Assembly (NCBI GenBank): GCA_028692875.1
Contig: JAQUWL010000010.1
Span: 1 to 64,000 of the forward strand
DNA length: 64,000 bases
DNA from: Sulfurospirillaceae bacterium
GTDB taxonomy: Bacteria; Campylobacterota; Campylobacteria; Campylobacterales; Sulfurospirillaceae
Direction: 5' to 3'
Under the pieces are notes generated by a model. It saw only the letters and a program-made list of their open reading frames with translations. It had not been told where the DNA came from and ran no database searches. Positions 1 through 64,000 of this stretch are shown here, piece by piece. Both the position numbers and the translations under genes were made by a program. How positions within the stretch are numbered: position 1 is the stretch's first letter; every line of letters begins with the position of its first letter.

Positions 1-2
1 TT

Positions 3-3000
3 GACTCAAGTGGTGACTATACAGTAACAGGCGACTTCAACTCTTTGGCAGCGGGTGAAACAAAAGAGGTAACCTTCCAATATGTTGCGATAGATAATAG
101 TGTAAATCAAACAAACGGAGAGTCAAAAACTTCTGAGCCAAAAACAGTTACATTGACCATCACAGGAACGAACGATGCGCCTGTAGCAGTAGTGGAAGAG
201 AATTTTGGTGTTTATGAGGATGGTGTTATCGTAAATGGACAATTAGTGGCTAATGACATTGATAGTGATGATGACGCCTCAACTCTTACTTATTCATTGG
301 TTGGTGATGCACCAGTGGGATTTGTGCTTAATGCAAATGGAAGTTATGTTTTTGACCCATCCAATGAAGCATACCAATCATTGTCTACTGGGCAGACTCA
401 AGATGTAAGTTTCACTTGGATAGCAACAGACAGTCATGGCGCAACAACAAATGAGCAGACAGTAACAATAACAGTTACAGGAACAAACGATGCTCCGGTG
501 TTAGACTTAAATGGTATGGAAACACCATATACAGAGTCTTTTGAAAATCTTCTTACCACTGCCAACACTTGGACGGTTATCACAAATCCTGTCGGCGATG
601 GCGGTATGGTGTGGAATACACAAGGCGGTTTAGGCTATGGCTTGGAAGTTCAAAATGGCAATGTAGGTGGCTCTTTAGCTTCTGATGGAGATGTCCATGC
701 AGAGCTTGATTCGTATGGTCTTGTAACAATGTCAACAACAGTTGTTATTCCAGTAGGCGAAGATGGTGCCACACTTACTTTTGATTATAAACCACGACCT
801 GGAAGCGAAACTGATAGTGATATGAGAGTAACATTGGGCGATACGACATTTACCATCAATGGAACAGGCTCTATCGTAGGACTTGATGGTGCTACGGTTG
901 TTACCAATGCAAATGGCTGGATGAGTGTTACTGCCAATATTTCTGGCTTGAGCGAAGGCGCAAATACCCTCTCTTTTGAAGGACTTGGGGTTTCAAATGG
1001 CTTAGGTGCTTATCTTGACAACATTGCCTTAAGTGTTGATGCTGGAAATAACCATGAAGCGACATTTACAGAAAATGGTGCATCTGTAGCTATTGCGGAT
1101 GTTGATGCTCAGATCACGGATGTTGATGATGCGAACATTGAAAGTGCTACGGTTACATTAACCAATGCGTTTGATGGCGATTTCCTTGTAGCTGGAACAA
1201 TGCCAGCGGGCATCACTGCGGTTGTGTTAGGAAATACGGCAACATTGACAGGCTCTGCAACATTGGCGGATTATCAAAATGCGATTAAAGCCATATCTTT
1301 TGGAAGTGAGAGCGAAAATCCAGATACAACAGACAGAGTTATCAAAGTGACCGTAAATGATGGCAATGACAATAGCAACACAGCGACAACGACTGTACAC
1401 GTAATAGCGGTTAATGACGCTCCAATCGCCGTTGATGACGCATATATGGGTCAAAACCTCATCGTAAACGGAAGTTTTGAAGATGTTACGGTAGCCAATA
1501 CTCAAGGTTGGGGTGTGAATGCAAGTGCTATAAATGGCTGGAATTTTTCAGGAAGCACATACATGGAAGTTGTCAATGATGGCTACGGTGGGGTAGACGC
1601 TACAGGAGATAGAATGCTTGACATGGATGCAAGTCCAGCAAATATGACTATATCACAAGTGGTTGCGGGTGTAGAAGCAGGTAAATCTTATCAGCTAACT
1701 TTTGATACTGCTGAGCGAGCAAGTTCTGATTCTGTGCTCGAAGTATATTGGAATGGTGCTTTGATTTCTACCATTGTTTCAGATAGTCAAGCAACGACTT
1801 CAAATACATTGGTTGTTGAGGGTATTGCAGGTGAAAATACGTTAACATTTAAAGAAGTTGGAACACTAGACAATTCAGGCACATTCCTTGACAATGTACA
1901 GCTAAAAGCCATCAATGCAGAGTTTATCCTAAGCGAAGATACTCCAAAAGTGTTAAATGTTTTGGCAAATGACATTGATGTCGATAGCACACTTAGCATA
2001 ACAGGATTTGACAATGTTGTTGGAGGAGCCGTGGTCGCAAACGCTGATGGAACGGTTACATTTACACCGACGGCAGAATATAGTGGTTTTGCGAGTTTTG
2101 AGTATACGATAAGCGATGGCGAGCTTACAGATACAGCGAGCGTTTCACTCTATGTAACACCGGTAAACGATGCACCAGTAGTTGATAGTAAGAGCTTCGT
2201 GATGTTCAGCGACTCCGCAAATCTAAATCTCAACTTGAGTGCTTCAGATATCGAAGGCGATACATTGAGTGTTACAGTTACAGGACTTCCGACAAATGGT
2301 GTTGTTATGTTGGCAAATGAAACAGTAGTTGGCGATGGAGCTACCTTGAGTCTTGCTCAGTTTGAGGGCTTGAGGTTTGATGCTTCAGGTGCTGGCAATA
2401 GTGCATTTAGCTATCAAGTTTCCGATGGAAATGGTGGTACGGCAGATGGAACTGTAAATTTCTCTATCGGGGCAAATGTAGCACCAGATGGTTACACACA
2501 GTACAATGGACACTTCTATAGAGATTTTGATAATGGAAATAGAAATGCTGCTACAGATAGAGCAAATAATCAAGATGGAAATGTTGTCCATATCGACGAT
2601 GCACAAGAGAATGCTTTTGTCGATGGTTTGGTCAATGGTGATGTGTGGTTGAATGCGACTGATAGTGGTGGGCAAAATGAGGGTAGTTGGAGAGACTCTG
2701 ATGGCAATCCTCTTACTTATACCAACTGGGCAGCTGGAGAGCCGAACAACGTTATAACAGGATGGTGGCTTTGGAAAACAGATGAAGACTATGCAGAGAT
2801 GTATAACGGTGGCAAGTGGAACGATATTAAGGATAGCGATAGCAACCATATCGTTGTTGAAAAAGATGTTGCCAATGCTTTAAATGGCACAAACGGCGAT
2901 GATACGATGGCATACTCCAACGATGCTACAAGCATAAATGGTGGAGATGGAGTCGACACATTGCTTTTTGCGAAAAATAGCACTGTCAATTTTAACAACA

Positions 3001-3281
3001 TTACTGACCTGACCATAAGCAACATCGAAGTTCTTGACCTTACTCAAGCAAATGTTGCCATCACAAATCTAAATCCTCAAGATGTGCTTGACATCACAGA
3101 TGATGCAAATACGATTCTTAAGGTTTTGGGCGATAGCGGTGATAGCGTTAGCGGTAGTGGCTGGAGTGTAAGTGCTGATGCAACAGGTTTGGACGATGGA
3201 TTTGACCGATACGAAGCAACAATCGGTAGAGATCTTATCAAGATTGATATCCAAGATGATATACATACAGATTTCAATTGA
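3..3281 (+). CDS. LapA/BapA-type giant repeat adhesin, C-terminal part (5' end outside window)
   Basis: This is the C-terminal part of a very large surface adhesin; the frame is already open at base 3. Visible are four cadherin/VCBS-like repeat ends closing in GTNDAP or VNDAP, two beta-sandwich blocks resembling carbohydrate-binding jelly rolls (about residues 160-330 and 460-620 of the visible part), a C-type-lectin-like domain (about 815-940, with GEPNN and KWND signatures), and an RTX-like GGDGVDTL stretch before the C-terminus, where type I secretion signals usually lie. Composition is rich in N, D, T and G with almost no cysteine, as in secreted repeat proteins. A LapG-type protease gene starts on its stop codon, the classical partner that releases such adhesins from the cell. 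Type I export and a role in biofilm or surface attachment are inferred from the family. Confidence 0.85.
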   Translation, partial: DSSGDYTVTGDFNSLAAGETKEVTFQYVAIDNSVNQTNGESKTSEPKTVTLTITGTNDAPVAVVEENFGVYEDGVIVNGQLVANDIDSDDDASTLTYSLVGDAPVGFVLNANGSYVFDPSNEAYQSLSTGQTQDVSFTWIATDSHGATTNEQTVTITVTGTNDAPVLDLNGMETPYTESFENLLTTANTWTVITNPVGDGGMVWNTQGGLGYGLEVQNGNVGGSLASDGDVHAELDSYGLVTMSTTVVIPVGEDGATLTFDYKPRPGSETDSDMRVTLGDTTFTINGTGSIVGLDGATVVTNANGWMSVTANISGLSEGANTLSFEGLGVSNGLGAYLDNIALSVDAGNNHEATFTENGASVAIADVDAQITDVDDANIESATVTLTNAFDGDFLVAGTMPAGITAVVLGNTATLTGSATLADYQNAIKAISFGSESENPDTTDRVIKVTVNDGNDNSNTATTTVHVIAVNDAPIAVDDAYMGQNLIVNGSFEDVTVANTQGWGVNASAINGWNFSGSTYMEVVNDGYGGVDATGDRMLDMDASPANMTISQVVAGVEAGKSYQLTFDTAERASSDSVLEVYWNGALISTIVSDSQATTSNTLVVEGIAGENTLTFKEVGTLDNSGTFLDNVQLKAINAEFILSEDTPKVLNVLANDIDVDSTLSITGFDNVVGGAVVANADGTVTFTPTAEYSGFASFEYTISDGELTDTASVSLYVTPVNDAPVVDSKSFVMFSDSANLNLNLSASDIEGDTLSVTVTGLPTNGVVMLANETVVGDGATLSLAQFEGLRFDASGAGNSAFSYQVSDGNGGTADGTVNFSIGANVAPDGYTQYNGHFYRDFDNGNRNAATDRANNQDGNVVHIDDAQENAFVDGLVNGDVWLNATDSGGQNEGSWRDSDGNPLTYTNWAAGEPNNVITGWWLWKTDEDYAEMYNGGKWNDIKDSDSNHIVVEKDVANALNGTNGDDTMAYSNDATSINGGDGVDTLLFAKNSTVNFNNITDLTISNIEVLDLTQANVAITNLNPQDVLDITDDANTILKVLGDSGDSVSGSGWSVSADATGLDDGFDRYEATIGRDLIKIDIQDDIHTDFN

Positions 3282-3382
3282 TGAGCTATAAAAAGCTTGT
3301 CTTTGGTTGTCTATTTCTCGTCCTACATGTAGGACTTTGGGGAGGGGAGTTTGTCCTCTGCCCCTCTTTTTTTAAAATATAG
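3281..3382 (+). pseudogene. Truncated duplicate of the lapG 5' end (33 codons)
   Basis: An ATG overlaps the adhesin stop (ATGA). The 33 codons encode a signal-anchor-like peptide (MSYKKLVFGCLFLVLHVGLW...) that ends in TAG at 3380. From codon 12 it matches residues 16-35 of the intact LapG-like protein starting at 3808, and the DNA is identical over 46 bases (3314-3359 against 3853-3898). This was probably the original start of lapG, directly coupled to the adhesin, before the zeta-toxin cassette split it off. It may still be translated as a short useless peptide. Confidence 0.7.
3314..3359 (+). repeat. 46-bp direct repeat, left copy (lapG 5' duplication)
   Basis: This stretch is identical, base for base, to 3853-3898 and continues imperfectly for about 14 more bases into a run of T. 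Each copy contains the palindrome TACATGTA near its left end (3324 and 3863). The two copies bracket the zeta-toxin remnant and its neighbour. Confidence 0.9.
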
Positions 3383-3435
3383 TGAAGTGCAATTTGTGTT
3401 ATAATAGGCTAACTAAAAGGCTAAAAGAGGGGTAA

Positions 3436-3627
3436 ATGAGGTTAACTATTGTAGCTGGTGCCAATGGTAGTGGAAAAACAACATTTGCTCTTTCGTATGC
3501 CAAGTTTCGCTCAATAGAGTTTGTCAATGCCGATGATGAATTTGAAGAAGTTGCGAATTTTGCAGATGGCGAACTGACCATTTTGCACGAAGCTTATTAC
3601 TGTATGTTTACTGAAGGACTTGTATGA
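3436..3627 (+). pseudogene. Zeta-toxin family remnant, internally deleted
   Basis: The 63-residue product begins with a perfect P-loop of the zeta-toxin/AAA kinase kind (GANGSGKTT at residues 8-16), followed by a short stretch typical of the zeta N-terminus. It then jumps to a peptide (ADGELTILHEAYYCMF) resembling the C-terminal end of small bacterial zeta-like proteins. Full members are about 190-280 residues, so most of the fold, including the UDP-sugar-binding part, is missing. An AGAGGGG ribosome site lies 4 bases before the ATG and a TATAAT box is at 3400. The stop overlaps the next ORF (ATGA). It is unlikely to be an active toxin. Confidence 0.65.
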
Positions 3628-3824
3628 AAACAATTGAAAATTATAAATTTAGAGATACGATTTTAAGAATAGGCAAAAAAGCAGTCAAAGAAGCGCAAGC
3701 AAGAAGTCTTGCCAATGGCGTTCCAAATGTTTTTAGTCGAGACGGTGTTCCTTATTTTCAAATGCCAAACGGCGAAATTACCTCAAAAGTACCAAAAGAG
3801 TATAAGAGTGTTTACAACCAATAG
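3624..3824 (+). CDS. Small zeta-associated protein of unknown function
   Basis: A 66-residue basic protein overlaps the zeta remnant by 4 bases, so the two are translationally coupled. It has an N-terminal helix rich in K, R and A (RIGKKAVKEAQARS) and then VFSRDGVPYFQMPNGEI, which looks like a small beta hairpin. There are no membrane segments. Its position suggests that it is the antitoxin or partner of the zeta-like protein, but I do not recognise a named family. It appears intact although the toxin next to it is not. Confidence 0.55.
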   Translation: MKTIENYKFRDTILRIGKKAVKEAQARSLANGVPNVFSRDGVPYFQMPNGEITSKVPKEYKSVYNQ

Positions 3825-4467
3825 GCTAGGATTTTTTGGCTTTATCGCTTTGTTTCTCGTCCTACATGTAGGACTTTGGGGAGGGGAGTTTGTCCTCTCT
3901 CCTTCTTTTTTTGATTCGTTAAAAACTCCAAAATCCAAAGCAATTTTCAAAGATTATGAGCGATTTATGAACGATGCCACCCAAAAACCTCTACATGTAA
4001 AGCTTGAAATGGTCAATTTTTATATAAACTCTATCAACGGCTCTTATGATGAGCAGTCGTATCAGGCGGAGGATTATTGGGCGAGCAGAGGCGAGTTTTT
4101 GGCTTTGGGACGTGGGGATTGTGAGGATTATGTCATCACAAAATACTACACACTGAAAGATTTAGGAGTTGCATTGGAGTCGATGGCGTTGTGTGTCGTT
4201 AAGGAGAAGTACACAAAACAAGACCATATGGTGTTGCTCTTATGGATAAATCCAAACGAAGAAGCCCTTATTTTGGACAATCTTAGCTTTAAAATCCTGC
4301 CACAAAGCAAACGCACAGACTTACATGTAGAGCAGTGTATGAATGAAAATGGATATTTTAAACTTACAAAAGAGGGTTTGATAAATCCCACAAAATCTCG
4401 CATCATCATTCCTGCTTATGAAAAGATGCTTCAAAAGACAAAGACTGAAATGCTTTGGAGAAGATAG
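3808..4467 (+). CDS. lapG: LapG-like periplasmic cysteine protease (BTLCP, peptidase C93)
   Basis: This transglutaminase-like cysteine protease belongs to the family that cuts LapA-type adhesins in the periplasm to release biofilm cells. From the GTG at 3808 it has 219 residues with a hydrophobic signal/anchor (about 7-24). The catalytic Cys105 lies in the family signature RGDCEDY, with His140 in QDHMV and Asp157 in ILDN. A longer in-frame reading back to 3709 would run through the upstream cassette, so I take 3808, the first start near the signal sequence. The 5' end is a repaired duplicate: its original start is probably at 3281. The adhesin directly upstream is the obvious substrate. No LapD gene is visible here, so control by cyclic-di-GMP cannot be seen. 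Confidence 0.82.
   Translation: MFTTNRLGFFGFIALFLVLHVGLWGGEFVLSPSFFDSLKTPKSKAIFKDYERFMNDATQKPLHVKLEMVNFYINSINGSYDEQSYQAEDYWASRGEFLALGRGDCEDYVITKYYTLKDLGVALESMALCVVKEKYTKQDHMVLLLWINPNEEALILDNLSFKILPQSKRTDLHVEQCMNENGYFKLTKEGLINPTKSRIIIPAYEKMLQKTKTEMLWRR
3853..3898 (+). repeat. 46-bp direct repeat, right copy
   Basis: This is the second copy of the repeat at 3314-3359. It encodes residues 16-31 of the intact LapG-like protein and carries TACATGTA at 3863-3870. Confidence 0.9.
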
Positions 4468-5124
4468 TTATCTTTTAGCAATCCCCACTTTTTGTGGACG
4501 TATCGTTAAGTCAGTCACAACCCCTTGAATTTGCAAGACATCCCACACGCTCTTAGCGATAGTTTGGGGCAAAAGATGGGTCGCTTCATCATCGCTAGGT
4601 TTAAAATGCAGTTCGTCAAAAAACGGCGTTTGGGTCATATCTGGGTTAATAGACGTTACTTTTACACCACTCTTTCGCACCTCCTCAAATAAACAATGTC
4701 CAAAATCTCTCAACCCGCTTTTGGTTGCCGTGTAAAGGGCGGAGTATTTGGCGTGGCGTGTGGCTTCGATGGAGGTAATGTTTATGATGTGCCCTTGCGT
4801 TTTTTGGAGTGAGCGCAAGCAGAGGCTTGAGAGAACGATGGGTGCAGTTAGGTTGATGTCGATGAGGTTTTTAATTTTGGCAATGCTGAGTGTTTCGTGC
4901 GGGTCAAACAGCCCAATACCAGCGCAGTTTATGAGAACATCGACCTCGTGGGTTTTAAGCCACTCTTTGACTTTTGTTTCAAGGGCTTCAGTATCTCGCA
5001 AATCACACGTTATGTCCGCTTCTTTTCGTCCGATATTGAAAACCTGATAATCTTTACATGTAAGGATATCTTTTATCGCTTTGCCGATACCACTACTTCC
5101 GCCAGTCATTAAAATCTTTTTCAT
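4468..5124 (-). CDS. Short-chain dehydrogenase/reductase
   Basis: A classical SDR of 218 residues. The Rossmann nucleotide-binding motif is TGGSSGIG (residues 7-14), the structural motif is NCAG (66-69), and the catalytic residues are Ser118 and the YTATK motif with Tyr131 and Lys135. An acidic residue at the end of the second strand is not seen (it reads IGRKEAD), which suits NADP(H) better than NAD(H). The substrate cannot be told. It ends exactly where the convergent lapG ends, and its start overlaps the upstream radical SAM gene by 4 bases, so the two are cotranscribed. Confidence 0.85.
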   Translation of the reverse strand: MKKILMTGGSSGIGKAIKDILTCKDYQVFNIGRKEADITCDLRDTEALETKVKEWLKTHEVDVLINCAGIGLFDPHETLSIAKIKNLIDINLTAPIVLSSLCLRSLQKTQGHIINITSIEATRHAKYSALYTATKSGLRDFGHCLFEEVRKSGVKVTSINPDMTQTPFFDELHFKPSDDEATHLLPQTIAKSVWDVLQIQGVVTDLTIRPQKVGIAKR

Positions 5125-6344
5125 AAAATTCCTTTTATTTTTTGCATATACGCCTTTACCATCGCCTCTTCAAAGGCTTCATTATTGGCGTATTCTTTTC
5201 CGAAAACCTTTTGCCACAGACTCTCATCTTCCATGCACATATAAAAAAAGACCTCGTTGTGCCACGGAACAAAAGCGTTATAAAGAGTGCTAAACATCTC
5301 CTCTTTGAGGCTTAGAGGATAGGAGTATTTTCCACTCGCATCCACTAATAGCATTTGCAAAATCTTACTGCTTTGTGCACGTAGTCGTATCTTTTTCAAT
5401 ACAGGTTTGATAAAAGTGAGTGTGCCCATTGACACGAGTGCAACTTCTTTACATGTAAAGCGTTCAAGAAGCTCTTTAGCAATAGCGGTGTACGCTTCTT
5501 GCCACCTCTCAAACAACACGATAGGATGAAAGTGAAAGCCCACAAGTACGCCTTTGTCTGCCAAAGTTCTAGCACTTTGGATACGCTCTTCCAGTGAGGC
5601 AGTGCGTTTTTCTTCATGGTCGATGATGACTTGAGGGTTGAGTGACCATGTGCACAGAACATTTTTGGGAATCTCGTTTTCAAACAGATAAGCAATGTTG
5701 TTCGACTTGCTCTTAAGCTCCAAAATGACGTTGGGATTTTTTTGCGCAAATGCTAAAAGTGCTTCAAGTAAGCCACTATGATTCCCCCACATTAAAGAGT
5801 CTGAAGATTGCCCTGTTCCGATGTGGTAAGTTTTATGCGGGTCAAGCTTAAGATTTTCAAGTTTTTTGGCGAAGTTTTTATCAAAGGAGATAGTGTTGTT
5901 TTTGTAAAAACTTTGGATGGAGCAGTACGAGCAGTCAAACCCACAGCTCTCTACCGCATCCAAGGTCATAAGGTTGCAACAGCGTGTTTTAGGTGATGCC
6001 ACAGGACAAGAGCCTAGAGCTAAACTCTCTTTTTCGATTTCTTCAATCTTAAAGGTTTCTTTTTTAAAATCTATCGGTGTTTTAGGGTAATGTTTTGGCG
6101 TATTTTTTAACTTTTCATAGGTTTTTTGAAGTGAAGTCAAGGCCTCTTTTTTGCTCTTTTTATCCTCCCAAAATGTTTCGATGTCCTCGCCCCACATCTG
6201 CAAATCGACGGCGATGACGATAAGTTGCTGAGTTTGCGAAAAACTCAAGCGATACTCCTTTGCTTTGTTTTCTAAAAAAGTTTGACTCTTTACATGTAAG
6301 CTTTTAAAAGCGGTATTTTCACAGGTTTTTTTAAAATCGTGCAT
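5121..6344 (-). CDS. SPL-family radical SAM protein (spore photoproduct lyase-like)
   Basis: This 407-residue protein resembles SplB-type radical SAM enzymes. The [4Fe-4S]/SAM motif is CX3CX2C at Cys134, Cys138 and Cys141 (CGFDCSYC), which is the spacing expected for radical SAM enzymes. The N-terminal 110 residues are charged and helical, as in SPL proteins of non-sporulating bacteria. The true SplB reaction is repair of the spore photoproduct in DNA; here repair of a DNA or nucleoside lesion is only inferred. It overlaps the SDR gene by 4 bases and the nucleosidase by 14 bases, so three genes form one leftward unit. Confidence 0.72.
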   Translation of the reverse strand: MHDFKKTCENTAFKSLHVKSQTFLENKAKEYRLSFSQTQQLIVIAVDLQMWGEDIETFWEDKKSKKEALTSLQKTYEKLKNTPKHYPKTPIDFKKETFKIEEIEKESLALGSCPVASPKTRCCNLMTLDAVESCGFDCSYCSIQSFYKNNTISFDKNFAKKLENLKLDPHKTYHIGTGQSSDSLMWGNHSGLLEALLAFAQKNPNVILELKSKSNNIAYLFENEIPKNVLCTWSLNPQVIIDHEEKRTASLEERIQSARTLADKGVLVGFHFHPIVLFERWQEAYTAIAKELLERFTCKEVALVSMGTLTFIKPVLKKIRLRAQSSKILQMLLVDASGKYSYPLSLKEEMFSTLYNAFVPWHNEVFFYMCMEDESLWQKVFGKEYANNEAFEEAMVKAYMQKIKGIL

Positions 6345-6861
6345 ATTTTTCCCACACTTTGATACTTTTGTTTATCCAATTTCCGACATCTGTTTTGCTA
6401 GGAATTGTATCTTCCAAATGGTCGGAGACGATTTTAAAAACATATGTCTGAATGCTCTTTGGTATGGTTTGTAAAAAGGTATCGGCTTCCATATCGACCA
6501 AAGTAGTGCTTACATGCAACGCTTTTTGAACAGTCGCATTATGGCTAGAACAGCTCGCAAAAGGCATACCCAAACCCTCGTGCGTGGTGCAAAAAAGTGT
6601 GCCTTTTGCAACGCTTCTATCGACACATCCTGCAATGCCAATGTTGATGGCAACGCATGGCTCATACAGACTAAGCGCATACAAAAGCGCCTCTTTGGTG
6701 TTTTGGCTTCCCATGCCAGAGACTATGAGTGCTATGTCTTTTCCCTCGTAAAGATTGAACGGAATTTTTTCTTTACATGTCAGTTTAAAATGCCCAATAA
6801 TCGGCTTTGCTTCAGCCACCAGTGCGGTGTGAATGAGGGTGTGAATGTTTCTAGTAGACAT
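6331..6861 (-). CDS. Nucleosidase of the PNP/UDP phosphorylase superfamily (MTA/SAH nucleosidase-like)
   Basis: The 176-residue product has the layout of a small 5'-methylthioadenosine/SAH nucleosidase: a VAEAKPI start segment, a glycine-rich VSGMGSQNT phosphate/ribose loop, a NIGIAGCVD strand, and VDMEADTF, which matches the VxMEx ribose-binding motif. It is shorter than Pfs (about 230). I chose the ATG at 6861; the frame extends to 6906, but that would run deep into the toxin gene upstream. Its coupling with an SPL-type radical SAM gene suggests disposal of the adenosyl by-product or salvage of an odd nucleoside (inference). Confidence 0.65.
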   Translation of the reverse strand: MSTRNIHTLIHTALVAEAKPIIGHFKLTCKEKIPFNLYEGKDIALIVSGMGSQNTKEALLYALSLYEPCVAINIGIAGCVDRSVAKGTLFCTTHEGLGMPFASCSSHNATVQKALHVSTTLVDMEADTFLQTIPKSIQTYVFKIVSDHLEDTIPSKTDVGNWINKSIKVWEKYARF

Positions 6862-7126
6862 CGTCATGCGCACCGATGTCAAGTAAAATAATTTCATTTT
6901 CAACAATGATAAAATCTAAAATAATGCGGTACAGCAAGTCCAAAGAGACGGAATAAAATGCTTTAAGATTGCCTTGCAGTTTATGCAAACGCAAAGAGGG
7001 ATGGTGTGGATTGGCACTTAAAAGTGTCAGCGTTTTTTCGTATTTGCTGTGCATTTCGGGGTGTTTTTTGAAAAATTTGAGCGATTTTTTAAAGTATTCG
7101 TCCGTTCGGGTAATGTTATAAGGCAT
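6851..7126 (-). CDS. RelE/ParE-superfamily toxin
   Basis: A 91-residue protein of the YoeB/RelE fold: KKSLKFFKKHP helix, LRLHKLQGNLKAFYSVSLDLLYRIIL core strands, and a C-terminal LLDIGAHDDVY, which carries the HD-x-VY ending typical of RelE/YafQ mRNA-interferase relatives. It overlaps its antitoxin by 11 bases. RNA cleavage at the ribosome is the family activity. It appears full length. Confidence 0.82.
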   Translation of the reverse strand: MPYNITRTDEYFKKSLKFFKKHPEMHSKYEKTLTLLSANPHHPSLRLHKLQGNLKAFYSVSLDLLYRIILDFIIVENEIILLDIGAHDDVY

Positions 7127-7370
7127 TGCGTAGCTCGTTTAGATGCTCTTCCACGCTTTGCGTTTTAAAACGCCCCTCTTTAATTTCTTGCATCGTCTCT
7201 TCATAAAGTCGGTCAAGTTCCAGCTCACGCAACTGCTTATAGCGCTCAATGTCGATGACGACGTACTTGTTTTTGCCCCGAACGTTGATGATGACTTCGC
7301 TCACGCTCTCAAAGAGCTTATCCAGAAGGCTCACCCCTTTGGTTTTGATGTCATTGGCTGATACGATCAT
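7116..7370 (-). CDS. Phd/YefM-type antitoxin
   Basis: 84 residues with a Phd/YefM N-terminal DNA-binding fold (VSANDIKTKG, VIINVRGKNKYVVIDIERY) and a helical, acidic C-terminal tail (YEETMQEIKEGRF) that would wrap the toxin. It is the first gene of the pair. Just upstream are repeated AATAGTA half-sites (7371-7377 and 7383-7389) and an inverted GTATTAT (7399-7405), a plausible autoregulatory operator. Confidence 0.82.
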   Translation of the reverse strand: MIVSANDIKTKGVSLLDKLFESVSEVIINVRGKNKYVVIDIERYKQLRELELDRLYEETMQEIKEGRFKTQSVEEHLNELRNAL

Positions 7371-7442
7371 AATAGTATCCTTAATAGTACGATTTAGCGT
7401 ATTATAAAGAATGCTTTTGAAAAAGAAGCTTAGAAGGAGAGC

Positions 7443-8711
7443 TTAAATATAAATGAGTTCTACATACCATTCATCATACTCTGTTACAGATATATAGTAT
7501 CTTTGACTTCTAGCTAAAGGTATTAGCACCTCTTTATGCGGGTGGTCATATTTATTTTTCACAGCATGTGAAGCAATATATAAGGAAGATGACGGAATTT
7601 CGTTTATTAATTCATCATTCCAGCCATTCTTTGATCCATGATGCGAAAGTTGAACCACTTGAACAGTTTTCAGTAATGTGGCAAAACAGTTAAAAAATTC
7701 ATCTTTTCTTGTTCGTTTGTAATCTAATTTGATATCGCCAAGCAGTAAAGTACCTATCATATTTTGACAAGTATTCCCACAATGAGAGCGTAAGTAATAT
7801 ATACAGTTATGATTTAAACTATGTTTGTGGATAAAATAATCACAATGATTCCAACAACACTCATTTAGAAATATTGGATGACTATTGCAACTGCTAGTAA
7901 CTTGAAAATCAATGTTATATTTATCTTTTGGAAAAATTAATCCCTGATATACTGCCAATGATGTTTTGTTTAGATCATATTTTTCTATTTGTTCGTAAGC
8001 TTTTTCTAAATTTTTTCTTTGTTTTGGATCTTTCAAGATATTTAATGCGGATTGTGTATCTTTAATACTAAGGTTATTGATTGCAGTTTCAAACTTTTTT
8101 CGTTGTGTTGCATTGATTTGATAGTTGAAAAATTTGAAATACAAGTTTGCTATTCGGATATAACCTTTAGCTTGATAAAATAACACCTTTTGATTAAACG
8201 GGGTATCTTTATCTTCTTGAACTGCATCAGTTGCTGTAAGAAAATTTTGAATTTCAAATGAAACATCGGGACTAAAATCTTGAAAATGGATTTCTTCATT
8301 ATTCCCACCATTCCCATTAATCACAACTATATCTTCAATATTTTGTTCACTTAGCCAATTGTAAGGGTTATCTAAAAAATTGCTATACCACTGAGATGCA
8401 GTCCCATGATCAATTTGTAGTAATAATCTTTCATATTTGTTAAGATAAGGCAAAACGATTGTTTTTACGTGTGTCCCATTTAGAAGTTCTTTCAGCCCTG
8501 AAACATGGTCATAATGCAAATGAGAAAGAACGAGTAAATCAATTTTTTCCACTTCTTTTTTATACGCTATGACCTCTCGTTCTACAAAATCAATCTTCTC
8601 AGAACCGCAATCAAAAACTATATGGACGGTATTGGTGTCATTTGATAATGAACTGGAATAAAATAATCCCTGCCCAACTGCATAAAATTTTTGTTTAAAT
8701 GTGTAGTTCAT
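7443..8711 (-). CDS. MBL-fold metallo-hydrolase (ComEC/Rec2-type domain protein)
   Basis: A stand-alone metallo-beta-lactamase-fold protein of 422 residues. The metal motif HxHxDH is at residues 64-69 (HLHYDH), preceded by VFDCGSEK, with a second metal-ligand region HHGSKNGW near residue 355, the pairing typical of the ComEC C-terminal nuclease-like domain. A long central insert (about 140-330) separates them. No signal peptide or membrane segment is seen, so it is cytoplasmic. It lies 41 bases after the Fic gene on the same strand. Such free MBL proteins often sit in defence islands, but its role is unknown. Confidence 0.7.
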   Translation of the reverse strand: MNYTFKQKFYAVGQGLFYSSSLSNDTNTVHIVFDCGSEKIDFVEREVIAYKKEVEKIDLLVLSHLHYDHVSGLKELLNGTHVKTIVLPYLNKYERLLLQIDHGTASQWYSNFLDNPYNWLSEQNIEDIVVINGNGGNNEEIHFQDFSPDVSFEIQNFLTATDAVQEDKDTPFNQKVLFYQAKGYIRIANLYFKFFNYQINATQRKKFETAINNLSIKDTQSALNILKDPKQRKNLEKAYEQIEKYDLNKTSLAVYQGLIFPKDKYNIDFQVTSSCNSHPIFLNECCWNHCDYFIHKHSLNHNCIYYLRSHCGNTCQNMIGTLLLGDIKLDYKRTRKDEFFNCFATLLKTVQVVQLSHHGSKNGWNDELINEIPSSSLYIASHAVKNKYDHPHKEVLIPLARSQRYYISVTEYDEWYVELIYI

Positions 8712-8752
8712 CTGGTTTCCTAAATTTTTTAAAATTACATTTGGGTTTCATT

Positions 8753-9361
8753 TCATCTTTCTTTCAATCCATTCTCAATAATCTCTTCCATCTTTGAGTT
8801 ATCGGCGTATTGCACGCAAAGGATGGAAGCTTCGATGTAAGCGTTATTTTCGATAGCCTCGGAATAATCAATAAAATCGTAGCCGTTGTAGAGGCAAAGC
8901 ATATCGATAAAAAGGCGTAATGTTCGCCCGTTGAGTTCGTAAAAAGGGTGTAAGGCGATAAGTTCACTTTTGTAGTAAGTGAGTCGCTTGATGAAATCTT
9001 TTTTATTTTTACATGTAAGAAGATAAGCATCGTTTTCAAGTTCGGTAAAAATTCTTTTTGATTCACTTGAAAGGTACTTGGCAAGGCAAAATTGTGAGTC
9101 GCCTTTGCTCATATTAACCGTGCGGTAAAGTCCTGCGAAGTCATATAATGATTCAAACGTTTTTTTGTGCAAACTGATGAAATAGGTTTCGTTTAGGAGA
9201 GTTTTTTCTGTGATTTGAGAGGCGAAATGTTCATAGGCTTGAAGCAAGAGATTGTTTTCTATTTCGTGGATAAGCTCTGCTTCCTTAATGCCCAATTTAT
9301 TTTTAGGGACTTCACTTCCTTCAAGATAAATCGGGCTTTTATCAAGCCGATATTTTGACAT
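8753..9361 (-). CDS. Fic/DOC-family protein with a variant active site
   Basis: A Fic-fold protein of 202 residues. The upstream helix and flap region LYDFAGLYRTVNMSKGDSQFC (about 72-92) and the active-site loop HPFYELNGRTLR (138-149) are clear. The catalytic His138, Asn144 and Arg146 are present, but the conserved glycine before Asn is Leu143, so AMP transfer may be altered. The gene follows a 48-codon ORF that overlaps it by 20 bases and carries the class I Fic inhibitory motif, so this is a Fic toxin-antitoxin module of the VbhT/VbhA kind. The target protein cannot be told. Confidence 0.82.
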   Translation of the reverse strand: MSKYRLDKSPIYLEGSEVPKNKLGIKEAELIHEIENNLLLQAYEHFASQITEKTLLNETYFISLHKKTFESLYDFAGLYRTVNMSKGDSQFCLAKYLSSESKRIFTELENDAYLLTCKNKKDFIKRLTYYKSELIALHPFYELNGRTLRLFIDMLCLYNGYDFIDYSEAIENNAYIEASILCVQYADNSKMEEIIENGLKER

Positions 9362-9488
9362 GATACTTTGCCATAAGCGCTTTAGCTTTTTCTTGTAGAG
9401 GTTTTGGGGCGGGCTGGTAGCCTTCTATTTTTTGGGAAATTGCAACGACTTTTTTGATGCTCTCTTTTGAAATTTCACGCTTTTTCAT
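9342..9488 (-). CDS. VbhA-like antitoxin of the Fic protein
   Basis: A 48-residue protein, read from the ATG at 9488 to TGA at 9342. Its central helix contains S18-Q-K-I-E22-G23, which fits the class I Fic inhibition motif (S/T)xxxE(G/N), where the Glu blocks the ATP gamma-phosphate site. It is lysine-rich (MKKREISKESIKK), of the size of VbhA, and overlaps the fic gene start by 20 bases. This combination makes the assignment good despite its small size. Confidence 0.75.
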   Translation of the reverse strand: MKKREISKESIKKVVAISQKIEGYQPAPKPLQEKAKALMAKYHVKISA

Positions 9489-9546
9489 TCACTTACACCT
9501 GTGTTAAATTGCCTAATTGTAGCACATTTTCACCCCAAACAAAACC

Positions 9547-10305
9547 CTAATTCACCACCTCAAACCCCGCCAATGCCGCACCCACAGCGCCCATGAGTTG
9601 GGGGTGTTTGGGGATGACAATACTTCGCTCTAACTTGCGCTCTAGCATATGATGCAAAAAGGGATTGAGTGCGCCTCCGCCTGTGAAAACGATAGTTTCG
9701 CTCTCTTTGATGACAAATTTTCGAGCCATGGACGCTAAGCGTGAGGCGATGGATTCGTGGACACCGTAGCAAATATTGGCTAGGCTCTCTTTTTTGGCAA
9801 TAAGCGAGATAACCTCAGACTCCGCAAAGACGGCGCACATGCTCGATATTGTCAGCTCCTTATCGTGCGCAAAGCCTGCATTGGCGAAGGCTTCCATCTC
9901 TAGTCCCAGACGATTGGCGGCGATTTCTAAGAATTTTCCTGTTCCTGCGGCGCATTTGTCGTTCATACGAAAGTCGGTGAAACTCCCATCCTCTCCCATT
10001 TTGATGACCTTGCTATCTTGTCCGCCAAGGTCGATGACGGTGGCAACATCGGGTTCAAAAAAGTACGCACCCTTAGCGTGGGCTTTGATTTCTGAGATGA
10101 CGGGTGCGCCATGAGAGTCCTCTAACATATAACGCCCATAACCCGTGGCGACGAGCATTTTGACCTCTTTGTCCTCTAAGTATTCGCCCACGATTTTGTC
10201 TTGGTTGAAGATGGTCGGGATGACTGCGCTATGCACAATCTCCCGCTCTTTTCCGATACCGATGATTTTTGTATAGGTCGAGCCTATATCCACGCCCCAA
10301 AACAT
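9547..10305 (-). CDS. BcrAD/BadFG-type ATPase, activator of the adjacent double-cubane/dehydratase-like reductase
   Basis: A 252-residue ASKHA-fold ATPase of the 2-hydroxyacyl-CoA dehydratase activator family (HgdC, E. coli YjiL). The phosphate-binding DIGSTYTK (5-12), the DLGGQDSK second loop, the MNDKCAAGTGKF cluster-binding Cys, the second Cys in SSMCAVFAESE and the adenosine GGG loop are all present. In the family two subunits share one [4Fe-4S] cluster and use ATP to push an electron into the partner enzyme. The partner is the next gene upstream, whose stop codon shares a base with this start. Confidence 0.87.
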   Translation of the reverse strand: MFWGVDIGSTYTKIIGIGKEREIVHSAVIPTIFNQDKIVGEYLEDKEVKMLVATGYGRYMLEDSHGAPVISEIKAHAKGAYFFEPDVATVIDLGGQDSKVIKMGEDGSFTDFRMNDKCAAGTGKFLEIAANRLGLEMEAFANAGFAHDKELTISSMCAVFAESEVISLIAKKESLANICYGVHESIASRLASMARKFVIKESETIVFTGGGALNPFLHHMLERKLERSIVIPKHPQLMGAVGAALAGFEVVN

Positions 10306-11624
10306 TATTTATTCGCAAACGCTTGCGCTTTTTTCTTAAAGCTAATGCTCTCTAAAAAGGCTTCCACACGGGTTTTAATCTGTCCTGCATCTTCTGGCGA
10401 GTAGTCAGACTCGATGACTAAACACGGAATTCCCTCTTTTGCCATCGCCTCGGTAACAAGGTGGGATTCAACATTATACGTGTGGCAAAAAGAGAGCGTG
10501 TAGTAGATGACACCATCGGCTTGACGCTCTTTGTACATCTGTACGATTTTATCAATACGTCCTGTGTTAGGTGTAAAACACGCACAATCAATCTTCGAGT
10601 AACGCTCCATCAAACGAGCATAAAGTTCGTCATCATTTTGCACACCCTCAATGTCCACATTGTCTTTAAAGTAACGATGTCCGATACAGCTCTCTTCATT
10701 GATGACACAGCCTCCTGTATTTTCCACTGCGGTGTGAAGTTTCCAGTTTGGTGGCGCAAATGGCGTACCTAAAACCATCAAACGAGGCGTATCTTTTGGG
10801 AAAACACTTACACCCTCTTTGACACGCTCTTCTAACTCATCGCAGAGTTCATTGATTTTTGCAGTGTAACGTTCGATGTCGTCCATAAAACCCACTTGTG
10901 TAATCCACAAACAATCTTTCCCGCTAATCGGCATAATATCGGGATTTGAGCTACGAAGTTTGTCTAATCTTTGAAGGGCGGAGCGTTTGGCATTGACTTT
11001 GCGCACACCCTCTTTCATCGCCTCAAGGCTTAAAGGTTTCTCAATCACCCCTTCAATATGCTCTTTAAACTCTTCTATCTCCTCTTGCCACATTTTAAGG
11101 TCTTTCTCACGCTTCATATGTGGAATGTTCATCACATGCACGGGGTGGTGTTTGGCAAGGATTTCCCACGCTTTTTTCTTCGCTTCACAGGTCGTCTCAC
11201 CGTAGATAAAATCACTAGATTGGGTATACGCACAGGTGCGTTGAAGTTTAAAACCGTGTGCGGATTTGATAAGTGGGCAGATGTTACGAGGAAGCTCGGT
11301 CTCAGCGTCCGCAATGGTAGCGTTTGAACCACCGCATAAGCCATAACACGCCCCACCAGCACCCACGACAATTTCTTCTGGTACAAAGATACAAAACGTT
11401 CCAACAGCGGGTTTTTTCTCCGCACGAAGTTGATTGATTTCAGCGATTCTCTGCCCTTGAATCTCACTCATAAACCAGTCAAAATATTCCATCGCACGAG
11501 GTCGATTTGGTTGCCCTAAAAACTGCGCCTTATAGGCTTCTAAGCCCATGCCCATCATCTTTGCGTGACGCTCTACGTCCACACCAATACTTGAAAGTAA
11601 ATCTTTATGTGCTTCTACGCCCAT
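10305..11624 (-). CDS. Double-cubane-cluster anaerobic reductase (YjiM / HgdB-like)
   Basis: This 439-residue protein belongs to the 2-hydroxyacyl-CoA dehydratase D-component family. Conserved Cys residues occur around GGACYGLCGGSN, NICPLIKS, QRTCAYTQ, GCVINEESCIGHRYF, DCACFTPNTGR and TLSFCHTYN, enough for a double-cubane [8Fe-9S] centre as in the YjiM/DCCP group. Members receive low-potential electrons from the ATPase encoded next door. The physiological substrate of this subgroup is not established. The start ATG at 11624 has a GGAAA upstream. Confidence 0.82.
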   Translation of the reverse strand: MGVEAHKDLLSSIGVDVERHAKMMGMGLEAYKAQFLGQPNRPRAMEYFDWFMSEIQGQRIAEINQLRAEKKPAVGTFCIFVPEEIVVGAGGACYGLCGGSNATIADAETELPRNICPLIKSAHGFKLQRTCAYTQSSDFIYGETTCEAKKKAWEILAKHHPVHVMNIPHMKREKDLKMWQEEIEEFKEHIEGVIEKPLSLEAMKEGVRKVNAKRSALQRLDKLRSSNPDIMPISGKDCLWITQVGFMDDIERYTAKINELCDELEERVKEGVSVFPKDTPRLMVLGTPFAPPNWKLHTAVENTGGCVINEESCIGHRYFKDNVDIEGVQNDDELYARLMERYSKIDCACFTPNTGRIDKIVQMYKERQADGVIYYTLSFCHTYNVESHLVTEAMAKEGIPCLVIESDYSPEDAGQIKTRVEAFLESISFKKKAQAFANK

Positions 11625-11869
11625 TGTTTTCCTTTGTGAAAAATATGTGCTGTGTGAGGTTTACATGTAAAGAAGTTAAGTAGAAAAGAAGAGTGCTACT
11701 TCATGTATGTCTAAGCCTTAGACCAACAGCATTTCAAACATTATAAAGGAGAAAAGATTAAAAATAGGTAAAAAGTTTTTACCAAATTAGGAGCAAATTT
11801 ATCCGCTTACGTTTGCCCTAACACGTCTTATGTTACAATCTCGCATTATTTTTACATGTAGGATATTTT
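11625..11869. other. Intergenic region between the reductase and uppP, the longest gene-free stretch
   Basis: This 245-base divergent spacer holds two TACATGTA palindromes (11662 and 11853) and a likely promoter for uppP (TTTGCC at 11812, TACAAT at 11834, 16-base spacer). I see no ORF, RNA gene or repeat in the rest. Confidence 0.6.
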
Positions 11870-12634
11870 GTGGATATTTTTCAGTCCATCATAATGGGAA
11901 TTGTAGAAGGTTTTACGGAGTTTTTGCCCATTTCTTCTACGGGGCATATGATTATTGTAGGCGATTGGTTAGGGTTAGAGCAAAATCATTTTGTCAAAGC
12001 CTATGAGATTATCATCCAATTTGCGGCGATTTTAGCCGTCGTTTTAAACTACAAAGAGAAGTTTTCTCCTAAAAAAATTAATCTTTGGATGAAACTTGCC
12101 GTAGCGTTTGTGCCACTAGGTGCGGTGGGATTTTTATTTGCCAAGCAAATTAAAGCGCTCTTTAGCATTGAAATTGTCGCACTCATGTTTATCATTGGGG
12201 GTGTCATCTTTTTAGCGGTTGAAAAGTTTTATAAGCCCAAAGAGCACTTTGTTGATGATGTAGAAAAAGTGAGTTATAAACAAGCACTTTGGATAGGTAT
12301 AGCACAAGTTTTTGCTTTGATACCTGGAACAAGCAGGGCAGGTGCGTCTATCATCGGTGCGATGTTAGTGGGACTCACACGCAAAGCGAGTGCAGAGTTT
12401 TCATTTTTGTTGGCATTTCCAGTGATGTGTGCGACAACAGGTTATGACATCGTGAAGCACCATAGCGAATTTAGCGATTCAAATTGGCTTGTTTTGGGTG
12501 TTGGTTTTGTCGTTTCGTTTGCGGTGGCGTATCTTACTATCAAACTTTTTTTGAAGTTTTTGGAAAACTTTACTTTTGTAGCATTTGGAGTGTATCGTAT
12601 TTTATTTGGTGCACTGCTTTTGTGGGTTTATTAG
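11870..12634 (+). CDS. uppP: Undecaprenyl-diphosphatase UppP (BacA)
   Basis: An integral membrane pyrophosphatase that recycles C55-PP to C55-P for peptidoglycan and other envelope glycans. The 254-residue product shows the family signatures [19 protein letters not shown] (9-27) and [11 protein letters not shown] (about 153-163), and about eight membrane segments, which is normal length. The start is a GTG; its AGGA ribosome site overlaps the right end of a TACATGTA palindrome at 11853. Confidence 0.93.
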
Positions 12635-12643
12635 GTAGGATTG

Positions 12644-13189
12644 ATGGTAAAAAAAACAGCATATGGCATTTTGATTTTGTCTATCGTGGCTCTTTTGGGG
12701 CATGCTATATACAAAGAAGTTACAAAAGAGAAATGCAGATCTTTTAGAATCCCATGTCATAAAGAGGTAGTTGTTTTTGAGAGAATTTACGACAAGAGTG
12801 CTATGAAATCTTTGGAAAAAGCTCTTTTTAAAAAGAGTATTCATCTTGCTCTGACTACCCAAAAAGCACAATACAGCCCCAGCAAGCTTTATGATTATAT
12901 TGATTTAAAAGAGATAAAAGATGGTATTTATACACTTTTTGGAGATGAAAATCCTAAAAGTGAGCTTATGCTAAGTGTGCTCATCTACGAAAATGACCCA
13001 CTAGACCCTGGTAAAAAAACGCAAGAAGCAAAAAAATACGCAGGGTATTTGGTTTTTGGATTTCATCTCAATAAAGAGTTGATTTACAAAGTTCAAGTTG
13101 ATTTTATGGATAAAGAGGGAAAGGATATCCATAAAAGAGTGGAGTGTGCTTATGAGTCCTTGTTGAGTATTTTTGAAAAAGCGGATTAA
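12644..13189 (+). CDS. Hypothetical membrane-anchored protein
   Basis: I do not recognise this 181-residue protein. It has one N-terminal hydrophobic segment (about residues 4-20, no lipobox) and a mixed alpha/beta charged domain outside, with three cysteines. I chose the ATG at 12644, spaced 6 bases after AGGTAGGA, over the TTG three bases earlier. It follows uppP by 9 bases, so it is probably cotranscribed, and its 3' end overlaps the convergent CDF gene by 4 bases. Confidence 0.6.
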   Translation: MVKKTAYGILILSIVALLGHAIYKEVTKEKCRSFRIPCHKEVVVFERIYDKSAMKSLEKALFKKSIHLALTTQKAQYSPSKLYDYIDLKEIKDGIYTLFGDENPKSELMLSVLIYENDPLDPGKKTQEAKKYAGYLVFGFHLNKELIYKVQVDFMDKEGKDIHKRVECAYESLLSIFEKAD

Positions 13190-14106
13190 ATATCACAACA
13201 GCCTTTATTGTAAATCAACTCTTTTTGGTCATTTTTATCAAACTCTGCTTGAAGCGTAATATGCGAGATGCCAAAATGCTCTTCAAGCTCCTCCCTTATC
13301 GCCTCGATGGTATTTGTTACTTTAGAAAGTGGCAAATCCTCTTTAAAATCAATATGAGCCTCTAGGTGAATCTCTTTGTCGTTGAGTTGCCAGATGTGGA
13401 TATGGTGGAGATTTTCAACCTCTGAAAAATCCAAAACACACGCTTGTATATCCTTTACATGTAGGTGTTTTGGGGTAAATTGCATCAAGATAGCCATTGT
13501 CTCCTTGATAAGTGAAAATGATGTTTTTATAAGATACAAAGCGATGGCGATAGAGATGCTAGGGTCTATCCAAAATGCCCCAAAATACTTCATTCCAAGA
13601 CCACCGATCAGAACCGCAACCGAGGTTAAAGTGTCGCTTAAAAGATGCAGATACGCAGCTTTCATGTTTAGGTTGTCTTTTGCATCTTCTTTGATAAGCA
13701 ATACGCTGATAAAGTTAAAGACGATACCCAAAAGTGCTAGAGCGATGACGATGTCGGAGTTGATGGTTTGTGGGTTAAAAAACTTTGAGATACTCTCAAT
13801 GATGAGATAAACGCCAACACCTGCGAGTACAGAAGCATTGAACAGTGCTGCTACTATTTCAGCTCGTTTGTAGCCAAAGGTTTTACTCTCACTGCTGGCG
13901 CGAGAGGAGATTTTATTTGCCCACCAAGCGATAAGCAAAGCCATAACATCGGAAAAATTATGCAACGCATCACTCAAAAGTGCCAAAGAGCCAGAGACTA
14001 TACCGCCGATAATTTGCGCCACTGTTATAACGCTGTTGAGCGCAATGGTTATGAAAAGTCGTTTGCCTTTAACTTCTTGATGATGGTGTGTGTGGTTGTG
14101 CAACAT
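13186..14106 (-). CDS. CDF-family zinc/cobalt/cadmium exporter (CzcD/ZitB-like)
   Basis: A cation diffusion facilitator of 306 residues with a histidine-rich N-terminus (HNHTHHHQ), six membrane segments, the metal-site pairs in SDALHNFSD (segment II) and HLLSD (segment V), and a C-terminal cytoplasmic metallochaperone-like domain containing HHIHIWQL. These residues are typical of Zn2+/H+ antiporters. It stands alone, divergent from the helicase gene. Confidence 0.9.
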   Translation of the reverse strand: MLHNHTHHHQEVKGKRLFITIALNSVITVAQIIGGIVSGSLALLSDALHNFSDVMALLIAWWANKISSRASSESKTFGYKRAEIVAALFNASVLAGVGVYLIIESISKFFNPQTINSDIVIALALLGIVFNFISVLLIKEDAKDNLNMKAAYLHLLSDTLTSVAVLIGGLGMKYFGAFWIDPSISIAIALYLIKTSFSLIKETMAILMQFTPKHLHVKDIQACVLDFSEVENLHHIHIWQLNDKEIHLEAHIDFKEDLPLSKVTNTIEAIREELEEHFGISHITLQAEFDKNDQKELIYNKGCCDI

Positions 14107-14258
14107 CGGTGTAACTTCTCCTTGATGGCTCTACATGTAAGCTTTGCCAAAAGTGTATCAGAAAATCAATACAGATATATTTACACAAGAAGACGTCATA
14201 ACAAAATGTTTCGGCTATTTTAGATACAATAAAAACAATCAACCACCCAAGGAAAACA

Positions 14259-15581
14259 ATGTCTTTTAAAAAACTAGGCTTAACGCCAGTGCTACTTGAG
14301 ACTATCCAAAAGATAGGCTACACCGAACCAACATCTGTGCAAACCCAAGCGATACCCGCAGTTCTGGAGGGTAAAGATGTTATGGCAACGGCACAAACAG
14401 GAACGGGTAAAACCGCTGCTTATGCACTACCTATCTTGCAGTTGCTCGGTAAAAAAGAGATAAAAGAGGGCGTTAAACGACCTATTCGTGCATTGATTTT
14501 GGTGCCAACTAGAGAGCTGGCATCGCAAGTGGGAAAAAGCATCGAAGCTTATGGACAAGATATCTCTTTGAAGATTTGTACGGTTTATGGCGGTGTAAAA
14601 TTTACTCCGCAAGTCAAAAAACTAGAGAGCGGTGTAGATATCTTGATAGCCACTCCAGGGCGTTTGTTGGAGCATATCAAACAAGAGAATGTCAATCTTT
14701 CAAAAGTTGAGATGGTTGTATTTGATGAGGCAGATAGGATTTTGGATATGGGATTTTGGGATGAGGTGGAAAATCTTCTATCGCTTGTGCCAAAGAAACG
14801 CCAAACACTACTTTTTTCCGTGGGACTTACCAAGTCAGTGAAGCGTCTTAGCGAGATATCCTTAAGCAAGCCGAAAAAGATAAACATCAACAACCAAGGC
14901 GATTTTGCTCAAAAAGTGACGCAGATGATTTATGTTTTAGACAAAAATCGCAAGTGCGAGTTGTTGTCCTTTATGATAGGTTCGCAAAATTGGCATCAGG
15001 TGTTAGTATTTACGAAAACAAAACAGAGTGCCGATGAGGTAGGGGAGTATCTTGAGCAAAGCGGACTGAAAACGCTGGTTTTGCATGGCGACAAGGCTCA
15101 TTCGCAACGCACAAAGGCATTGAAACACTTTAAAGATGGCTCTATTCGTGTGCTTGTGGCTACTGATATCGCTTCAAGAGGATTGGATATCGAAGAGTTG
15201 CCACATGTTATCAACTACGAACTACCGGGAGATGCCGAGGATTATGTGCATCGTGTTGGAAGAACCGGCAGAGCTGGCAATACAGGCACAGCCATCTCGC
15301 TTGTGTGCAAAGAAGAAAAAAGTGTTTTAAAAGATATCGAGAAGATACTAGGGTATGCGTTAAAAGTGGAGTTTTATGAGGGTTTTGAGACAAAAGAGTG
15401 GATACAAAAAGAGGCAAAAAAACATACTATAAAAGCAAAAATAGAGCGTAGCAAAGAGAAAAAAGCAAAAAAACCAGCAAATCTTAAAAGTGTTCAAAAA
15501 CGCAAAGAGTATCAAGAGCGCAAAGACCAAAAAGAGAAATTTATGAAAAATGTGCAGAAAGAAAAAAGAGGTAAAAAATGA
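14259..15581 (+). CDS. DEAD-box RNA helicase (RhlE-like)
   Basis: A 440-residue ATP-dependent RNA helicase. The Q motif (F3..GYTEPTSVQTQAIP), motif I AQTGTGKTAAY, PTRELA, TPGRLLEH, motif II DEAD, a motif III that reads FSVG instead of the usual SAT, and in domain 2 LVATDIASRGLDIE and HRVGRTGRAG are all readable. A lysine-rich tail (from about 385) should bind RNA. The SVG variant at motif III is unusual, since the SAT sequence couples ATP hydrolysis to unwinding. A GATACAATA -10 box lies near 14222. Its stop overlaps the next gene by 4 bases. Confidence 0.92.
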   Translation: MSFKKLGLTPVLLETIQKIGYTEPTSVQTQAIPAVLEGKDVMATAQTGTGKTAAYALPILQLLGKKEIKEGVKRPIRALILVPTRELASQVGKSIEAYGQDISLKICTVYGGVKFTPQVKKLESGVDILIATPGRLLEHIKQENVNLSKVEMVVFDEADRILDMGFWDEVENLLSLVPKKRQTLLFSVGLTKSVKRLSEISLSKPKKININNQGDFAQKVTQMIYVLDKNRKCELLSFMIGSQNWHQVLVFTKTKQSADEVGEYLEQSGLKTLVLHGDKAHSQRTKALKHFKDGSIRVLVATDIASRGLDIEELPHVINYELPGDAEDYVHRVGRTGRAGNTGTAISLVCKEEKSVLKDIEKILGYALKVEFYEGFETKEWIQKEAKKHTIKAKIERSKEKKAKKPANLKSVQKRKEYQERKDQKEKFMKNVQKEKRGKK

Positions 15582-16057
15582 GTGTTGAACTGGAAAAACT
15601 GAGCTATTTTAAAAATTTTATTGAAAATGAAAAAAATGAACTCGGATACAATATTTACGTAATGGTATTGGTGGTTGAGGCATACTACGAGTTTATCTCA
15701 GAAGTGCTTATTCCCAGCTCTTCACGCAGTATGACACAGTTTAAATTGCTTGAAGAGTTGAGAGCATTGAAGCTAGTAAATGAACAAGAGTTTACCATTA
15801 TGAATGAGACAAGAAAGCTAAAAAATGAGCTTACTCATCGGCTGGATTATATGGTGGACGTGACATATTTGCATGACTTTAACAACAACTGCAAACTTGC
15901 AAATAAAAAGATTCCAGAAGACAAATACGACCAAAAGGCAATCGACGAATCCTTAAGAGATGCACTTCTTAAAAGCTATAAGATTGTGGATGAGAAGTTA
16001 TATAAAAGAGTTGAAGAGGAGATACAAAGCAACGAAGCACAAAAGGCTTACATGTGA
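15578..16057 (+). CDS. Hypothetical all-helical protein
   Basis: This 159-residue product has no family I can name. It is mostly amphipathic helix, acidic, without membrane segments; residues 45-95 (LKLVNEQEFTIMNETRKLKNELTHR) look like an interaction helix bundle similar in style to MNT/HEPN-like partners, but no catalytic motif is visible. It overlaps the helicase by 4 bases and the following thioesterase by 4 bases. Confidence 0.6.
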   Translation: MSVELEKLSYFKNFIENEKNELGYNIYVMVLVVEAYYEFISEVLIPSSSRSMTQFKLLEELRALKLVNEQEFTIMNETRKLKNELTHRLDYMVDVTYLHDFNNNCKLANKKIPEDKYDQKAIDESLRDALLKSYKIVDEKLYKRVEEEIQSNEAQKAYM

Positions 16058-16560
16058 CATTTAAAATATCAGGCAAACAACACATCTCAAAAAACTGTCT
16101 TGTGTGTGGCATAGACAACCCTTTTGGACTCAAAACTAAGTTTTACGAAACCAAAAACAAAGAGGTTATCGCTATTTTTACGCCTCATGACTTTCTTCAA
16201 AGTTATCCAAATATCCTACATGGAGGCATTTCGGCGACTATTTTGGATGAGACTATCGGTCGGGCTATCATGGCACACTACGGACAAAACACTTTTGGTG
16301 TAACGGTCGAGCTAAATCTTAAATATAAAAAACCTGTTCCGCTGAATTGTGAGTTAAAAGTTATCGGTCGAGTTACAAACGACAAAGGGCGACTCTATGA
16401 AGGCACTGGCGAGCTTATACTTCCAAATGGCGAAGTGGCGGTCACAGCTGAGGGTCGATATATGAAGCGGGATTTGAGTCAGATTGTGGAGAGCGACTTT
16501 TTAGGCGAAGAGTGGTTTGAAAGCGATGCTAAAGATAGAGATGAGATTAGCTTAAAGTAG
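16054..16560 (+). CDS. PaaI-type hotdog thioesterase
   Basis: A 168-residue hotdog-fold protein. The segment PNILHGGISATILDETIGRA (about 50-69) carries the HGG and the catalytic-type acid of PaaI/YdiI acyl-CoA thioesterases. The N-terminal CLVCGIDNPFGL with two cysteines is characteristic of one PaaI subgroup. The start is a GTG overlapping the previous gene. The acyl substrate is unknown. Confidence 0.8.
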   Translation: MTFKISGKQHISKNCLVCGIDNPFGLKTKFYETKNKEVIAIFTPHDFLQSYPNILHGGISATILDETIGRAIMAHYGQNTFGVTVELNLKYKKPVPLNCELKVIGRVTNDKGRLYEGTGELILPNGEVAVTAEGRYMKRDLSQIVESDFLGEEWFESDAKDRDEISLK

Positions 16561-16562
16561 CT

Positions 16563-17108
16563 CTACAAAGAGCGTTTTCTCCACGCCCAAACTCTCTCGC
16601 CAAGCAAAAATATACCCACTAAAATCACACTATGCTCAAATACTCCTGCCACTTTTTGTGCCCAAAAACTATGCAAAAGTGCCAGAGCTAAGGCAAGATA
16701 TACCGCTTTGTGGTATGTGGCAAAACGGGCAAAAAGTTTTTTGGTTGCTGAGGTTAAGGCCATAAAAAAGACGATGCTAAAAGCAATAAATCCAACATAG
16801 ATAAACGGTTTTTTCAGACTGTTTTGAACGATATTTGCGATATCAAACTCGCTGTCAAGTGCGACAAAAACGCTTACATGTAAGAGTAGATAAATAAAAC
16901 TCAAAAGTCCGATAGTTTTGCGATACCGCAGAAGGTTGAGTCCGCAAAGCCTTCTACATGTAGAGGGCAAGAGCGAGAGAAGCAAAAGGCAGATGCCACC
17001 AACACCCGTAAATGTATAGAGCATTTTTATAGGGTCGATGGCACTTTCAAGCTTGACGTATGCAAATCCCAGCGGAATGAGTGCCAAAAAAAACAAAAGC
17101 GTTTTCAA
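16563..17108 (-). CDS. msrQ: MsrQ, haem-binding membrane subunit of periplasmic methionine sulfoxide reductase
   Basis: A ferric-reductase-like membrane protein of about 181 residues with five to six segments. It includes the histidines in LLLHVSVF and [20 protein letters not shown] expected to ligate b haem. It passes quinol electrons to MsrP, which repairs oxidised methionines in periplasmic proteins. The frame stays open to 17228, but I take the TTG at 17108: it overlaps the msrP stop (TTGA) and has GAGGAAG 5 bases upstream, giving the usual length and translational coupling. Confidence 0.85.
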
Positions 17109-18037
17109 AAAAACTTCCTCAAGTCTATATCTTTGTAAAGGTGTGCGACCTCTTTTGCGTAGCCATTGAAGGGCAGGGTGGCTTGTTTGCCAAGTTTTCC
17201 CAAAACTCGCTCTTTGGCTTGTGTCCATCTAGGGTGGTCAACTTCTGGATTTACATTTGCGTAAAAGCCGTATTCTTTGGGATTTTCGGCTTGCCATGTG
17301 TTGAGTGGCTCTTGAGTAACGCATTCGATGAGGTCAAGCGATTTGATGGATTTGAAGCCGTATTTCCAAGGCACGACAAGCCTTATGGGTGCACCATTTT
17401 GTGGCAAAAGTCGTTTTCCATACATTCCAACAGCGATAAAAGTTAGAGGATGGCGTGCCTCATCCATACGCAAACCCTCGACGTAAGGGTATTTGATAGC
17501 CGAGAAGATGCCTCTGTTTTGGTCAGGGAATATGCTCGGGTCGTGACGAGTGGTAAATTTGACATATTTTGCATTGGCGTTTGGTTGAAGATAGTCTAAA
17601 AGTTTATAAAGCGGAAAGCCTATCCAAGGTACGACCATCGACCAGCCTTCAACACAACGAAAGCGATATATCCGCTCTTCAAGGGGAAATTTGGCGATGA
17701 TGTCTTCAACATCTATCATCTGCTCTTTTGCTATCTCGCCAAAAAATCCAACACTCCAAGGCGATGTTTTCATATCTTTGGAGAGTTTGACTGGTTTTTC
17801 TTTGTCTGTCGAAAACTCATAAAAATTGACATAATTTATCGCCTGCTCTTCCGTGTTGAGCGTTAGTTTTAGAGGGTTTGCATCAGGCTTGTAAGTAAGG
17901 GTTTTTTCTGGCATTTTTGCTAAAAGTTGAGAAACCGCCGTGCTACTTACCAATGCTCCAGCACCGAGTTTTATAAAGTGCCTACGTGCTTCAAATAGAG
18001 ACTCAGGCGTTATGTCTTTAGGGTTTAACTTTTTCAT
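17105..18037 (-). CDS. msrP: MsrP, periplasmic molybdopterin methionine sulfoxide reductase
   Basis: A molybdoenzyme of the sulfite-oxidase fold, 310 residues. The N-terminus has a twin-arginine type signal ([17 protein letters not shown], about residues 17-33). The Mo-ligating cysteine lies in [12 protein letters not shown], and [15 protein letters not shown] is a typical cofactor-binding stretch. It reduces Met-O in exported proteins with electrons from MsrQ, encoded immediately downstream with an overlapping start. Confidence 0.92.
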
Positions 18038-18081
18038 TTGTCACTCCTTTGTCACATTTTAGCACGTTTTGGTAAATGAAG

Positions 18082-18105
18082 TTACATGTAGGCTCAAGCC
18101 TCTTT
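18082..18105 (+). repeat. 24-bp direct repeat, left copy
   Basis: Identical to 19217-19240. It consists of TTACATGTA followed by a small inverted repeat (AGGCT-CA-AGCCT) and TCTTT. The right copy covers the 3' end of ywbE, so this copy looks like a duplicate of that site. Together they bracket the nucleotidyltransferase gene. Confidence 0.88.
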
Positions 18106-19127
18106 TATCTCTTTAAAATATTTTGTTTAAAATCTTCAATAAGCTCTGTTTTGAAAGTTTTTATCTGCAAAAGTTCATTTTCTATGTTTATTTGAGGCAT
18201 ATATGAGAGTATAAGGGAGGTTATGAGTTGGGCTTGTGTTTTGTCTCTAAGTTTTTTTCGTACATCCCTATCTTTTCTTGAGGAGAGCCAGTTTTTGTAA
18301 ATCGCAAATTCGAGCGGATGGATAGTCGTCATAATCGCACACCTGCCATCTTCTCCGACAACAAGGCTTGAAAAAAGACGTGCATTTTCGAGCCATTGCA
18401 TTCCTTCCATCTCAAGCGGGATGATATCTACAAAAGCGTTGTTTTTTATATGACTGTTTTTAAGCGGGCTATGTGAGGGCGTAAGAAGCTCAACGATAAC
18501 ACCGTTTTTATTGACAAAGCGATAGGGAATTTTTTCTTGTGGCTCAAAAGTTTTGTCAATCAAGCCAAGAAGTTTTGTTAGTGTTCCGTCGGGCATTATT
18601 TCATTGAAAATAAAAGATAGTTTTTTGTCGTTTTTGTTTAAGATATCAATATCTACGGTTGATAGATGTTCTTGCTCTATAAAAACTCCACATTTTGACT
18701 CATAAGCATATAGGGCATTTGTCCCGATGGCTATGAGTTTCTCATCAAGTCCTAAGTGGTTTATTTTTCGGAAAATGTCAATCAACGCATTTGGAACTCG
18801 TGTAATTTTTTCAAATTTGTTTATTTTTGAGGCTATGGTCAATTTGTCTTTAAGAGCATTTATTGCGATTTGAGAATTTGCTTTTTCTTCTTTGAAAGCT
18901 TGCAATATAGCTTCACTCTCAGGGCTTCTCTCTCCTAGATATGAGCTTTTTTTGCTGGATGATTTCTCTTTTACGAGGTATTCTTTATTGTCTGTTTGTC
19001 TAAAAAACATAGTGAATTTATAGTTTTTGTCATAATTTTGCAATTTTTGTAGATAAATCTCGTATAAGTGTTCAGCGTCAATAGCTTGTTTTCGTTGTGA
19101 ATTGGAGTACTCTTTGAAATGAAACAT
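18105..19127 (-). CDS. GSU2403-family nucleotidyltransferase-fold protein
   Basis: A 340-residue protein whose middle has a minimal nucleotidyltransferase fold: IAIGTNALYAYESKCG (about 130-145) followed by STVDIDIL, giving the G(T/S)...hDhD pattern of the AbiEii/MNT superfamily. The N-terminal 115 residues are helical and charged; the C-terminus (about 250-330) is also helical. Members are linked with toxin-antitoxin or abortive-infection-like roles, but the substrate is not known. It is flanked by 24-base direct repeats and preceded by a long hairpin, which suggests arrival as a discrete cassette. Confidence 0.72.
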   Translation of the reverse strand: MFHFKEYSNSQRKQAIDAEHLYEIYLQKLQNYDKNYKFTMFFRQTDNKEYLVKEKSSSKKSSYLGERSPESEAILQAFKEEKANSQIAINALKDKLTIASKINKFEKITRVPNALIDIFRKINHLGLDEKLIAIGTNALYAYESKCGVFIEQEHLSTVDIDILNKNDKKLSFIFNEIMPDGTLTKLLGLIDKTFEPQEKIPYRFVNKNGVIVELLTPSHSPLKNSHIKNNAFVDIIPLEMEGMQWLENARLFSSLVVGEDGRCAIMTTIHPLEFAIYKNWLSSRKDRDVRKKLRDKTQAQLITSLILSYMPQINIENELLQIKTFKTELIEDFKQNILKR

Positions 19128-19142
19128 TCAAAACCTTTCATA

Positions 19143-19200
19143 AAACTTAATTTACAGTGACAAAATAGAATTATACACTATTTTACTGTAAATTAAGTTT
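19143..19200. promoter_or_regulatory. Long inverted repeat with a TATAAT box in its loop
   Basis: A perfect 16-bp inverted repeat (AAACTTAATTTACAGT at 19143-19158, complement at 19185-19200), extended inwards by a 7-bp pair (AAAATAG / CTATTTT) after a small bulge. Read leftwards, towards the nucleotidyltransferase start 16 bases away, the loop contains TATAAT. It may be a promoter within an operator for that gene, or a terminal structure of an inserted cassette. Read rightwards it ends in seven T, so it could also stop transcription. Confidence 0.65.
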
Positions 19201-19216
19201 TTTTAAAGTAACTACT

Positions 19217-19240
19217 TTACATGTAGGCTCAAGCCTCTTT
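19217..19240 (+). repeat. 24-bp direct repeat, right copy
   Basis: Second copy of the repeat at 18082-18105; it includes TACATGTA at 19218 and the last codons and stop of ywbE. Confidence 0.88.
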
Positions 19241-19417
19241 CACACGCCCAACTTCGCCTGTTGTCAGTCGCACTTTTATGCCATGTGGATGCGTAGGAGA
19301 GTTGGTTAAGATGTCTTTGACGATGCCCTCGGTTAATTTGCCACTGCGTTGGTCGGCTTTTAAGACGATTTTGACTTTGGCTCCGATTGAGATATTGGCT
19401 CTAGTGTTGCCGTTCAT
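19229..19417 (-). CDS. ywbE: YwbE-family small protein
   Basis: A 62-residue KOW/SH3-like protein (IGAKVKIVLKADQRSGKLTEG..., HGIKVRLTTGEVGRV) that matches the widespread YwbE family in length and content. Its function is unknown; the barrel suggests binding of nucleic acid or protein. Its stop codon lies within the 24-base repeat. Confidence 0.85.
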   Translation of the reverse strand: MNGNTRANISIGAKVKIVLKADQRSGKLTEGIVKDILTNSPTHPHGIKVRLTTGEVGRVKEA

Positions 19418-19449
19418 AGAGTGTCCTTATAGTTTTTGGATTGATTGTA

Positions 19450-19728
19450 TTAAAAGGAGCGGTTTTGCCACTTGAAAATATCAAGAATGAGAATTTTGTC
19501 TGTTTGGACTTTATAAATGACAGTGTATCCATCAAAAATCATATCGCGATAGGCATCGTTTTTGAAATAAAAAGAAGCTTTGTATTGCAGTGGAAATAAC
19601 CGCAAATCCTCTAGCTTTTGTTCCAGTTCTTTTTCAAATCGTGATGAAGCAGAGGGTTTGTCACTTGCGATGTATTTTAAGATGGAGAATAAATTTTTAA
19701 GGTATGTCGGTTTTTTTTCAATAATCAT
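19450..19728 (-). CDS. RelE/ParE-family toxin
   Basis: A 92-residue ParE/RelE-like protein: helical N-terminus (LKNLFSILKYIASDKPSASSRFEKELEQKLEDL), then FPLQYKASFYFKND and MIFDGYTVIYKVQTDKILILDIFKW, which is the typical ParE strand pattern ending in a tryptophan. Its ATG overlaps the antitoxin stop by 4 bases. The family either poisons gyrase (ParE) or cuts mRNA (RelE); sequence alone does not decide. Confidence 0.8.
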   Translation of the reverse strand: MIIEKKPTYLKNLFSILKYIASDKPSASSRFEKELEQKLEDLRLFPLQYKASFYFKNDAYRDMIFDGYTVIYKVQTDKILILDIFKWQNRSF

Positions 19729-19973
19729 CGTTTGATGCCAAGCTCATCTTTAAAAAAAGTATCCATCTGCGCTTGATATTCTTCTTGTGATAAACTAGGC
19801 TCATTTTCTGCTTTGAAAACTCTTTTTTGAACTTCTTCAACACTGCTTACGATGAAACTATACGGCTGTGGATTGTCAATGATTTCGACTTTTTTATCTT
19901 TGATGAAGCTGTCGAGCATGGCTTTAAAGTGAGGGAAAAACGTATCGTCGATTTTAAGATTTAGCGTTTGCAT
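19725..19973 (-). CDS. Antitoxin partner of the RelE/ParE-like toxin
   Basis: An 82-residue acidic protein (LNLKIDDTFFPHFKAMLDSF, then SLSQEEYQAQMDTFFKDEL). The N-terminal strand and helix and the acidic tail fit an antitoxin of the type paired with ParE. It is upstream of and coupled to the toxin by a 4-base overlap. Confidence 0.75.
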   Translation of the reverse strand: MQTLNLKIDDTFFPHFKAMLDSFIKDKKVEIIDNPQPYSFIVSSVEEVQKRVFKAENEPSLSQEEYQAQMDTFFKDELGIKR

Positions 19974-20047
19974 TGTGTCTCCTGCTTTAAAGATTCGGAT
20001 TTGATTATAACCAAATCTCTCTAAATTATTTTACATGTAAAGATTCC

Positions 20048-20797
20048 TTATTGTTTTTGAAATACAAAAAGATGCTCATGCATAATGAGCAAAAAGTTTG
20101 CTTCTTTGGATTTTTTGACCCAAAAGCCTGTGGCTTTGCAGTTATGTTGGTGTTTGATAATGTCTTCTTTGAGAGTAAAGCCTACATGTAAGAACCGTTG
20201 CATCACCATAAATGCTAGAGGTTGATACATCTTTTTGCGCCTTGTGTCGCCGATGAGGATCGCACAAAACTTTCCGTGTTTTAAAACCCTGTACAACTCA
20301 CGAGCGACTTTTTCCATTTCGTCACAAAATTTTTCCAAATCGTGTATGTTGGACAAATCCTCAGCGATCTGTTTTTCAGAATAGTTGATGATGTCAGCAT
20401 AAGGCGGATGATTGAGCACAAAGTCGATGCTTTCATCTTTGAGCATGGAAAGCTCTCTTGCATCGTTGAGCATTGTTTTTATTTTTGGAGAATGTGGACT
20501 TTCAAACTCCAAGGCTTTACATGTAAGTTCTATCGCATTGGGGTTGATGTCGAGGGCTAAAAGATTGCGATTTAAAAGTTTACATTCAACCGCTGTCGTT
20601 CCACCGCCTATCATAGGATCAAGCAGATAATCGCCCTCATTGGAGTAACGAAGTATGAGGTTTCTCACCACATCAGGCGACCAGTTACCGCGATACTTTG
20701 AGTTGTGCGTTGCCCAGTTCCCACGTCGTGCAAAACTCCAAACGGTGGTGCATTCTTGCTCAAAATTTTCAGGGTTTAAGAGTTTTATTTTAGCCAT
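20048..20797 (-). CDS. DNA methyltransferase (N4/N6 amino group, beta/gamma-like)
   Basis: A 249-residue methyltransferase. The SAM-binding motif is LDPMIGGGTTAVE (about 56-68) and the catalytic motif is NHPPYADI (about 128-135), with NHPPY in place of the usual (D/N)PPY. The SAM motif precedes the catalytic one. LLALDINPNAIEL supplies the second SAM acid. It is the last gene of a three-gene unit with an HTH protein and a small unknown protein, with no nuclease in that unit, so it may be solitary or belong to an unusual defence unit. Confidence 0.78.
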   Translation of the reverse strand: MAKIKLLNPENFEQECTTVWSFARRGNWATHNSKYRGNWSPDVVRNLILRYSNEGDYLLDPMIGGGTTAVECKLLNRNLLALDINPNAIELTCKALEFESPHSPKIKTMLNDARELSMLKDESIDFVLNHPPYADIINYSEKQIAEDLSNIHDLEKFCDEMEKVARELYRVLKHGKFCAILIGDTRRKKMYQPLAFMVMQRFLHVGFTLKEDIIKHQHNCKATGFWVKKSKEANFLLIMHEHLFVFQKQ

Positions 20798-21056
20798 GAA
20801 CTAAAACCATTGGTTTCTCGTGTTCAAGCGAAAAATCTAAAAAAGAGTTGTTTCGTTTGTAGGTTTCAAATTCATCGAAAGAGTCAAATTCAATCAATGT
20901 GATATTTTCAACTGTTTCACTTTCAGAATTTCTAGGCTTTTTTTCAAAATAAAAATCCCAATTTCGAGAACCGCACATCATCATGCTTGTCATGATGGTA
21001 CGACTGACTTCATCAGGACAAGCAATATACAATCTTTTAAAAGTTTCATTTTTCAT
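20790..21056 (-). CDS. Small protein of unknown function between an HTH protein and a methyltransferase
   Basis: About 88 residues from the ATG at 21056; a longer frame from 21077 would overlap more of the HTH gene. It carries KRLYIACPDEVSRTIMTSMMMCGSRNWDF and an acidic strand-rich C-terminus. I do not recognise the family. It overlaps the HTH gene by 11 bases and the methyltransferase by 8, so it is clearly part of that unit. Confidence 0.6.
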   Translation of the reverse strand: MKNETFKRLYIACPDEVSRTIMTSMMMCGSRNWDFYFEKKPRNSESETVENITLIEFDSFDEFETYKRNNSFLDFSLEHEKPMVLVHG

Positions 21057-21237
21057 GCAGTTTGACCTCCATTTCAAGCCCCAAATACCGCAAAATCTTG
21101 TGTAAGGTTTTGTTGTTTAAGTTGCTTGTACGAATCGACTGATAAAAGACAACTTTGTCAATATTTAAAGCTTTGTAAACATCAACAGGCTTTAGCCCTC
21201 GTTGTTTCAAAATCTCTTTTATCTGAAGTTCTAGCAA
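21046..21237 (-). CDS. XRE/Cro-type HTH protein
   Basis: A 63-residue DNA-binding protein with a helix-turn-helix of the Cro/XRE kind (LKPVDVYKALNIDKVVFYQSIRTSN...TLHKILRYLGLEM). The start is TTG at 21237. A perfect 28-base palindrome ends 21 bases upstream (21258-21285), a natural operator for it. It probably represses its own unit with the next two genes. Confidence 0.72.
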   Translation of the reverse strand: MLELQIKEILKQRGLKPVDVYKALNIDKVVFYQSIRTSNLNNKTLHKILRYLGLEMEVKLHEK

Positions 21238-21257
21238 AATGTTAGCCTTTTAAATCT

Positions 21258-21285
21258 TAAAGGTAAGTTAATTAACTTACCTTTA
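21258..21285. promoter_or_regulatory. Perfect 28-bp palindrome, candidate operator
   Basis: The two halves (left half TAAAGGTAAGTTAA) are exact reverse complements with no spacer. It spans the stop codon of the endonuclease gene and lies just upstream of the HTH gene. A role as operator fits better than a terminator because it is AT-rich, lacks a loop and is not followed by a T run. Confidence 0.6.
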
Positions 21286-21811
21286 TTGGTAGCCCAATTT
21301 TGTGTAGAGGCAAGTAATTAAAATAGTATTTGCATCCAGTATAAATAATGTAATCTAAAACATCTTGATATTCAGGTTTTTTAAACCAATCATTTAAAAT
21401 ATACAAATATTCAACCTCGTAATTCAAAGGGGCAAAAAGTTTTTTATATTGAATTAACTTAAAACCGCAAGTTTGTAATTTTTCATCTACAGATCCAGCA
21501 ACAACTTGAGATTTCATTTCTATAATAAAAACTGTATTTTCTTTTATCACATAGATAGCTTCATCCGGCAAAAGCTTCTTGGACAATATTTTTTTCCAAT
21601 CCACTTTGCAAAAATCTAAATATTTATAAAGCTGATGTTTTCTAAAAGATTTTGCGACACATTCATTATTAAATAAAATATCAATATAGCCTTGATGCTT
21701 AACAACAGAATAGCCTTCAACAGAAGTTGCCAAAAATTCAATAATATCTACTTCATTCTCAAAAATAGCTCCTGTTTGAGTGTTTGCACCACCAATTCCA
21801 TTTTTTACCAT
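21272..21811 (-). CDS. Probable type II restriction endonuclease (PD-(D/E)XK)
   Basis: A 179-residue protein beginning with GIGGANTQTGAIFE, a start seen in several type II restriction enzymes. It later has LPDEAIYVIKENTVFIIEMKSQ, which fits a PD...ExK catalytic core (Asp about 93, Glu-Met-Lys about 108-110). Its start overlaps a D12-class adenine methyltransferase by 7 bases, the normal pairing for a type II system. The cut site cannot be read from sequence. Confidence 0.72.
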   Translation of the reverse strand: MVKNGIGGANTQTGAIFENEVDIIEFLATSVEGYSVVKHQGYIDILFNNECVAKSFRKHQLYKYLDFCKVDWKKILSKKLLPDEAIYVIKENTVFIIEMKSQVVAGSVDEKLQTCGFKLIQYKKLFAPLNYEVEYLYILNDWFKKPEYQDVLDYIIYTGCKYYFNYLPLHKIGLPIKVS

Positions 21812-22674
21812 GCATCGCTCCTCACTAAAATTTCTTTTATCTTCCCACGACCACCACTTTTACTATTTATAAACCGATTCATCTCCACAAAGTCTATTTC
21901 GTGGTCTTTGTAAAGCTCTTTAATAAACTCCGTATCTGAATTTGAAAGCATTACATGTGAGCCTTTTTTGGCTAGTTTTTCAAAGGTGTTGAAAAGTCTT
22001 TTTTGCTCATCTTCTAAAAAAATATCTTGATTGTAAGAGGTAAAGCTTGACGTTGTGGTTAGTGGATAATAAGGCGGATCAAAGTACACAAAGTCCCCCT
22101 TTTTTGCAAAATCTAGCACTTTTGCAAAATCTACATGTAAGACTTCTGCCTCTTGTAAAGCACGGCTTGCGGAGAGAATGGAGCTTGTATCGCAGATAGC
22201 AGGGTTTTTGTATCTGCCCATTGGGACATTGTAAAAACCTTTACTATTGACTCTGTAAAGTCCGTTAAAGCATGTTTTGTTAAGATAGATAAATCTTGCC
22301 GAACGCACAGCATCGGGTAGGGCGGTAAAAGAACCCTCTCTGTCCATAGTACGTACTTCATAGTAAAAATCATGTGAGTGTTTGTTTTGAAACTCTTTTA
22401 AAATTTCGATGAGTTCGCAAGGGTTGTTTTTAACTGTGTTGTAAGCGTTGATGAGCTCAAAATTGGCATCGAAAAGGTAAGACTTTTTGCCCTCTAGCAT
22501 TCCTCGTTTTTTGAGTTCAAAAAACAAAGCCCCACCACCAACAAAAGGCTCAAAATAGGTGTTAAATTTGTTAGGCATACGCTTTATAATCTCATCAACT
22601 AAAGCACGTTTTCCGCCGACCCATTTTAAAAAAGGTTTGGGCTGGTTGAGTTCTAGGCTAGATGGGATTGTCAC
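21805..22674 (-). CDS. D12-class (Dam-like) N6-adenine DNA methyltransferase
   Basis: A 289-residue modification enzyme. The motifs KWVGGKRALVDEI, the SAM loop FEPFVGGGALFFEL (about 42-55), and the catalytic VYFDPPYYPL are all present, in the order of the alpha class (Dam, DpnM, EcoRV). It should methylate adenine within the same site that the neighbouring endonuclease cuts. A TACATGTA palindrome lies inside the gene at 22132. Confidence 0.88.
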   Translation of the reverse strand: MTIPSSLELNQPKPFLKWVGGKRALVDEIIKRMPNKFNTYFEPFVGGGALFFELKKRGMLEGKKSYLFDANFELINAYNTVKNNPCELIEILKEFQNKHSHDFYYEVRTMDREGSFTALPDAVRSARFIYLNKTCFNGLYRVNSKGFYNVPMGRYKNPAICDTSSILSASRALQEAEVLHVDFAKVLDFAKKGDFVYFDPPYYPLTTTSSFTSYNQDIFLEDEQKRLFNTFEKLAKKGSHVMLSNSDTEFIKELYKDHEIDFVEMNRFINSKSGGRGKIKEILVRSDAW

Positions 22675-22816
22675 GATGCAACACCTTTAGAAGATTATTT
22701 GTAGATGTTCGATCTTAGCAAAGAACTGCTTTTTAACACTTAAATAAAAATACGTCTAATCTTCTTTAACGCAATATTTCCCTATAATTAAAAAACCTCA
22801 AGCCAAAGGAAAAACG

Positions 22817-24094
22817 ATGTTTAAACTCCTAGACAAACTCAAATATTTTTACAAACTCAAATTTAGCTATCAGCAAGATAGTAAAAACATCGAAAAGCTT
22901 ACAAATTGGTCTGTTCTGTTTATCATTATTTTGGATTTGTTTGTTTATAGTGCTATCGAGATGGGCATCACGTTTCAAACTGCCACACTCAACAACCCCG
23001 ATACGAAGGTAACCTATCAGTGCAGAAATATAGTCAAAAACCCAGTTTTGATTAAAGATTATAATTGGTACGAGTATCGAAATGTTAAGCCGACTCCTTA
23101 CAAAAATGACTATATTTATACCGATGGCAAGACCGCTGGTAGCCAAAACACTCTTCGAGCCATCGCACAAAAAGAGCTAGATGCAAGATGTGCACAGCTT
23201 CAAGAGCGTATCGAGGTTATCGCTAACACAAAAGAGCTAAATGGTGTGAGAAGTAGTGTTGAGGCGTTACAAAAGAGTCTAAACAGCTACAATAAAGACT
23301 TGCAGTACATTCAGAACAACTACAACACGACTTTGTTTGAGAAGATAGCACATCAAAAAACTGAAAATTCTATTTTGGAGATGGATTTGGAGTCTAAAAA
23401 CGCCAAAATAAAATATGATGATTTGCAACAAAAGATAGCAATCACGAAAAAAAGTATCGAAAATCTAAAAACAGAATTTAGCACCAACGCTCTTGTTGTG
23501 GGACTTTTTGAGTTTGCATCGTCAAATAAAGATAAGATTTTAAGTGATTATGAGCGTTCCAAAAGCCACTACTTTTTGAAAAAATCAGCCATCATCGTAC
23601 TGTTTTTATTGCCGATAGTTGGACTGTTTTATTGGCAGATGGGCGTGCAAAATGTTAAACGAAACTACACAAAATACATCATTTTCAAAAATATTTTTGT
23701 TATCTCGATGGCGTTTTTGCTTGTAAATACCATCAGAATCATCTACAACTTTATACCGCATGTTTTTATCCAAAAAGTGCTGATGTTTTTTTACAGCATT
23801 CAGATTCCGTTTGTTGCGTATTATATTTTACTGGCGTTAGGCATTTTGCTATTTAGTTTTGTTATCATAAAACTACAAAGTGCCAACAAGAACAAAAAAC
23901 GCACTGCCATCACTTTTATAGAGAGTTACAAGCTAAACAAATGCGATATTTGTGGCGTAAAAGTGGATTATGTTAAGATGAAGTTCTGCCCAAATTGTGC
24001 AAATGCTCTTCAAGCAAAATGTAGCTTTTGTGGCGAATATACCATCGCAAAACTTGAGTATTGCTCATTTTGCGGCAAAAAACAGATAGGCTAG
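22817..24094 (+). CDS. Membrane protein with central coiled coil and C-terminal double zinc ribbon
   Basis: I do not recognise this 425-residue protein as a family. In order: one membrane segment (about 32-50), an external region with a Cys pair, a long coiled coil (about 115-230), three more membrane segments (about 255-275, 290-310, 325-350), and a cytoplasmic tail with three CxxC knuckles that form two or more zinc ribbons (CDICGVK, CPNCANALQAKCSFCGEY, CSFCGKKQ). It starts with a good GGAAA ribosome site. It sits alone between a restriction-modification unit and a toxin-antitoxin pair, so a defence or sensing role is possible but unproven. Confidence 0.6.
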   Translation: MFKLLDKLKYFYKLKFSYQQDSKNIEKLTNWSVLFIIILDLFVYSAIEMGITFQTATLNNPDTKVTYQCRNIVKNPVLIKDYNWYEYRNVKPTPYKNDYIYTDGKTAGSQNTLRAIAQKELDARCAQLQERIEVIANTKELNGVRSSVEALQKSLNSYNKDLQYIQNNYNTTLFEKIAHQKTENSILEMDLESKNAKIKYDDLQQKIAITKKSIENLKTEFSTNALVVGLFEFASSNKDKILSDYERSKSHYFLKKSAIIVLFLLPIVGLFYWQMGVQNVKRNYTKYIIFKNIFVISMAFLLVNTIRIIYNFIPHVFIQKVLMFFYSIQIPFVAYYILLALGILLFSFVIIKLQSANKNKKRTAITFIESYKLNKCDICGVKVDYVKMKFCPNCANALQAKCSFCGEYTIAKLEYCSFCGKKQIG

Positions 24095-24105
24095 GAAAGC
24101 GATGT

Positions 24106-24393
24106 TTATTTGTAAACGCCTTGTCTGTGCGCCACTCTAACGACTAAGATGATAACCTCATCGCCTATTTTTTCATATATAACGCGGTAGCTTCTAAGAC
24201 GGAGACGAAAAAAGCCTTCCCACTCGCCTTTTAGTTTTTTTATTTTTGAAGAAGAGATAAGTTCTTTTTCGTATGCTTCGTCAAAATTTTGTTCAAATTG
24301 CTCCAAGCTTTTAAATATCATTTCCGTATCGACAGGATTTATTTTTTTTAGGTCTTGTTTTACGCTTTGAGCAAATTTGAGTTTCCATTTCAT
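24106..24393 (-). CDS. RelE/StbE-type toxin
   Basis: A 95-residue RelE-like protein: WKLKFAQSVKQDLKKI, KKLKGEWEGFFRLRLRSYRVIYEKIGDEVIILVVRVAHRQGVY. The core RLRLRSYRVIY and the terminal RVAHRQxVY are the standard RelE strand and C-terminal catalytic residues. It overlaps its antitoxin by 4 bases. Confidence 0.88.
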   Translation of the reverse strand: MKWKLKFAQSVKQDLKKINPVDTEMIFKSLEQFEQNFDEAYEKELISSSKIKKLKGEWEGFFRLRLRSYRVIYEKIGDEVIILVVRVAHRQGVYK

Positions 24394-24617
24394 GCATTTA
24401 TCTCGTTACGCATTTGCTCCAAACTTAGGGCGTCTTCTTTTTTTGATTTGACTGCCGTGGAGCGTTTTTTGGCGATACTCAAATCAAGCATATCAAAGTA
24501 GTTCTCAAGAGCATTGGCTACGATTCGTGATTTTTTCTCCCCAAGTTCTTGCACAAAGAGGTCAAGCTCTTGAGTGATTTTTTCTGGAAGACTTAGTGTC
24601 AATTTTTGGACTTTCAT
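24390..24617 (-). CDS. Ribbon-helix-helix antitoxin
   Basis: A 75-residue protein with an RHH fold (KLTLSLPEKITQELDLFVQELGEKKSRIVANALENYFD) and a charged tail for toxin binding. It precedes the toxin. An operator-like set of half-sites lies 16 bases upstream (24633-24668). Confidence 0.85.
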   Translation of the reverse strand: MKVQKLTLSLPEKITQELDLFVQELGEKKSRIVANALENYFDMLDLSIAKKRSTAVKSKKEDALSLEQMRNEINA

Positions 24618-24632
24618 TTTAACTTGTATCCT

Positions 24633-24668
24633 TAGTATGGTAAATAGTATGGCTATTATACCATACTA
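24633..24668. promoter_or_regulatory. Operator-like half-sites upstream of the RHH antitoxin
   Basis: TAGTATGGT (24633-24641) and its exact complement ACCATACTA (24660-24668) form an inverted repeat. Another AGTATGG lies between them at 24646-24652, giving three AGTATGG half-sites 12-15 bases apart. This is the spacing expected for a ribbon-helix-helix repressor that binds cooperatively. Confidence 0.62.
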
Positions 24669-24670
24669 TT

Positions 24671-25921
24671 TTACAGACTCAAAAGCACAACCAAGAGTAT
24701 TGGTGGAGTAACTATCAACCCAAACTTTGAGTATTCCCAAAAGCTGATTTTTACACCTTTTTTCGCCATTACATGTAGCCATAAAAGCGTAGCAAGTGAG
24801 CCAAAAGGGGTCATCTTTGGCCCTAAGTTACAGCCGATGATGTTGGCATAAGCAAGGGCGGTGTTTGGAATGTCACGCAAAGCGATATCCATTATCATAA
24901 CTGTTGGCATATTGTTCATCACAGCACTCAAAAACGCAGCGATAAAACCAGTTCCCACGATGGCTATAGTGTCGCCTTTTGCGTTTAAATCTTGAAGAAT
25001 AACCGTAAGATAATCAGTCAATCCAGCATTTTTAAGCCCATAGACCACGATATAAAGCCCGATGCTAAACCACACGACTTGCCAAGGTGCCGTTTTGATG
25101 GTCATCCACGGTTTGCAAGCTTTAAAATAGGTCGCAAGAGCTAAAAATATCAAAGCCCCGCCAAGAGCGATAAACGAGATGGGTATATGGTAAGCATCAC
25201 CCAAAAAGTAACTTGCCAACAAAACAGCTATAAAAACCCAGCTAAGTTTAAAAAGCGGTTTGCTTTTAAGAACATCATCGGGATTTTTAAGAAGAGCCGT
25301 CTCTACATGTAAAGGTATATCTTTGCGCAACACAAGCCATAAAACAAGGGTCGAGATAAGTGTGCTAACGACATAAGGCGTAAACATCACGCTCAAGTAC
25401 TCTGCAAAGCCGATGTTAAAGTAGTTGGCGGTAACGATATTTGTTAGGTTTGAAAAGACAAACGGAAGCGACGCACTATCAGAGATAAAACCACCTGCAA
25501 GTAAAAACGCAACGATGGTTTTTGGCTCAAGTTTTAAGATACGCATCTTTGCTAACAAGATTGGGGTTAAGATAAGCACTGCTCCGTCATTGGCAAAAAG
25601 TGCGGAGATGAGCGAGCCTAGAAGGAGGCTGTAGACAAACATTAAGTGCCCATTGCCATTTGAAAGTTTTGCCATATGCAAGGCACACCACTCAAAAAAT
25701 CCTATCTCATCAAGCACTAAAGAGAACAAGATGATGCCGATAAACGCCAGTGTTGCGTCCCAAACTATTGCAGTAACGCTAAGCACATCTTCAAAGCTGA
25801 CAACCCCGAAAATAAGAGCAAAAATAGCTCCAATGATGGCACTTGTTCCAAACTGAAGTCCTCGAGGTTGCCAGATAACAAAGATAAGAGTTACCGCAAA
25901 AATAAGTGTCGCTAAAATCAT
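24671..25921 (-). CDS. arsB: Arsenite efflux membrane protein ArsB
   Basis: A 416-residue integral membrane protein with about 11-12 segments, of the ArsB branch of the ion transporter superfamily. FANDGAVLILTPILLAKM and NNMPTVMIMD are family-typical loops, and the length is normal. It exports As(III), driven by membrane potential. It is the last gene of the leftward arsenic operon and overlaps arsR by 4 bases. Confidence 0.88.
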   Translation of the reverse strand: MILATLIFAVTLIFVIWQPRGLQFGTSAIIGAIFALIFGVVSFEDVLSVTAIVWDATLAFIGIILFSLVLDEIGFFEWCALHMAKLSNGNGHLMFVYSLLLGSLISALFANDGAVLILTPILLAKMRILKLEPKTIVAFLLAGGFISDSASLPFVFSNLTNIVTANYFNIGFAEYLSVMFTPYVVSTLISTLVLWLVLRKDIPLHVETALLKNPDDVLKSKPLFKLSWVFIAVLLASYFLGDAYHIPISFIALGGALIFLALATYFKACKPWMTIKTAPWQVVWFSIGLYIVVYGLKNAGLTDYLTVILQDLNAKGDTIAIVGTGFIAAFLSAVMNNMPTVMIMDIALRDIPNTALAYANIIGCNLGPKMTPFGSLATLLWLHVMAKKGVKISFWEYSKFGLIVTPPILLVVLLSL

Positions 25922-26184
25922 AAAGTAGCCTTACATGTAGGAGTTTTTGAGGGTAGGGCGATACCAAGATGGCGAATTTCTTCAAGGCAAGCCAATCGGA
26001 AACTATCTAGCGGAGAGCGAATACTATAATACGCCCATTTCCCCCGTCGCTCAACCCGTAAAAAACCTGCATCTTTGAGGATTTTGAGGTGGCGTGAGAT
26101 GCGTGATTGGATCATCTCAAAAGCACTTTCTATCTCGCAAACGCAGACTTCGCCGTTTTGGTGGACAAAATGAAGGATTTGCAC
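25918..26184 (-). CDS. arsR: ArsR-family repressor, 5' end broken by an in-frame stop
   Basis: The 88-residue reading from the GTG at 26184 contains the arsenic-binding CVC motif (GEVCVCEI) and the winged helix (QSRISRHLKILKDAGFLRVERRGKW). Upstream, an ATG at 26232 directly after the rhodanese stop reads M-D-I-F-stop-KTVGALNDETRVQILHF. The part after the stop is the normal ArsR first helix, so codon 5 (26218-26220) is a nonsense change, probably TTA to TAA. Restart at the GTG would lose most of helix 1, which helps dimerisation. It may be inactive, or the base may be a sequencing error. Confidence 0.75.
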   Translation of the reverse strand: MQILHFVHQNGEVCVCEIESAFEMIQSRISRHLKILKDAGFLRVERRGKWAYYSIRSPLDSFRLACLEEIRHLGIALPSKTPTCKATL

Positions 26185-26232
26185 TCTTGTTTCATCGTTG
26201 AGTGCACCAACTGTTTTTTAAAAGATATCCAT

Positions 26233-26694
26233 CTATTTTGCCTTTTTAATCGCTTTGTATTCGTCTAAAAACTCTTTGGCATTGTCCCCTCGCAAAAAAT
26301 CAGCGGTTTTCAAAAGTCCATCGCTTAGATATCTTGTGTCGTATCCATTGAGCTTAAGATAAATTCTCACCATACTTGAGCGGTCGTAGTGTGGACATGC
26401 CGTGATGATAAGTTTATCTTTGGGAAGTTCATTGAGTCGGTTTGGAAGTTCATTGAGCGGTATATTTTTAGCAAAATTCATATGCCAAACTTCAAACTCT
26501 TCACGAAAGCGGATATCGAGCAAGATAGCCTTTCCCTCTTCAATAAGAACAAGCATTTCTGGCGTTTTGATTTTCATATCGCTTCGTTCTTTATAGTCAA
26601 ATTTTGTAAGGTACTCTTCAAAACTTACTTTTTTTAGCTCGGAAGCCTGTACAAAAGCAACCATAACAAATAGTAAAAATAGTGTTTTTTTCAT
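26233..26694 (-). CDS. Exported rhodanese-like protein
   Basis: A 153-residue protein with a Sec signal peptide (cleavage near VQAS, about residue 18) and one rhodanese domain. The active-site loop is ACPHYDRSSM, with the catalytic cysteine in a six-residue loop as in thiosulfate sulfurtransferases. It would be periplasmic. It lies in the arsenic operon between the permease and arsR; a role in thiol or sulfur chemistry around arsenic is inference. Confidence 0.78.
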   Translation of the reverse strand: MKKTLFLLFVMVAFVQASELKKVSFEEYLTKFDYKERSDMKIKTPEMLVLIEEGKAILLDIRFREEFEVWHMNFAKNIPLNELPNRLNELPKDKLIITACPHYDRSSMVRIYLKLNGYDTRYLSDGLLKTADFLRGDNAKEFLDEYKAIKKAK

Positions 26695-26703
26695 TTTTTT
26701 CCT

Positions 26704-27663
26704 TTATAAAATCGCATTAAATAAGTAACCGACACCCATAATCCCTATTGCGACAATGCCAAAAAAGGTCGCAATCAGCCTTACATGTAAGATACGTTTA
26801 AGTATCATCGCCTCTGGCAAACTCAAAGCGGTTATCGCCATCATAAAACTAAGTGCGGTTCCAAGCAATATTCCTTTTGAGGTCAACACCTCTATCAAAG
26901 GCATAACCCCAGCAGCGTTGGAGTACATAGGAACACCCAGCATTACTGCCAAAGGCACGCTATACCATGTATTGCTCCCTGCATATTTGACGATAAAATC
27001 AGTCGGAATATATCCGTGGATAAAGGCTCCAATGCCAACACCTATGAGCACATAAAGATAGATTTTGCGTAAAATATCGTATGTATAATGCCACGACTCT
27101 TTAACCCTTTTTTTCATACTAAGCCTAATCTTCACATCTTCCAAATCCCCACTCATGGCGGTCACTGGGATAAGCACATACTTTTCCATGCCAAGTTTTC
27201 CCACCACAAATCCACCTACGATAGCGACTATTAGACCAAATCCGATGTAAAGAGCGGTCACTTTCCAGCCAAACAGCCCAAACAACAGTGCTATGGCGAT
27301 TTCATTGTTCATGGGGCTTGATATCAAAAAGCTAAAAGTGATACCAAGTGGTATGCGTGCTTGCATAAATCCTAAAAACAAAGGGATAGCAGAGCATGAA
27401 CAAAAAGGGGTAATAATACCAAAGAGAGCAGCCAAGATATTGCCCGTAAATTCACTTTTGCCTTGCAAATAAACCCTGACTTTTTCGGTGTTAAAGTAGG
27501 TGCGAAGTAGCGATATCGCAAAGATGATAATCACCAAAAGCATATAAATCTTCAGCGTATCGTAGATAAAAAAATGCAATGCCGAGCCAACAGATGAAGC
27601 TTTGTCAAGACTCCACATGCCATACACTAGGCTATCGACGAGTTTTTCCCACCATGTAAACAT
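26704..27663 (-). CDS. Permease of the DUF318/ArsP family
   Basis: A 319-residue membrane protein with about eight segments. The paired signatures TPFCSCSAIPLFLGFMQARI and SSPMNNEIAIALLFGLFGW are typical of the ArsP/SO_0444 permeases, which export methylated or trivalent organoarsenicals or other soft metals. The FCSC cysteines are likely metal-contact residues. It is followed in the operon by the rhodanese gene and preceded by a thioredoxin-like protein. Confidence 0.8.
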   Translation of the reverse strand: MFTWWEKLVDSLVYGMWSLDKASSVGSALHFFIYDTLKIYMLLVIIIFAISLLRTYFNTEKVRVYLQGKSEFTGNILAALFGIITPFCSCSAIPLFLGFMQARIPLGITFSFLISSPMNNEIAIALLFGLFGWKVTALYIGFGLIVAIVGGFVVGKLGMEKYVLIPVTAMSGDLEDVKIRLSMKKRVKESWHYTYDILRKIYLYVLIGVGIGAFIHGYIPTDFIVKYAGSNTWYSVPLAVMLGVPMYSNAAGVMPLIEVLTSKGILLGTALSFMMAITALSLPEAMILKRILHVRLIATFFGIVAIGIMGVGYLFNAIL

Positions 27664-27671
27664 CTTGTATC

Positions 27672-27902
27672 CTATTCAAGTATTGCGATGATTTCTTCAA
27701 CGCTTAAAACCTTGCCGCTTGATTTGACGACACCATCTACGACGATTGCAGGAGTGCTCATAACTCCATAGTTCATTATTTTAACAACATCTTCAACTTT
27801 ATCTATCTGGGCAAATTTTCCACTTTTAGCAACTGCTTCTTTCGTAGCATTGAAGAGTGTTTTGCATTTTGCACAGCCAGTTCCTAATATTTCGATTTTC
27901 AT
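27672..27902 (-). CDS. Small redox-active thioredoxin-like protein
   Basis: A 76-residue thioredoxin-fold protein with the active site GCAKCKTL (Cys10, Cys13) and the cis-proline region VMSTPAIVVDG. This matches the short 'redox-active disulfide protein 2' family, which usually accompanies DUF318-type permeases, as it does here 8 bases upstream of one. It probably hands a thiol or metal to the permease (inference). Confidence 0.85.
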   Translation of the reverse strand: MKIEILGTGCAKCKTLFNATKEAVAKSGKFAQIDKVEDVVKIMNYGVMSTPAIVVDGVVKSSGKVLSVEEIIAILE

Positions 27903-27905
27903 TTG

Positions 27906-28331
27906 TTACTCCTTGATAATATTTTTACTTTTAAGATTGGCTACCAATTGTGCATAACCAATCTCGCCCATATGTCTTTCAATCTCATTTCCCTTAGCGT
28001 CCAAATAAATCTGCGTCGGAATCATTTGTATTTGATAATTTCGAGCAACTGGCATATCCGCATAGACTTCGATGAAATAGATAGCACTTTTAGGATACTC
28101 TGCTTTGATTTGAGCGAGGATTTTACCCATCGTAATACACGCAGCACAAGAGCTTGCACCAAATTCCAAAAGCATAGGCGTTGTGCCAATGTTAGGCACG
28201 ATATCTTTGTACGCAGTTGCGGGCAAGAGTTCCGTTTTGACGATGCCTTTTGTGATGGACTCATTTTTCGACTCTCCACTGCATCCCATTGTAAATAAAA
28301 ACATAACACATATCATTAAAATTTTAAACAT
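27906..28331 (-). CDS. Thioredoxin-like lipoprotein
   Basis: A 141-residue exported lipoprotein (lipobox FTMGC, Cys17). The mature part is a thioredoxin fold with active site SSCAACITM and cis-proline MIPTQIYLD. The CAAC pair should be kept reduced from the cytoplasm by the CcdA-like protein encoded 8 bases upstream. Together they form an electron path to the periplasm that may serve arsenic detoxification. Confidence 0.8.
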   Translation of the reverse strand: MFKILMICVMFLFTMGCSGESKNESITKGIVKTELLPATAYKDIVPNIGTTPMLLEFGASSCAACITMGKILAQIKAEYPKSAIYFIEVYADMPVARNYQIQMIPTQIYLDAKGNEIERHMGEIGYAQLVANLKSKNIIKE

Positions 28332-28339
28332 AAATTCTC

Positions 28340-29041
28340 CTAAAAAATAAGTATGGCTTGATAGGCAAAATAGACTCCAATGCCTAAAAGTACAAGTATA
28401 AAAAAGCTATTTATAAAACGACTTAAGCTATTGATTTTGCTACTTGAGGCTATTTTTTGGGTCAATCCAAGTGATGTACCTGCGATAAGAAGTAGTGTCC
28501 CGTGTCCGATGGCAAACAAAAGCACCAAAACATAAGCATAAATCCATCCACTATTTTGAGCGATAGCGATAATGGCGACGAGCGGAGCAGAAGCACAAGG
28601 GGTGCTTACCAGTCCAAATATTAAACCAATAACAAGAGCACCAAAGAGTTTGAATTTGATAAACCGTTTTGCGATAATATCTTTGTTAACCACTTCAATC
28701 CACCCCAGAGCATAAGCGACAACAAAAAAAGTGGCACCACTGGCTAATGCATACGCCCAAAAAGGAGCAACACTGAGCATCATTCCCATTTTAGAAACCA
28801 AAAGCATCAAAATCGAAAAGCTTATCACTAGTCCGATAACAAATAGTAGAGAATACCGCCAGATAAAGTGGTATTTTTCCTTTTCGCTTAAGTCTTGAGA
28901 TAAACTCAAGGCACTACCTGCCAATAAGGGCAGGGTGAGAATGGAGCAAGGAGCCAAAGAGGTCAGCACACCAATACCAAAAGAGGCAAAAAGTGCCCAT
29001 CCGCCATATAAACCCATAAGCTCCGTAAGCCACTGTTCCAT
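28340..29041 (-). CDS. CcdA/DsbD-type thiol-electron transporter
   Basis: A 233-residue protein with six membrane segments. The two conserved proline-cysteine motifs LAPCSIL (segment 1) and STPCASAP (segment 4) are the redox cysteines of CcdA. It moves reducing equivalents across the inner membrane. It shares one base with arsC and is followed by the thioredoxin-like lipoprotein, its obvious partner. Confidence 0.85.
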   Translation of the reverse strand: MEQWLTELMGLYGGWALFASFGIGVLTSLAPCSILTLPLLAGSALSLSQDLSEKEKYHFIWRYSLLFVIGLVISFSILMLLVSKMGMMLSVAPFWAYALASGATFFVVAYALGWIEVVNKDIIAKRFIKFKLFGALVIGLIFGLVSTPCASAPLVAIIAIAQNSGWIYAYVLVLLFAIGHGTLLLIAGTSLGLTQKIASSSKINSLSRFINSFFILVLLGIGVYFAYQAILIF

Positions 29042-29439
29042 TAAGCCAGTTTACTCTCAACGATAGGTAAAAGTTCCGCTTTTATCGCCTCGTAAGTTAA
29101 GATAAACGCTCCAAAATCTTTTCCATCAGGGTCAGAAAAACCTATATGTATTTTAGGTATAGGTTTGGGGAACATAGGACAGGTTTCGTTGGCATGGTCA
29201 CATACGGTTACGATGAGGTCGAAGTCGATATTTATGACCTCATCGAGTGTTTTGGAGTGGTAAATATCCCTCCAAATTCCTGCATCTTCTAAAACTTTTT
29301 TAGCATAAGCATTGACTTTGCCACTAGCTTTTACTCCTGCACTATAGGCTTCAATGCCCTCTAGATTTGAGTTTATAAGGGCTTCGGCGATGATACTTCT
29401 GCAACTATTTCCCGTGCATAAAATCAACACTTTTTTCAT
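29041..29439 (-). CDS. arsC: Arsenate reductase ArsC, thioredoxin-coupled (low-molecular-weight phosphatase fold)
   Basis: A 132-residue enzyme reducing As(V) to As(III). The P-loop CTGNSCRS (Cys8-Ser15), with the second Cys13, is typical. The later cysteines in TVCDHANETCPMF (about 80-88) give the Cys82/Cys89-like relay of the S. aureus-type enzyme. The C-terminal DPDG/FGA region is also as expected. First gene of the operon, about 50 bases downstream of an ArsR-type operator. Confidence 0.93.
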   Translation of the reverse strand: MKKVLILCTGNSCRSIIAEALINSNLEGIEAYSAGVKASGKVNAYAKKVLEDAGIWRDIYHSKTLDEVINIDFDLIVTVCDHANETCPMFPKPIPKIHIGFSDPDGKDFGAFILTYEAIKAELLPIVESKLA

Positions 29440-29489
29440 TTTTATCCTCTACATGTAACGATTGAAGAATGGTAGCATAAAGTTATCTT

Positions 29490-29511
29490 TATATCAAGAT
29501 ATGTTGATATA
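29490..29511. promoter_or_regulatory. ArsR-type operator upstream of arsC
   Basis: TATATCAA (29490-29497) and its exact complement TTGATATA (29504-29511) are separated by six bases. ATCAA-N6-TTGAT is a well-known ArsR/SmtB-type operator shape. It lies between the divergent arsC and ABC ATPase genes and should control the arsenic operon. Confidence 0.68.
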
Positions 29512-29578
29512 TTATAGATGTAAATTTTGAAATATTTGTGCTAATATGGTAAAAATGAGATTTTAAAGAGGTGTTTTT

Positions 29579-30370
29579 GTGGAGATTGTTAATTTTAAAA
29601 ATATCAACGTGGCGTATGATGAAAAAAATGTTTTAAATGATATAAATCTTGTTATTCAAGAAGGGCAAAACACCGTTATCTTAGGCTCAAACGGCTCTGG
29701 CAAATCAACACTTATCAAACTTTTTTCCAACGATTTGTATCCACGTTTTAGTGAAAAAATGCGAAAAGAGGTCTTTGGAAAAACTTGCTGGGATATTTGG
29801 GAGTTGAAAAAACATCTGGGCATCATAACAAATGATTTGCATTACGAATTTATCCAGCGTGCTGGATTTTTAAACGCTTTTGAAGTCGTGCTTTCAGGTT
29901 TTTACAGTAGTTTTCATATCTATGAGCATCAAGATTTTTCGCCTTTACATGTAAGCAAAGTCAATGAAGTTTTGAGTTTTTTAGAGATAGAGCATTTGCG
30001 TCATAAACGCATATCGCAGATGTCCACGGGCGAGATAAGAAAGTGTATCATAGCTCGTGCTTTGGTTCACAACCCAAAAGCGATGATACTCGATGAGCCT
30101 ACCGTTGGGCTAGATATAAAAGCACAAATCAACTTTGTACAGCTTATGCGAAAACTTGCCACGCAAACTACGATTATCTTGATTACGCACCATTTGGAAG
30201 AGGTTTTTGAGGAGATTTGCAAAGTTGTTTTGTTAAAAGATGGTGCCATCTACAAAGAGGGTCAAAAAGAGGAGCTTTTGTGCGATGAGCATTTGAGTTT
30301 TGTTTTTGATATGCCTTTACATGTAAGCTTTGCTAAGGGCAAATATACGCTTAGTACTTTTCCAAACTAA
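29579..30370 (+). CDS. ABC transporter ATP-binding protein without a visible permease
   Basis: A 263-residue ATPase with Walker A GSNGSGKST (about 36-44), signature loop MSTGEIRKC, Walker B AMILDEPTVGLD and the switch His in ITHHLEE. The signature STGEI in place of LSGGQ resembles the single-ATPase ModF/YfeB-like group. Start is GTG at 29579 after AAAGAGG. No membrane partner is adjacent. Two TACATGTA palindromes lie inside, both read as LHVS. Confidence 0.8.
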   Translation: MEIVNFKNINVAYDEKNVLNDINLVIQEGQNTVILGSNGSGKSTLIKLFSNDLYPRFSEKMRKEVFGKTCWDIWELKKHLGIITNDLHYEFIQRAGFLNAFEVVLSGFYSSFHIYEHQDFSPLHVSKVNEVLSFLEIEHLRHKRISQMSTGEIRKCIIARALVHNPKAMILDEPTVGLDIKAQINFVQLMRKLATQTTIILITHHLEEVFEEICKVVLLKDGAIYKEGQKEELLCDEHLSFVFDMPLHVSFAKGKYTLSTFPN

Positions 30371-30950
30371 TTAGATGAGTATTGTTAAAAATACTTGCAA
30401 TCGAAATATAATTTATATGACCATATCGTGAGTTATGTGTGCTCAAATCTATGCCAAAACTTTGGCGATAAAGCACTTCTACAAGCTCTGTGCAGTAGAG
30501 TTTATCCGATGTATTTGCATCAAATGCCAAATCAAAAACAGGTTGCCGTTGCAAGATAAAAGAGCCATTTTTGTAAAAAATACTACTATCGAGCGGTGCG
30601 TTGTATCGTTTGATTTCATAGTGTGTTGCATAGCGTAAAAATGAGGTCAAAGACTCTTTTTTTACATCTTTGTTGTCGTTACTTAGCTCTACATGTAGGA
30701 CATTTGTTTGGTTGTTCTCTTCCAAAATCACGCCAATATGCGAGTAAAAAGAGTTGTCCATTTGCGAAAAAAGCTCGCTTAGATGGTTGTTCTCTTTGCG
30801 AAAGATAATGTCAGATGTTTGAAGCTTACATGTAGGAGTTGGTGCAAATGTTAGTGTTGAAGCATAAAGATAGTTTTTGACCCAAAAAAACCCGCCCACA
30901 AAAAGGCAAAGTCCCAAAAGAGTCAAGATAATTTTGGTTAAAAAGGTCAT
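30351..30950 (-). CDS. YiiX/YebB-like permuted papain-fold hydrolase (NlpC/P60 superfamily)
   Basis: A 199-residue protein with an N-terminal membrane anchor (about 6-25). The hydrolase core shows DIIFRKENN, the catalytic His in SFYSHIGVI and the catalytic Cys in LYCTELVEVLY, in the His-before-Cys order of the permuted YiiX group. It likely acts on peptides, lipids or cell-wall material outside the cytoplasm. Its 3' end overlaps the convergent ATPase gene by 20 bases. Confidence 0.75.
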   Translation of the reverse strand: MTFLTKIILTLLGLCLFVGGFFWVKNYLYASTLTFAPTPTCKLQTSDIIFRKENNHLSELFSQMDNSFYSHIGVILEENNQTNVLHVELSNDNKDVKKESLTSFLRYATHYEIKRYNAPLDSSIFYKNGSFILQRQPVFDLAFDANTSDKLYCTELVEVLYRQSFGIDLSTHNSRYGHINYISIASIFNNTHLISLEKY

Positions 30951-31375
30951 TATTTGTGGATATTAACCAACCATTTATCGCCAAATTTTTCGACTTCGAT
31001 ATCTTCTTTTGCCATATTTCCACCCTTAAAGGTCTCTTCGATTCGCACAACTGCTTTATCCGCAGAGATATCTTTGGTTTCGATAATTTTTATTTTCATA
31101 TCTCCGTATGCCTCTTTGTAGCACTTGCTAAGGTATTCATCTTTTGAGTTGCTATTTGTCATTGTTTTTGAAGTTTCAGGGCATTTCATCGCTGCTGCCA
31201 TTGGCATTATCATCGCAGTTGATTGAGTTGAGAGTGATTGTATGGCTTTAAGGTCGCCTTTTCCAAGAGCCTCGAAGAAACTTTTTACTGCATTTTCTTT
31301 TTCGTTACCGCCAAAACAGCCTGCCAAGAAGAGGGCTAAAATCGCCACACCTATAAATTGAACACATTTTTGCAT
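30950..31375 (-). CDS. Lipoprotein with a DUF4878-like domain
   Basis: From the ATG at 31375 this gives 141 residues with a lipoprotein signal (LFLAGC, lipid Cys about 20) and a domain of alpha helix plus sheet (AVKSFFEALGKGDLKAIQSL ... FGDKWLVNIHK) that resembles DUF4878/NTF2-like lipoproteins. The frame extends to 31405, but the later ATG places the signal peptide properly. It shares one base with the next gene downstream. Confidence 0.7.
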   Translation of the reverse strand: MQKCVQFIGVAILALFLAGCFGGNEKENAVKSFFEALGKGDLKAIQSLSTQSTAMIMPMAAAMKCPETSKTMTNSNSKDEYLSKCYKEAYGDMKIKIIETKDISADKAVVRIEETFKGGNMAKEDIEVEKFGDKWLVNIHK

Positions 31376-31505
31376 ACATATTTCCTTTTGTAAAAATTTA
31401 CGCATACTAACACAACAATATTTAACAAAAGATTTAGCCTATTTTTAGGGATATTTTGTTTTAAATAGTGCTAAAATAGTTGAATTGTTTTACAGGAGGT
31501 TGTTT

Positions 31506-32069
31506 ATGAAAAAATGGTTAAGCCTATTTATTTTGATGGCTGGAGTCTCTTTGTGTGCGAGCGAGTACAGTGCTGATTTTATTATGCAAGACAAGAGTGA
31601 GGGCATACACTCCAAAGGAAGGCTCTATTTTAAAGGTGGCAATATGCGTCAAGAGATGAACTCTGGAGGGATGCGTACGATTACTATTATTCGACCAAGT
31701 GAGCACAAAAGTTGGATGTTGCAACCTGATCAAAATACCTATATGGAGATGTCGCAAGAGGATATGCAAGGTGCTGTTGGCGGAGCTGATTGGACTGTTG
31801 AAGATGAGAGAAATGCAAAGTTTTTAGGACATGAAAAGGTCAATAAATATACATGTAAGAAATATTTGATTCAAGATGAAGGTGGCGAGGCGTATGTTTG
31901 GGTTTCTGAAGAGTTGCGAGTGCCTATTAAGATTATGGGACAAAACTATCAATACGAGCTTGTAAATATCAAAAAAGAGCGTGTTAGTGACTCGCTTTTT
32001 CAAGTTCCAACAGGCTATCAAAAATTTCAACTGCCAAACTTTAAAATACCAGGTGGTGCAAATTTTTAA
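31506..32069 (+). CDS. Exported DUF4412-like protein
   Basis: A 187-residue protein with a clear Sec signal peptide (MKKWLSLFILMAGVSLCASEY, written from 31506). The mature part is beta-rich (SADFIMQDKSEGIHSKGRLYFKGGNMRQEM ... LQPDQNTYMEM), similar to LolA/LolB-like DUF4412 proteins that may bind lipid in the periplasm. The ATG at 31506 follows AGGAGG; the earlier ATG at 31485 has no ribosome site. Confidence 0.72.
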   Translation: MKKWLSLFILMAGVSLCASEYSADFIMQDKSEGIHSKGRLYFKGGNMRQEMNSGGMRTITIIRPSEHKSWMLQPDQNTYMEMSQEDMQGAVGGADWTVEDERNAKFLGHEKVNKYTCKKYLIQDEGGEAYVWVSEELRVPIKIMGQNYQYELVNIKKERVSDSLFQVPTGYQKFQLPNFKIPGGANF

Positions 32070-32160
32070 CACAAGGCTTCAATTTCATATTTAGTTTAAT
32101 TTCGCTTAATTTTCTTTACATGTAAGACTTTTTGGACGATTTAGTTCAAAAGGGGATGAC

Positions 32161-33105
32161 ATGCATATCATACAAAGCAATCTTGAGCTAAACGCTTCTT
32201 ACATGTACGAGAGGACAACAAGTGAAGAGCTAAGCATAACTTTGCCTTCAAAAGCACCCAAAAAGCTAGAAAAACAGCTTTGTTGTAAGGCATCAAGCGA
32301 AGGTTTTGACGCAACGGATGCGCTTGAGCCAAAGTACAAAATGATGGCGATGTTGCTAGAGAGAATGAGTGGCAAAAAAGTTCATCTTGCTCGCTTTCGA
32401 CCTCAAGATGTGGATGGTTTAGCGCACCATGAAAACGCACCTTCTCAAGCTTCAGGTTCTCCTATTTTCAACTACAAATACGCTTCATCTGAGCAAAGTT
32501 CACAATATTTTGGCGTAAAAGGCGATGTTGTGCTTGAAGATGGAACGCAAGCCTCGTTTTCACTCTCCATCAAATGGGAACAAGCCTTTTATACCTCAAC
32601 AGCTTTTTCGATACAAGATGGCAAGGTTATGCAAGACCCACTTGTTATATCGCTTGATGGCAATCAGCCTTTATCTGCAAATTCCTTTTCTTTTAATTTA
32701 AACAATGATGGCGGAAAACTCTCTTTTATAAACGGCAATGGTGGATATCTTTGTTTGGATGAAAATGAAGATAGCAAGATAGAAAATGGCAGTGAGCTTT
32801 TTGGCCCAAAAAGTGGCGATGGTTTTAAAGAGTTGGCATCGTACGATGAGGATAAAAATGGCTGGATAGATGAAAAAGACACTATCTTTAAAAGTCTGCG
32901 TATCTGGCAAGTCCATCAAGACGAAGAACAGCTTTTAAGTTTGCAAGAAGTAGGTGTTGGAGCGATAAGTTTGGAGAGAATTGATTTGGGTTTTGTTCTA
33001 AAATCCGACATTGATACGCCTATTGCACAGTTTAAAGAAGGCTCCGTTGCATTGGGTAAAAATGGCGATGTTTACGGTGTTTATAGTGTTGATATCGCAG
33101 TTTAG
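32161..33105 (+). CDS. Protein with EF-hand-like calcium motifs, function unknown
   Basis: A 314-residue protein without a signal peptide. After a charged start and a beta-rich middle, residues 200-260 contain DENEDSKIENGSELFG and DEDKNGWIDEKD, which resemble dockerin/EF-hand calcium loops. Similar segments occur in RTX and VCBS proteins secreted by type I systems. I cannot name its role. It is not next to other secretion genes here. One TACATGTA palindrome lies close upstream (32117) and another within codons 17-19 (32210). Confidence 0.6.
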   Translation: MHIIQSNLELNASYMYERTTSEELSITLPSKAPKKLEKQLCCKASSEGFDATDALEPKYKMMAMLLERMSGKKVHLARFRPQDVDGLAHHENAPSQASGSPIFNYKYASSEQSSQYFGVKGDVVLEDGTQASFSLSIKWEQAFYTSTAFSIQDGKVMQDPLVISLDGNQPLSANSFSFNLNNDGGKLSFINGNGGYLCLDENEDSKIENGSELFGPKSGDGFKELASYDEDKNGWIDEKDTIFKSLRIWQVHQDEEQLLSLQEVGVGAISLERIDLGFVLKSDIDTPIAQFKEGSVALGKNGDVYGVYSVDIAV

Positions 33106-33110
33106 ATTTT

Positions 33111-33797
33111 TTACTTTATCAAATATCCCAATTTTCCAACTGTTTCAACGATGTTGTCGCCTATCTTTTTGCGTAGTTTAAAAACAAGATTTTTGAGAGC
33201 CGATGGCGGTGCTTCTTCATATATATATAGTTTGTCTTCTATGGTTTGGCGTGTGACAAGATTGCCACGGTGGGCTAGAAGCATCTCGAAAAACTCTATC
33301 TCTTTTTGCGTTAGAGATATAACTGTTTTGCCTTCGATAACTGTTTTGTTTTCATAGTCATATGAGATTGCCTTATCAAGGGTGACAATAGTTTTCGTTT
33401 TTTCCAAAAGAATATTTGCGCTAGTTTCAAGCAGTCGTATCAAATCCCTCTCTTTTATGGGCTTCACGATATACTCCACCAAAGATAGCTTTATGGATTC
33501 GAGCAAAAAGTCTTGGTCGGTGTAGGCACTTGTGACTATTATTGGTATGTTGTGATTGTCTTTTCTAATCTTTTTTATAAGTTCCAAACCGTTTAGTTTT
33601 GGCATTTTTATATCTGTTATGATGATATCAACAAGGTGTCTTTCGTAGATAAAAAGTGCCTCTTCGCCATCAGATGCAGTTAAAACCTGACCCACATATA
33701 AGAGTAAAACTTTAGCAAAGCTCTTTTGTAGATTTTCATCGTCTTCTACTAGCAAAATGGTGCTATTTTTTAAGATAATTTCAATTTTTTCTTGCAT
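33111..33797 (-). CDS. OmpR/PhoB-type response regulator
   Basis: A 228-residue regulator: receiver domain (acidic pair about 18-19, phospho-acceptor in IIITDIKMPKLNG about Asp61, Lys in IVKPI) and a C-terminal winged helix (ISLTQKEIEFFEMLLAH ... VETVGKLGYLIK). It is divergent from the histidine kinase gene 69 bases away, and the two most likely form one system. Control of the following nos genes is inferred from position only. Confidence 0.85.
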   Translation of the reverse strand: MQEKIEIILKNSTILLVEDDENLQKSFAKVLLLYVGQVLTASDGEEALFIYERHLVDIIITDIKMPKLNGLELIKKIRKDNHNIPIIVTSAYTDQDFLLESIKLSLVEYIVKPIKERDLIRLLETSANILLEKTKTIVTLDKAISYDYENKTVIEGKTVISLTQKEIEFFEMLLAHRGNLVTRQTIEDKLYIYEEAPPSALKNLVFKLRKKIGDNIVETVGKLGYLIK

Positions 33798-33866
33798 TTT
33801 TCATCCTCAAACAAGAAGTATAACTTAAAATCGCTACAATTATCGAAATGATTAAGGAGCAATTTT

Positions 33867-35516
33867 ATGTTAGGAAAGGTAAATTTTACCAAACGTTATG
33901 TGCTTGCGCTTTGCATCATTGCCTTGCTTTCGGCGTTGGCATATTACAACCTAAATCATCTTATAACAAGCCAATCAAACGATGGAAAAACCATAAATCT
34001 TAGCGTTAGGCAAGGGATGCTCTCTCAACAAATCGCACTCTACGCCATATATTATAAGACTGAAAATCTAAAAAACAATATAAAACTTATGGAAGACTCT
34101 CATCAGCATCTCATCTCTTTTCCAATGACCGAAGAGCTCAAAAAAATCTATTTTGAGGCACCTTATTTCCTTGATGACAAAGTAAGAAAATACCTTTTCC
34201 ATGCAAAAAAGTTTGAAGATAGTCGTGATGGCAGAAGTTTGACCTATGTGTTGCAAAACTCTCAACCTCTGCTTGATGAGCTTAACAAATGTGCATCTGT
34301 ATATGTTGCAAATGCCGAAGCCAATACTATTAAATTGAAGCAAGTGGAGTTGTTAATCTTTCTTTTGACACTTTTAACTCTTGTGTTTGAGGCTATTTTC
34401 ATCTTTAGACCAGCAAATATTAAAATCACAAAAGACACTAAAGAGATTGTCAAGCAAAAAGATTATTCTAATGCAGTTATTGAGTCTAGCACAAATGCTA
34501 TTATCACGCTTGATGCGGATTTGAAGATACAAACCTTCAATAAAATGGCAGAAAAGATATTTGGTTATACCAAAAAAGAGATGATAAATCTAGCACTTTT
34601 CCAAAAAATTATCCCTCAAGAGCATGAGCGAATTCAAAAAGAGGGGGTTTATAGTTTTGCAAAAAGATTGGTAGCAGAAGATGCTAGCGAGGCTCAAGAG
34701 GCGGAGGCTATCAACAAAAAAGGGCAAAAATTTCCGATTCGCATCGCTTTTGGCGTAAGCAAAGAGAGTGAAGATGTGATTATTGTCGCGAGTGTTCAAG
34801 ATATATCTAAAGATAAACTCAAAGACAAGATTATGATACAGCAGGGCAAATTTGCAGCCCTAGGTGAGATGATAGCAATCATTGCTCATCAGTGGCGACA
34901 GCCTTTGGCACAACTAAATTTTAACTGTATGTATATAAGAAAAAAGCTAACCGACCCAGAGTTGATAGAAGAGGCAAATAAAAACGAAGAGATTGTTCAA
35001 TTTATGTCCGATACTATTACAAATTTTGAAAATTTTTACAAAAAAACGGAAAATAGTATATTTAACCCGACAGTCTCAATCAATCAAGCGATTAATATCG
35101 TAGAGACATTTTTGAAAACTAACGATATTGAATTGATAAAAGATGTGGATGATGGTATTACAATTTATGGAAATGCTAATAGTTTGGCACAAGTGGTTTT
35201 GTCTATCGTTCAAAACACTATTGATATAGTTCGTTCATCCAAAATCGAAAATCCACGCATTGAAATATCCCTTCAGTCCACCAAAACATATACTATTTTG
35301 ACCATCAAAGATAACGCAGGAGGAATTAAAGTATCTCCCATTGAAGACATCTTTAAACCTTTTCATAGTGCCAAAAAAAGAGCCTCAACGGGTATTGGTC
35401 TTTACATGTCAAAACTGCTAATAGAAAATCAATTTCACGGCACAATAGTTGCAAAAAATGTGGATAATGGAGCACAGTTTACTATACAATTACCATCTTG
35501 CTGTCAAGTTTTATAA
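33867..35516 (+). CDS. Sensor histidine kinase with PilJ/NarX-type sensor and PAS domain
   Basis: A 549-residue membrane kinase. An N-terminal segment (about 11-30), a periplasmic helical domain like the PilJ/NarX type (SVRQGMLSQQIALYAIYY..), a second segment (about 165-185), a PAS domain (about 205-315, AIITLDADLKIQTFNKMAEKIFGY), a His-phosphorylation box IIAHQWRQPLAQLN and an ATPase domain ending in GGIKVSPIEDIFKPFHSAK and GIGLYMSKLLIEN. The HQWRQPL box is common in Campylobacterota. A PilJ-type sensor is known in NarX for nitrate; the signal here is unknown. Confidence 0.85.
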   Translation: MLGKVNFTKRYVLALCIIALLSALAYYNLNHLITSQSNDGKTINLSVRQGMLSQQIALYAIYYKTENLKNNIKLMEDSHQHLISFPMTEELKKIYFEAPYFLDDKVRKYLFHAKKFEDSRDGRSLTYVLQNSQPLLDELNKCASVYVANAEANTIKLKQVELLIFLLTLLTLVFEAIFIFRPANIKITKDTKEIVKQKDYSNAVIESSTNAIITLDADLKIQTFNKMAEKIFGYTKKEMINLALFQKIIPQEHERIQKEGVYSFAKRLVAEDASEAQEAEAINKKGQKFPIRIAFGVSKESEDVIIVASVQDISKDKLKDKIMIQQGKFAALGEMIAIIAHQWRQPLAQLNFNCMYIRKKLTDPELIEEANKNEEIVQFMSDTITNFENFYKKTENSIFNPTVSINQAINIVETFLKTNDIELIKDVDDGITIYGNANSLAQVVLSIVQNTIDIVRSSKIENPRIEISLQSTKTYTILTIKDNAGGIKVSPIEDIFKPFHSAKKRASTGIGLYMSKLLIENQFHGTIVAKNVDNGAQFTIQLPSCCQVL

Positions 35517-35610
35517 AAAATTATTTTTATAATAAATCAGCGACCCAAAAGAAACCTGAAGTATTATAGAATTTCAGTGAATACATTAAAATGTTAAATA
35601 AATATTAAAT

Positions 35611-35630
35611 AGCGTTAAAATATAAACGCT
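35611..35630. promoter_or_regulatory. Inverted repeat in the nosZ promoter region
   Basis: AGCGTT (35611-35616) and AACGCT (35625-35630) are exact complements with eight AT bases between. It lies 39 bases before the nosZ start codon. It does not match the FNR box (TTGAT-N4-ATCAA), so it may be a site for another regulator, such as an NssR-type Crp/Fnr protein or the nearby response regulator. Confidence 0.45.
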
Positions 35631-35669
35631 GTTTAGTGTTATTTGGTATTTTTCAAGGAGGTTATTTTG

Positions 35670-38267
35670 GTGAAGATTTTTAGCAGACTCTTTACGCCTG
35701 TTTTGGTTAGCGCAATGGCATTTAGTGTGGCAAATGGTGCCAATGGCGGTGCGCTCGAAAAGGTAATGAAAGAGAGGGGTTTAAGTGAAGCAGATGTTGT
35801 TCGTGCTGCAAAAACCTATAATCATACGGGCGGGAGAGATGATTATATAGTGTTTAGCTCAGGTGGACAGTCAGGTCAAATTCTTGTTTATGGTGTGCCA
35901 TCAATGAGGATTTTAAAGTACATTGCTGTATTTACGCCAGAGCCTTGGCAGGGATACGGTTATGATGTTGATAGCAAGAAGATTTTAGATCAAGGCAAAA
36001 TCAGAGGTAGAGATATAACATGGGGCGATACCCATCACCCGTCACTCTCTGAAACAAATGCCAAAGTAGATGGAAAGTGGTTGGTTATCAACGATAAAGC
36101 CAACCCTAGAATAGCTGTTATTGACCTGCACGATTTCGAGACAAAACAGATAGTTGTAAACCCTGTTTTCAAATCAGAACACGGCGGTTCTTTCTTTACG
36201 CAAGACTCTGAGTGGATTATCGAAGCAGCCCAATATGCGGCACCTTTTGATAACAACTATCACCCTATTGAGGAGTACAAAGAGACATATCGTGGCGGCG
36301 TTACGATGTGGAAATTTGATCCTAAAAAAGGACGTATTCAAGAAAAAGACTCGTATACTATAGAGCTTCCTCCTTACATGCAAGACTTGAGCGATGCTGG
36401 TAAAAATCTTAGCCATGGCTGGGGATTTACTAACTCGTTTAACTCGGAGATGTACACAGGCGGTATCGAAGTTGGTATGCCACCAAATGAAGCAGGTATG
36501 AGCCGAAATGATACGGACTACCTACATGTGTACAATTGGCAAAAATTGGCAGAACTTGCGAAAGACCCTAAAAATGTAAAAGTTGTCAATGGTCATAAAG
36601 TTGTGCCTATGGATGTTGCTGTTAAAAATGATGCGCTGTTTTTGATTCCAGAGCCAAAATCTCCACATGGTGTAGATGTTGACCCAACAGGCGAGTATAT
36701 CGTGGTTTGTGGAAAGCTCGATACGCACGCATCAGTTTATAGTTTCTCTAAAATTCAAAAACTCATCAAAAACAAAGAGTATGCTGGTAAAGACCCTTAT
36801 GGCATACCGATACTTGATATGAAAAAAGCATTACATGGGCAAGTAGAGTTGGGCTTGGGACCATTGCATAACCAATTTTCAAACGTAGATGGGGAAATTT
36901 ATACTTCACTATATGTTGATAGCCAAGTTGTAAAATGGAACTTTAAAACACTAAAGGTTATTGATAAGGTAAATGTTCACTATAACATCGGACATCTTTG
37001 CGGAATGGAAAGTAACACTGCTGACCCTCAAGGTGACTATATTATAGCGCTAAATAAGCTATCTATTGATAGATTTAATAGTGTTGGACCATTGCATCCA
37101 CAAAACCATCAGCTAATTGATATCCGTGGTAATAAAATGGACTTATTGGTTGATATGCCTATACCACTTGGAGAGCCTCACGATGCGGTAGCTATTCGTG
37201 CAAGCAAGCTTAATCCAGCGGTAAGATACAAAATGGGAACCAATACAAAAACGGGCGAAGAGCATATTGGTAAGACACTTGCTGGACAAGAGAGGGTTGA
37301 GAGAAAAGGAAACCATGTGACTATTTATGGAACAATGGTGCGCTCTCACATCAATCCAGAGAGAGTAACTGTAAACAAGGGCGATAAAGTTACATTTCAT
37401 CTAACAAATCTTGAACGAGCACAAGACGAGACTCACGGCTTCACGGTGGATCATTACAATGTTCACGGTTCTCTTGAGCCAGGCGAGACAGTTTCGCTAG
37501 AGTTTATTGCAGATATAGAAGGTGTTTTTCCATACTACTGTACGGAATTTTGTTCTGCACTTCACCTAGAGATGATGGGTTATTTGATGGTAAAAGACCC
37601 GAACAAAAAGTATGAGAGTGCACAAAAACTAAAAATGGCAACAATGACCAAAGAGCAACTAAAAGCCGAGTATGACAAAACAGTAGCCGTAAACAAAGCA
37701 ACTGACGATGTTATCCAAAGTGTTGTTAAGTTTCTCAAGGAGAACCATTACGAGAAGCACGAAGTGGTTAAGCATCTTGTAACAGATGCACTTGACCAAT
37801 ACGGCAAAATACCAGAGCAGAAGAAATTCTCAGATGCTGCTGTAAAAGCTGGTGATTTTGAAAAAGCTGTCTTATTTGAAAATATGATTTGGCAGTATAT
37901 GGTTAAAACCGCTGACGTTGGAATTAGAGCTAAAGATTCGCTTGTGAGACTTGTAGCAACTAAGCAGAGCGAATCCGCAACAAGAGGCGAGATAGCCTTT
38001 AATGAAGGTGGCTGTTCCGGTTGTCATGTTATCGGCAAGGTTAGTTCTGGTCCAGATTTGACTGGTGTTTTAGGTCGCCATGAAAATGGGGAAAAATGGG
38101 TAGCTGATTTTATTAAGCATCCAGAGCATAAATTCAATGACCCATACGTCAAGGCGATGATTGACTATTTCAATCTTAGAATGCCAAATCAAAACATGAA
38201 AGATGCTGAGGTAAAAGATATTGTTGAGTATCTTAAATGGATTGATTCTAACGCCAATCTATTCTAG
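35670..38267 (+). CDS. nosZ: Nitrous oxide reductase NosZ, clade II with C-terminal cytochrome c
   Basis: The terminal enzyme of N2O respiration (N2O to N2) in the periplasm. It has a Sec-type signal peptide without twin arginine (clade II), a seven-bladed propeller with the CuZ-ligand histidines (for instance DTHHPS and HGVDV), a cupredoxin domain with the CuA motif CTEFCSALHLEMMGY (Cys624, Cys628), and a fused haem-c domain with CSGCH at residues 782-786. The start is the GTG at 35670, nine bases after AAGGAGG; earlier in-frame starts lack a ribosome site. 865 residues, normal for Campylobacterota. No TACATGTA occurs in it. Confidence 0.95.
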   Translation: MKIFSRLFTPVLVSAMAFSVANGANGGALEKVMKERGLSEADVVRAAKTYNHTGGRDDYIVFSSGGQSGQILVYGVPSMRILKYIAVFTPEPWQGYGYDVDSKKILDQGKIRGRDITWGDTHHPSLSETNAKVDGKWLVINDKANPRIAVIDLHDFETKQIVVNPVFKSEHGGSFFTQDSEWIIEAAQYAAPFDNNYHPIEEYKETYRGGVTMWKFDPKKGRIQEKDSYTIELPPYMQDLSDAGKNLSHGWGFTNSFNSEMYTGGIEVGMPPNEAGMSRNDTDYLHVYNWQKLAELAKDPKNVKVVNGHKVVPMDVAVKNDALFLIPEPKSPHGVDVDPTGEYIVVCGKLDTHASVYSFSKIQKLIKNKEYAGKDPYGIPILDMKKALHGQVELGLGPLHNQFSNVDGEIYTSLYVDSQVVKWNFKTLKVIDKVNVHYNIGHLCGMESNTADPQGDYIIALNKLSIDRFNSVGPLHPQNHQLIDIRGNKMDLLVDMPIPLGEPHDAVAIRASKLNPAVRYKMGTNTKTGEEHIGKTLAGQERVERKGNHVTIYGTMVRSHINPERVTVNKGDKVTFHLTNLERAQDETHGFTVDHYNVHGSLEPGETVSLEFIADIEGVFPYYCTEFCSALHLEMMGYLMVKDPNKKYESAQKLKMATMTKEQLKAEYDKTVAVNKATDDVIQSVVKFLKENHYEKHEVVKHLVTDALDQYGKIPEQKKFSDAAVKAGDFEKAVLFENMIWQYMVKTADVGIRAKDSLVRLVATKQSESATRGEIAFNEGGCSGCHVIGKVSSGPDLTGVLGRHENGEKWVADFIKHPEHKFNDPYVKAMIDYFNLRMPNQNMKDAEVKDIVEYLKWIDSNANLF

Positions 38268-38279
38268 ATTCTTAAAAGA

Positions 38280-38309
38280 GTATACCGTCGGATTTCTCCG
38301 GCGGTATAC
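38280..38309 (+). terminator. Stable hairpin between nosZ and nosB
   Basis: A 12-bp stem (GTATACCGTCGG with CCGGCGGTATAC, one G-T pair) and a 6-base loop, placed 12 bases after the nosZ stop. No T run follows immediately. It may reduce read-through or protect the nosZ message end, giving more NosZ than accessory proteins. Confidence 0.7.
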
Positions 38310-38376
38310 AAATCAAGGTTTTAATTTTTAATATTTGTTACAATACAAAACTTAAGACTTTTAAAAAGGTGGAGTT

Positions 38377-39171
38377 ATGCATCCAAGTTTAATTAAATCT
38401 CGTATTTTTACATTTTTGGCACTACTGATTTTGACAGTTGCCTTTACGTTTCCAATGATAGGATTTCACGGCACATTAAATTCCATATATGGCGGGGAAA
38501 AAAATAAAGTCTCCACGTTTTCTACTAAAGTATGGAATTTTTACAATCAAGGACGCTATAAAAGCACCAATACACCCAAAGAGGCACACAATAATCTCCA
38601 AAAAATGATAGAGACATCTTCGGAAATTGGTGTTGCATCGATTCCTTTGTGGGCTGTTTCTCTCGAGGCACCAAACTATCCTAAAGAGGCATTTCCGGAG
38701 GGAATTCCTGTATTTTTTCACTTTGACGGGTTTAGTGGAGAGGTGCATGAGATGAACACAATAAATCACTATATCGGAATGGATCCTATGTGGAGGGGCG
38801 GTATAATAGAGCGTGAGATAGGTATTTATGCACTTTTGTTTTTAACGCTTGTGATGGTCTATTTTATGGCATATAGCAATAAAATATGGAGTTATTTGAT
38901 GTTTATTCCTGTTGCATTGCCGTTCCTTTTTATCGCAGATTATTCGTATTGGCTCTACTGGTTTGGGCACAATTTGCATGATTGGGGTGCCTTTAAAATC
39001 AAGCCTTTTATGCCAACAGTGTTTGGAGATGGAAAAGTAGCTCAGTTTACAACACACTCATATCCAACGATAGGTTTTTATCTTTTGATTGCCATAGCGT
39101 TTTTGTCGCTACTTGCAGTGCTTGCAAAAAATAAGGCTATAAAAGAGGGTGGCGTAAGTATAGAAAAATGA
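38377..39171 (+). CDS. nosB: NosB, membrane protein of the clade II nos system
   Basis: A 264-residue membrane protein with one N-terminal segment, a periplasmic stretch (about 30-145) and four C-terminal segments (about 146-255, including IGIYALLFLTLVMVYFM). This is the protein found next to clade II nosZ throughout Campylobacterota. Its role in electron transfer or NosZ maturation is not settled. It begins after AAAAGGTGG and overlaps nosD by 4 bases. Confidence 0.85.
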   Translation: MHPSLIKSRIFTFLALLILTVAFTFPMIGFHGTLNSIYGGEKNKVSTFSTKVWNFYNQGRYKSTNTPKEAHNNLQKMIETSSEIGVASIPLWAVSLEAPNYPKEAFPEGIPVFFHFDGFSGEVHEMNTINHYIGMDPMWRGGIIEREIGIYALLFLTLVMVYFMAYSNKIWSYLMFIPVALPFLFIADYSYWLYWFGHNLHDWGAFKIKPFMPTVFGDGKVAQFTTHSYPTIGFYLLIAIAFLSLLAVLAKNKAIKEGGVSIEK

Positions 39172-40475
39172 AATATATCTTTTTTCTTAGTTCTTTAATT
39201 TTTATATTTGCCTTTGCGGATGAGCATTTTAAATATGACACTTTGGCGCAAGATAAGATTGTTGGAAAAGATGTTCCCATTAAAGAGACTCAAAGAAGTG
39301 TTATTCAAGATGCGATTGATAATGCTAAAGCAGGATCTATCATCAAGCTGACTGCTGGTGTTTACGAGGGAAACGTGGTTATCAACAAACCCCTTAGTAT
39401 CATCGGCGTTGAAGATGGTGTTGTGCTTGATGGCTTGGGCGCAGGTAGTGTTGTGACGATAAAAAGCTCTTATGTGACATTGAAAAATCTTACTATTCGC
39501 AATAGTGGAGAGAGACAAGATTTACTTGATGCAGGGATAAATATTAACGGAGATTCAGCTATAGGCATACTCTCTCAGTGTGAGATTAGCTATTGCAAAG
39601 TTGTGGATAGTTTGCTTGGCATCAACATGGAGCTGACAAATAACTCTATCATTGAAAATAACTACATATCGTCCAAAGATTATGAGTTGGGACTAAGAGG
39701 CGATGGACTTAGGTTGTGGTACGCAAACGATAATATTATTAAAAATAACCACTTGTATCGTTCTCGCGATATGGTGGTATGGTATTCTCACGGTAACACG
39801 ATAGAGAAAAATCTTGGAGAGTATGGACGCTATTCTCTTCATTTTATGTATGCTGGCAAAAACTATGTCCGAAATAATGAGTACAGATACAATTCAGTAG
39901 GTATCTTTTTTATGTACTCCAACGACAGTATAGCAACTGGAAATATCGTTAAAAGCTCAGTCGGAGCAACGGGCATGGGAATAGGGCTAAAAGATGTTTC
40001 CAACTTTACGATAGAAGACAATACTGTTGTGTATAACGCACAGGGGATGTATATTGATCGCTCATCTTTTGAGCCAGAAACCAACAATTGGATACGAAAT
40101 AACAAGATTCTTTATAATGCAGAGGCGTTACATTTTCACTCTTTGTGTGAAAATAATATTTTAGAAAGTAACATCATTAAAGGAAATATTGATGATGTTG
40201 TAAATGACTCTAGAAGTTCTGAAAACTTCAAAAACAAATTCGAAAAAAACTATTGGGACAATTATGAGGGCTTTGACAAAGATAAGGATGGATACGGAGA
40301 TAATATATATCGTGTTTATCAGTATGCCGATAAACTTTGGATGTACAATCCCTCAGTAAAGTTTTTTTACGGCTCGCCTGTAATGTCTTTATTGAATTTT
40401 TTGTCTAAGTTGGCTCCTTTTTCAGAGCCTCTATTTTTATTGGAAGATAAAAAACCAAAGTTTCACAACTATTAG
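39168..40475 (+). CDS. nosD: NosD, periplasmic copper-centre maturation protein
   Basis: A 435-residue exported protein with signal peptide and a right-handed beta-helix of the carbohydrate-binding/NosD kind: repeated N-I-I-x-N-N rungs (IIENNYI, IIKNNHL, TIEKNLG, SIATGNIV). NosD works with the NosF/NosY ABC transporter to deliver sulfur/copper for the CuZ centre. A 4-base overlap with nosB shows coupling. Confidence 0.93.
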   Translation: MKYIFFLSSLIFIFAFADEHFKYDTLAQDKIVGKDVPIKETQRSVIQDAIDNAKAGSIIKLTAGVYEGNVVINKPLSIIGVEDGVVLDGLGAGSVVTIKSSYVTLKNLTIRNSGERQDLLDAGININGDSAIGILSQCEISYCKVVDSLLGINMELTNNSIIENNYISSKDYELGLRGDGLRLWYANDNIIKNNHLYRSRDMVVWYSHGNTIEKNLGEYGRYSLHFMYAGKNYVRNNEYRYNSVGIFFMYSNDSIATGNIVKSSVGATGMGIGLKDVSNFTIEDNTVVYNAQGMYIDRSSFEPETNNWIRNNKILYNAEALHFHSLCENNILESNIIKGNIDDVVNDSRSSENFKNKFEKNYWDNYEGFDKDKDGYGDNIYRVYQYADKLWMYNPSVKFFYGSPVMSLLNFLSKLAPFSEPLFLLEDKKPKFHNY

Positions 40476-40486
40476 CGGGAGAGAAG

Positions 40487-41224
40487 ATGAGTCTACATGT
40501 AAAGCAAGACAGAAGAGAGTTTATTCAGTACTCTACTTTGGGAATTTTAGGGCTAGTGTTAGGTGCAGGAGTTGTTGGGGCACCGTATTTAAGAGCCGAT
40601 GAAAATAGACTAAGACCTCCTGGTGCTGTTGATGAAGATAGGTTTTTGGCACTTTGTATCAAATGCGGACAGTGTTTGCAAGTATGCCCCTATCACTCCA
40701 TAAAATTGGCGGATTTTAAAAAGGGCTATGGAGCTGGAACGCCTTATGTAGATGCTAGAGAAAGGGGTTGTTATCTGTGTGGTGCTTTGCCATGTGTTTT
40801 GGCTTGTCCGACAGGTGCACTTGACCATCACGCTGAAAAACCAGAAGATGTCAAAATGGGTATAGCAGTTCTTTCTATGCCAACGATGTGTTTGGCAGTT
40901 ACTCGAAAAAAGGTAACAAAGCAAGATATAAGAAGGATTTATGAACATCCTCATACAAGAGAATTAGAAGAAGATGTGTTGAAAAAACTTGAAACTTTTG
41001 TTGATAAGCCTTGTACGATTTGTGCGGATATGTGTCCATTGCCAAATCCTTTAAGTGCAATAGAGATGATTGAAACAAAAACGGGAATCATAAGACCACA
41101 AGTTAAAAGCGGATGTGTTGGTTGTGGAGTTTGCGAGGAGTTGTGCCCAGCGGAGACTCCAGCTATTGTTGTGAGACCCAGACTCTCATATGAGGATTTC
41201 TATATAAACGGTAAAGAAAAATGA
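40487..41224 (+). CDS. nosG: NosG, periplasmic 4Fe-4S ferredoxin
   Basis: A 245-residue NapG-like ferredoxin. The N-terminus has a twin-arginine signal (DRREFIQYSTLG), followed by four cluster motifs: CIKCGQCLQVCP, CYLCGALPCVLACP, CTICADMCP and CVGCGVCEELCP. With NosH it is thought to form a quinol-to-NosZ electron path. The region just after the start codon contains a TACATGTA palindrome (read as LHV), the only copy in the first half of the nos cluster. Confidence 0.92.
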   Translation: MSLHVKQDRREFIQYSTLGILGLVLGAGVVGAPYLRADENRLRPPGAVDEDRFLALCIKCGQCLQVCPYHSIKLADFKKGYGAGTPYVDARERGCYLCGALPCVLACPTGALDHHAEKPEDVKMGIAVLSMPTMCLAVTRKKVTKQDIRRIYEHPHTRELEEDVLKKLETFVDKPCTICADMCPLPNPLSAIEMIETKTGIIRPQVKSGCVGCGVCEELCPAETPAIVVRPRLSYEDFYINGKEK

Positions 41225-41802
41225 AAAAATTAGCTACTTTTTTGTGTATTGCCATGTTGATTCAAGGTTGCTCAGAAAAAGATGATAAAAAAGAGATAAA
41301 TGCCACTTTGCCTTCTCAAAACAAAGCAGGTAAGATTGAAGTGGTGCAAAATGATGACTTTAAAGTTGAAAAAGTTAAAGTTAAAGAAAAAGACGCCAAC
41401 GAAAGCAAGACATTTTACTATGACTACAACCAAAAAGATGTAGGAAATGCTCAGCAAAAAGAGGAGAAAACCTACACCTCAGTAGATGCAAATATGCGAG
41501 TTAGAAGTCCATATGAACATGTAGAGATAAGTATGATAGTTAGCAAGTTAAGCAAAAATTTTATACTAAAATGTTCAGCTTGTCACGATGACTACGCAAA
41601 TGGTATCGTTGGTCCATCTTTGCTTGATAAAGATAGCGATTTTATCTATGGAACTATTGCTAAGTATAGGCAAGGCGGAAAAGTAAATGTCTTAATGAAA
41701 GAGCTGGTAATGCAGATGAAAGATGAAGAGATTAGAGTATTGGCAGATGAGATTTATACCTTTAATAAACAAATCAAAGAGTTAAGAGAGAAGAGAAAAT
41801 GA
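41221..41802 (+). CDS. nosC1: NosC1, lipoprotein cytochrome c
   Basis: A 193-residue mono-haem cytochrome. It has a lipoprotein signal (LIQGC, Cys17), a charged linker (about 20-110) and a C-terminal haem-c domain with CSACH near residue 119 and a distal Met in NVLMKEL. It is one of two small cytochromes that should feed electrons to NosZ. Overlaps its neighbours by 4 bases on both sides. Confidence 0.88.
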   Translation: MKKLATFLCIAMLIQGCSEKDDKKEINATLPSQNKAGKIEVVQNDDFKVEKVKVKEKDANESKTFYYDYNQKDVGNAQQKEEKTYTSVDANMRVRSPYEHVEISMIVSKLSKNFILKCSACHDDYANGIVGPSLLDKDSDFIYGTIAKYRQGGKVNVLMKELVMQMKDEEIRVLADEIYTFNKQIKELREKRK

Positions 41803-42287
41803 AGCATATTATTGTAGTTTTATCAACAATTTTGGTTGTTGCGTTGGCAGTTTATACCGCAAAACAAGGGACGGCTTTTCAAGGCGGAGAGGATGCAAGG
41901 ATTATTGAGGATATCGCAAAAAACAAAAGCGGTGACATTTCTTCAAAAAGCATGCAGCCACAGCAAAAAAGCGATAGAGATATCGAGGCTGAAAAACTAA
42001 AAGCACTAAGAGATAAGGCTGGAAACGTATCCTCTTTTAAAGTTAGCGATAACTATAAAAAGAAGTGCGCTTCGTGTCATGGTGTCTCTGGCGAAGGATT
42101 GGTTGGACTTCCGCTTTTTGGTCAAAGTGCCGAAGATGTTTACAAAAAACTTGTTGAGTTCAAAAGTGGCAGAAGGGAAAACGCCATCATGAAAGGTGCT
42201 CTTATGAATGTGCCAGAGTCTGAATTTAAAGAACTTGCTGATGAGATAGGTGAGTTTAAAGCAAGAGCCGAAGCGATGGCAAAATAA
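41799..42287 (+). CDS. nosC2: NosC2, membrane-anchored cytochrome c
   Basis: A 162-residue mono-haem cytochrome with an N-terminal anchor (about 4-18) and the haem motif CASCH (about residues 89-93), with a Met ligand in ENAIMKGALMN. It pairs with NosC1, as in other clade II clusters of Campylobacterota. Confidence 0.88.
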   Translation: MKHIIVVLSTILVVALAVYTAKQGTAFQGGEDARIIEDIAKNKSGDISSKSMQPQQKSDRDIEAEKLKALRDKAGNVSSFKVSDNYKKKCASCHGVSGEGLVGLPLFGQSAEDVYKKLVEFKSGRRENAIMKGALMNVPESEFKELADEIGEFKARAEAMAK

Positions 42288-42297
42288 AGGATTTTAC

Positions 42298-43203
42298 GTG
42301 GATAAATATAAAACCAGAAACACAATTTCCAAGACATCATTTTGGTCAACTTTTTGGGATACCACAAAAGATGGCAAAAAAAAGCTAAGCATTCGTGCAA
42401 AACGGTGGATGGTTGTTGTGGCTGTACACCTGCTTTTCTTTTTGTCTTTCGCCGTTGATGTTCAGGTTTTAGAGGGAACTTTGATGGGTTCAAGGTTTTT
42501 GGGTTTTCACTTGATTGATGTTTTTGCAACGCTTGAGGTTTATTTGGCGACCTATCATATGCCTATAAATATGGTTATCGGAACAGTTAGTATCGTTTTG
42601 GTTTACTTGATAATCGGTGGAAGAACGTATTGTTCTTGGATTTGTCCTTACGGACTTTTTAGCGAAATAGGCGAAAAGTTTCATGATATCCTTGTCTCCA
42701 AAAAAATCATCAAAGAGCGTGAATTTGACCATCGTGTAAAATATATTTTTTGGGCAATATTTTTGGCGTTGGCGTTTACGAGTGGTTATCTGGTTTTTGA
42801 AGTCATCAATGTTGTTGGTATATTGAGTCGTTTTATCGCTTATGGTTGGAGCGTGGCTTTGGCGTGGGTGTTAGCTGTGTTTTTAGTGGAGGTTTTCTTC
42901 GCCAGAAGAGCATGGTGTAAGTATCTTTGCCCTATCGGAGCGACATATGGAATTTTGGGATGGGTTAGTGCAACACGTATAGAGTGGAATGACAACTGCG
43001 ACCATTGTATGGTATGCCACGATGTCTGCTTTGAAAATCACGTTTTGGAGATTACAAAGAAAAAGTATGATGAACAAAGAAAAGAAAAAGGCATAAAAAA
43101 AGAGGTTATCCTAAATGGCGATTGTACTTTATGTGGTAGATGCATAGATGTTTGCCATGCAGATGCACTCTCTTATACATTTCGTCTGAAGTCTTTAGTA
43201 TGA
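42298..43203 (+). CDS. nosH: NosH, NapH-like membrane ferredoxin
   Basis: A 301-residue quinol-oxidising membrane protein with four or five segments, the NapH signatures CSWICPYGLF and CKYLCPIGATYG, and two C-terminal 4Fe-4S motifs (CDHCMVCHDVC and CTLCGRCIDVC). It passes electrons to NosG. The start is the GTG at 42298, ten bases after nosC2 and 7 after AAAGG; the frame extends upstream into nosC2. Confidence 0.9.
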   Translation: MDKYKTRNTISKTSFWSTFWDTTKDGKKKLSIRAKRWMVVVAVHLLFFLSFAVDVQVLEGTLMGSRFLGFHLIDVFATLEVYLATYHMPINMVIGTVSIVLVYLIIGGRTYCSWICPYGLFSEIGEKFHDILVSKKIIKEREFDHRVKYIFWAIFLALAFTSGYLVFEVINVVGILSRFIAYGWSVALAWVLAVFLVEVFFARRAWCKYLCPIGATYGILGWVSATRIEWNDNCDHCMVCHDVCFENHVLEITKKKYDEQRKEKGIKKEVILNGDCTLCGRCIDVCHADALSYTFRLKSLV

Positions 43204-43838
43204 TAGAAGTTGTTAATTTAACTAAAAAATTTGGCAATAGCCTTTCGTTGGACAGTGTCTCTTTGCGATTTGAAAAAGGCGATTATGTTGCATTGATGGG
43301 ACCAAATGGAGCAGGAAAAACAACATTGATTCGTCTACTTTTGGGATATTATCATCCAACACAAGGAGAGGTTTTTATCGATGGACTTGACCCAATCTCA
43401 CAGCGTGTAAAAGTTCTAGAGAAGATTAGTTTTGTTCCACAGCTTCCGCCACCAATAAAATTAAATTTGGAAGAGCTTATAGGCTATGTTTGCGACAGTT
43501 CAGGCGTTAAAAAGAGTGAGATTGAGTATTTTGCCAAAGAGATGGAGTTTGATTTGGAGCTAAATCTAAAAAAGTCATTTTTCAAGCTTAGCGGCGGAAT
43601 GAAGCAGAAGATGCTTATAGCGATAAGTCTTGCAAAAAAGAGCGAGATTGTTATCTATGATGAGCCGACAGCAAACCTTGACCCAAAGGCAAGGGATAAC
43701 TTTTATCGACTTTTAAAGCAGAATGAAAATGGCAAAATAGCTCTTTTTGTAACACACAGACTTGACGAAATAAAACAGATCGTCAATCGTGAAATCTATA
43801 TGGATTTGGGAAAAATTATCAGTGATGCGAAGATTTAG
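43200..43838 (+). CDS. nosF: NosF, ABC ATPase for NosZ maturation
   Basis: A 212-residue ATPase with Walker A GPNGAGKTT, signature FKLSGGMKQKM, Walker B IVIYDEPTANLD and the switch His in FVTHRLDE. It powers NosY in the NosDFY complex. The ATG at 43200 overlaps the nosH stop (ATGA); the frame is open further upstream within nosH. In this cluster nosY is about 4 kb downstream. Confidence 0.9.
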   Translation: MIEVVNLTKKFGNSLSLDSVSLRFEKGDYVALMGPNGAGKTTLIRLLLGYYHPTQGEVFIDGLDPISQRVKVLEKISFVPQLPPPIKLNLEELIGYVCDSSGVKKSEIEYFAKEMEFDLELNLKKSFFKLSGGMKQKMLIAISLAKKSEIVIYDEPTANLDPKARDNFYRLLKQNENGKIALFVTHRLDEIKQIVNREIYMDLGKIISDAKI

Positions 43839-44262
43839 CCAAATTTTCTTTCTGCTGTTTTTATTTTTTGGTTGCGACAATAAGTCAAATATAGACCCAA
43901 AAAAGATGCATTGGGATAGAGATATGTGCATAAGATGCAAAATGGTTTTAAGCGATAGAAAATTTTCAGCCCAAGCCATCAATCCCAAAACAAGACAAAA
44001 ATATACCTTTGATGATATTGGTTGTGTTATCTTATGGTTTAAAGAAGATAGGATTGAGTGGGCAGATGAGGCGATTATCTGGGTCAATGATGCTATTAGT
44101 GGCGAATGGATAGATGCAAGAACTGCTTTTTACGATACTGAAAATATAACCCCTATGGCTTATGGATTTGGTGCTCATAAAACAAAAGAGCAGATAAAGC
44201 CAAATCAAGAAATTATAGACTTTTTGGAAGTTCAAAAACGTGTAATAAAGATAGGAAAATGA
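43825..44262 (+). CDS. nosL: NosL, copper-binding lipoprotein (first copy)
   Basis: A 145-residue lipoprotein (lipobox FFGC) with the NosL Cu(I)-binding segment MCIRCKM and the core FDDIGCVILWF, IDARTAFY and PMAYGFGA. NosL delivers copper to NosD/NosZ. Start ATG at 43825 lies within the end of nosF, giving a 14-base overlap. Confidence 0.9.
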   Translation: MRRFSQIFFLLFLFFGCDNKSNIDPKKMHWDRDMCIRCKMVLSDRKFSAQAINPKTRQKYTFDDIGCVILWFKEDRIEWADEAIIWVNDAISGEWIDARTAFYDTENITPMAYGFGAHKTKEQIKPNQEIIDFLEVQKRVIKIGK

Positions 44263-44573
44263 TAAAAAAAAGCATATTTTTTTTCTTTTTTATTGTAACT
44301 CTTTCTGTTTTTATCGCAATTCAGTATCTTTTTTTTCAAAAAAATAACGCTCTAAGTGCCGAAATGCTTTCAAAAAAAGAGAGGTTTGTTGGAGTTGTTG
44401 GTTTGCCAGATATGGCGATTGTTAGTGAAGCACACTATGTAAGGCATCGAAGTTTGAGCGATACATTCTCTTTTTTTGCAGATGCTCCCTCTTTGCTGGA
44501 GTATTTTCCCTCCACTTTTGTTTATAATTACTCAACTATAGCCCAAAAAAATCCCTCAAGGATACAAAAGTGA
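44259..44573 (+). CDS. Small membrane protein of the nos operon, function unknown
   Basis: A 104-residue protein with one strong N-terminal segment (about 5-25) and a short exported domain (MLSKKERFVGVVGLPDMAIVSEAHYVRHRSLSDTF). I do not recognise the family. It overlaps nosL and the following permease by 4 bases each, so it is part of the operon. One Met and two His near the centre could contact copper (guess). Confidence 0.65.
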   Translation: MIKKSIFFFFFIVTLSVFIAIQYLFFQKNNALSAEMLSKKERFVGVVGLPDMAIVSEAHYVRHRSLSDTFSFFADAPSLLEYFPSTFVYNYSTIAQKNPSRIQK

Positions 44574-45757
44574 AAAGCAAGATCAATATATTTTTGATGG
44601 AGTATGCTATCAATTCGCTTTTGCGAAGAGGTGGTAAAAATATTTTTATTTTATTGATATTTACCCTTTTGGTTTTCTTGCTCTCAAGTGCGCTTTTTAT
44701 ATCGGAGTCAATAAAGCTTGAGTTAAATAGTGTTGTCAAGCAACTTCCGCAGATAACACTACAACGCTTTCAAGCTGGAAGACAAGTTGATGTGCCTACC
44801 TCTAGGGTCGATAAACTGATTTTAATAGAGGGTATTCAAAGTGTGGTGCCTAGAGTTTGGGGGTACTACTATTTTAAAGTTGCTGGAGTTAATTTTTCTG
44901 TTGTTGGTGTTGATGCTTTTGAGGAGCAGTACACCAAGCAACTACAAGATATCATCGATAAAACAGATATTTCGGTTTTTAAACAAGACAACTCTATGCT
45001 TGTTGGCTCTGGAGTCAGGAGGGTTTTGGATGAAAACTATTATAAAGATTTTTTCAACTTTGTAACACATGATGGCAAGTGGAAAAGGCTCAATATCGCA
45101 GGAGTTTTTAACTCCGATGTTTCGCTTGAGGCAAACGATATGATTTTGATTTCCAAAAAAAGTGCTTATGAGATATTTGGTATGGATAAAACTATGGCAA
45201 CAGATATAGTGGTTAAGGTCTCAAATCCTACTGAAATACCGATGATTGTATCAAAAATAAATGAACTTTATCCAGATATGAGAACCATCACTCAAGATGA
45301 TATTAGAGTAAGTTATCAAAATATTTTTGACTATAAAAGTGGGTTTTTTCTTGCTCTTTTTGTTGTTTGTGCTTTTACCTTTTTTATCATCATCTATGAT
45401 AAAGCTAGCGGTTTGAGCTCAGAGGAGAAAAAGGAGATAGGCATCTTAAAAGCTGTTGGCTGGAGAATGGATGATATTATCAAGGAGAAGTTTTATGAAA
45501 GTTTTATCCTCTCTTTTTGTGCTTTTTTACTAGGACTTGTGTTGGCTTTGTTTTTTGTTTATGGTCTGCAAGCACCACTTCTTAGGGATGTTTTTATTGG
45601 ATATTCTCAACTCAAGCCACCTTTTAATTTACCTTTTAATGTCGATTTTGCACATATGATTTTACTTTTTTTGCTTAGCGTCCCAGTATATATTGCCTCT
45701 ACCATCATCCCATCGTGGAAGGCTTCAACTCTTGATGCTGATGAGGTGATGAGATGA
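44570..45757 (+). CDS. FtsX/MacB-type ABC transporter permease in the nos operon
   Basis: A 395-residue permease with the MacB layout: one N-terminal segment (about 20-42), a large periplasmic domain (about 45-255), and three C-terminal segments, with GILKAVGWRMDDIIKEKFYES as the ATPase-contact loop. Such pairs drive periplasmic lipoprotein or substrate movement by mechanotransmission. The ATPase follows with a 4-base overlap. It is a different transporter type from NosY and not part of the canonical nos set. Confidence 0.82.
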   Translation: MKSKINIFLMEYAINSLLRRGGKNIFILLIFTLLVFLLSSALFISESIKLELNSVVKQLPQITLQRFQAGRQVDVPTSRVDKLILIEGIQSVVPRVWGYYYFKVAGVNFSVVGVDAFEEQYTKQLQDIIDKTDISVFKQDNSMLVGSGVRRVLDENYYKDFFNFVTHDGKWKRLNIAGVFNSDVSLEANDMILISKKSAYEIFGMDKTMATDIVVKVSNPTEIPMIVSKINELYPDMRTITQDDIRVSYQNIFDYKSGFFLALFVVCAFTFFIIIYDKASGLSSEEKKEIGILKAVGWRMDDIIKEKFYESFILSFCAFLLGLVLALFFVYGLQAPLLRDVFIGYSQLKPPFNLPFNVDFAHMILLFLLSVPVYIASTIIPSWKASTLDADEVMR

Positions 45758-46422
45758 TAAAACTAGAGAAAGTTACCAAAGTTTTCGCGCAAGGTCAAAA
45801 CGAAGTTGTCGCTTTAAAAGATATATCTTTACATGTAAGAGGCGGAGAGTTTGTTGTTTTAAAAGGAGCGAGCGGTAGTGGCAAAAGTACCATTTTATCG
45901 CTTATAGCAGGACTTAGCAAGCCTACATGTGGAGAGATTTTGGTCGATGGCAAGTCTATTTCAAAACTATTTGATAACTTTAGTGCAATGTTTCGGCGTG
46001 AAAATATTGGATTTATTTTTCAAAAATACAACCTTATACCTACTTTGAGTGTTAAAGAGAATATTATTGTTCCACTTATCCCTTCAAATCCAGACCCAAA
46101 AGAGATACAAATAAGAGCTTGTGAGGTTATGGAGAAGTTTTCTATTGCCTCAAAGGCGGATATGCTGGTCAAAAATCTTTCTGGAGGAGAACAGCAACGA
46201 GTTGCCATAGCAAGAGCACTTATAAACAATCCTCGCATTATTATTGCAGATGAGCCTACGGCAAATTTGGACTCAAAACTCTCTTTGGAGCTGATTGAGA
46301 TTCTTAAAAAACTAAAGGCAGAAAACAGAACCATTTTGGTAGCCACGCATGATCCACTTTTTTTTGAGCTTGATTGTGTTGATTGTGTTATTGAGGTAAA
46401 AAATGGTGAGATACTAAAATGA
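45754..46422 (+). CDS. LolD/MacB-type ABC ATPase in the nos operon
   Basis: A 222-residue ATPase with Walker A GASGSGKST, signature NLSGGEQQRVAIARAL, Walker B IIIADEPTANLD and switch ATHDPLF. This is the normal partner of an FtsX/MacB permease, encoded just upstream. A TACATGTA palindrome lies near its start (45830). Confidence 0.88.
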   Translation: MIKLEKVTKVFAQGQNEVVALKDISLHVRGGEFVVLKGASGSGKSTILSLIAGLSKPTCGEILVDGKSISKLFDNFSAMFRRENIGFIFQKYNLIPTLSVKENIIVPLIPSNPDPKEIQIRACEVMEKFSIASKADMLVKNLSGGEQQRVAIARALINNPRIIIADEPTANLDSKLSLELIEILKKLKAENRTILVATHDPLFFELDCVDCVIEVKNGEILK

Positions 46423-47381
46423 CACTTACGCCAGAAATCATAGCTCTTTTGATGCTTGATGCGCTTTTTTTGTTTTTCTCTTTCATCGCATTTGTGATAA
46501 GTGTGCGAATCTATCTCAAATGGGATTCATCCTCTTTTTCGCCCTTGCAGTACGGACTTGAAAAGCAAAGCTATCTTGTTGGTGTCGTTATCAAATATAT
46601 CTTTTTTCTCAAGCTTCCGTTATTTCTTTTTTATGTCTATACATGTGACAAACTTTCAAACATCATAACTGGGGCAATGTGTGCTTCTGGTGTTGTAAAT
46701 TCAGTCGATTTTGGACTATATTTGATGGTTTTTAAGATACTAAATCTTTATCTTTTTGGTTTTTGGCTTTTGCTTCATCAAGTGGATTTAAAAGATGAAA
46801 AGCAAAGTTTTACAAAGCTTAAATTTCTCCTTTTTGCCATCTTTTTTATCTTTCTTTTGAGTGAAATCATACTTGAGGTGTCATTTTTTGCCTCTTTAAA
46901 TATAAGCAAAATTGTTAGTTGTTGCGGTACGCTTTTTTCGGCAACGAGCAGTTCATATATCTCTTTATTGTTTAAGATAGACAGTGCTGTTTTGGTAGGA
47001 CTTTTTTATGGCTGTTTTGTCTTGATGGTCGTGGCATATTTTCTCAAAAACAGTCCGATATTTATAGTCTCCAACGGACTTTTTTTGTTTTTTAGTATCG
47101 CTTCACTTATAATCTTTTTTAGTACATATGTTTATGAGCTTCCTACGCACAACTGTCCGTTTTGTCTTTTGCAAAAAGAGTATTACGGAGTTGGGTATGT
47201 GATGTATATATCTCTTTTTATGGGAACATTTTATGGATTTTGCGGAGGAGTTTTGCAAAGAGTTTCTCAAATAGTGATGCCTCACTACGCCCTTATATCC
47301 ATCGTTTCCAATACATTTTATGTCGCAATCGTCTCTTTGTACCCGATTGTTTATCGACTACATAATGGAGTTTGGCTTTGA
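46419..47381 (+). CDS. Polytopic membrane protein with a CPFC motif in the nos operon
   Basis: A 320-residue protein with about eight membrane segments. Near residue 246 there is HNCPFCLLQKEYYGVGY, with a CxxC pair directly after a predicted segment, as in disulfide-exchanging or metal-handling membrane proteins. Other cysteines occur at MCASG and VSCCG. The family is unknown to me. Its 4-base overlaps with the ATPase before and the second nosL after place it firmly in the operon. Confidence 0.7.
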   Translation: MTLTPEIIALLMLDALFLFFSFIAFVISVRIYLKWDSSSFSPLQYGLEKQSYLVGVVIKYIFFLKLPLFLFYVYTCDKLSNIITGAMCASGVVNSVDFGLYLMVFKILNLYLFGFWLLLHQVDLKDEKQSFTKLKFLLFAIFFIFLLSEIILEVSFFASLNISKIVSCCGTLFSATSSSYISLLFKIDSAVLVGLFYGCFVLMVVAYFLKNSPIFIVSNGLFLFFSIASLIIFFSTYVYELPTHNCPFCLLQKEYYGVGYVMYISLFMGTFYGFCGGVLQRVSQIVMPHYALISIVSNTFYVAIVSLYPIVYRLHNGVWL

Positions 47382-47872
47382 AAAATATCATTTTGATTTT
47401 GTTTCCAGTTTTTGCTTTAGGCGGACTTTTTTTCTATCTAAATACAGTGTATAAAAGTCCAACAGATATCATCAATAAAGAAAAAATCCCACTAGAATAT
47501 AAAGACAATACTGTTCAATGCCCGCAGTGCAATATGTTTTTGGTGGGCAAAAAATATACTGCCCAAGTCATTACGTCTGATAATAAAACGCACTTTTTTG
47601 ATGATGTTGGTTGTGTTGTACTTTGGTTTAGAGATACGAAAAAAGATGAGCAAAAAAGCACTATCTGGGTTTTTACACTTGATACAAATCGTTGGATTGA
47701 TGCAAGAAAATCTTTCTATTCGCTAAGCGATGATACGCCTATGAAGTACGGATTTGGGGCATATGAGCAGAAAAAAGAGGGTTTTATCGTTTTTGAGGAG
47801 ATGAGGCTGAAAATGCTTAGGGGAGAAAATATGAGTGACCCAAAAATACGTAAACAATTATTAGGAAAATAA
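47378..47872 (+). CDS. NosL-like copper protein (second copy)
   Basis: A 164-residue protein with an N-terminal membrane anchor and no lipobox Cys. The NosL core is clear: CPQCNMFLVGKKYTAQV, FFDDVGCVVLWFR, WIDARKSFYS and MKYGFGAYE. The TTG at 47378 overlaps the previous stop (TTGA) and lies 8 bases after ATGGAG; a TTG two codons earlier is less well spaced. It is about as similar to the first NosL as paralogs in one operon would be. Confidence 0.82.
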   Translation: MKNIILILFPVFALGGLFFYLNTVYKSPTDIINKEKIPLEYKDNTVQCPQCNMFLVGKKYTAQVITSDNKTHFFDDVGCVVLWFRDTKKDEQKSTIWVFTLDTNRWIDARKSFYSLSDDTPMKYGFGAYEQKKEGFIVFEEMRLKMLRGENMSDPKIRKQLLGK

Positions 47873-47873
47873 G

Positions 47874-48701
47874 ATGAAAAATTTGATGTTGATAGCATAT
47901 CTAGACCTCAAAGAGTCCATTCGGGCAAGATGGTTTTTGGTCTATTCGTTGGTTTTTGGAGGGCTTATCGCACTCTTTTTTATAGCAGGAGTGACCGAGT
48001 CGCAAGTTATGGGATTTAGCGGACTTAGTAGGCTTCTTTTGATGTATATACAAGTGACGATTGTCATCTTGCCGATTTTTATTTTGATTACGACTGTGAG
48101 GTCGATTTCTGGGGATAGAGATAACCATATTTTGGAGTATATGCTCTCTTTTCCGATATCGTTGAGTGACTATTATTGGGGCAAAATCATAGGCAGGTTT
48201 GGAACAGTTTTTGTGCCAGTCTTTTTTGCGATGGTTTTGGCATCTTTGGTGGGTTTTGCAAAGGGGGCAAGTATTCCTTGGAGCATATTTTTTCTCTACA
48301 CTGGGCTGCTTTTTGCTTTAACCTCATCATTTTTGGGTATCGCTTTTTTTATCTCTACGATTGTAAAGTCCTCCGAGGTGGCATTGGGATTGTCATTTTT
48401 TGTGTGGATATTTTTGTTGGCATTTATTGATATTGCGCTGATTAGCTTGATGATGCAAAATCGCTTTAGCGAAGAGTTGATTATAGCTATATCGTTGATA
48501 AATCCTATGGAAGTTTTTAGAGTTTCTGCCATCAGCTTGTTTGACCCAGAGTTGACCGTTATGGGACCTGTGGCATTTGTTATACTCGACAATGTCAGCC
48601 GTTTTGTTTTTATAGCTTTTTCTATTTTGTACCCTTTTGTTTTAGGGCTTGTATTTGCTTTTTTTGGCTTTAAGTTGTTTAAAAAGATAGATTTAATTTA
48701 G
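47874..48701 (+). CDS. nosY: NosY, ABC-2-type permease
   Basis: A 275-residue permease with six segments. The SGDRDNHILEYMLSFPISLSDYYWGK region is the typical NosY coupling stretch. It works with NosF and NosD. Spacing of one base after the second nosL. Separation from nosF by five genes is unusual. Confidence 0.9.
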   Translation: MKNLMLIAYLDLKESIRARWFLVYSLVFGGLIALFFIAGVTESQVMGFSGLSRLLLMYIQVTIVILPIFILITTVRSISGDRDNHILEYMLSFPISLSDYYWGKIIGRFGTVFVPVFFAMVLASLVGFAKGASIPWSIFFLYTGLLFALTSSFLGIAFFISTIVKSSEVALGLSFFVWIFLLAFIDIALISLMMQNRFSEELIIAISLINPMEVFRVSAISLFDPELTVMGPVAFVILDNVSRFVFIAFSILYPFVLGLVFAFFGFKLFKKIDLI

Positions 48702-48710
48702 GAGTTATGG

Positions 48711-49178
48711 ATGAAAAAATTTTTACTTACGATTGTTTTAGGCTCATTGCTTTTGGCTGGAGTCATTGAGGCGGATAAAAATGCTACATGTTTGATAAGA
48801 AAAATAAAAGTATATGAAGCACCACGTTGGGTTACGACTATTCAAGTTAGAAGTGGTGAGACAATATATTTTTGTAGTCCGAAGTCTATGTTTGAATTTT
48901 TCTTTCATCCAGCAAAATGGCCACAGTACAACGTAAAGCAAGACGGCGATATGAGAATATCTGTAAATACTCATGATACTCTAAAAAAAATTGACGCAAG
49001 AAAAGCCTATTTTGTTTATGGAGCTAAAGAGATTAGCCCTGCTGGAGATGATTTGCCAGCTTTTGAGACAAAAGAGTCGGCACAAAAATTTGCCGATAAA
49101 AATGGAGGAAAAAAGGTTTTGTTTTTTGACGAGGTTCCTTTTGCTCTTATCAATCTTCTAAACGGAAGGATAAAGTAG
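48711..49178 (+). CDS. NosL-related exported protein (third copy)
   Basis: A 155-residue protein with a Sec signal peptide. It keeps NosL features (IYFCSPKSMFEFFFHPAKW, KIDARKAYFVYGA, FETKESAQKFADKNGGK, VLFFDEVP), but the usual CxxC-x-M metal site is replaced by a single Cys (ATCLIRK), so copper binding must differ. It ends the nos operon and starts after GGAG. Confidence 0.8.
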   Translation: MKKFLLTIVLGSLLLAGVIEADKNATCLIRKIKVYEAPRWVTTIQVRSGETIYFCSPKSMFEFFFHPAKWPQYNVKQDGDMRISVNTHDTLKKIDARKAYFVYGAKEISPAGDDLPAFETKESAQKFADKNGGKKVLFFDEVPFALINLLNGRIK

Positions 49179-49264
49179 TATTTTTGAGCTACATGTAAGG
49201 CTTAAAGATTTTAAAAACCTTGATGGGCTATGATGAGGGTTGCAAAGCTCAAAAAGGAGCCGAT

Positions 49265-50083
49265 ATGAAAATAGCAATGACAGGCGCAAGTGGTTTTGTT
49301 GCAAACGCTTTAAGAAAGGTTTTCCCAGATGTTGTCTCTATCGAAAGAGGCGATGGTGTAGAGGATATACTTAAGAAACTCGATGGGGTATACGCCGTTT
49401 TCAATCTCGCTGGAGCACCTATTGCTAAGCGATGGGACGAGGAGTATAAAAAAGTTTTATACAAAAGTCGTATAGAGACAACAAAAAAAGTTGTTCAAGC
49501 CATAAATAAAAGCAATATTGAGCATTTTATATCTACTTCTGCAGTCGGTGTTTATCCAAATGATATCGCATGTGACGAAACAACAAACCGATTAAGTGAT
49601 GATTTTTTGGCACATATTGTCAAAGATTGGGAAAAAGAGGCTCTTGCTTGCAATAAAAAAACTACCATACTTAGGTTTGGTGTTGTTTTTGGAAAAGATG
49701 GTGGGGCGTTGTCTGCGATGTTGCCAGCTTTTAAATTTGGATTTGGTGGAACAATAGGCGATGGAAGCATGGTGGTTAGCTGGATAGATATCAATGATCT
49801 TTGCAAAATTTATCAATTTGTTTTGCAAAATAAACTCTCAGGTATTTTCAATGCCACTTCTCCAAAGCCAGTTACCAATCTTGTTTTGACTAAAACTCTT
49901 GGAAAGCTTTTAAATAGACCAACACTCTTTCCTTTGCCTAAATTTTTGGTAAAACTTATCTTCTCGCAAGGTGCTAGTGTTTTGCTAGATAGTAAAGAGG
50001 TTTATCCAAAGGCTCTTTTGGAAAATGGTTTTAAGTTTGAATATCCAAATATTGAAATGAGTCTGAGAAATATCCTTTTCTAG
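49265..50083 (+). CDS. TIGR01777-family NAD-dependent epimerase (YfcH-like)
   Basis: A 272-residue extended SDR: TGASGFVA (residues 6-13), NLAGAPIAKRWDEEYK, STSAVGVYP, LRFGVVFGKDGGAL, VSWIDINDL. These are the marks of the YfcH/TIGR01777 group. The ATG at 49265 follows AAGGAG; the frame extends to 49220 without a ribosome site. Substrate unknown. Confidence 0.85.
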   Translation: MKIAMTGASGFVANALRKVFPDVVSIERGDGVEDILKKLDGVYAVFNLAGAPIAKRWDEEYKKVLYKSRIETTKKVVQAINKSNIEHFISTSAVGVYPNDIACDETTNRLSDDFLAHIVKDWEKEALACNKKTTILRFGVVFGKDGGALSAMLPAFKFGFGGTIGDGSMVVSWIDINDLCKIYQFVLQNKLSGIFNATSPKPVTNLVLTKTLGKLLNRPTLFPLPKFLVKLIFSQGASVLLDSKEVYPKALLENGFKFEYPNIEMSLRNILF

Positions 50084-50091
50084 AGCAATCC

Positions 50092-52431
50092 CTATCTTCT
50101 AAGTGTTGATATATCAAAAGATTCATCGAGTGTATAGGTAGTCATCTGGGATGTTACAGGGGTATTTTGCGTGATAGCATCTATAATGTTTGTAAAGTAT
50201 TTTATATCCAAAGTTTTATTGTTAATAATAATAAAATCATCTCCGTGATATCTAAATATAAAGCAATCTTTTACTTCTGATTCTAAGAATCCAGCAATAT
50301 TTTTTAGCATAGTATTTCCCAAATCCCAGCCTGACTCTTTGTTGTATTTTGAGAAGTTATTAAGTTCTACATGATGGATGTAAAGCATATTTTCTTTTTG
50401 ATGTCCTGTTGCCAAGAAAGCATGGAGATAGTTTTCATTGTAAAGACCTGTAAGCCCATCTTGAAAAAAGTAGGAAAAGCGTTTTTTTTCTAAATCTGTA
50501 GTTGGAAGTTGGTTCGTGCTTTTTATCTCTATATTTTTAAGAGCTATCAAGGATGCTTCTACAACATCTGGATGGAACTGTGTTCCACTACAACTTTTGA
50601 TTTCAGTTAGTGCATCCTCAACACTCTTTTTTGGCTTATAGATGCGGTTTGTTGTAATAGAATCAAAAGCATCCGCCAAAATCAAAATATGCGATAAAAA
50701 TGGTATCTCTTCTGCGTCACTTGTTCTAGGATATCCCTTTCCGTCATATCTTGCATGATGGTATCGTATTATGTTTGCAAGATTTTTATACATATCTATT
50801 TTTGAGAGCATTTGATATCCAGCCTCAGCATGTTGCTTGATAAGTTCATACTCAAGTGCACTAAGGCGATTTGGTTTTAATAAAATGGCGTCCGGCGTGG
50901 CTATTTTGCCTATGTCATGCAAGATAGCAGCTTTTTCAAGAATTACTATATCTTCTTGTGAGATTCCCATCTCTTTTGCTATAAGGCCACAGTATTCAGC
51001 GGTTCGGACTGTGTGACCAGCCGTGTATGTGTCACGCTGTTCTATCATATCTACAAATGCCAAAATCGTCTCTTCATAGTTGGTTGTTTTTTCTATCTCC
51101 ATACGCTCAATCTCTTCTTTTTTCCTTTGAGCGTTAATGGAGATACTGATATCGGCAGACATATTGACAAGCATGTTTATCTCTTCAGGCTCAAATCCAT
51201 GATATTTGTTTGAACATATGCCTATAATGCCATTTTTTTCGCCTTTATCGTCATATTTAAAAGGAATGGATATGCTCCAAATTGCCTCATTGATTCCATC
51301 TTTGATATCAAGGTGTTTGGTATTTGAGCTACTATTCATTTTTTTGACAGTTGCTCTTTTGGATTGCAATGCCTCTTTTGCCCACATAATTTGATTGTTT
51401 ATGTTTTCAGAAAAAGCATAGACTCCCTTTGAAAGAAAGCTGTTGTTTTCTGTTGAGGTATGTTTGATATCTATAAACTCTTTTTTAGCAAATCCTATCC
51501 ATGCAAAGGTGTAATATTCGTGCTCGGACAAGATTTTAATAGAGTTTTCAATAATCTCTTTTTTGCTATATGAGGTAATGAGTTTTTCGTTTACTTTTGC
51601 CACAAGATTAAGAACATCCTTGAGATATCGCTCGTTTTCATACATACTTTCAAGGCTTCTTGTTCTCTCTTCAACCTTCTTTTCAAGATTTTCGTTTAAT
51701 TCTTCAATGATTTGCTGTCTTTTATAAACAGTATTAATGAAGTATAGTACTAGTATAAGGGCAAAAAAGGCAGCAAGGACAACAAAAGTGATAAGTGCAA
51801 TCGATTTTTGCTTAATGGAGGCAATTTTTTCCGAAAAGATATCTGTCGGGACACTTACTCTTAACCCACCTCTTATGTCGCCCACCTTGTATCCTTGATG
51901 TGCGTGACATTGAAGGCAAGATTCTTCTGTTTTGAGAGCTCCCATAAAGTGAAAACCCTTGTCGTCAAATTTACTGTAATATTTTTCACTTTTGTTTTTT
52001 TCAAGGTATGCGAGAGACTCTTTTTCAAAATCATCGGTTTTATTATTTGGATTAAGGGGTTTTAGGCTCGTTATTTTGTAGTGATAATTATTGCTTACAT
52101 TTGATATTTCAGAGATGAGTCGTGTCATCCATGCTGGGTTTATTTTGATGAGCATTTTGCCATCTGAGGAGAAGATGTGGTTGTCTTTTAGGTAAGGATT
52201 TGGTTTAAAGTCCTCTGTTGCATCAACATAGACACCGCCGAAACTAGCATTCCAACTTCTTGTATCTACCATATTGTTAAAATGTGCAATAGCCTCTTGA
52301 AGTAATGTTTTTTTTGATAGTTCTATCTGCTCTTTCATGGATGTTGTTATGCCAAATATCACCAAGAAAGCACCTAAAAAAATTACAAAAATAAACATAA
52401 AGATGACAATTTTTTTTGAAATTTTTAACAT
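50092..52431 (-). CDS. Haem-binding sensor with GAF, HD-GYP and degenerate GGDEF domains
   Basis: A 779-residue membrane protein. Between two membrane segments (about 9-28 and 210-235) is a Tll0287-like periplasmic domain (DUF3365) that contains CLQCH near residue 174, a c-type haem motif. Then a GAF domain (about 275-445), an HD-GYP domain (about 465-635: AILHDIGKI, HHARYDGKGYP) that should hydrolyse cyclic-di-GMP, and a C-terminal GGDEF-like domain (about 655-775) with YHGDDF in place of GGDEF, probably without cyclase activity. A redox or NO/O2 signal is plausible next to N2O respiration genes. Confidence 0.85.
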   Translation of the reverse strand: MLKISKKIVIFMFIFVIFLGAFLVIFGITTSMKEQIELSKKTLLQEAIAHFNNMVDTRSWNASFGGVYVDATEDFKPNPYLKDNHIFSSDGKMLIKINPAWMTRLISEISNVSNNYHYKITSLKPLNPNNKTDDFEKESLAYLEKNKSEKYYSKFDDKGFHFMGALKTEESCLQCHAHQGYKVGDIRGGLRVSVPTDIFSEKIASIKQKSIALITFVVLAAFFALILVLYFINTVYKRQQIIEELNENLEKKVEERTRSLESMYENERYLKDVLNLVAKVNEKLITSYSKKEIIENSIKILSEHEYYTFAWIGFAKKEFIDIKHTSTENNSFLSKGVYAFSENINNQIMWAKEALQSKRATVKKMNSSSNTKHLDIKDGINEAIWSISIPFKYDDKGEKNGIIGICSNKYHGFEPEEINMLVNMSADISISINAQRKKEEIERMEIEKTTNYEETILAFVDMIEQRDTYTAGHTVRTAEYCGLIAKEMGISQEDIVILEKAAILHDIGKIATPDAILLKPNRLSALEYELIKQHAEAGYQMLSKIDMYKNLANIIRYHHARYDGKGYPRTSDAEEIPFLSHILILADAFDSITTNRIYKPKKSVEDALTEIKSCSGTQFHPDVVEASLIALKNIEIKSTNQLPTTDLEKKRFSYFFQDGLTGLYNENYLHAFLATGHQKENMLYIHHVELNNFSKYNKESGWDLGNTMLKNIAGFLESEVKDCFIFRYHGDDFIIINNKTLDIKYFTNIIDAITQNTPVTSQMTTYTLDESFDISTLRR

Positions 52432-52563
52432 AAGAGCTTTTCCTGCATTAATAAATAAATAAACATTCTATGCTACTAAAGTCAGTCTTTAAAAATGCTT
52501 TAAGTGTTGAATATAAATTTTTTATTTGTACTGTGTGTAGACTTAGTTGCAGGTTATTTGAAT

Positions 52564-52639
52564 TGGTGGAGCATAGCGGGATCGAACCGCTGACCTCAAC
52601 GCTGCCAGCGTTGCGCTCTCCCAGCTGAGCTAATGCCCC
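52564..52639 (-). tRNA. tRNA-Ala (GGC)
   Basis: Read on the minus strand: a 7-bp acceptor stem (GGGGCAT with ATGCTCC), D arm with AGCTCAGCTGGGAGAGC, anticodon stem CAACG/CGTTG around the loop CTGGCAG (anticodon GGC), T loop GGTTCGATCCC and an encoded CCA end. 76 bases. Confidence 0.97.
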
Positions 52640-52704
52640 ACACAAATTTGTCGAAATGAGATTTTATCCAAGCAAAGCTTAAGAAAAGATATTTGAAAAA
52701 CCCT

Positions 52705-53688
52705 CTAAAGAAGGTATTTTTTGGCATCATCTCGGCTTTTGTAAGGCGAAGCAGATACTATTTTTTCTTTTCCTAGTGTAATGTTGTAACTTTTGTCGCT
52801 TTGTGCTTTTGTGAAACTCAAAATGATTTTGCACGCCTCTTGAATATCATTTTGGGTTGCTTTTGCAGAGAGTAGTGAAGAAGGTGCGGTAATGCTATCT
52901 TCTACATGTAGGTGTGTAAATTTTGGATTTACGATTGAGTTGATTATATTGTTTTCACGCTCATCTCGTCCTACAACAAGCTTTGCACCATCAAGAAGTC
53001 TAAAGTGTCTACCGTTTTTTAGCACATCAATATCTTCTACTGTAAATGAGTCATATTTTAAAAAATCTCTCATTTTAATAGCAAATTGAACGTCTGTTAA
53101 AAGGCAACCGCCCGCAGGAGAGGCATAATCTTCCCATCCAAACTGTTTTGCCATCTCAAGCTGTATACTTCTTCCTCTTCCATTTAAATCCAAAAGTTGC
53201 TCTCTTTGCACCCATCCATCTTTTTCTGGTTTTGTTGGCTCCAAGAGTTTTGCGCACAAAGGTCTTAATATCAAATCTTCCTTGTCGTGGGCGAGTTTTT
53301 TAACTGACCTCATGGCATCGCTTCTCTGGCTCATTGGGCGTTGTCCTAAAACCTCACCCGTTATGATAAAGTCTGCTTTGTATTTAGGCAGTAGCTCAAG
53401 TGCAAGTTTAAACATAAAACCATGACAGTCTATGCAAGGGTTAAACTGTTTTCCATATCCATATTTTGGGCTAAATAAAATATCTCTTAAGTACTCATTT
53501 CGCACATCTATGACTTCAAGTTTTGCACCTGCTAACATCGCTCTTTCACGCAAAATCTCTATTTTATTCTCTTTGCTATCAAATCCTATGTTTACATGTA
53601 AGGCTATAATCTCAATGTTTTGCATGCTAACAACCTTGATGGCAAGCATGCTGTCTAGTCCTCCGCTAAAAAGTGCCAATGCTCTCAT
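52705..53688 (-). CDS. PP-loop ATP pyrophosphatase (MnmA/ThiI-like), tRNA thiolation type
   Basis: A 327-residue protein with the PP-loop FSGGLDSMLA at the N-terminus (8-17) and a CIDCHGFMF pair in place of the first catalytic Cys of MnmA. Annotated relatives in Campylobacterota are called tRNA 2-thiouridylase-like. The GGCLLTD segment (about 193-199) supplies a further Cys. It likely adenylates a substrate for sulfur transfer to tRNA. Its start overlaps dnaG by 23 bases. Confidence 0.75.
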   Translation of the reverse strand: MRALALFSGGLDSMLAIKVVSMQNIEIIALHVNIGFDSKENKIEILRERAMLAGAKLEVIDVRNEYLRDILFSPKYGYGKQFNPCIDCHGFMFKLALELLPKYKADFIITGEVLGQRPMSQRSDAMRSVKKLAHDKEDLILRPLCAKLLEPTKPEKDGWVQREQLLDLNGRGRSIQLEMAKQFGWEDYASPAGGCLLTDVQFAIKMRDFLKYDSFTVEDIDVLKNGRHFRLLDGAKLVVGRDERENNIINSIVNPKFTHLHVEDSITAPSSLLSAKATQNDIQEACKIILSFTKAQSDKSYNITLGKEKIVSASPYKSRDDAKKYLL

Positions 53689-55321
53689 AAATAACCAACT
53701 CCCCTTTTTTTAATCGTGTGATTTTGTCGTGTAGCTTGCGCATTAAAAATGATTTTTCTGTAAAATCTATCTTTTTGGATTGTTTTACTTTAAGCATCTC
53801 TCCTTCGTAAAATTTGGCTAAAAAGTTAATCAAAACGCCGATAAGCTCGCCCTCGCCAAAGCTCTTTATCTCTTCTCTAAGTAGTATTTGCCTAAGCATA
53901 GGATGTTCACGCTGATTGTCAAGAAGAAGTGAAAACTCTTGCGCATGCGTTTTGAACATCAAAACATCAACAGTGTCCAAAACCGTGTCTATTAAAGTGG
54001 GCTGAACAAGTACAGTTTTGATGATGGTGAGTTCAGCAAAATCCTCAAAATGCTCCACTTTTTGGGCAAGGTTTTTTGGTTTATGTGTTTGGATTTTGAT
54101 TAGATTTTGATTTACATTTAGTGTGCCAGATAAGACTCCAGAGTAGCTATCTTGTAGAGAATTTGGCAAGCTTTTAAGGTACATGGAGCCTTCTTCTAGG
54201 GCTTGTTGTTTTTGATGTGCATCTTTAAGGTCGTATTTTCGAGCTATCTGCTCTATGGCAAATTCAACAAACGGTTGAGGTGAATGAAATAGCTTGCTAA
54301 GTTGTTCGCTCATGCCTTTTTGAACCATATCGGCAGGGTCCATTCCACCAGAAAAAAGCACCACACCGCCCTTTAAGCCTTGCGTACTTAGTAGCATAGA
54401 TGCTTTTAGTGCAGCCGCAATACCAGCACCATCGCCATCATAAGCCAAAACAATCTCAGTTGCACCTTTGGAAAGAAGAGGGATATGCTCAGGCGTCAAT
54501 GCGGTTCCAAGTGTTGCCACAGCGTTTGTAAAGCCAGCTTGATGCAACATTATGACATCCAAATAGCCTTCGGTTACAATGATGCTTTTTTGTTTGAAAA
54601 TAGACTCTCTAGCAAGATGGTAGCCGTAAAGTAGGGCTGATTTGTTAAAGTATTTTGTTTGAGGCGAGTTGACATATTTGGCTTGATGACCGCTGATGGT
54701 GCGTCCACCAAAACCAACAGGCTTACCGCTAGGAGAGTAGATGGGAAAAGTGATACGCTCTATAAAACGTGCATAATTTCCATTTTCCCCAACACCAGCA
54801 ACTCCATACTCAACAGCCTCTGACATAGCGTATCCGTGTTCTTGAAGATAGTGTAAAGTAGCTTGAGAGTGTGGTGCGTAGCCTAGCTCAAACTTTTCAA
54901 TAGACGCATCGCCGATACCTCTTTCTTTGATATAGGCTTTGGCAGTGCTATTTTTTTCGAGATTTTGTCGATAAAAGAGTGTGAGATTTTCCATCAGCCT
55001 TCTATCTTCTTTTTTAACTCCATCATCGTTGGTATAAGTCAGCGAGAAGTTGAACATATTGGCAAGTTTTTCGATAGCCTCCGGATAACTTAGTTTGTCA
55101 TATTCCATGACAAATTTTAGAGCATCTCCACCAGCTTGACAACTAAAACAGTGGTAAATCTGTTTTGCTGGACTTATAACAAGGCTTGGATTGCTGTCGT
55201 CGTGAAACGGGCACACCGCTTTATAGTTGGCACCGTTTTTTTTCAGCTCTAAGTAGTTGCCGACTACATCAACAATATCAATGCGTTGTTTGAGGTTTTC
55301 AATGGATTGTTTATCTATCAT
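53666..55321 (-). CDS. dnaG: DNA primase DnaG
   Basis: A 551-residue primase. The zinc-binding domain is CPFHDDSNPSLVISPAKQIYHCFSC (38-62), followed by the RNA polymerase core (GFGGRTI, YLDVIMLHQAG, LAYDGDGAG with the TOPRIM acids) and a C-terminal helicase-binding part. Slightly short but normal for this group. It makes RNA primers for replication. Confidence 0.95.
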   Translation of the reverse strand: MIDKQSIENLKQRIDIVDVVGNYLELKKNGANYKAVCPFHDDSNPSLVISPAKQIYHCFSCQAGGDALKFVMEYDKLSYPEAIEKLANMFNFSLTYTNDDGVKKEDRRLMENLTLFYRQNLEKNSTAKAYIKERGIGDASIEKFELGYAPHSQATLHYLQEHGYAMSEAVEYGVAGVGENGNYARFIERITFPIYSPSGKPVGFGGRTISGHQAKYVNSPQTKYFNKSALLYGYHLARESIFKQKSIIVTEGYLDVIMLHQAGFTNAVATLGTALTPEHIPLLSKGATEIVLAYDGDGAGIAAALKASMLLSTQGLKGGVVLFSGGMDPADMVQKGMSEQLSKLFHSPQPFVEFAIEQIARKYDLKDAHQKQQALEEGSMYLKSLPNSLQDSYSGVLSGTLNVNQNLIKIQTHKPKNLAQKVEHFEDFAELTIIKTVLVQPTLIDTVLDTVDVLMFKTHAQEFSLLLDNQREHPMLRQILLREEIKSFGEGELIGVLINFLAKFYEGEMLKVKQSKKIDFTEKSFLMRKLHDKITRLKKGELVIYESIGTF

Positions 55322-55378
55322 TTTGTTATTATAGCAACTTTGGTATAATAGAAGCTAATTTTGGCATAAGGTAATAGC

Positions 55379-56422
55379 TTGGAAAATTTTTTCATAGAGT
55401 ATAGAGATCCGATGTTTGGCATTATTGTTTTGTTTGCCATTGTTTTTATCATCTCTTTTGCCAACTATTGGTGGGGCGTTTTTAAGAGTAAAGAAGAGAA
55501 AGACAGTATTGAAAAGTTTGTCAAGCGTTTTGAAATCGTTACTGATGAAAACGAGTATAAAAAACTACTTGAAGATTTCAATATTCCTCTCGAGTCTTTA
55601 GCACTATTAGCAGGAGCATATGCCAAAAGTGGCGACTACGAAAAAGCTATCAATATCTATATCGTTGCACTAAAAAGAGTAAAAGGCAAAAGTGAAAAAC
55701 AGTATCTTCTATCCACGTTGGGTAAGACATATTTTAAAGCAGGTTTTTTGCGTAGAGCTTCTGATGTTTTTTTAGAATCTTTAAGACTATATCCTCGAAA
55801 TGAAGAGTCTTTAAAATATCTTATGGTTGTCTATGAGACGCTCAAAGAGTATGACAAAGCCGAAGAGGTTTTGGATGCACTTGAAGAGATGGGCGTAAAA
55901 GTTACTTTGCAAAAGAGTTATCTAAGTGTATTGAGCGTTATGCAAGACCGCACACTTAAAGATAAAGAGAAGATAGCAAAGTTGTTAAAAATGGTTGAAA
56001 ATATTCCATTTTTAAAACGCAAAGTTTTTGAGTTTATGCAAGCTACTCGCTATAAAATGAGTCAAGAATTTTTTAGCTCTTTAGATTATGAGGCCATCAT
56101 GGATCTGTTGTGGTTTATGGATAATGAGTGGTTTGATATCTCTGCATGTAAAGATAATCTAGTGCAAGAAATTGCGATGGCAAAGGAGCTTACGCCATAT
56201 ATTTTGCATCCTCAAGCCAAATTTGAATTTGACGTTATCGCACGTTTTAAGTCTCAAGGCTGGGATGATTTGACGTTAAATTTTGAATACATGTGTAGTG
56301 AATGTAAACAAGTTTTCCCTATACATTTTTATAGATGTCCTGCGTGTCAAGCTATCAATAGTGTGAAAATTCAGCCCCTTTTGGCTCAAAAAAACAATGA
56401 AGAAAATATCCCTTTTCTGTGA
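55379..56422 (+). CDS. LapB/YciM-like TPR protein with C-terminal rubredoxin-type metal site
   Basis: A 347-residue protein with an N-terminal membrane segment (about 14-32), TPR repeats (about 65-240: SLALLAGAYAKSGDYEKAINIY, YLLSTLGKTYFKAGFLRRASDVF, EVLDALEEMG) and a final rubredoxin-like knuckle pair CSECKQVF and CPACQAI (about 315-338). Together these are the layout of LapB (YciM), which controls LPS synthesis. The start is a TTG at 55379. It overlaps rnhA by 26 bases. Confidence 0.78.
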   Translation: MENFFIEYRDPMFGIIVLFAIVFIISFANYWWGVFKSKEEKDSIEKFVKRFEIVTDENEYKKLLEDFNIPLESLALLAGAYAKSGDYEKAINIYIVALKRVKGKSEKQYLLSTLGKTYFKAGFLRRASDVFLESLRLYPRNEESLKYLMVVYETLKEYDKAEEVLDALEEMGVKVTLQKSYLSVLSVMQDRTLKDKEKIAKLLKMVENIPFLKRKVFEFMQATRYKMSQEFFSSLDYEAIMDLLWFMDNEWFDISACKDNLVQEIAMAKELTPYILHPQAKFEFDVIARFKSQGWDDLTLNFEYMCSECKQVFPIHFYRCPACQAINSVKIQPLLAQKNNEENIPFL

Positions 56423-56819
56423 TGGTTCCTCTCTTGGCAATCCAGGCGAGGGCGGATATTGTGCTATTTTGAGATATGGACAGAGCGAAAAGATTGTCAG
56501 TGGCGGACAAAAAAATGCCACCAATAATCAAATGGAGCTTTTGGCGGTTATAAAAGGACTTGAAGCACTTAAAGAGCCGTGTGATGTGAGCATCGTGAGC
56601 GATTCGAGTTATGTCGTTAAGGGCATAAACGAGTGGCTAGCTAATTGGGTAAAGAAAAATTTTGCAAAAGTTAAAAATCCAGAGCTTTGGAGAGACTATA
56701 TAGAGGTTTCAAGGAAACACAAAGTCCATGCAATTTGGGTTAGAGGACACGATGGGCACGAAGAAAATGAGCGTTGCGATAAAATCGCCAAAGAAGAAGC
56801 AATAAAACTAAAAGAGTAA
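56397..56819 (+). CDS. rnhA: Ribonuclease HI
   Basis: A 140-residue RNase HI that removes RNA from RNA-DNA hybrids. Catalytic residues can be read: Asp in [11 protein letters not shown], Glu in NQMELLAV, Asp in SDSSYVV and Asp late in [11 protein letters not shown]. The ATG lies within the preceding gene. Confidence 0.93.
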
Positions 56820-56821
56820 AA

Positions 56822-57505
56822 ATGCAAACAAAGATAGATATATTGCAAGAGCGTTTGGGTTATCGGTTTAAAAACCAAAACCTAATAATCGAGGCGCTGA
56901 CACACAAGAGTTATAAGCAGACTTACAACAACGAGCGTTTGGAGTTTTTAGGTGATGCGGTTTTGGATTTGATTGTTGGGGAGTATTTGTATTTTCACTT
57001 TCCTCAAGTTGCTGAAGGCGAGTTGTCAAAGCTAAGAGCCTCTTTGGTAAATGAAAAAAGTTTTGAAAAATTGGCTCGAATTTTAGAGCTTGGTGAGTGT
57101 ATTTTTGTCTCTATCGCAGAAGAGAATAACCACGGACGAGATAAGGCTTCGCTACTTTCAAATGCGTTTGAGTCTACCATAGGTGCTTTGTATCTTGAGG
57201 CAGGACTTGAAAAAGTTAAAAATATTACAGTTAAACTTTTGGAAGAGGCGTATCCAACTATTGATATGGATGCTATTTTTAGGGACTATAAGACTACTTT
57301 GCAAGAGTTGACTCAAGCATATTTTGGCGAAACGCCAGAGTACAATCTTGTACGCTCCTTTGGTCCAGACCACAAAAAAGAGTTTGAAATAGCTGTATTT
57401 ATAAGAGGCAAAGAGTTTGCTAAAGCTACTGGAAAAAGCAAAAAAGATGCACAGCAAAAAGCCGCCAAAATCGCCCTTGAGTTGCTTAAAAAGGAGGCTA
57501 GATGA
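56822..57505 (+). CDS. rnc: Ribonuclease III
   Basis: A 227-residue double-strand RNA endonuclease. The signature [14 protein letters not shown] (about 37-50) holds the catalytic acids, followed by [14 protein letters not shown] and a double-stranded RNA-binding domain (about 155-225: [35 protein letters not shown]). The start is 3 bases after rnhA. Confidence 0.95.
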
Positions 57506-58572
57506 ACACTTTTGGAAAAGCTTTTAGTTTTACCACTTTTGGCGAATCACACGGAAAGGCTATTGGGTGTGTGATTGATGGTGTTCCCGCTGGACTTACT
57601 ATAGATGAGTCGTTTATACAAAGCGAACTTGATAGAAGAAAGCCAGGTGGAAAGTATGCAACATCTCGAAAAGAGGGCGATGTAGCTACGATTTTAAGCG
57701 GTGTTTTTGAGGGTAAAAGCACAGGCACTCCCATAGCACTTGTTATCTTTAATGAAAACCAAAAAAGTGGCGACTATGAAAACATTAAAGAGCTTTTTCG
57801 ACCAGCTCATGCGGACTTTACCTATTTTCACAAGTACGGCATAAGAGATTACCGAGGTGGTGGACGAAGCAGTGCAAGAGAAACCGTTGCAAGAGTTGGT
57901 GCTGGAGCTATTGCGAAGATACTTTTAAAAGAGTTGGGTATCGAAGTTAAAAGCGGTGTATGTGAGATAGCTGGCATAAAAGCTCAAAATTATGATTTTC
58001 AATACGCTACATGTAGTGAGATTTACGCACTGGATAAAAATGTCGAAGAGGCACAAAAAAAGGCTATTTTAGAGGCTAAAGAGGCACATGACTCTGTTGG
58101 GGGCGTTGCTTTGGTAAGAGCTTTTGGTGTTCCAAAAAGTTTGGGCGAGCCTATTTATTATAAATTGGATGCACTTTTGGCGGATGCTATGATGGGTATA
58201 AATGGCGTTAAAGCCGTTGAGATAGGCGAAGGGTGCAATGCCTCAAGAATGAGAGGTTCTCAAAACAATGATGCTATCTTGAAGCAAGGATTTAAAACCA
58301 ATAGAAGTGGTGGTATTTTGGGAGGCATAAGCAATGGCGATGAGGTGGATGTAAAGGTTTACTTTAAGCCAACTCCTTCTATTTTTCTGCCTCAACAAAC
58401 GATTGATACAAAAGGGCAAGAGCTTACATGTAACCTCAAAGGCAGGCACGATCCGTGTATCGCCACAAGAGGTAGTGTGGTTGCAGAAGCTATGATGGCA
58501 TTGGTTTTGGCTGATTTGTTGTTGTTGAATATGGGCTCACAAATTTCTCATCTCCAAAAGGTTTACATGTAA
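57502..58572 (+). CDS. aroC: Chorismate synthase
   Basis: A 356-residue enzyme converting EPSP to chorismate using reduced FMN. The signatures [18 protein letters not shown] (residues 14-31), [32 protein letters not shown] and RGSQNNDA are all present. It overlaps rnc by 4 bases. Three TACATGTA palindromes lie inside it (58008, 58425, 58564). Confidence 0.96.
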
Positions 58573-58579
58573 GGCTCTA

Positions 58580-58604
58580 AGGCGATATTTTGTGGACATC
58601 GCCT
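58580..58604. terminator. Bidirectional terminator between aroC and the porin gene
   Basis: A hairpin AGGCGAT (58580-58586) / ATCGCCT (58598-58604) with outer pairing CTCTAA / TTAGAG around it and a CTTTT tail. It sits between two convergent genes, so it can end both messages. Confidence 0.7.
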
Positions 58605-58614
58605 CTTTTAGAGT

Positions 58615-59748
58615 TTAAAATTTATATGAAACTAAGGCTTTGATGATGTTGTAACTATCCGTATCAGCATCATTTTCAATATTAGCATATACCAAAGAGG
58701 CTTCTAGGTTTTTGTAAAACTCATAGCCAATATTAAAATCAAACTCTTTTTCTTTTAGTGCTACACCAGCGTCAAGGTATTTGGTTTGGGCATATTTTGC
58801 TCCTAGCTTCACTCCCTCGATTTCGTATTCGACAGAAGCATATGGTGTTCTGGCATCTGTCTCTAAGATTTTATTACCCTCTTCAAGAGGCATTTGGTCT
58901 CCAAATGTTCCAAGCCCACCAGCACCTTTTTTATCCACTTTGATATAACCAACAGTGAGATTTGCACCAAAAAGCTCAATGCCTTGTTCGATGCGTGCAA
59001 CATAGCCATTTTCTGTGTTTGTATCGTCGCTATTGGCTTTTGTGTATCCTAGCATCGTTGCTGTTTTAATATCTTCACTTATCTCTAAGAAAAGAGTTGT
59101 TTTGATTCCAGGGGCGGTCATGATATTATTTGCGTGGTAGTAGTAAGGGTTAAGTTCTAACCATTTATTGGGAGTATATTTGGCATCAACCATGTATAGT
59201 CCATCATTGGTGTTAACATTGACAAACTCTGTAATTTCATCGAAACCCACAGTTGCTTGTTTTTTTGCCCATGCCATACTTAGGACAAGATTTTCAATCG
59301 CTCCAATTTCTACGGTTGCCCCCTCGATAAAATCGCTCATCCACTCAAAGTCAACTTCTTGACGACCAGCGATAACTTTTCCCATGCCCTCATGCTCAAC
59401 TTTTATAAAAGCGTTGTGGATAATGCTTTTATCTGTGATAGCAGTTTTGTAATCCCCATCATTTTTTTCGCTGGTTTTCAAACTTCCCCAAACACCAAGT
59501 CCAAGAGTTGCTCCACGCAATGGAGCAGTTTCAAAGTTTACCGAAGCACTGCCTCCAGAAAAGCCTTCTTTGCTAGCATTTTTTGGGTCTTTTTGTTGAC
59601 CATACCAACCTATATGACCGCTATGTGAACCGTTCTTAAATGAATCTTCTAACAAAGAATTTTCTTGTGCCATTGTTACACTTGCACCTAAAAGTAGCAT
59701 TGCTACGATTTTTGAATACACTAATTTCAAAGTAATTTTCCTTTTCAT
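58615..59748 (-). CDS. Outer-membrane porin, OprD-like
   Basis: A 377-residue porin with a Sec signal peptide (about 1-27, cleavage after VTMAQ) and alternating amphipathic strands ending with ...IIKALVSYKF, a C-terminal Phe as in beta-barrels. The early segment GHIGWYGQQKD and repeated acidic loops fit the OprD/Campylobacter porin type. A Fur-like region lies upstream, so iron or metal limitation may control it. Confidence 0.82.
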   Translation of the reverse strand: MKRKITLKLVYSKIVAMLLLGASVTMAQENSLLEDSFKNGSHSGHIGWYGQQKDPKNASKEGFSGGSASVNFETAPLRGATLGLGVWGSLKTSEKNDGDYKTAITDKSIIHNAFIKVEHEGMGKVIAGRQEVDFEWMSDFIEGATVEIGAIENLVLSMAWAKKQATVGFDEITEFVNVNTNDGLYMVDAKYTPNKWLELNPYYYHANNIMTAPGIKTTLFLEISEDIKTATMLGYTKANSDDTNTENGYVARIEQGIELFGANLTVGYIKVDKKGAGGLGTFGDQMPLEEGNKILETDARTPYASVEYEIEGVKLGAKYAQTKYLDAGVALKEKEFDFNIGYEFYKNLEASLVYANIENDADTDSYNIIKALVSYKF

Positions 59749-59835
59749 TCAATTTGTTAATGCCATTAAATTGGTACATTTTAGGGTTTTGTTTTTTGAA
59801 AATCAATATCAAAATGATAATGAAAAAAAACTTAA

Positions 59836-59875
59836 TTACCCATTAATTTGATTATCATTATCAATTAATGGGTAA
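59836..59875. promoter_or_regulatory. Fur-box-like inverted repeat upstream of the porin
   Basis: A perfect 13-bp inverted repeat (TTACCCATTAATT at 59836-59848, AATTAATGGGTAA at 59863-59875) encloses TGATTATCATTATC, which with the following AA gives a Fur-type GATAATGATAATC core when read on the minus strand. A second TGATAAT lies at 59815-59821. It lies about 90-130 bases before the porin start. Confidence 0.6.
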
Positions 59876-59907
59876 TGGGAAATTTAAATAAAACATGAAA
59901 GCACAAT

Positions 59908-60456
59908 CTAAAATAGTGTGGACTGCATAATATTTTTGATTTTAAAGGTTTTGCGATGCAAAGAGCTGTATCCAAAACTTTTAATTTTCTCTACATGTAG
60001 AGATGTTCCATAGCCTTTGTGTTTTTCAAATTCGTACTGTGGAAACTCTGAAGCGATGTCGTACATGTAGCGGTCACGGCTTACTTTTGCCAAGATGCTC
60101 GCAGCGCTTACTTCGGGGATTTTGGCATCGGCTTTTATCATTGTTTGGATACCTCTAACGCCAAATGCACTATTGCCGTCCATTAAAATATCGCACTCTT
60201 TAAAAGCCTCTTGAATGCTCAAAATAGACTCTTTAAGGCACACACTAAGCCCTTTTGAGTCTATCTCTTCATTTGTTTTGGAGACTATTTTGTAGTGCGA
60301 GTTTTGAATGATAATCTCAAAAAGCAACTCTCTTTGCTTTTCGCTAAGCAATTTGGAGTCATTAAGCCCTTTGATGGGATTTTGCAAAACCACTCCTGCT
60401 ACAAAAAGAGGACCTGCTAAACAACCTCTGCCAGCCTCATCAATTCCACACAGCAT
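59908..60456 (-). CDS. rnhB: Ribonuclease HII
   Basis: A 182-residue RNase HII that removes ribonucleotides from DNA. Catalytic acids are in GIDEAGRGCLAG (Asp5, Glu6) and ILMDGNSAF; KGYGTSLHVEKIKSFGYSSLHRKTF closes the fold. The ATG at 60456 follows AAAGGAG; the frame is open two codons more to a GTG with no spacing. Confidence 0.93.
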   Translation of the reverse strand: MLCGIDEAGRGCLAGPLFVAGVVLQNPIKGLNDSKLLSEKQRELLFEIIIQNSHYKIVSKTNEEIDSKGLSVCLKESILSIQEAFKECDILMDGNSAFGVRGIQTMIKADAKIPEVSAASILAKVSRDRYMYDIASEFPQYEFEKHKGYGTSLHVEKIKSFGYSSLHRKTFKIKNIMQSTLF

Positions 60457-60532
60457 AAGCACTCCTTTAGTTGTTGTATTTTAATGTAGATTTACTAAAA
60501 AAGAGATATCATCATCGCCAAAGGATAGGGCT

Positions 60533-61798
60533 ATGCAAGAAGCAAAAGAGATACAGAGGTTGTTTGATGAGACTGATATGCAAAAGGCTTTTGATAAAGA
60601 GTTAAATATCATCAAAAACGATTTTTACTACCAGCAGATAAAATTAGACAACCAAGCTCAGGAGAGCTATATGCGTTTTGATATTTTTTATAAGCCTTTA
60701 GAGATGCTTAGTGGTGATAGCTACTCAATTCGTAAAACCAAAGAGGGTAAAATATTTTGCTTTATGCTTGATGCTATGGGCAAGGGTCTTTCGGCGGCAT
60801 TGACGGCGATAACATCTACAACGATTATTAACTATTTTTTTGACGAGATGCAAAAGGAGGATAGCTTTGATATGAAAAAGCTTATCGCCCTATACATCTC
60901 TTATATAAAAAGCAATCTTTTGGACGAAGAGATGGTTGCTATAGGTTTTTATGAGTACGATACGCACGAAGAGATTTTAAGCTATGCAATGTTTGGTATG
61001 CCTTCTGTTTTGGCGTACTCTTTGGACAAAGGTCTGCAAAAGATACCTAGCAACAATCCTCCGATTATGTCTTTTAGCGATGATTTTATAGTAAATAGCT
61101 CGTGGATTGGAGAGTATAGTAAATTTTTAGCACACACCGATGGATTAAGCGAAAGCGATATGTTTAGCGGAGGTATATATAAAAATCAAATGGAAGATGA
61201 CTTTGCCGACTCCTCTTGTGTAGCGGATTTTGTACTAAAAACCAAAGAGGCTATTGGCAAAGGAAATGATGACATAGCCTTTTTTTATATTGAAAAAGTG
61301 GGATATGGCGATGATTTTCAAAAACTTACCATACAGAGCACCCAAGATGCGGTTCAAGATGCTATTAAAAATATCAAAGAGTATCTCAAGCCTTTTGGTG
61401 TAAGCGTAAAGTGTATGAGCGAGATTATTCTTAGTCTATCAGAGCTTTTGCTTAATGCTCTAGAGCATGGCTCTTACGGTTTAACATCACAGCAAAAAAG
61501 TGCATTGATAGAGCAAGATATATTTGATGATGAGATGATTAGGTTTGAGCAGATACATCTAGACAAACCTATAGAGATAAAATACGGCATAGTTTCTGGC
61601 GATAAAACAATGATGCTCGAAGTTATCATAACAGACTGTGGCAAGGGGTTTGATACAACCGCTCTTAAAAAACTTGTAACTAACGCAGAAGCTTTTAATG
61701 GAAGAGGCTTTGTGATTGTCAAGAAGCTATTAGATAGGTTTTATTTTAACGAAAAAGGCAACAGCATTACCATACAAAAGTTTTTATCATTTGGCTAG
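60533..61798 (+). CDS. SpoIIE-type serine phosphatase fused to an anti-sigma-like ATPase domain
   Basis: A 421-residue cytoplasmic protein. The PP2C-like SpoIIE domain (about 45-265) has GDSYSIRK, FMLDAMGKGLSAA, TDGLSESD and KGNDDIAFFYIE, i.e. the metal-binding acids. The C-terminal GHKL ATPase domain (about 270-420) has SELLLNALEHGSYG and DCGKGFD. Such fusions act in partner-switching pathways on STAS anti-anti-sigma factors; no such partner is visible here. Confidence 0.8.
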   Translation: MQEAKEIQRLFDETDMQKAFDKELNIIKNDFYYQQIKLDNQAQESYMRFDIFYKPLEMLSGDSYSIRKTKEGKIFCFMLDAMGKGLSAALTAITSTTIINYFFDEMQKEDSFDMKKLIALYISYIKSNLLDEEMVAIGFYEYDTHEEILSYAMFGMPSVLAYSLDKGLQKIPSNNPPIMSFSDDFIVNSSWIGEYSKFLAHTDGLSESDMFSGGIYKNQMEDDFADSSCVADFVLKTKEAIGKGNDDIAFFYIEKVGYGDDFQKLTIQSTQDAVQDAIKNIKEYLKPFGVSVKCMSEIILSLSELLLNALEHGSYGLTSQQKSALIEQDIFDDEMIRFEQIHLDKPIEIKYGIVSGDKTMMLEVIITDCGKGFDTTALKKLVTNAEAFNGRGFVIVKKLLDRFYFNEKGNSITIQKFLSFG

Positions 61799-61800
61799 TT

Positions 61801-62874
61801 TTAGAGTTGTAACGCCCACTCCCAAAACGGAACAAGCTTACATGTAATGTTTTGTATTTCAAAATCGCCCTCGTTTCCGATAGTGATAACATCAACTTTT
61901 TGAATGTCAAGCTCTTTTAGTTTCGAGCAAATTTTTTTGATTTTCAAAACAACAAACTCTTGCGTCAAGAATGGTATGCAAAGTACTGCAGTATTTTGAG
62001 ATGGTATGTAAAAATCAACATCATCTGTATAGAAAAGTTGAATCTCCTTTTTCATCAGCTCCAAAAAAATCATATTTTCAAAACGTTTTATAAAATCCTT
62101 TTTAAAACTGATAGCACTTTTAAAGGCAAAATCTATTGGAAATGCTTTTTTGGGAGAGCTTGGTTGGTTAAACTTTTCAACTTGCCAAAGAAGTTGCGTG
62201 TCTTGAAGATGTTGAGCTATCTCATAAAGTTTGTCTTTTGAGATTTTCATCTCCTCTTTTAAGGCATTATATATTTGAAAAAAAGAGATTTTATGGCTGG
62301 AAAATTCGCAAAACTTTTTATATACTTGAAAAATATGCTCTTCCGCCAAAATTTGTCTAAGAAGTGTTTGAAGCTCTTTTGTGTAGTTGTTTTCGCCGTG
62401 CAGAGCGATATATGGAAAAGTTCCGTGGCTAGAGTATAGATTGAAAAGGTGTTCGATATTGGAGTGTTTTTTGTCAAAAGAGAGATACTCTTCAAAGTCT
62501 AGTGGATATAGATAGTGTTCGTTAAAACCGATTAGATGGTTACATGTAGAGTCGCTTGTGAGAACTATCTCCTGAACTTTTGGAAGCTCAAAGGAGAAAT
62601 CAAAATGCTCAATAGCCAATAGTTTAATAGGATTGTTTTTAACGAAAAGATTTAAATTGGAGCGAATCTCTTTTTTGTTTATTCGTTCATCAAGAAAATC
62701 TATATAAAGATATGAAGATTTTTCATATTTGCTTAAATGGTCAAAAATAATATGACTTTTTCCACTTTTTCTTGGGCCATATATAACTGTTTTTTTGGAT
62801 TGGATGGAAAATTTTCTCTCCAAAAAATGGTTATTTTTAATATTTGATTCATAAAGTGCTTCAAGAGTGTTCAT
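61801..62874 (-). CDS. AAA ATPase of the AAA_14/DUF4143 kind
   Basis: A 357-residue P-loop protein from the ATG at 62874: Walker A YGPRKSGKSH, then SSYLYIDFLDERIN as the next strand, and a C-terminal winged-helix and nuclease-like part (FENMIFLELMKK ... FYTDDVDFYIPS). The layout fits the large family of uncharacterised AAA_14/DUF4143 ATPases. The Walker B acid region reads IKLLAIEHFDF. Function unknown. It ends 2 bases from the convergent phosphatase gene. Confidence 0.72.
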   Translation of the reverse strand: MNTLEALYESNIKNNHFLERKFSIQSKKTVIYGPRKSGKSHIIFDHLSKYEKSSYLYIDFLDERINKKEIRSNLNLFVKNNPIKLLAIEHFDFSFELPKVQEIVLTSDSTCNHLIGFNEHYLYPLDFEEYLSFDKKHSNIEHLFNLYSSHGTFPYIALHGENNYTKELQTLLRQILAEEHIFQVYKKFCEFSSHKISFFQIYNALKEEMKISKDKLYEIAQHLQDTQLLWQVEKFNQPSSPKKAFPIDFAFKSAISFKKDFIKRFENMIFLELMKKEIQLFYTDDVDFYIPSQNTAVLCIPFLTQEFVVLKIKKICSKLKELDIQKVDVITIGNEGDFEIQNITCKLVPFWEWALQL

Positions 62875-62957
62875 GATAAATCCTTTCAAGTATGATAATA
62901 TCTTCCTTTTTAAAAGGAAATAAATTTAGATAAAAATCGCCAAAACAGCCTAAATAC

Positions 62958-62986
62958 TTGACTTTCGAGTTTCATTTGAGTAAAAT
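62958..62986 (+). promoter_or_regulatory. Sigma-70-type promoter of the S10 ribosomal operon
   Basis: TTGACT (62958-62963) and TAAAAT (62981-62986) with a 17-base spacer, about 57 bases before the rpsJ start codon. The strong -35 box is unusual for Campylobacterota promoters and suits a heavily used gene set. Confidence 0.62.
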
Positions 62987-63042
62987 CACAGTCCTTTAAT
63001 ATAGTCATTACCAAAATGACAAGTTCTTTTCAGGGGTAATTA

Positions 63043-63354
63043 ATGGAAAAAATTAGACTTAAACTCAAGGCTTATGACCACAGAGTTTTAGACAGATCTG
63101 TTGCAGCGATTGTCGAAGCTGTTAAACGAACCGGAGCTGAAATAAGAGGCCCGATTCCTATGCCTACGAAAATTAAGCGCTATACAGTGCTTAGATCACC
63201 ACACGTAAACAAAACTTCAAGAGAGCAATTTGAGATGAGAATTCATTCACGAATTATTGACATTGTGTCTGCTACAACTGAGACAGTTGACTCATTGATG
63301 AAGCTTGATTTGGCACCTGAGGTGAACGTTGAAGTTAGAGCTATGGGTAAATAG
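63043..63354 (+). CDS. rpsJ: 30S ribosomal protein S10
   Basis: A 103-residue S10: [48 protein letters not shown], typical length. It follows AGGGG and begins the S10 operon. S10 (NusE) also takes part in antitermination. Confidence 0.97.
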
Positions 63355-63364
63355 GGAGTAAATG

Positions 63365-63943
63365 ATGGAATATATTGTAGAAAAAATCGGAATGAGCAGA
63401 ACGATTGCAGTGCCGAGTATTCCGGTTACATTACTCAGAGTAATCGAAGCAAAAGTTTGTGAAATTGGCGAAAATGGTTCTGCTATTGTCTCTTATTCAA
63501 ATGGTAAGAAAACAAATAGAGCTGTTGCTGGCCAGCAAAAAAAATACAATCTTTCTGCTGAGTTTAACCGTTTTGCAACAATGGATGTTGCGAACGCAGA
63601 AGTAGGTGATTTGGATATTGCACCATTGAAAGAGGCAAAGATTTTGAAAGCTTCTTTTAATACTAAAGGTCGTGGATTTTCAGGTGTTATTAAAAGACAC
63701 AATTTTCAAGGTGGTCCAGGCGGACACGGTAGCCGTTTTCATAGAGCCCCAGGTTCTATTGGTAACTGCGAATGGCCAGGTCGTGTACAACCTGGTAAAA
63801 AAATGCCAGGACATTATGGCAACGAAAAAGTTACAGTTAAAAACGAAGTAGTTTCATTTGATGTGCAAAGTGGTGTTTTGGCCGTTAAAGGTTCAATTCC
63901 TGGTGCAAACGGAGCATTCGGTAGAGTGAGGGTAGTTAAATGA
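63365..63943 (+). CDS. rplC: 50S ribosomal protein L3
   Basis: A 192-residue L3 with the conserved [22 protein letters not shown] loop and [15 protein letters not shown] segment. Two ATG codons stand in tandem (63362, 63365); the second gives a better 6-base spacing from GGAG and the usual [13 protein letters not shown] start. It overlaps rplD by 4 bases. Confidence 0.96.
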
Positions 63944-64000
63944 GTAGTGCGATAGTACTAAACGAGAAATTTGAAAACGCAGGAATGTTTAATCTGCCTG
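63940..64000 (+). CDS. rplD: 50S ribosomal protein L4, 5' part (continues beyond window)
   Basis: The ATG overlaps the rplC stop (ATGA). The first 20 codons ([20 protein letters not shown]) fit the L4 N-terminus; the gene runs off the right edge. Order S10-L3-L4 is the standard operon. Confidence 0.88.

Follow-up and report, generated by a model that had tools for sequence, protein, structure and literature searches.

A gene set matching the one analyzed here was drawn in 2016, uninterpreted, as a five-gene insertion in the nos cluster of Sulfurospirillum cavolei (Ross et al. 2016, PMC4794192). It comprises the identical genes in the identical place, between nosL and nosY, and was annotated as an ABC permease, an ABC ATPase, and three hypothetical proteins, with no function and no link to mcc or stand-alone loci (PMC4794192). 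A homologous module lies in the mcc operon of Wolinella succinogenes, in which mccA-C-D-ccsA1 is followed by genes for a two-domain NosL, a small protein, a permease, an ATPase, a polytopic protein, and a NosL. The permease, ATPase, and polytopic protein are 33%, 50%, and 35% identical, respectively, to their counterparts in our window, the whole stretch of 64,000 nucleotides that was analyzed from a Sulfurospirillaceae bacterium; however, the Wolinella small protein is shorter (62 amino acids), and the client of its operon is an octahaem-Cu cytochrome, unlike that of the window operon.

NosDFY and NosL resemble the module in that an ABC pair and a Cu(I) chaperone are encoded in one operon for a periplasmic copper enzyme; the chaperone of CuZ is NosL, which binds Cu(I) in the attomolar range (PMC6530538). 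Whereas NosY is an ABC-2 protein that acts with the NosD beta-helix, the module permease is of type VII and is accompanied by an unrelated eight-helix protein. Both systems are encoded in the window operon. It is only partly understood how copper is delivered to the Cu site of MccA and to CuZ of nitrous oxide reductase, and this delivery limits N2O removal when copper is short.

Gene order and NosL proteins of the nos operon

The window contains a clade II nos cluster, in which a Sec-dependent NosZ is encoded with nosB-D-G-C1-C2-H-F-Y-L (Table 1). All genes named in an earlier note on this DNA were present, in the order given there and on the + strand, and its "six-gene block" at 44259 to 47872 proved to be five genes. 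That all genes overlap, as was also claimed, holds for most junctions: the overlap is 4 bases at nosH/nosF, nosL1/small protein, small protein/permease, permease/ATPase, and ATPase/polytopic protein, 14 bases at nosF/nosL1, and 10 bases at polytopic protein/nosL2. The claim is slightly too strong because small gaps separate nosZ from nosB (109 bases), nosD from nosG (11 bases), and nosC2 from nosH (about 10 bases, with the nosH start taken as GTG 42298); the spacing is 1 base between nosL2 and nosY and 9 bases between nosY and nosL3. Going by the overlaps, the genes are likely to form one transcription unit. A promoter scan was uninformative (48 found versus 46.7 expected), and a terminator scan gave a weak signal (13 versus 9.1).

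Table 1. Features of the nos operon in the window
Feature	Position	Strand	Evidence
nosZ, Sec-dependent clade II nitrous oxide reductase	35643..38267	+	TIGR04246 (NCBIfam) 873 bits, cut-off 625
nosB-D-G-C1-C2-H-F, standard clade II accessory genes	38377..43838	+	ORFs and order
NosL1, lipobox FFGC and CxxCxM (CIRCKM)	43825..44262	+	PF05573 19 bits (cut-off 24)
Small protein, single N-terminal membrane helix	44259..44573	+	No Pfam/NCBIfam family above cut-off
Type VII ABC permease (FtsX/LolE/MacB fold)	44570..45757	+	Pfam FtsX 55 bits
LolD/FtsE-type ABC ATPase	45754..46422	+	ABC_tran 129.5 bits
Eight-helix polytopic protein with PTHxCPFC	46419..47381	+	54-sequence alignment, AF2 model
NosL2, membrane-anchored, CxxCxM (CPQCNM)	47372..47872	+	PF05573 23.5-24.1 bits
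nosY, ABC-2 membrane protein of NosDFY	47874..48701	+	ABC2_membrane_2 67.6 bits
NosL3, NosL fold without CxxCxM	48711..49178	+	PF05573 66 bits

Orthologues of nosB-D-G-C1-C2-H-F occur in identical order in four other loci (L037, L044, L078, and L085), and nosY orthologues in related nos operons are 80 to 84% identical. This conservation of the arrangement in relatives means that the genes are not a chance run of ORFs. The small protein has a conserved LPD(L/M)A...RHRS motif, with H63 kept in 93% of 74 sequences.

Against the PF05573 cut-off of 24, NosL3 scored 66, NosL1 scored 19.0, and NosL2 scored 23.5 in the protein scan and 24.1 together with its neighbors in the genome search. NosL1 and NosL2 can be aligned with each other and share CxxCxM, which, in nos-linked loci, was kept by 17 of 17 NosL1 homologues lying upstream of the module. 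Module-type NosL2 occurs in nos, mcc, and stand-alone loci, and CxxCxM is lacking from 9 of 11 mcc-type copies. Inspection of NosL3 agreed with the earlier note that it has no copper motif; CxxCxM was likewise absent from all 37 nos-linked homologues, and M60, within an SPKSM motif, is conserved. A search for plasmid-borne copies of the module found none; the plasmid NosL of Paenibacillus and Thermomicrobium adjoins ordinary NosDFY-type genes rather than the module.

The inserted ABC pair and its eight-helix partner

The identification of a MacB/FtsX-type permease with an ATPase was borne out (Table 1). The permease has an FtsX-type fold of the FtsX/LolCE kind with a large periplasmic domain between the first and later helices and is paired with a LolD/FtsE ATPase, which places it among the type VII ABC systems; its AF2 model (pLDDT 81.9) matched LolE (E 2.6e-14), MacB (4.5e-13), and HrtB (9.7e-9) in Foldseek. 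In permease fold, domain order, and ATPase type, the pair thus resembles LolCDE, MacB, FtsEX, and HrtBA; it differs from them in its scores below the curated LolC/E and LolD cut-offs, its dedicated extra membrane protein, and its NosL partner. It is not LolCDE proper, the permease reaching 57.5 of 362 bits (lolCE) and the ATPase 207 of 307.75 bits (LolD equivalog), nor is it MacAB, since ATPase and permease are separate genes that scored 192 and 12 bits, respectively, of the 966 for the MacB equivalog. Identity with NosDFY was also rejected, since the permease is FtsX-type and the operon has separate nosD, nosF, and nosY genes.

A LolCDE paralogue devoted to freeing NosL lipoproteins from the inner membrane so that they can be sorted would fit the closeness of the permease to LolE/LolC and of the ATPase to LolD, the lipobox of NosL1, and the prediction that NosL is a Lol substrate (PMC6530538). 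We regard this explanation as improbable: by a simple pattern, a lipobox was found in only 9 of 47 NosL2 copies (counting those on the same strand and downstream of the polytopic gene in nos, mcc, and stand-alone loci), the two-domain NosL is in most cases not a lipoprotein, and Lol function leaves the eight-helix protein unexplained.

That protein, noted earlier as a polytopic protein with CPFC (here residues 246 to 249), has M87, C88, C168, C169, H244, C246, and C249 as its sole conserved Cys, His, and Met residues, all invariant in 54 of 54 aligned sequences. By the positive-inside rule, the loops that carry them are all predicted to be periplasmic. The AF2 model had a pLDDT of 89.2 and a pTM of 0.86; the protein matched no Pfam family and no fold in the PDB (best E 1.4) or among BFVD viral models (best 0.4), and a search for a sequence relative in the PDB found none.

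The invariant cysteines could equally well serve thiol-redox chemistry. On that reading, the protein would be a DsbB/VKOR/CcdA-like membrane oxidoreductase that holds the Cys ligands of NosL, NosZ, and MccA in the reduced state or removes disulfides, while the ABC pair would transport a reductant or the NosL client. Like DsbB and VKOR, it has periplasmic Cys pairs, namely, the CPFC (a C-P-x-C motif) and the paired CC; one of the 54 members gave a weak match to VKOR (E 0.015), a DsbD_2-family gene adjoins 12 loci, and the Wolinella mcc operon has a thioredoxin-like gene after the module. However, DsbB/VKOR identity was rejected, since the window protein has no family match and Foldseek did not match it to DsbB, VKOR, or CcdA; it also has eight helices. 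In addition, M87 and H244 show the same invariance as the cysteines, redox chemistry alone needing neither, and most loci are without DsbD_2. Overall, we consider the thiol-redox explanation rather unlikely.

Distribution and association with MccA

The survey covered 298 Campylobacterota genomes, with the eight-helix protein as the marker and linkage to nosZ or mccA scored within 22 kb. The marker was found at 126 loci in 107 genomes, 39 of which have no nosZ. The earlier note had treated the block as part of nos, but only 17 loci lie near nosZ, with 109 away from it; about half of the loci adjoin neither nosZ nor mccA (stand-alone), and Sulfurospirillum that lost nosZ has retained the module under purifying selection. 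This distribution rules out a nos-specific accessory. Nor is the module essential to every nos system, since 21 of 89 nosZ genomes and the nos cluster of Wolinella are without it. A scan of a genome collection gave 516 relatives; judged by record title, context, and tree, the best 80 were either Campylobacterota or unclassified bins that cluster with that phylum, to which the module is therefore likely to be restricted.

Its partners are more regular. All 107 genomes with the eight-helix protein have a NosL gene, and none of 168 NosL-less genomes has the protein. The cuproenzymes listed in PMC7558416 include MccA-type sulfite reductase. Of 48 genomes whose MccA, a haem-Cu sulfite reductase, is of the CX15CH type, all 48 have the module, and in 47 of them it lies no more than 22 kb from mccA. 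The 48 of 48 overstates independence, since the genomes come from about seven genera and many are close relatives. Among 37 genomes with a divergent MccA, 32 have no module and 31 no NosL. The divergent proteins examined have no CX15CH, yet they keep Cys399 and Cys495, so that loss of the copper cysteines is the wrong explanation for the missing module.

The module has joined nos operons at at least five positions: between nosL and nosY, after nosL3, convergently behind nosL3, upstream of nosY-nosL3-nosZ, and, as an mcc-like module, between nosF and nosL1 (L056). In the tree of the eight-helix protein, the mcc copies formed one clade (support, 97), and accounting for nos versus stand-alone copies takes no fewer than 17 switches, counted on well-supported branches. 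It is very hard to reconcile this repeated joining, the strict dependence on NosL, and the constant presence with MccA with a general envelope-stress or drug-efflux MacB-like pump lying near these operons by chance, even though the MacB fold is common and so many loci stand alone; no MacA/TolC-type partner was noted on reading the neighborhoods.

A candidate route for periplasmic copper

On the basis of sequence, we favor, with moderate confidence, the view that genes 44259 to 47872 are a portable module for maturing periplasmic copper enzymes, made up of the small protein, the type VII permease and ATPase, the eight-helix protein, and NosL, with an added two-domain NosL in many genomes. The dependence on NosL, the link to MccA, the repeated joining of nos operons, and the invariant periplasmic Cys, His, and Met residues argue for this role. 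Since it also occurs beside MccA and alone in related bacteria, the module is probably a general machine for building such enzymes rather than a component specific to nitrous oxide.

The earlier note correctly recognized a second ABC machine, one equipped with a NosL and a membrane Cys pair of its own. As for its suggestion of copper or sulfur delivery to NosZ, copper is the better cargo, because the module is in every CX15CH-type MccA operon found and never in NosL-less genomes; NosZ as the target is too narrow. Inorganic sulfide is not known in the MccA copper site, which makes sulfur delivery for CuZ unlikely. Indeed, export of a sulfur species for the CuZ sulfide seems a most improbable function, given this regular partner and the copies that persist after nosZ loss, despite the presence of the module in many nos operons and the proposal that NosDFY supplies sulfide (PMC6530538).

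While the sequence itself provides the genes, their conservation, the pattern of partners, and the predicted folds, we infer copper as the cargo, the direction of transfer, and the energetic coupling. It can be envisioned, tentatively, that the eight-helix protein offers a Cu(I) or thiol site on its periplasmic side and that ATP hydrolysis by the LolD-type ATPase, relayed mechanically via the periplasmic domain of the permease, drives Cu(I) transfer to or from the NosL chaperones, which would hand it to NosDFY/NosZ or to MccA. On the favored view of copper enzyme maturation, the window module would serve NosZ, the mcc-operon copy MccA, and the stand-alone copies other clients. The eight-helix protein might even be the first member of a family of membrane proteins that handle Cu(I), with a fold of its own, and be powered by a mechanotransmission ABC pair of type VII to load NosL chaperones, in a general energized copper-insertion route common to N2O reductase and sulfite reductase, although we put the chances of this at somewhat below even. 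A shared portable assembly machine would link two respiratory enzymes of the nitrogen and sulfur cycles, explain why "hypothetical" genes recur in the nos clusters of Campylobacterota, and provide a testable energized step in periplasmic copper transfer via an uncharacterized membrane protein family.

Two further points are consistent with copper maturation. The fold of the permease is that of mechanotransmission ABC proteins, and copper genes adjoin some copies of the module, namely, CcoG in Wolinella (559 bits) and the multicopper oxidase CopA in locus L055 (802 bits).

Module, NosL, and copper enzymes

Among 298 Campylobacterota genomes, the eight-helix protein of the module was found in 107, nosZ in 89, and NosL in 130. 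All 107 genomes with the eight-helix protein also carry NosL, and none of the 168 NosL-less genomes has it. The protein is associated with nosZ across genomes (odds ratio, 14, without phylogenetic correction), and nosZ lies within 22 kb at just 17 of the 126 eight-helix-protein loci, compared with the 1 to 2 expected, as a rough estimate, from chance placement. The nos specificity proposed in the earlier note did not hold: the other 109 loci are away from nosZ, and 39 of the 107 genomes lack nosZ (68 have it); 21 nosZ genomes lack the protein.

An MccA close to the Wolinella enzyme (62 to 100% identity) occurs in 48 of the 298 genomes, and the CX15CH motif is present in all seven examined, as well as in Wolinella. 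All 48 genomes, which represent about seven genera and far fewer independent events, carry the module, within 22 kb of mccA in 47; in the 48th (G182), mccA and an mcc-type copy lie near the ends of separate contigs. In Wolinella, mccA (octahaem, C-15-CH) is followed by mccC, mccD, ccsA1, two more genes, a two-domain NosL (two CxxCxM motifs), a small protein of 62 residues, and then the permease, the ATPase, the polytopic protein, a NosL2-like protein, and a thioredoxin-like protein; mccC, mccD, and ccsA1 are presumed names, assigned by position, size, and the known operon.

The MccA-type sulfite reductase is a recognized copper enzyme (PMC7558416), and NosL binds Cu(I) and is required for CuZ at copper limitation (PMC6530538). 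Since a NosL-dependent, energized module is common to two unrelated copper enzymes and sometimes adjoins CcoG or a CopA-type multicopper oxidase, the best reading of it is as a machine that matures copper enzymes; sulfide supply, or a role in nos only, is a poorer fit. The main point unaccounted for is the divergent MccA (37 of 298 genomes; at most 53% identical to the Wolinella enzyme), whose genomes mostly lack NosL and mostly lack the module. CX15CH was absent from all 12 examined; such octahaem proteins (L178 to L186 and L194 to L196) retain Cys399 and Cys495, which we take to be copper ligands. Either copper arrives by another route or the cofactor is different.

Predicted sites in the eight-helix protein and permease

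The eight-helix protein has no Pfam family, and its model (pLDDT, 89.2; pTM, 0.86; alignment of 54 diverse members) had no fold match in the PDB or BFVD. Seven residues invariant in that alignment (M87, C88, C168, C169, H244, C246, and C249) are the sole Cys, His, or Met residues conserved at ≥60%. All are in loops 2, 4, and 6 and are predicted to face the periplasm, because the other loops average 11.4 Lys plus Arg, versus 3.6 in these. As conserved Cys and His are absent from the permease, which has a single conserved Met (M143), the eight-helix protein and NosL are the likely metal or thiol sites. Thiol reduction is an alternative to copper transfer, and sequence does not distinguish the two. 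In a structure search, the permease model matched LolE, MacB, and the haem exporter HrtB, and it is alike in fold to these systems, which act mechanically in the periplasm or the membrane.

Movement and retention

In the eight-helix-protein tree, the mcc copies form one clade (97*), whose neighbor is a copy within the nos operon of genome G218 (L056). Between the labels "nos" and "stand-alone" (no marker of either nos or mcc in the sequence read around the locus), at least 17 switches are needed on starred branches. At nos, the module occupies the gap between nosL1 and nosY, follows nosL3 in the same orientation or sits convergently behind it (Sulfurimonas), precedes nosY-nosL3-nosZ (L094 and L154), or separates nosF from nosL1 (L056). 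Genome G248 carries eight-helix copies identical in sequence, one nos and one stand-alone (L037 and L038), which suggests recent duplication or gene conversion.

In nosZ-less Sulfurospirillum, the block is retained at a locus whose bounding epimerase gene is the one also found 3' of nosL3 in the window; G146 retains small-permease-ATPase-polytopic-nosL2-nosY-nosL3 without nosZ. Because dN/dS was 0.03 to 0.21 (many dS values near saturation) for the three core genes in eight such copies (six of them in genomes lacking nosZ), these genes are, on this ratio, under purifying selection.

Window operon and neighboring genes

The gene order claimed for the window nos operon was confirmed by the ORF list and junctions; the insert between nosL1 and nosY, previously counted as six genes, has five (small protein, FtsX-type permease, LolD-type ATPase, eight-helix protein, and NosL2). 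Translation coupling of the tail is very likely, since 4-base overlaps run from nosL1 through the polytopic gene and the remaining junctions lie within 10 bases. NosL3 is indeed a NosL without CxxCxM and has the top Pfam score of the three (66 bits); NosL1 and NosL2 have the motif and score slightly below the cutoff. A PAS/histidine kinase-like gene that directly precedes nosZ, in the same orientation, may regulate it. Ross et al. (2016; PMC4794192) drew this five-gene insert between nosL and nosY in the nos cluster of Sulfurospirillum cavolei, annotated as an ABC permease, an ABC ATPase, and three hypothetical proteins. No further account of the module was found in the open literature searched, and part of the mcc context may already be known from work on that operon such as Kern et al. 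(2011).

Coordinates of the module and associated features
Feature	Sequence or locus	Positions
PAS/histidine kinase-like gene	window	33867-35516
NosL1	window	43825-44262
Module	window (+)	44259-47872
NosL2	window	47372-47872
NosL3	window	48711-49178
Epimerase gene	window	49220-50083
Two-domain NosL	contig C16 (L175)	13649-14752
Two-domain NosL	L177	9635-10768
Multicopper oxidase and cytochrome	L055	5921-7855
CcoG setting of second Wolinella module	L036	4931-6319

On contig C16 of the window's own genome, a two-domain NosL (CxxCxM twice; 53% identity to a Sulfurimonas module protein) stands alone, apart from the nos operon; in other genomes, its gene heads the module. In a Sulfurimonas genome (L055), a multicopper oxidase of the CopA type lies 3' of the module together with a multihaem cytochrome, after a Crp-type regulator. 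Upstream of the second Wolinella module are CcoG (cytochrome c oxidase accessory protein) and a channel of the SLAC1 family. In family f9 (L049 and L068 to L070), TonB-ExbB-ExbD and two-component genes precede the module, perhaps as a link to outer-membrane uptake. A DsbD_2 family membrane gene (GHCxGMCGG) lies directly 3' of the module NosL at L040, L056, L074, L203, L206, L209, and L212 to L214.
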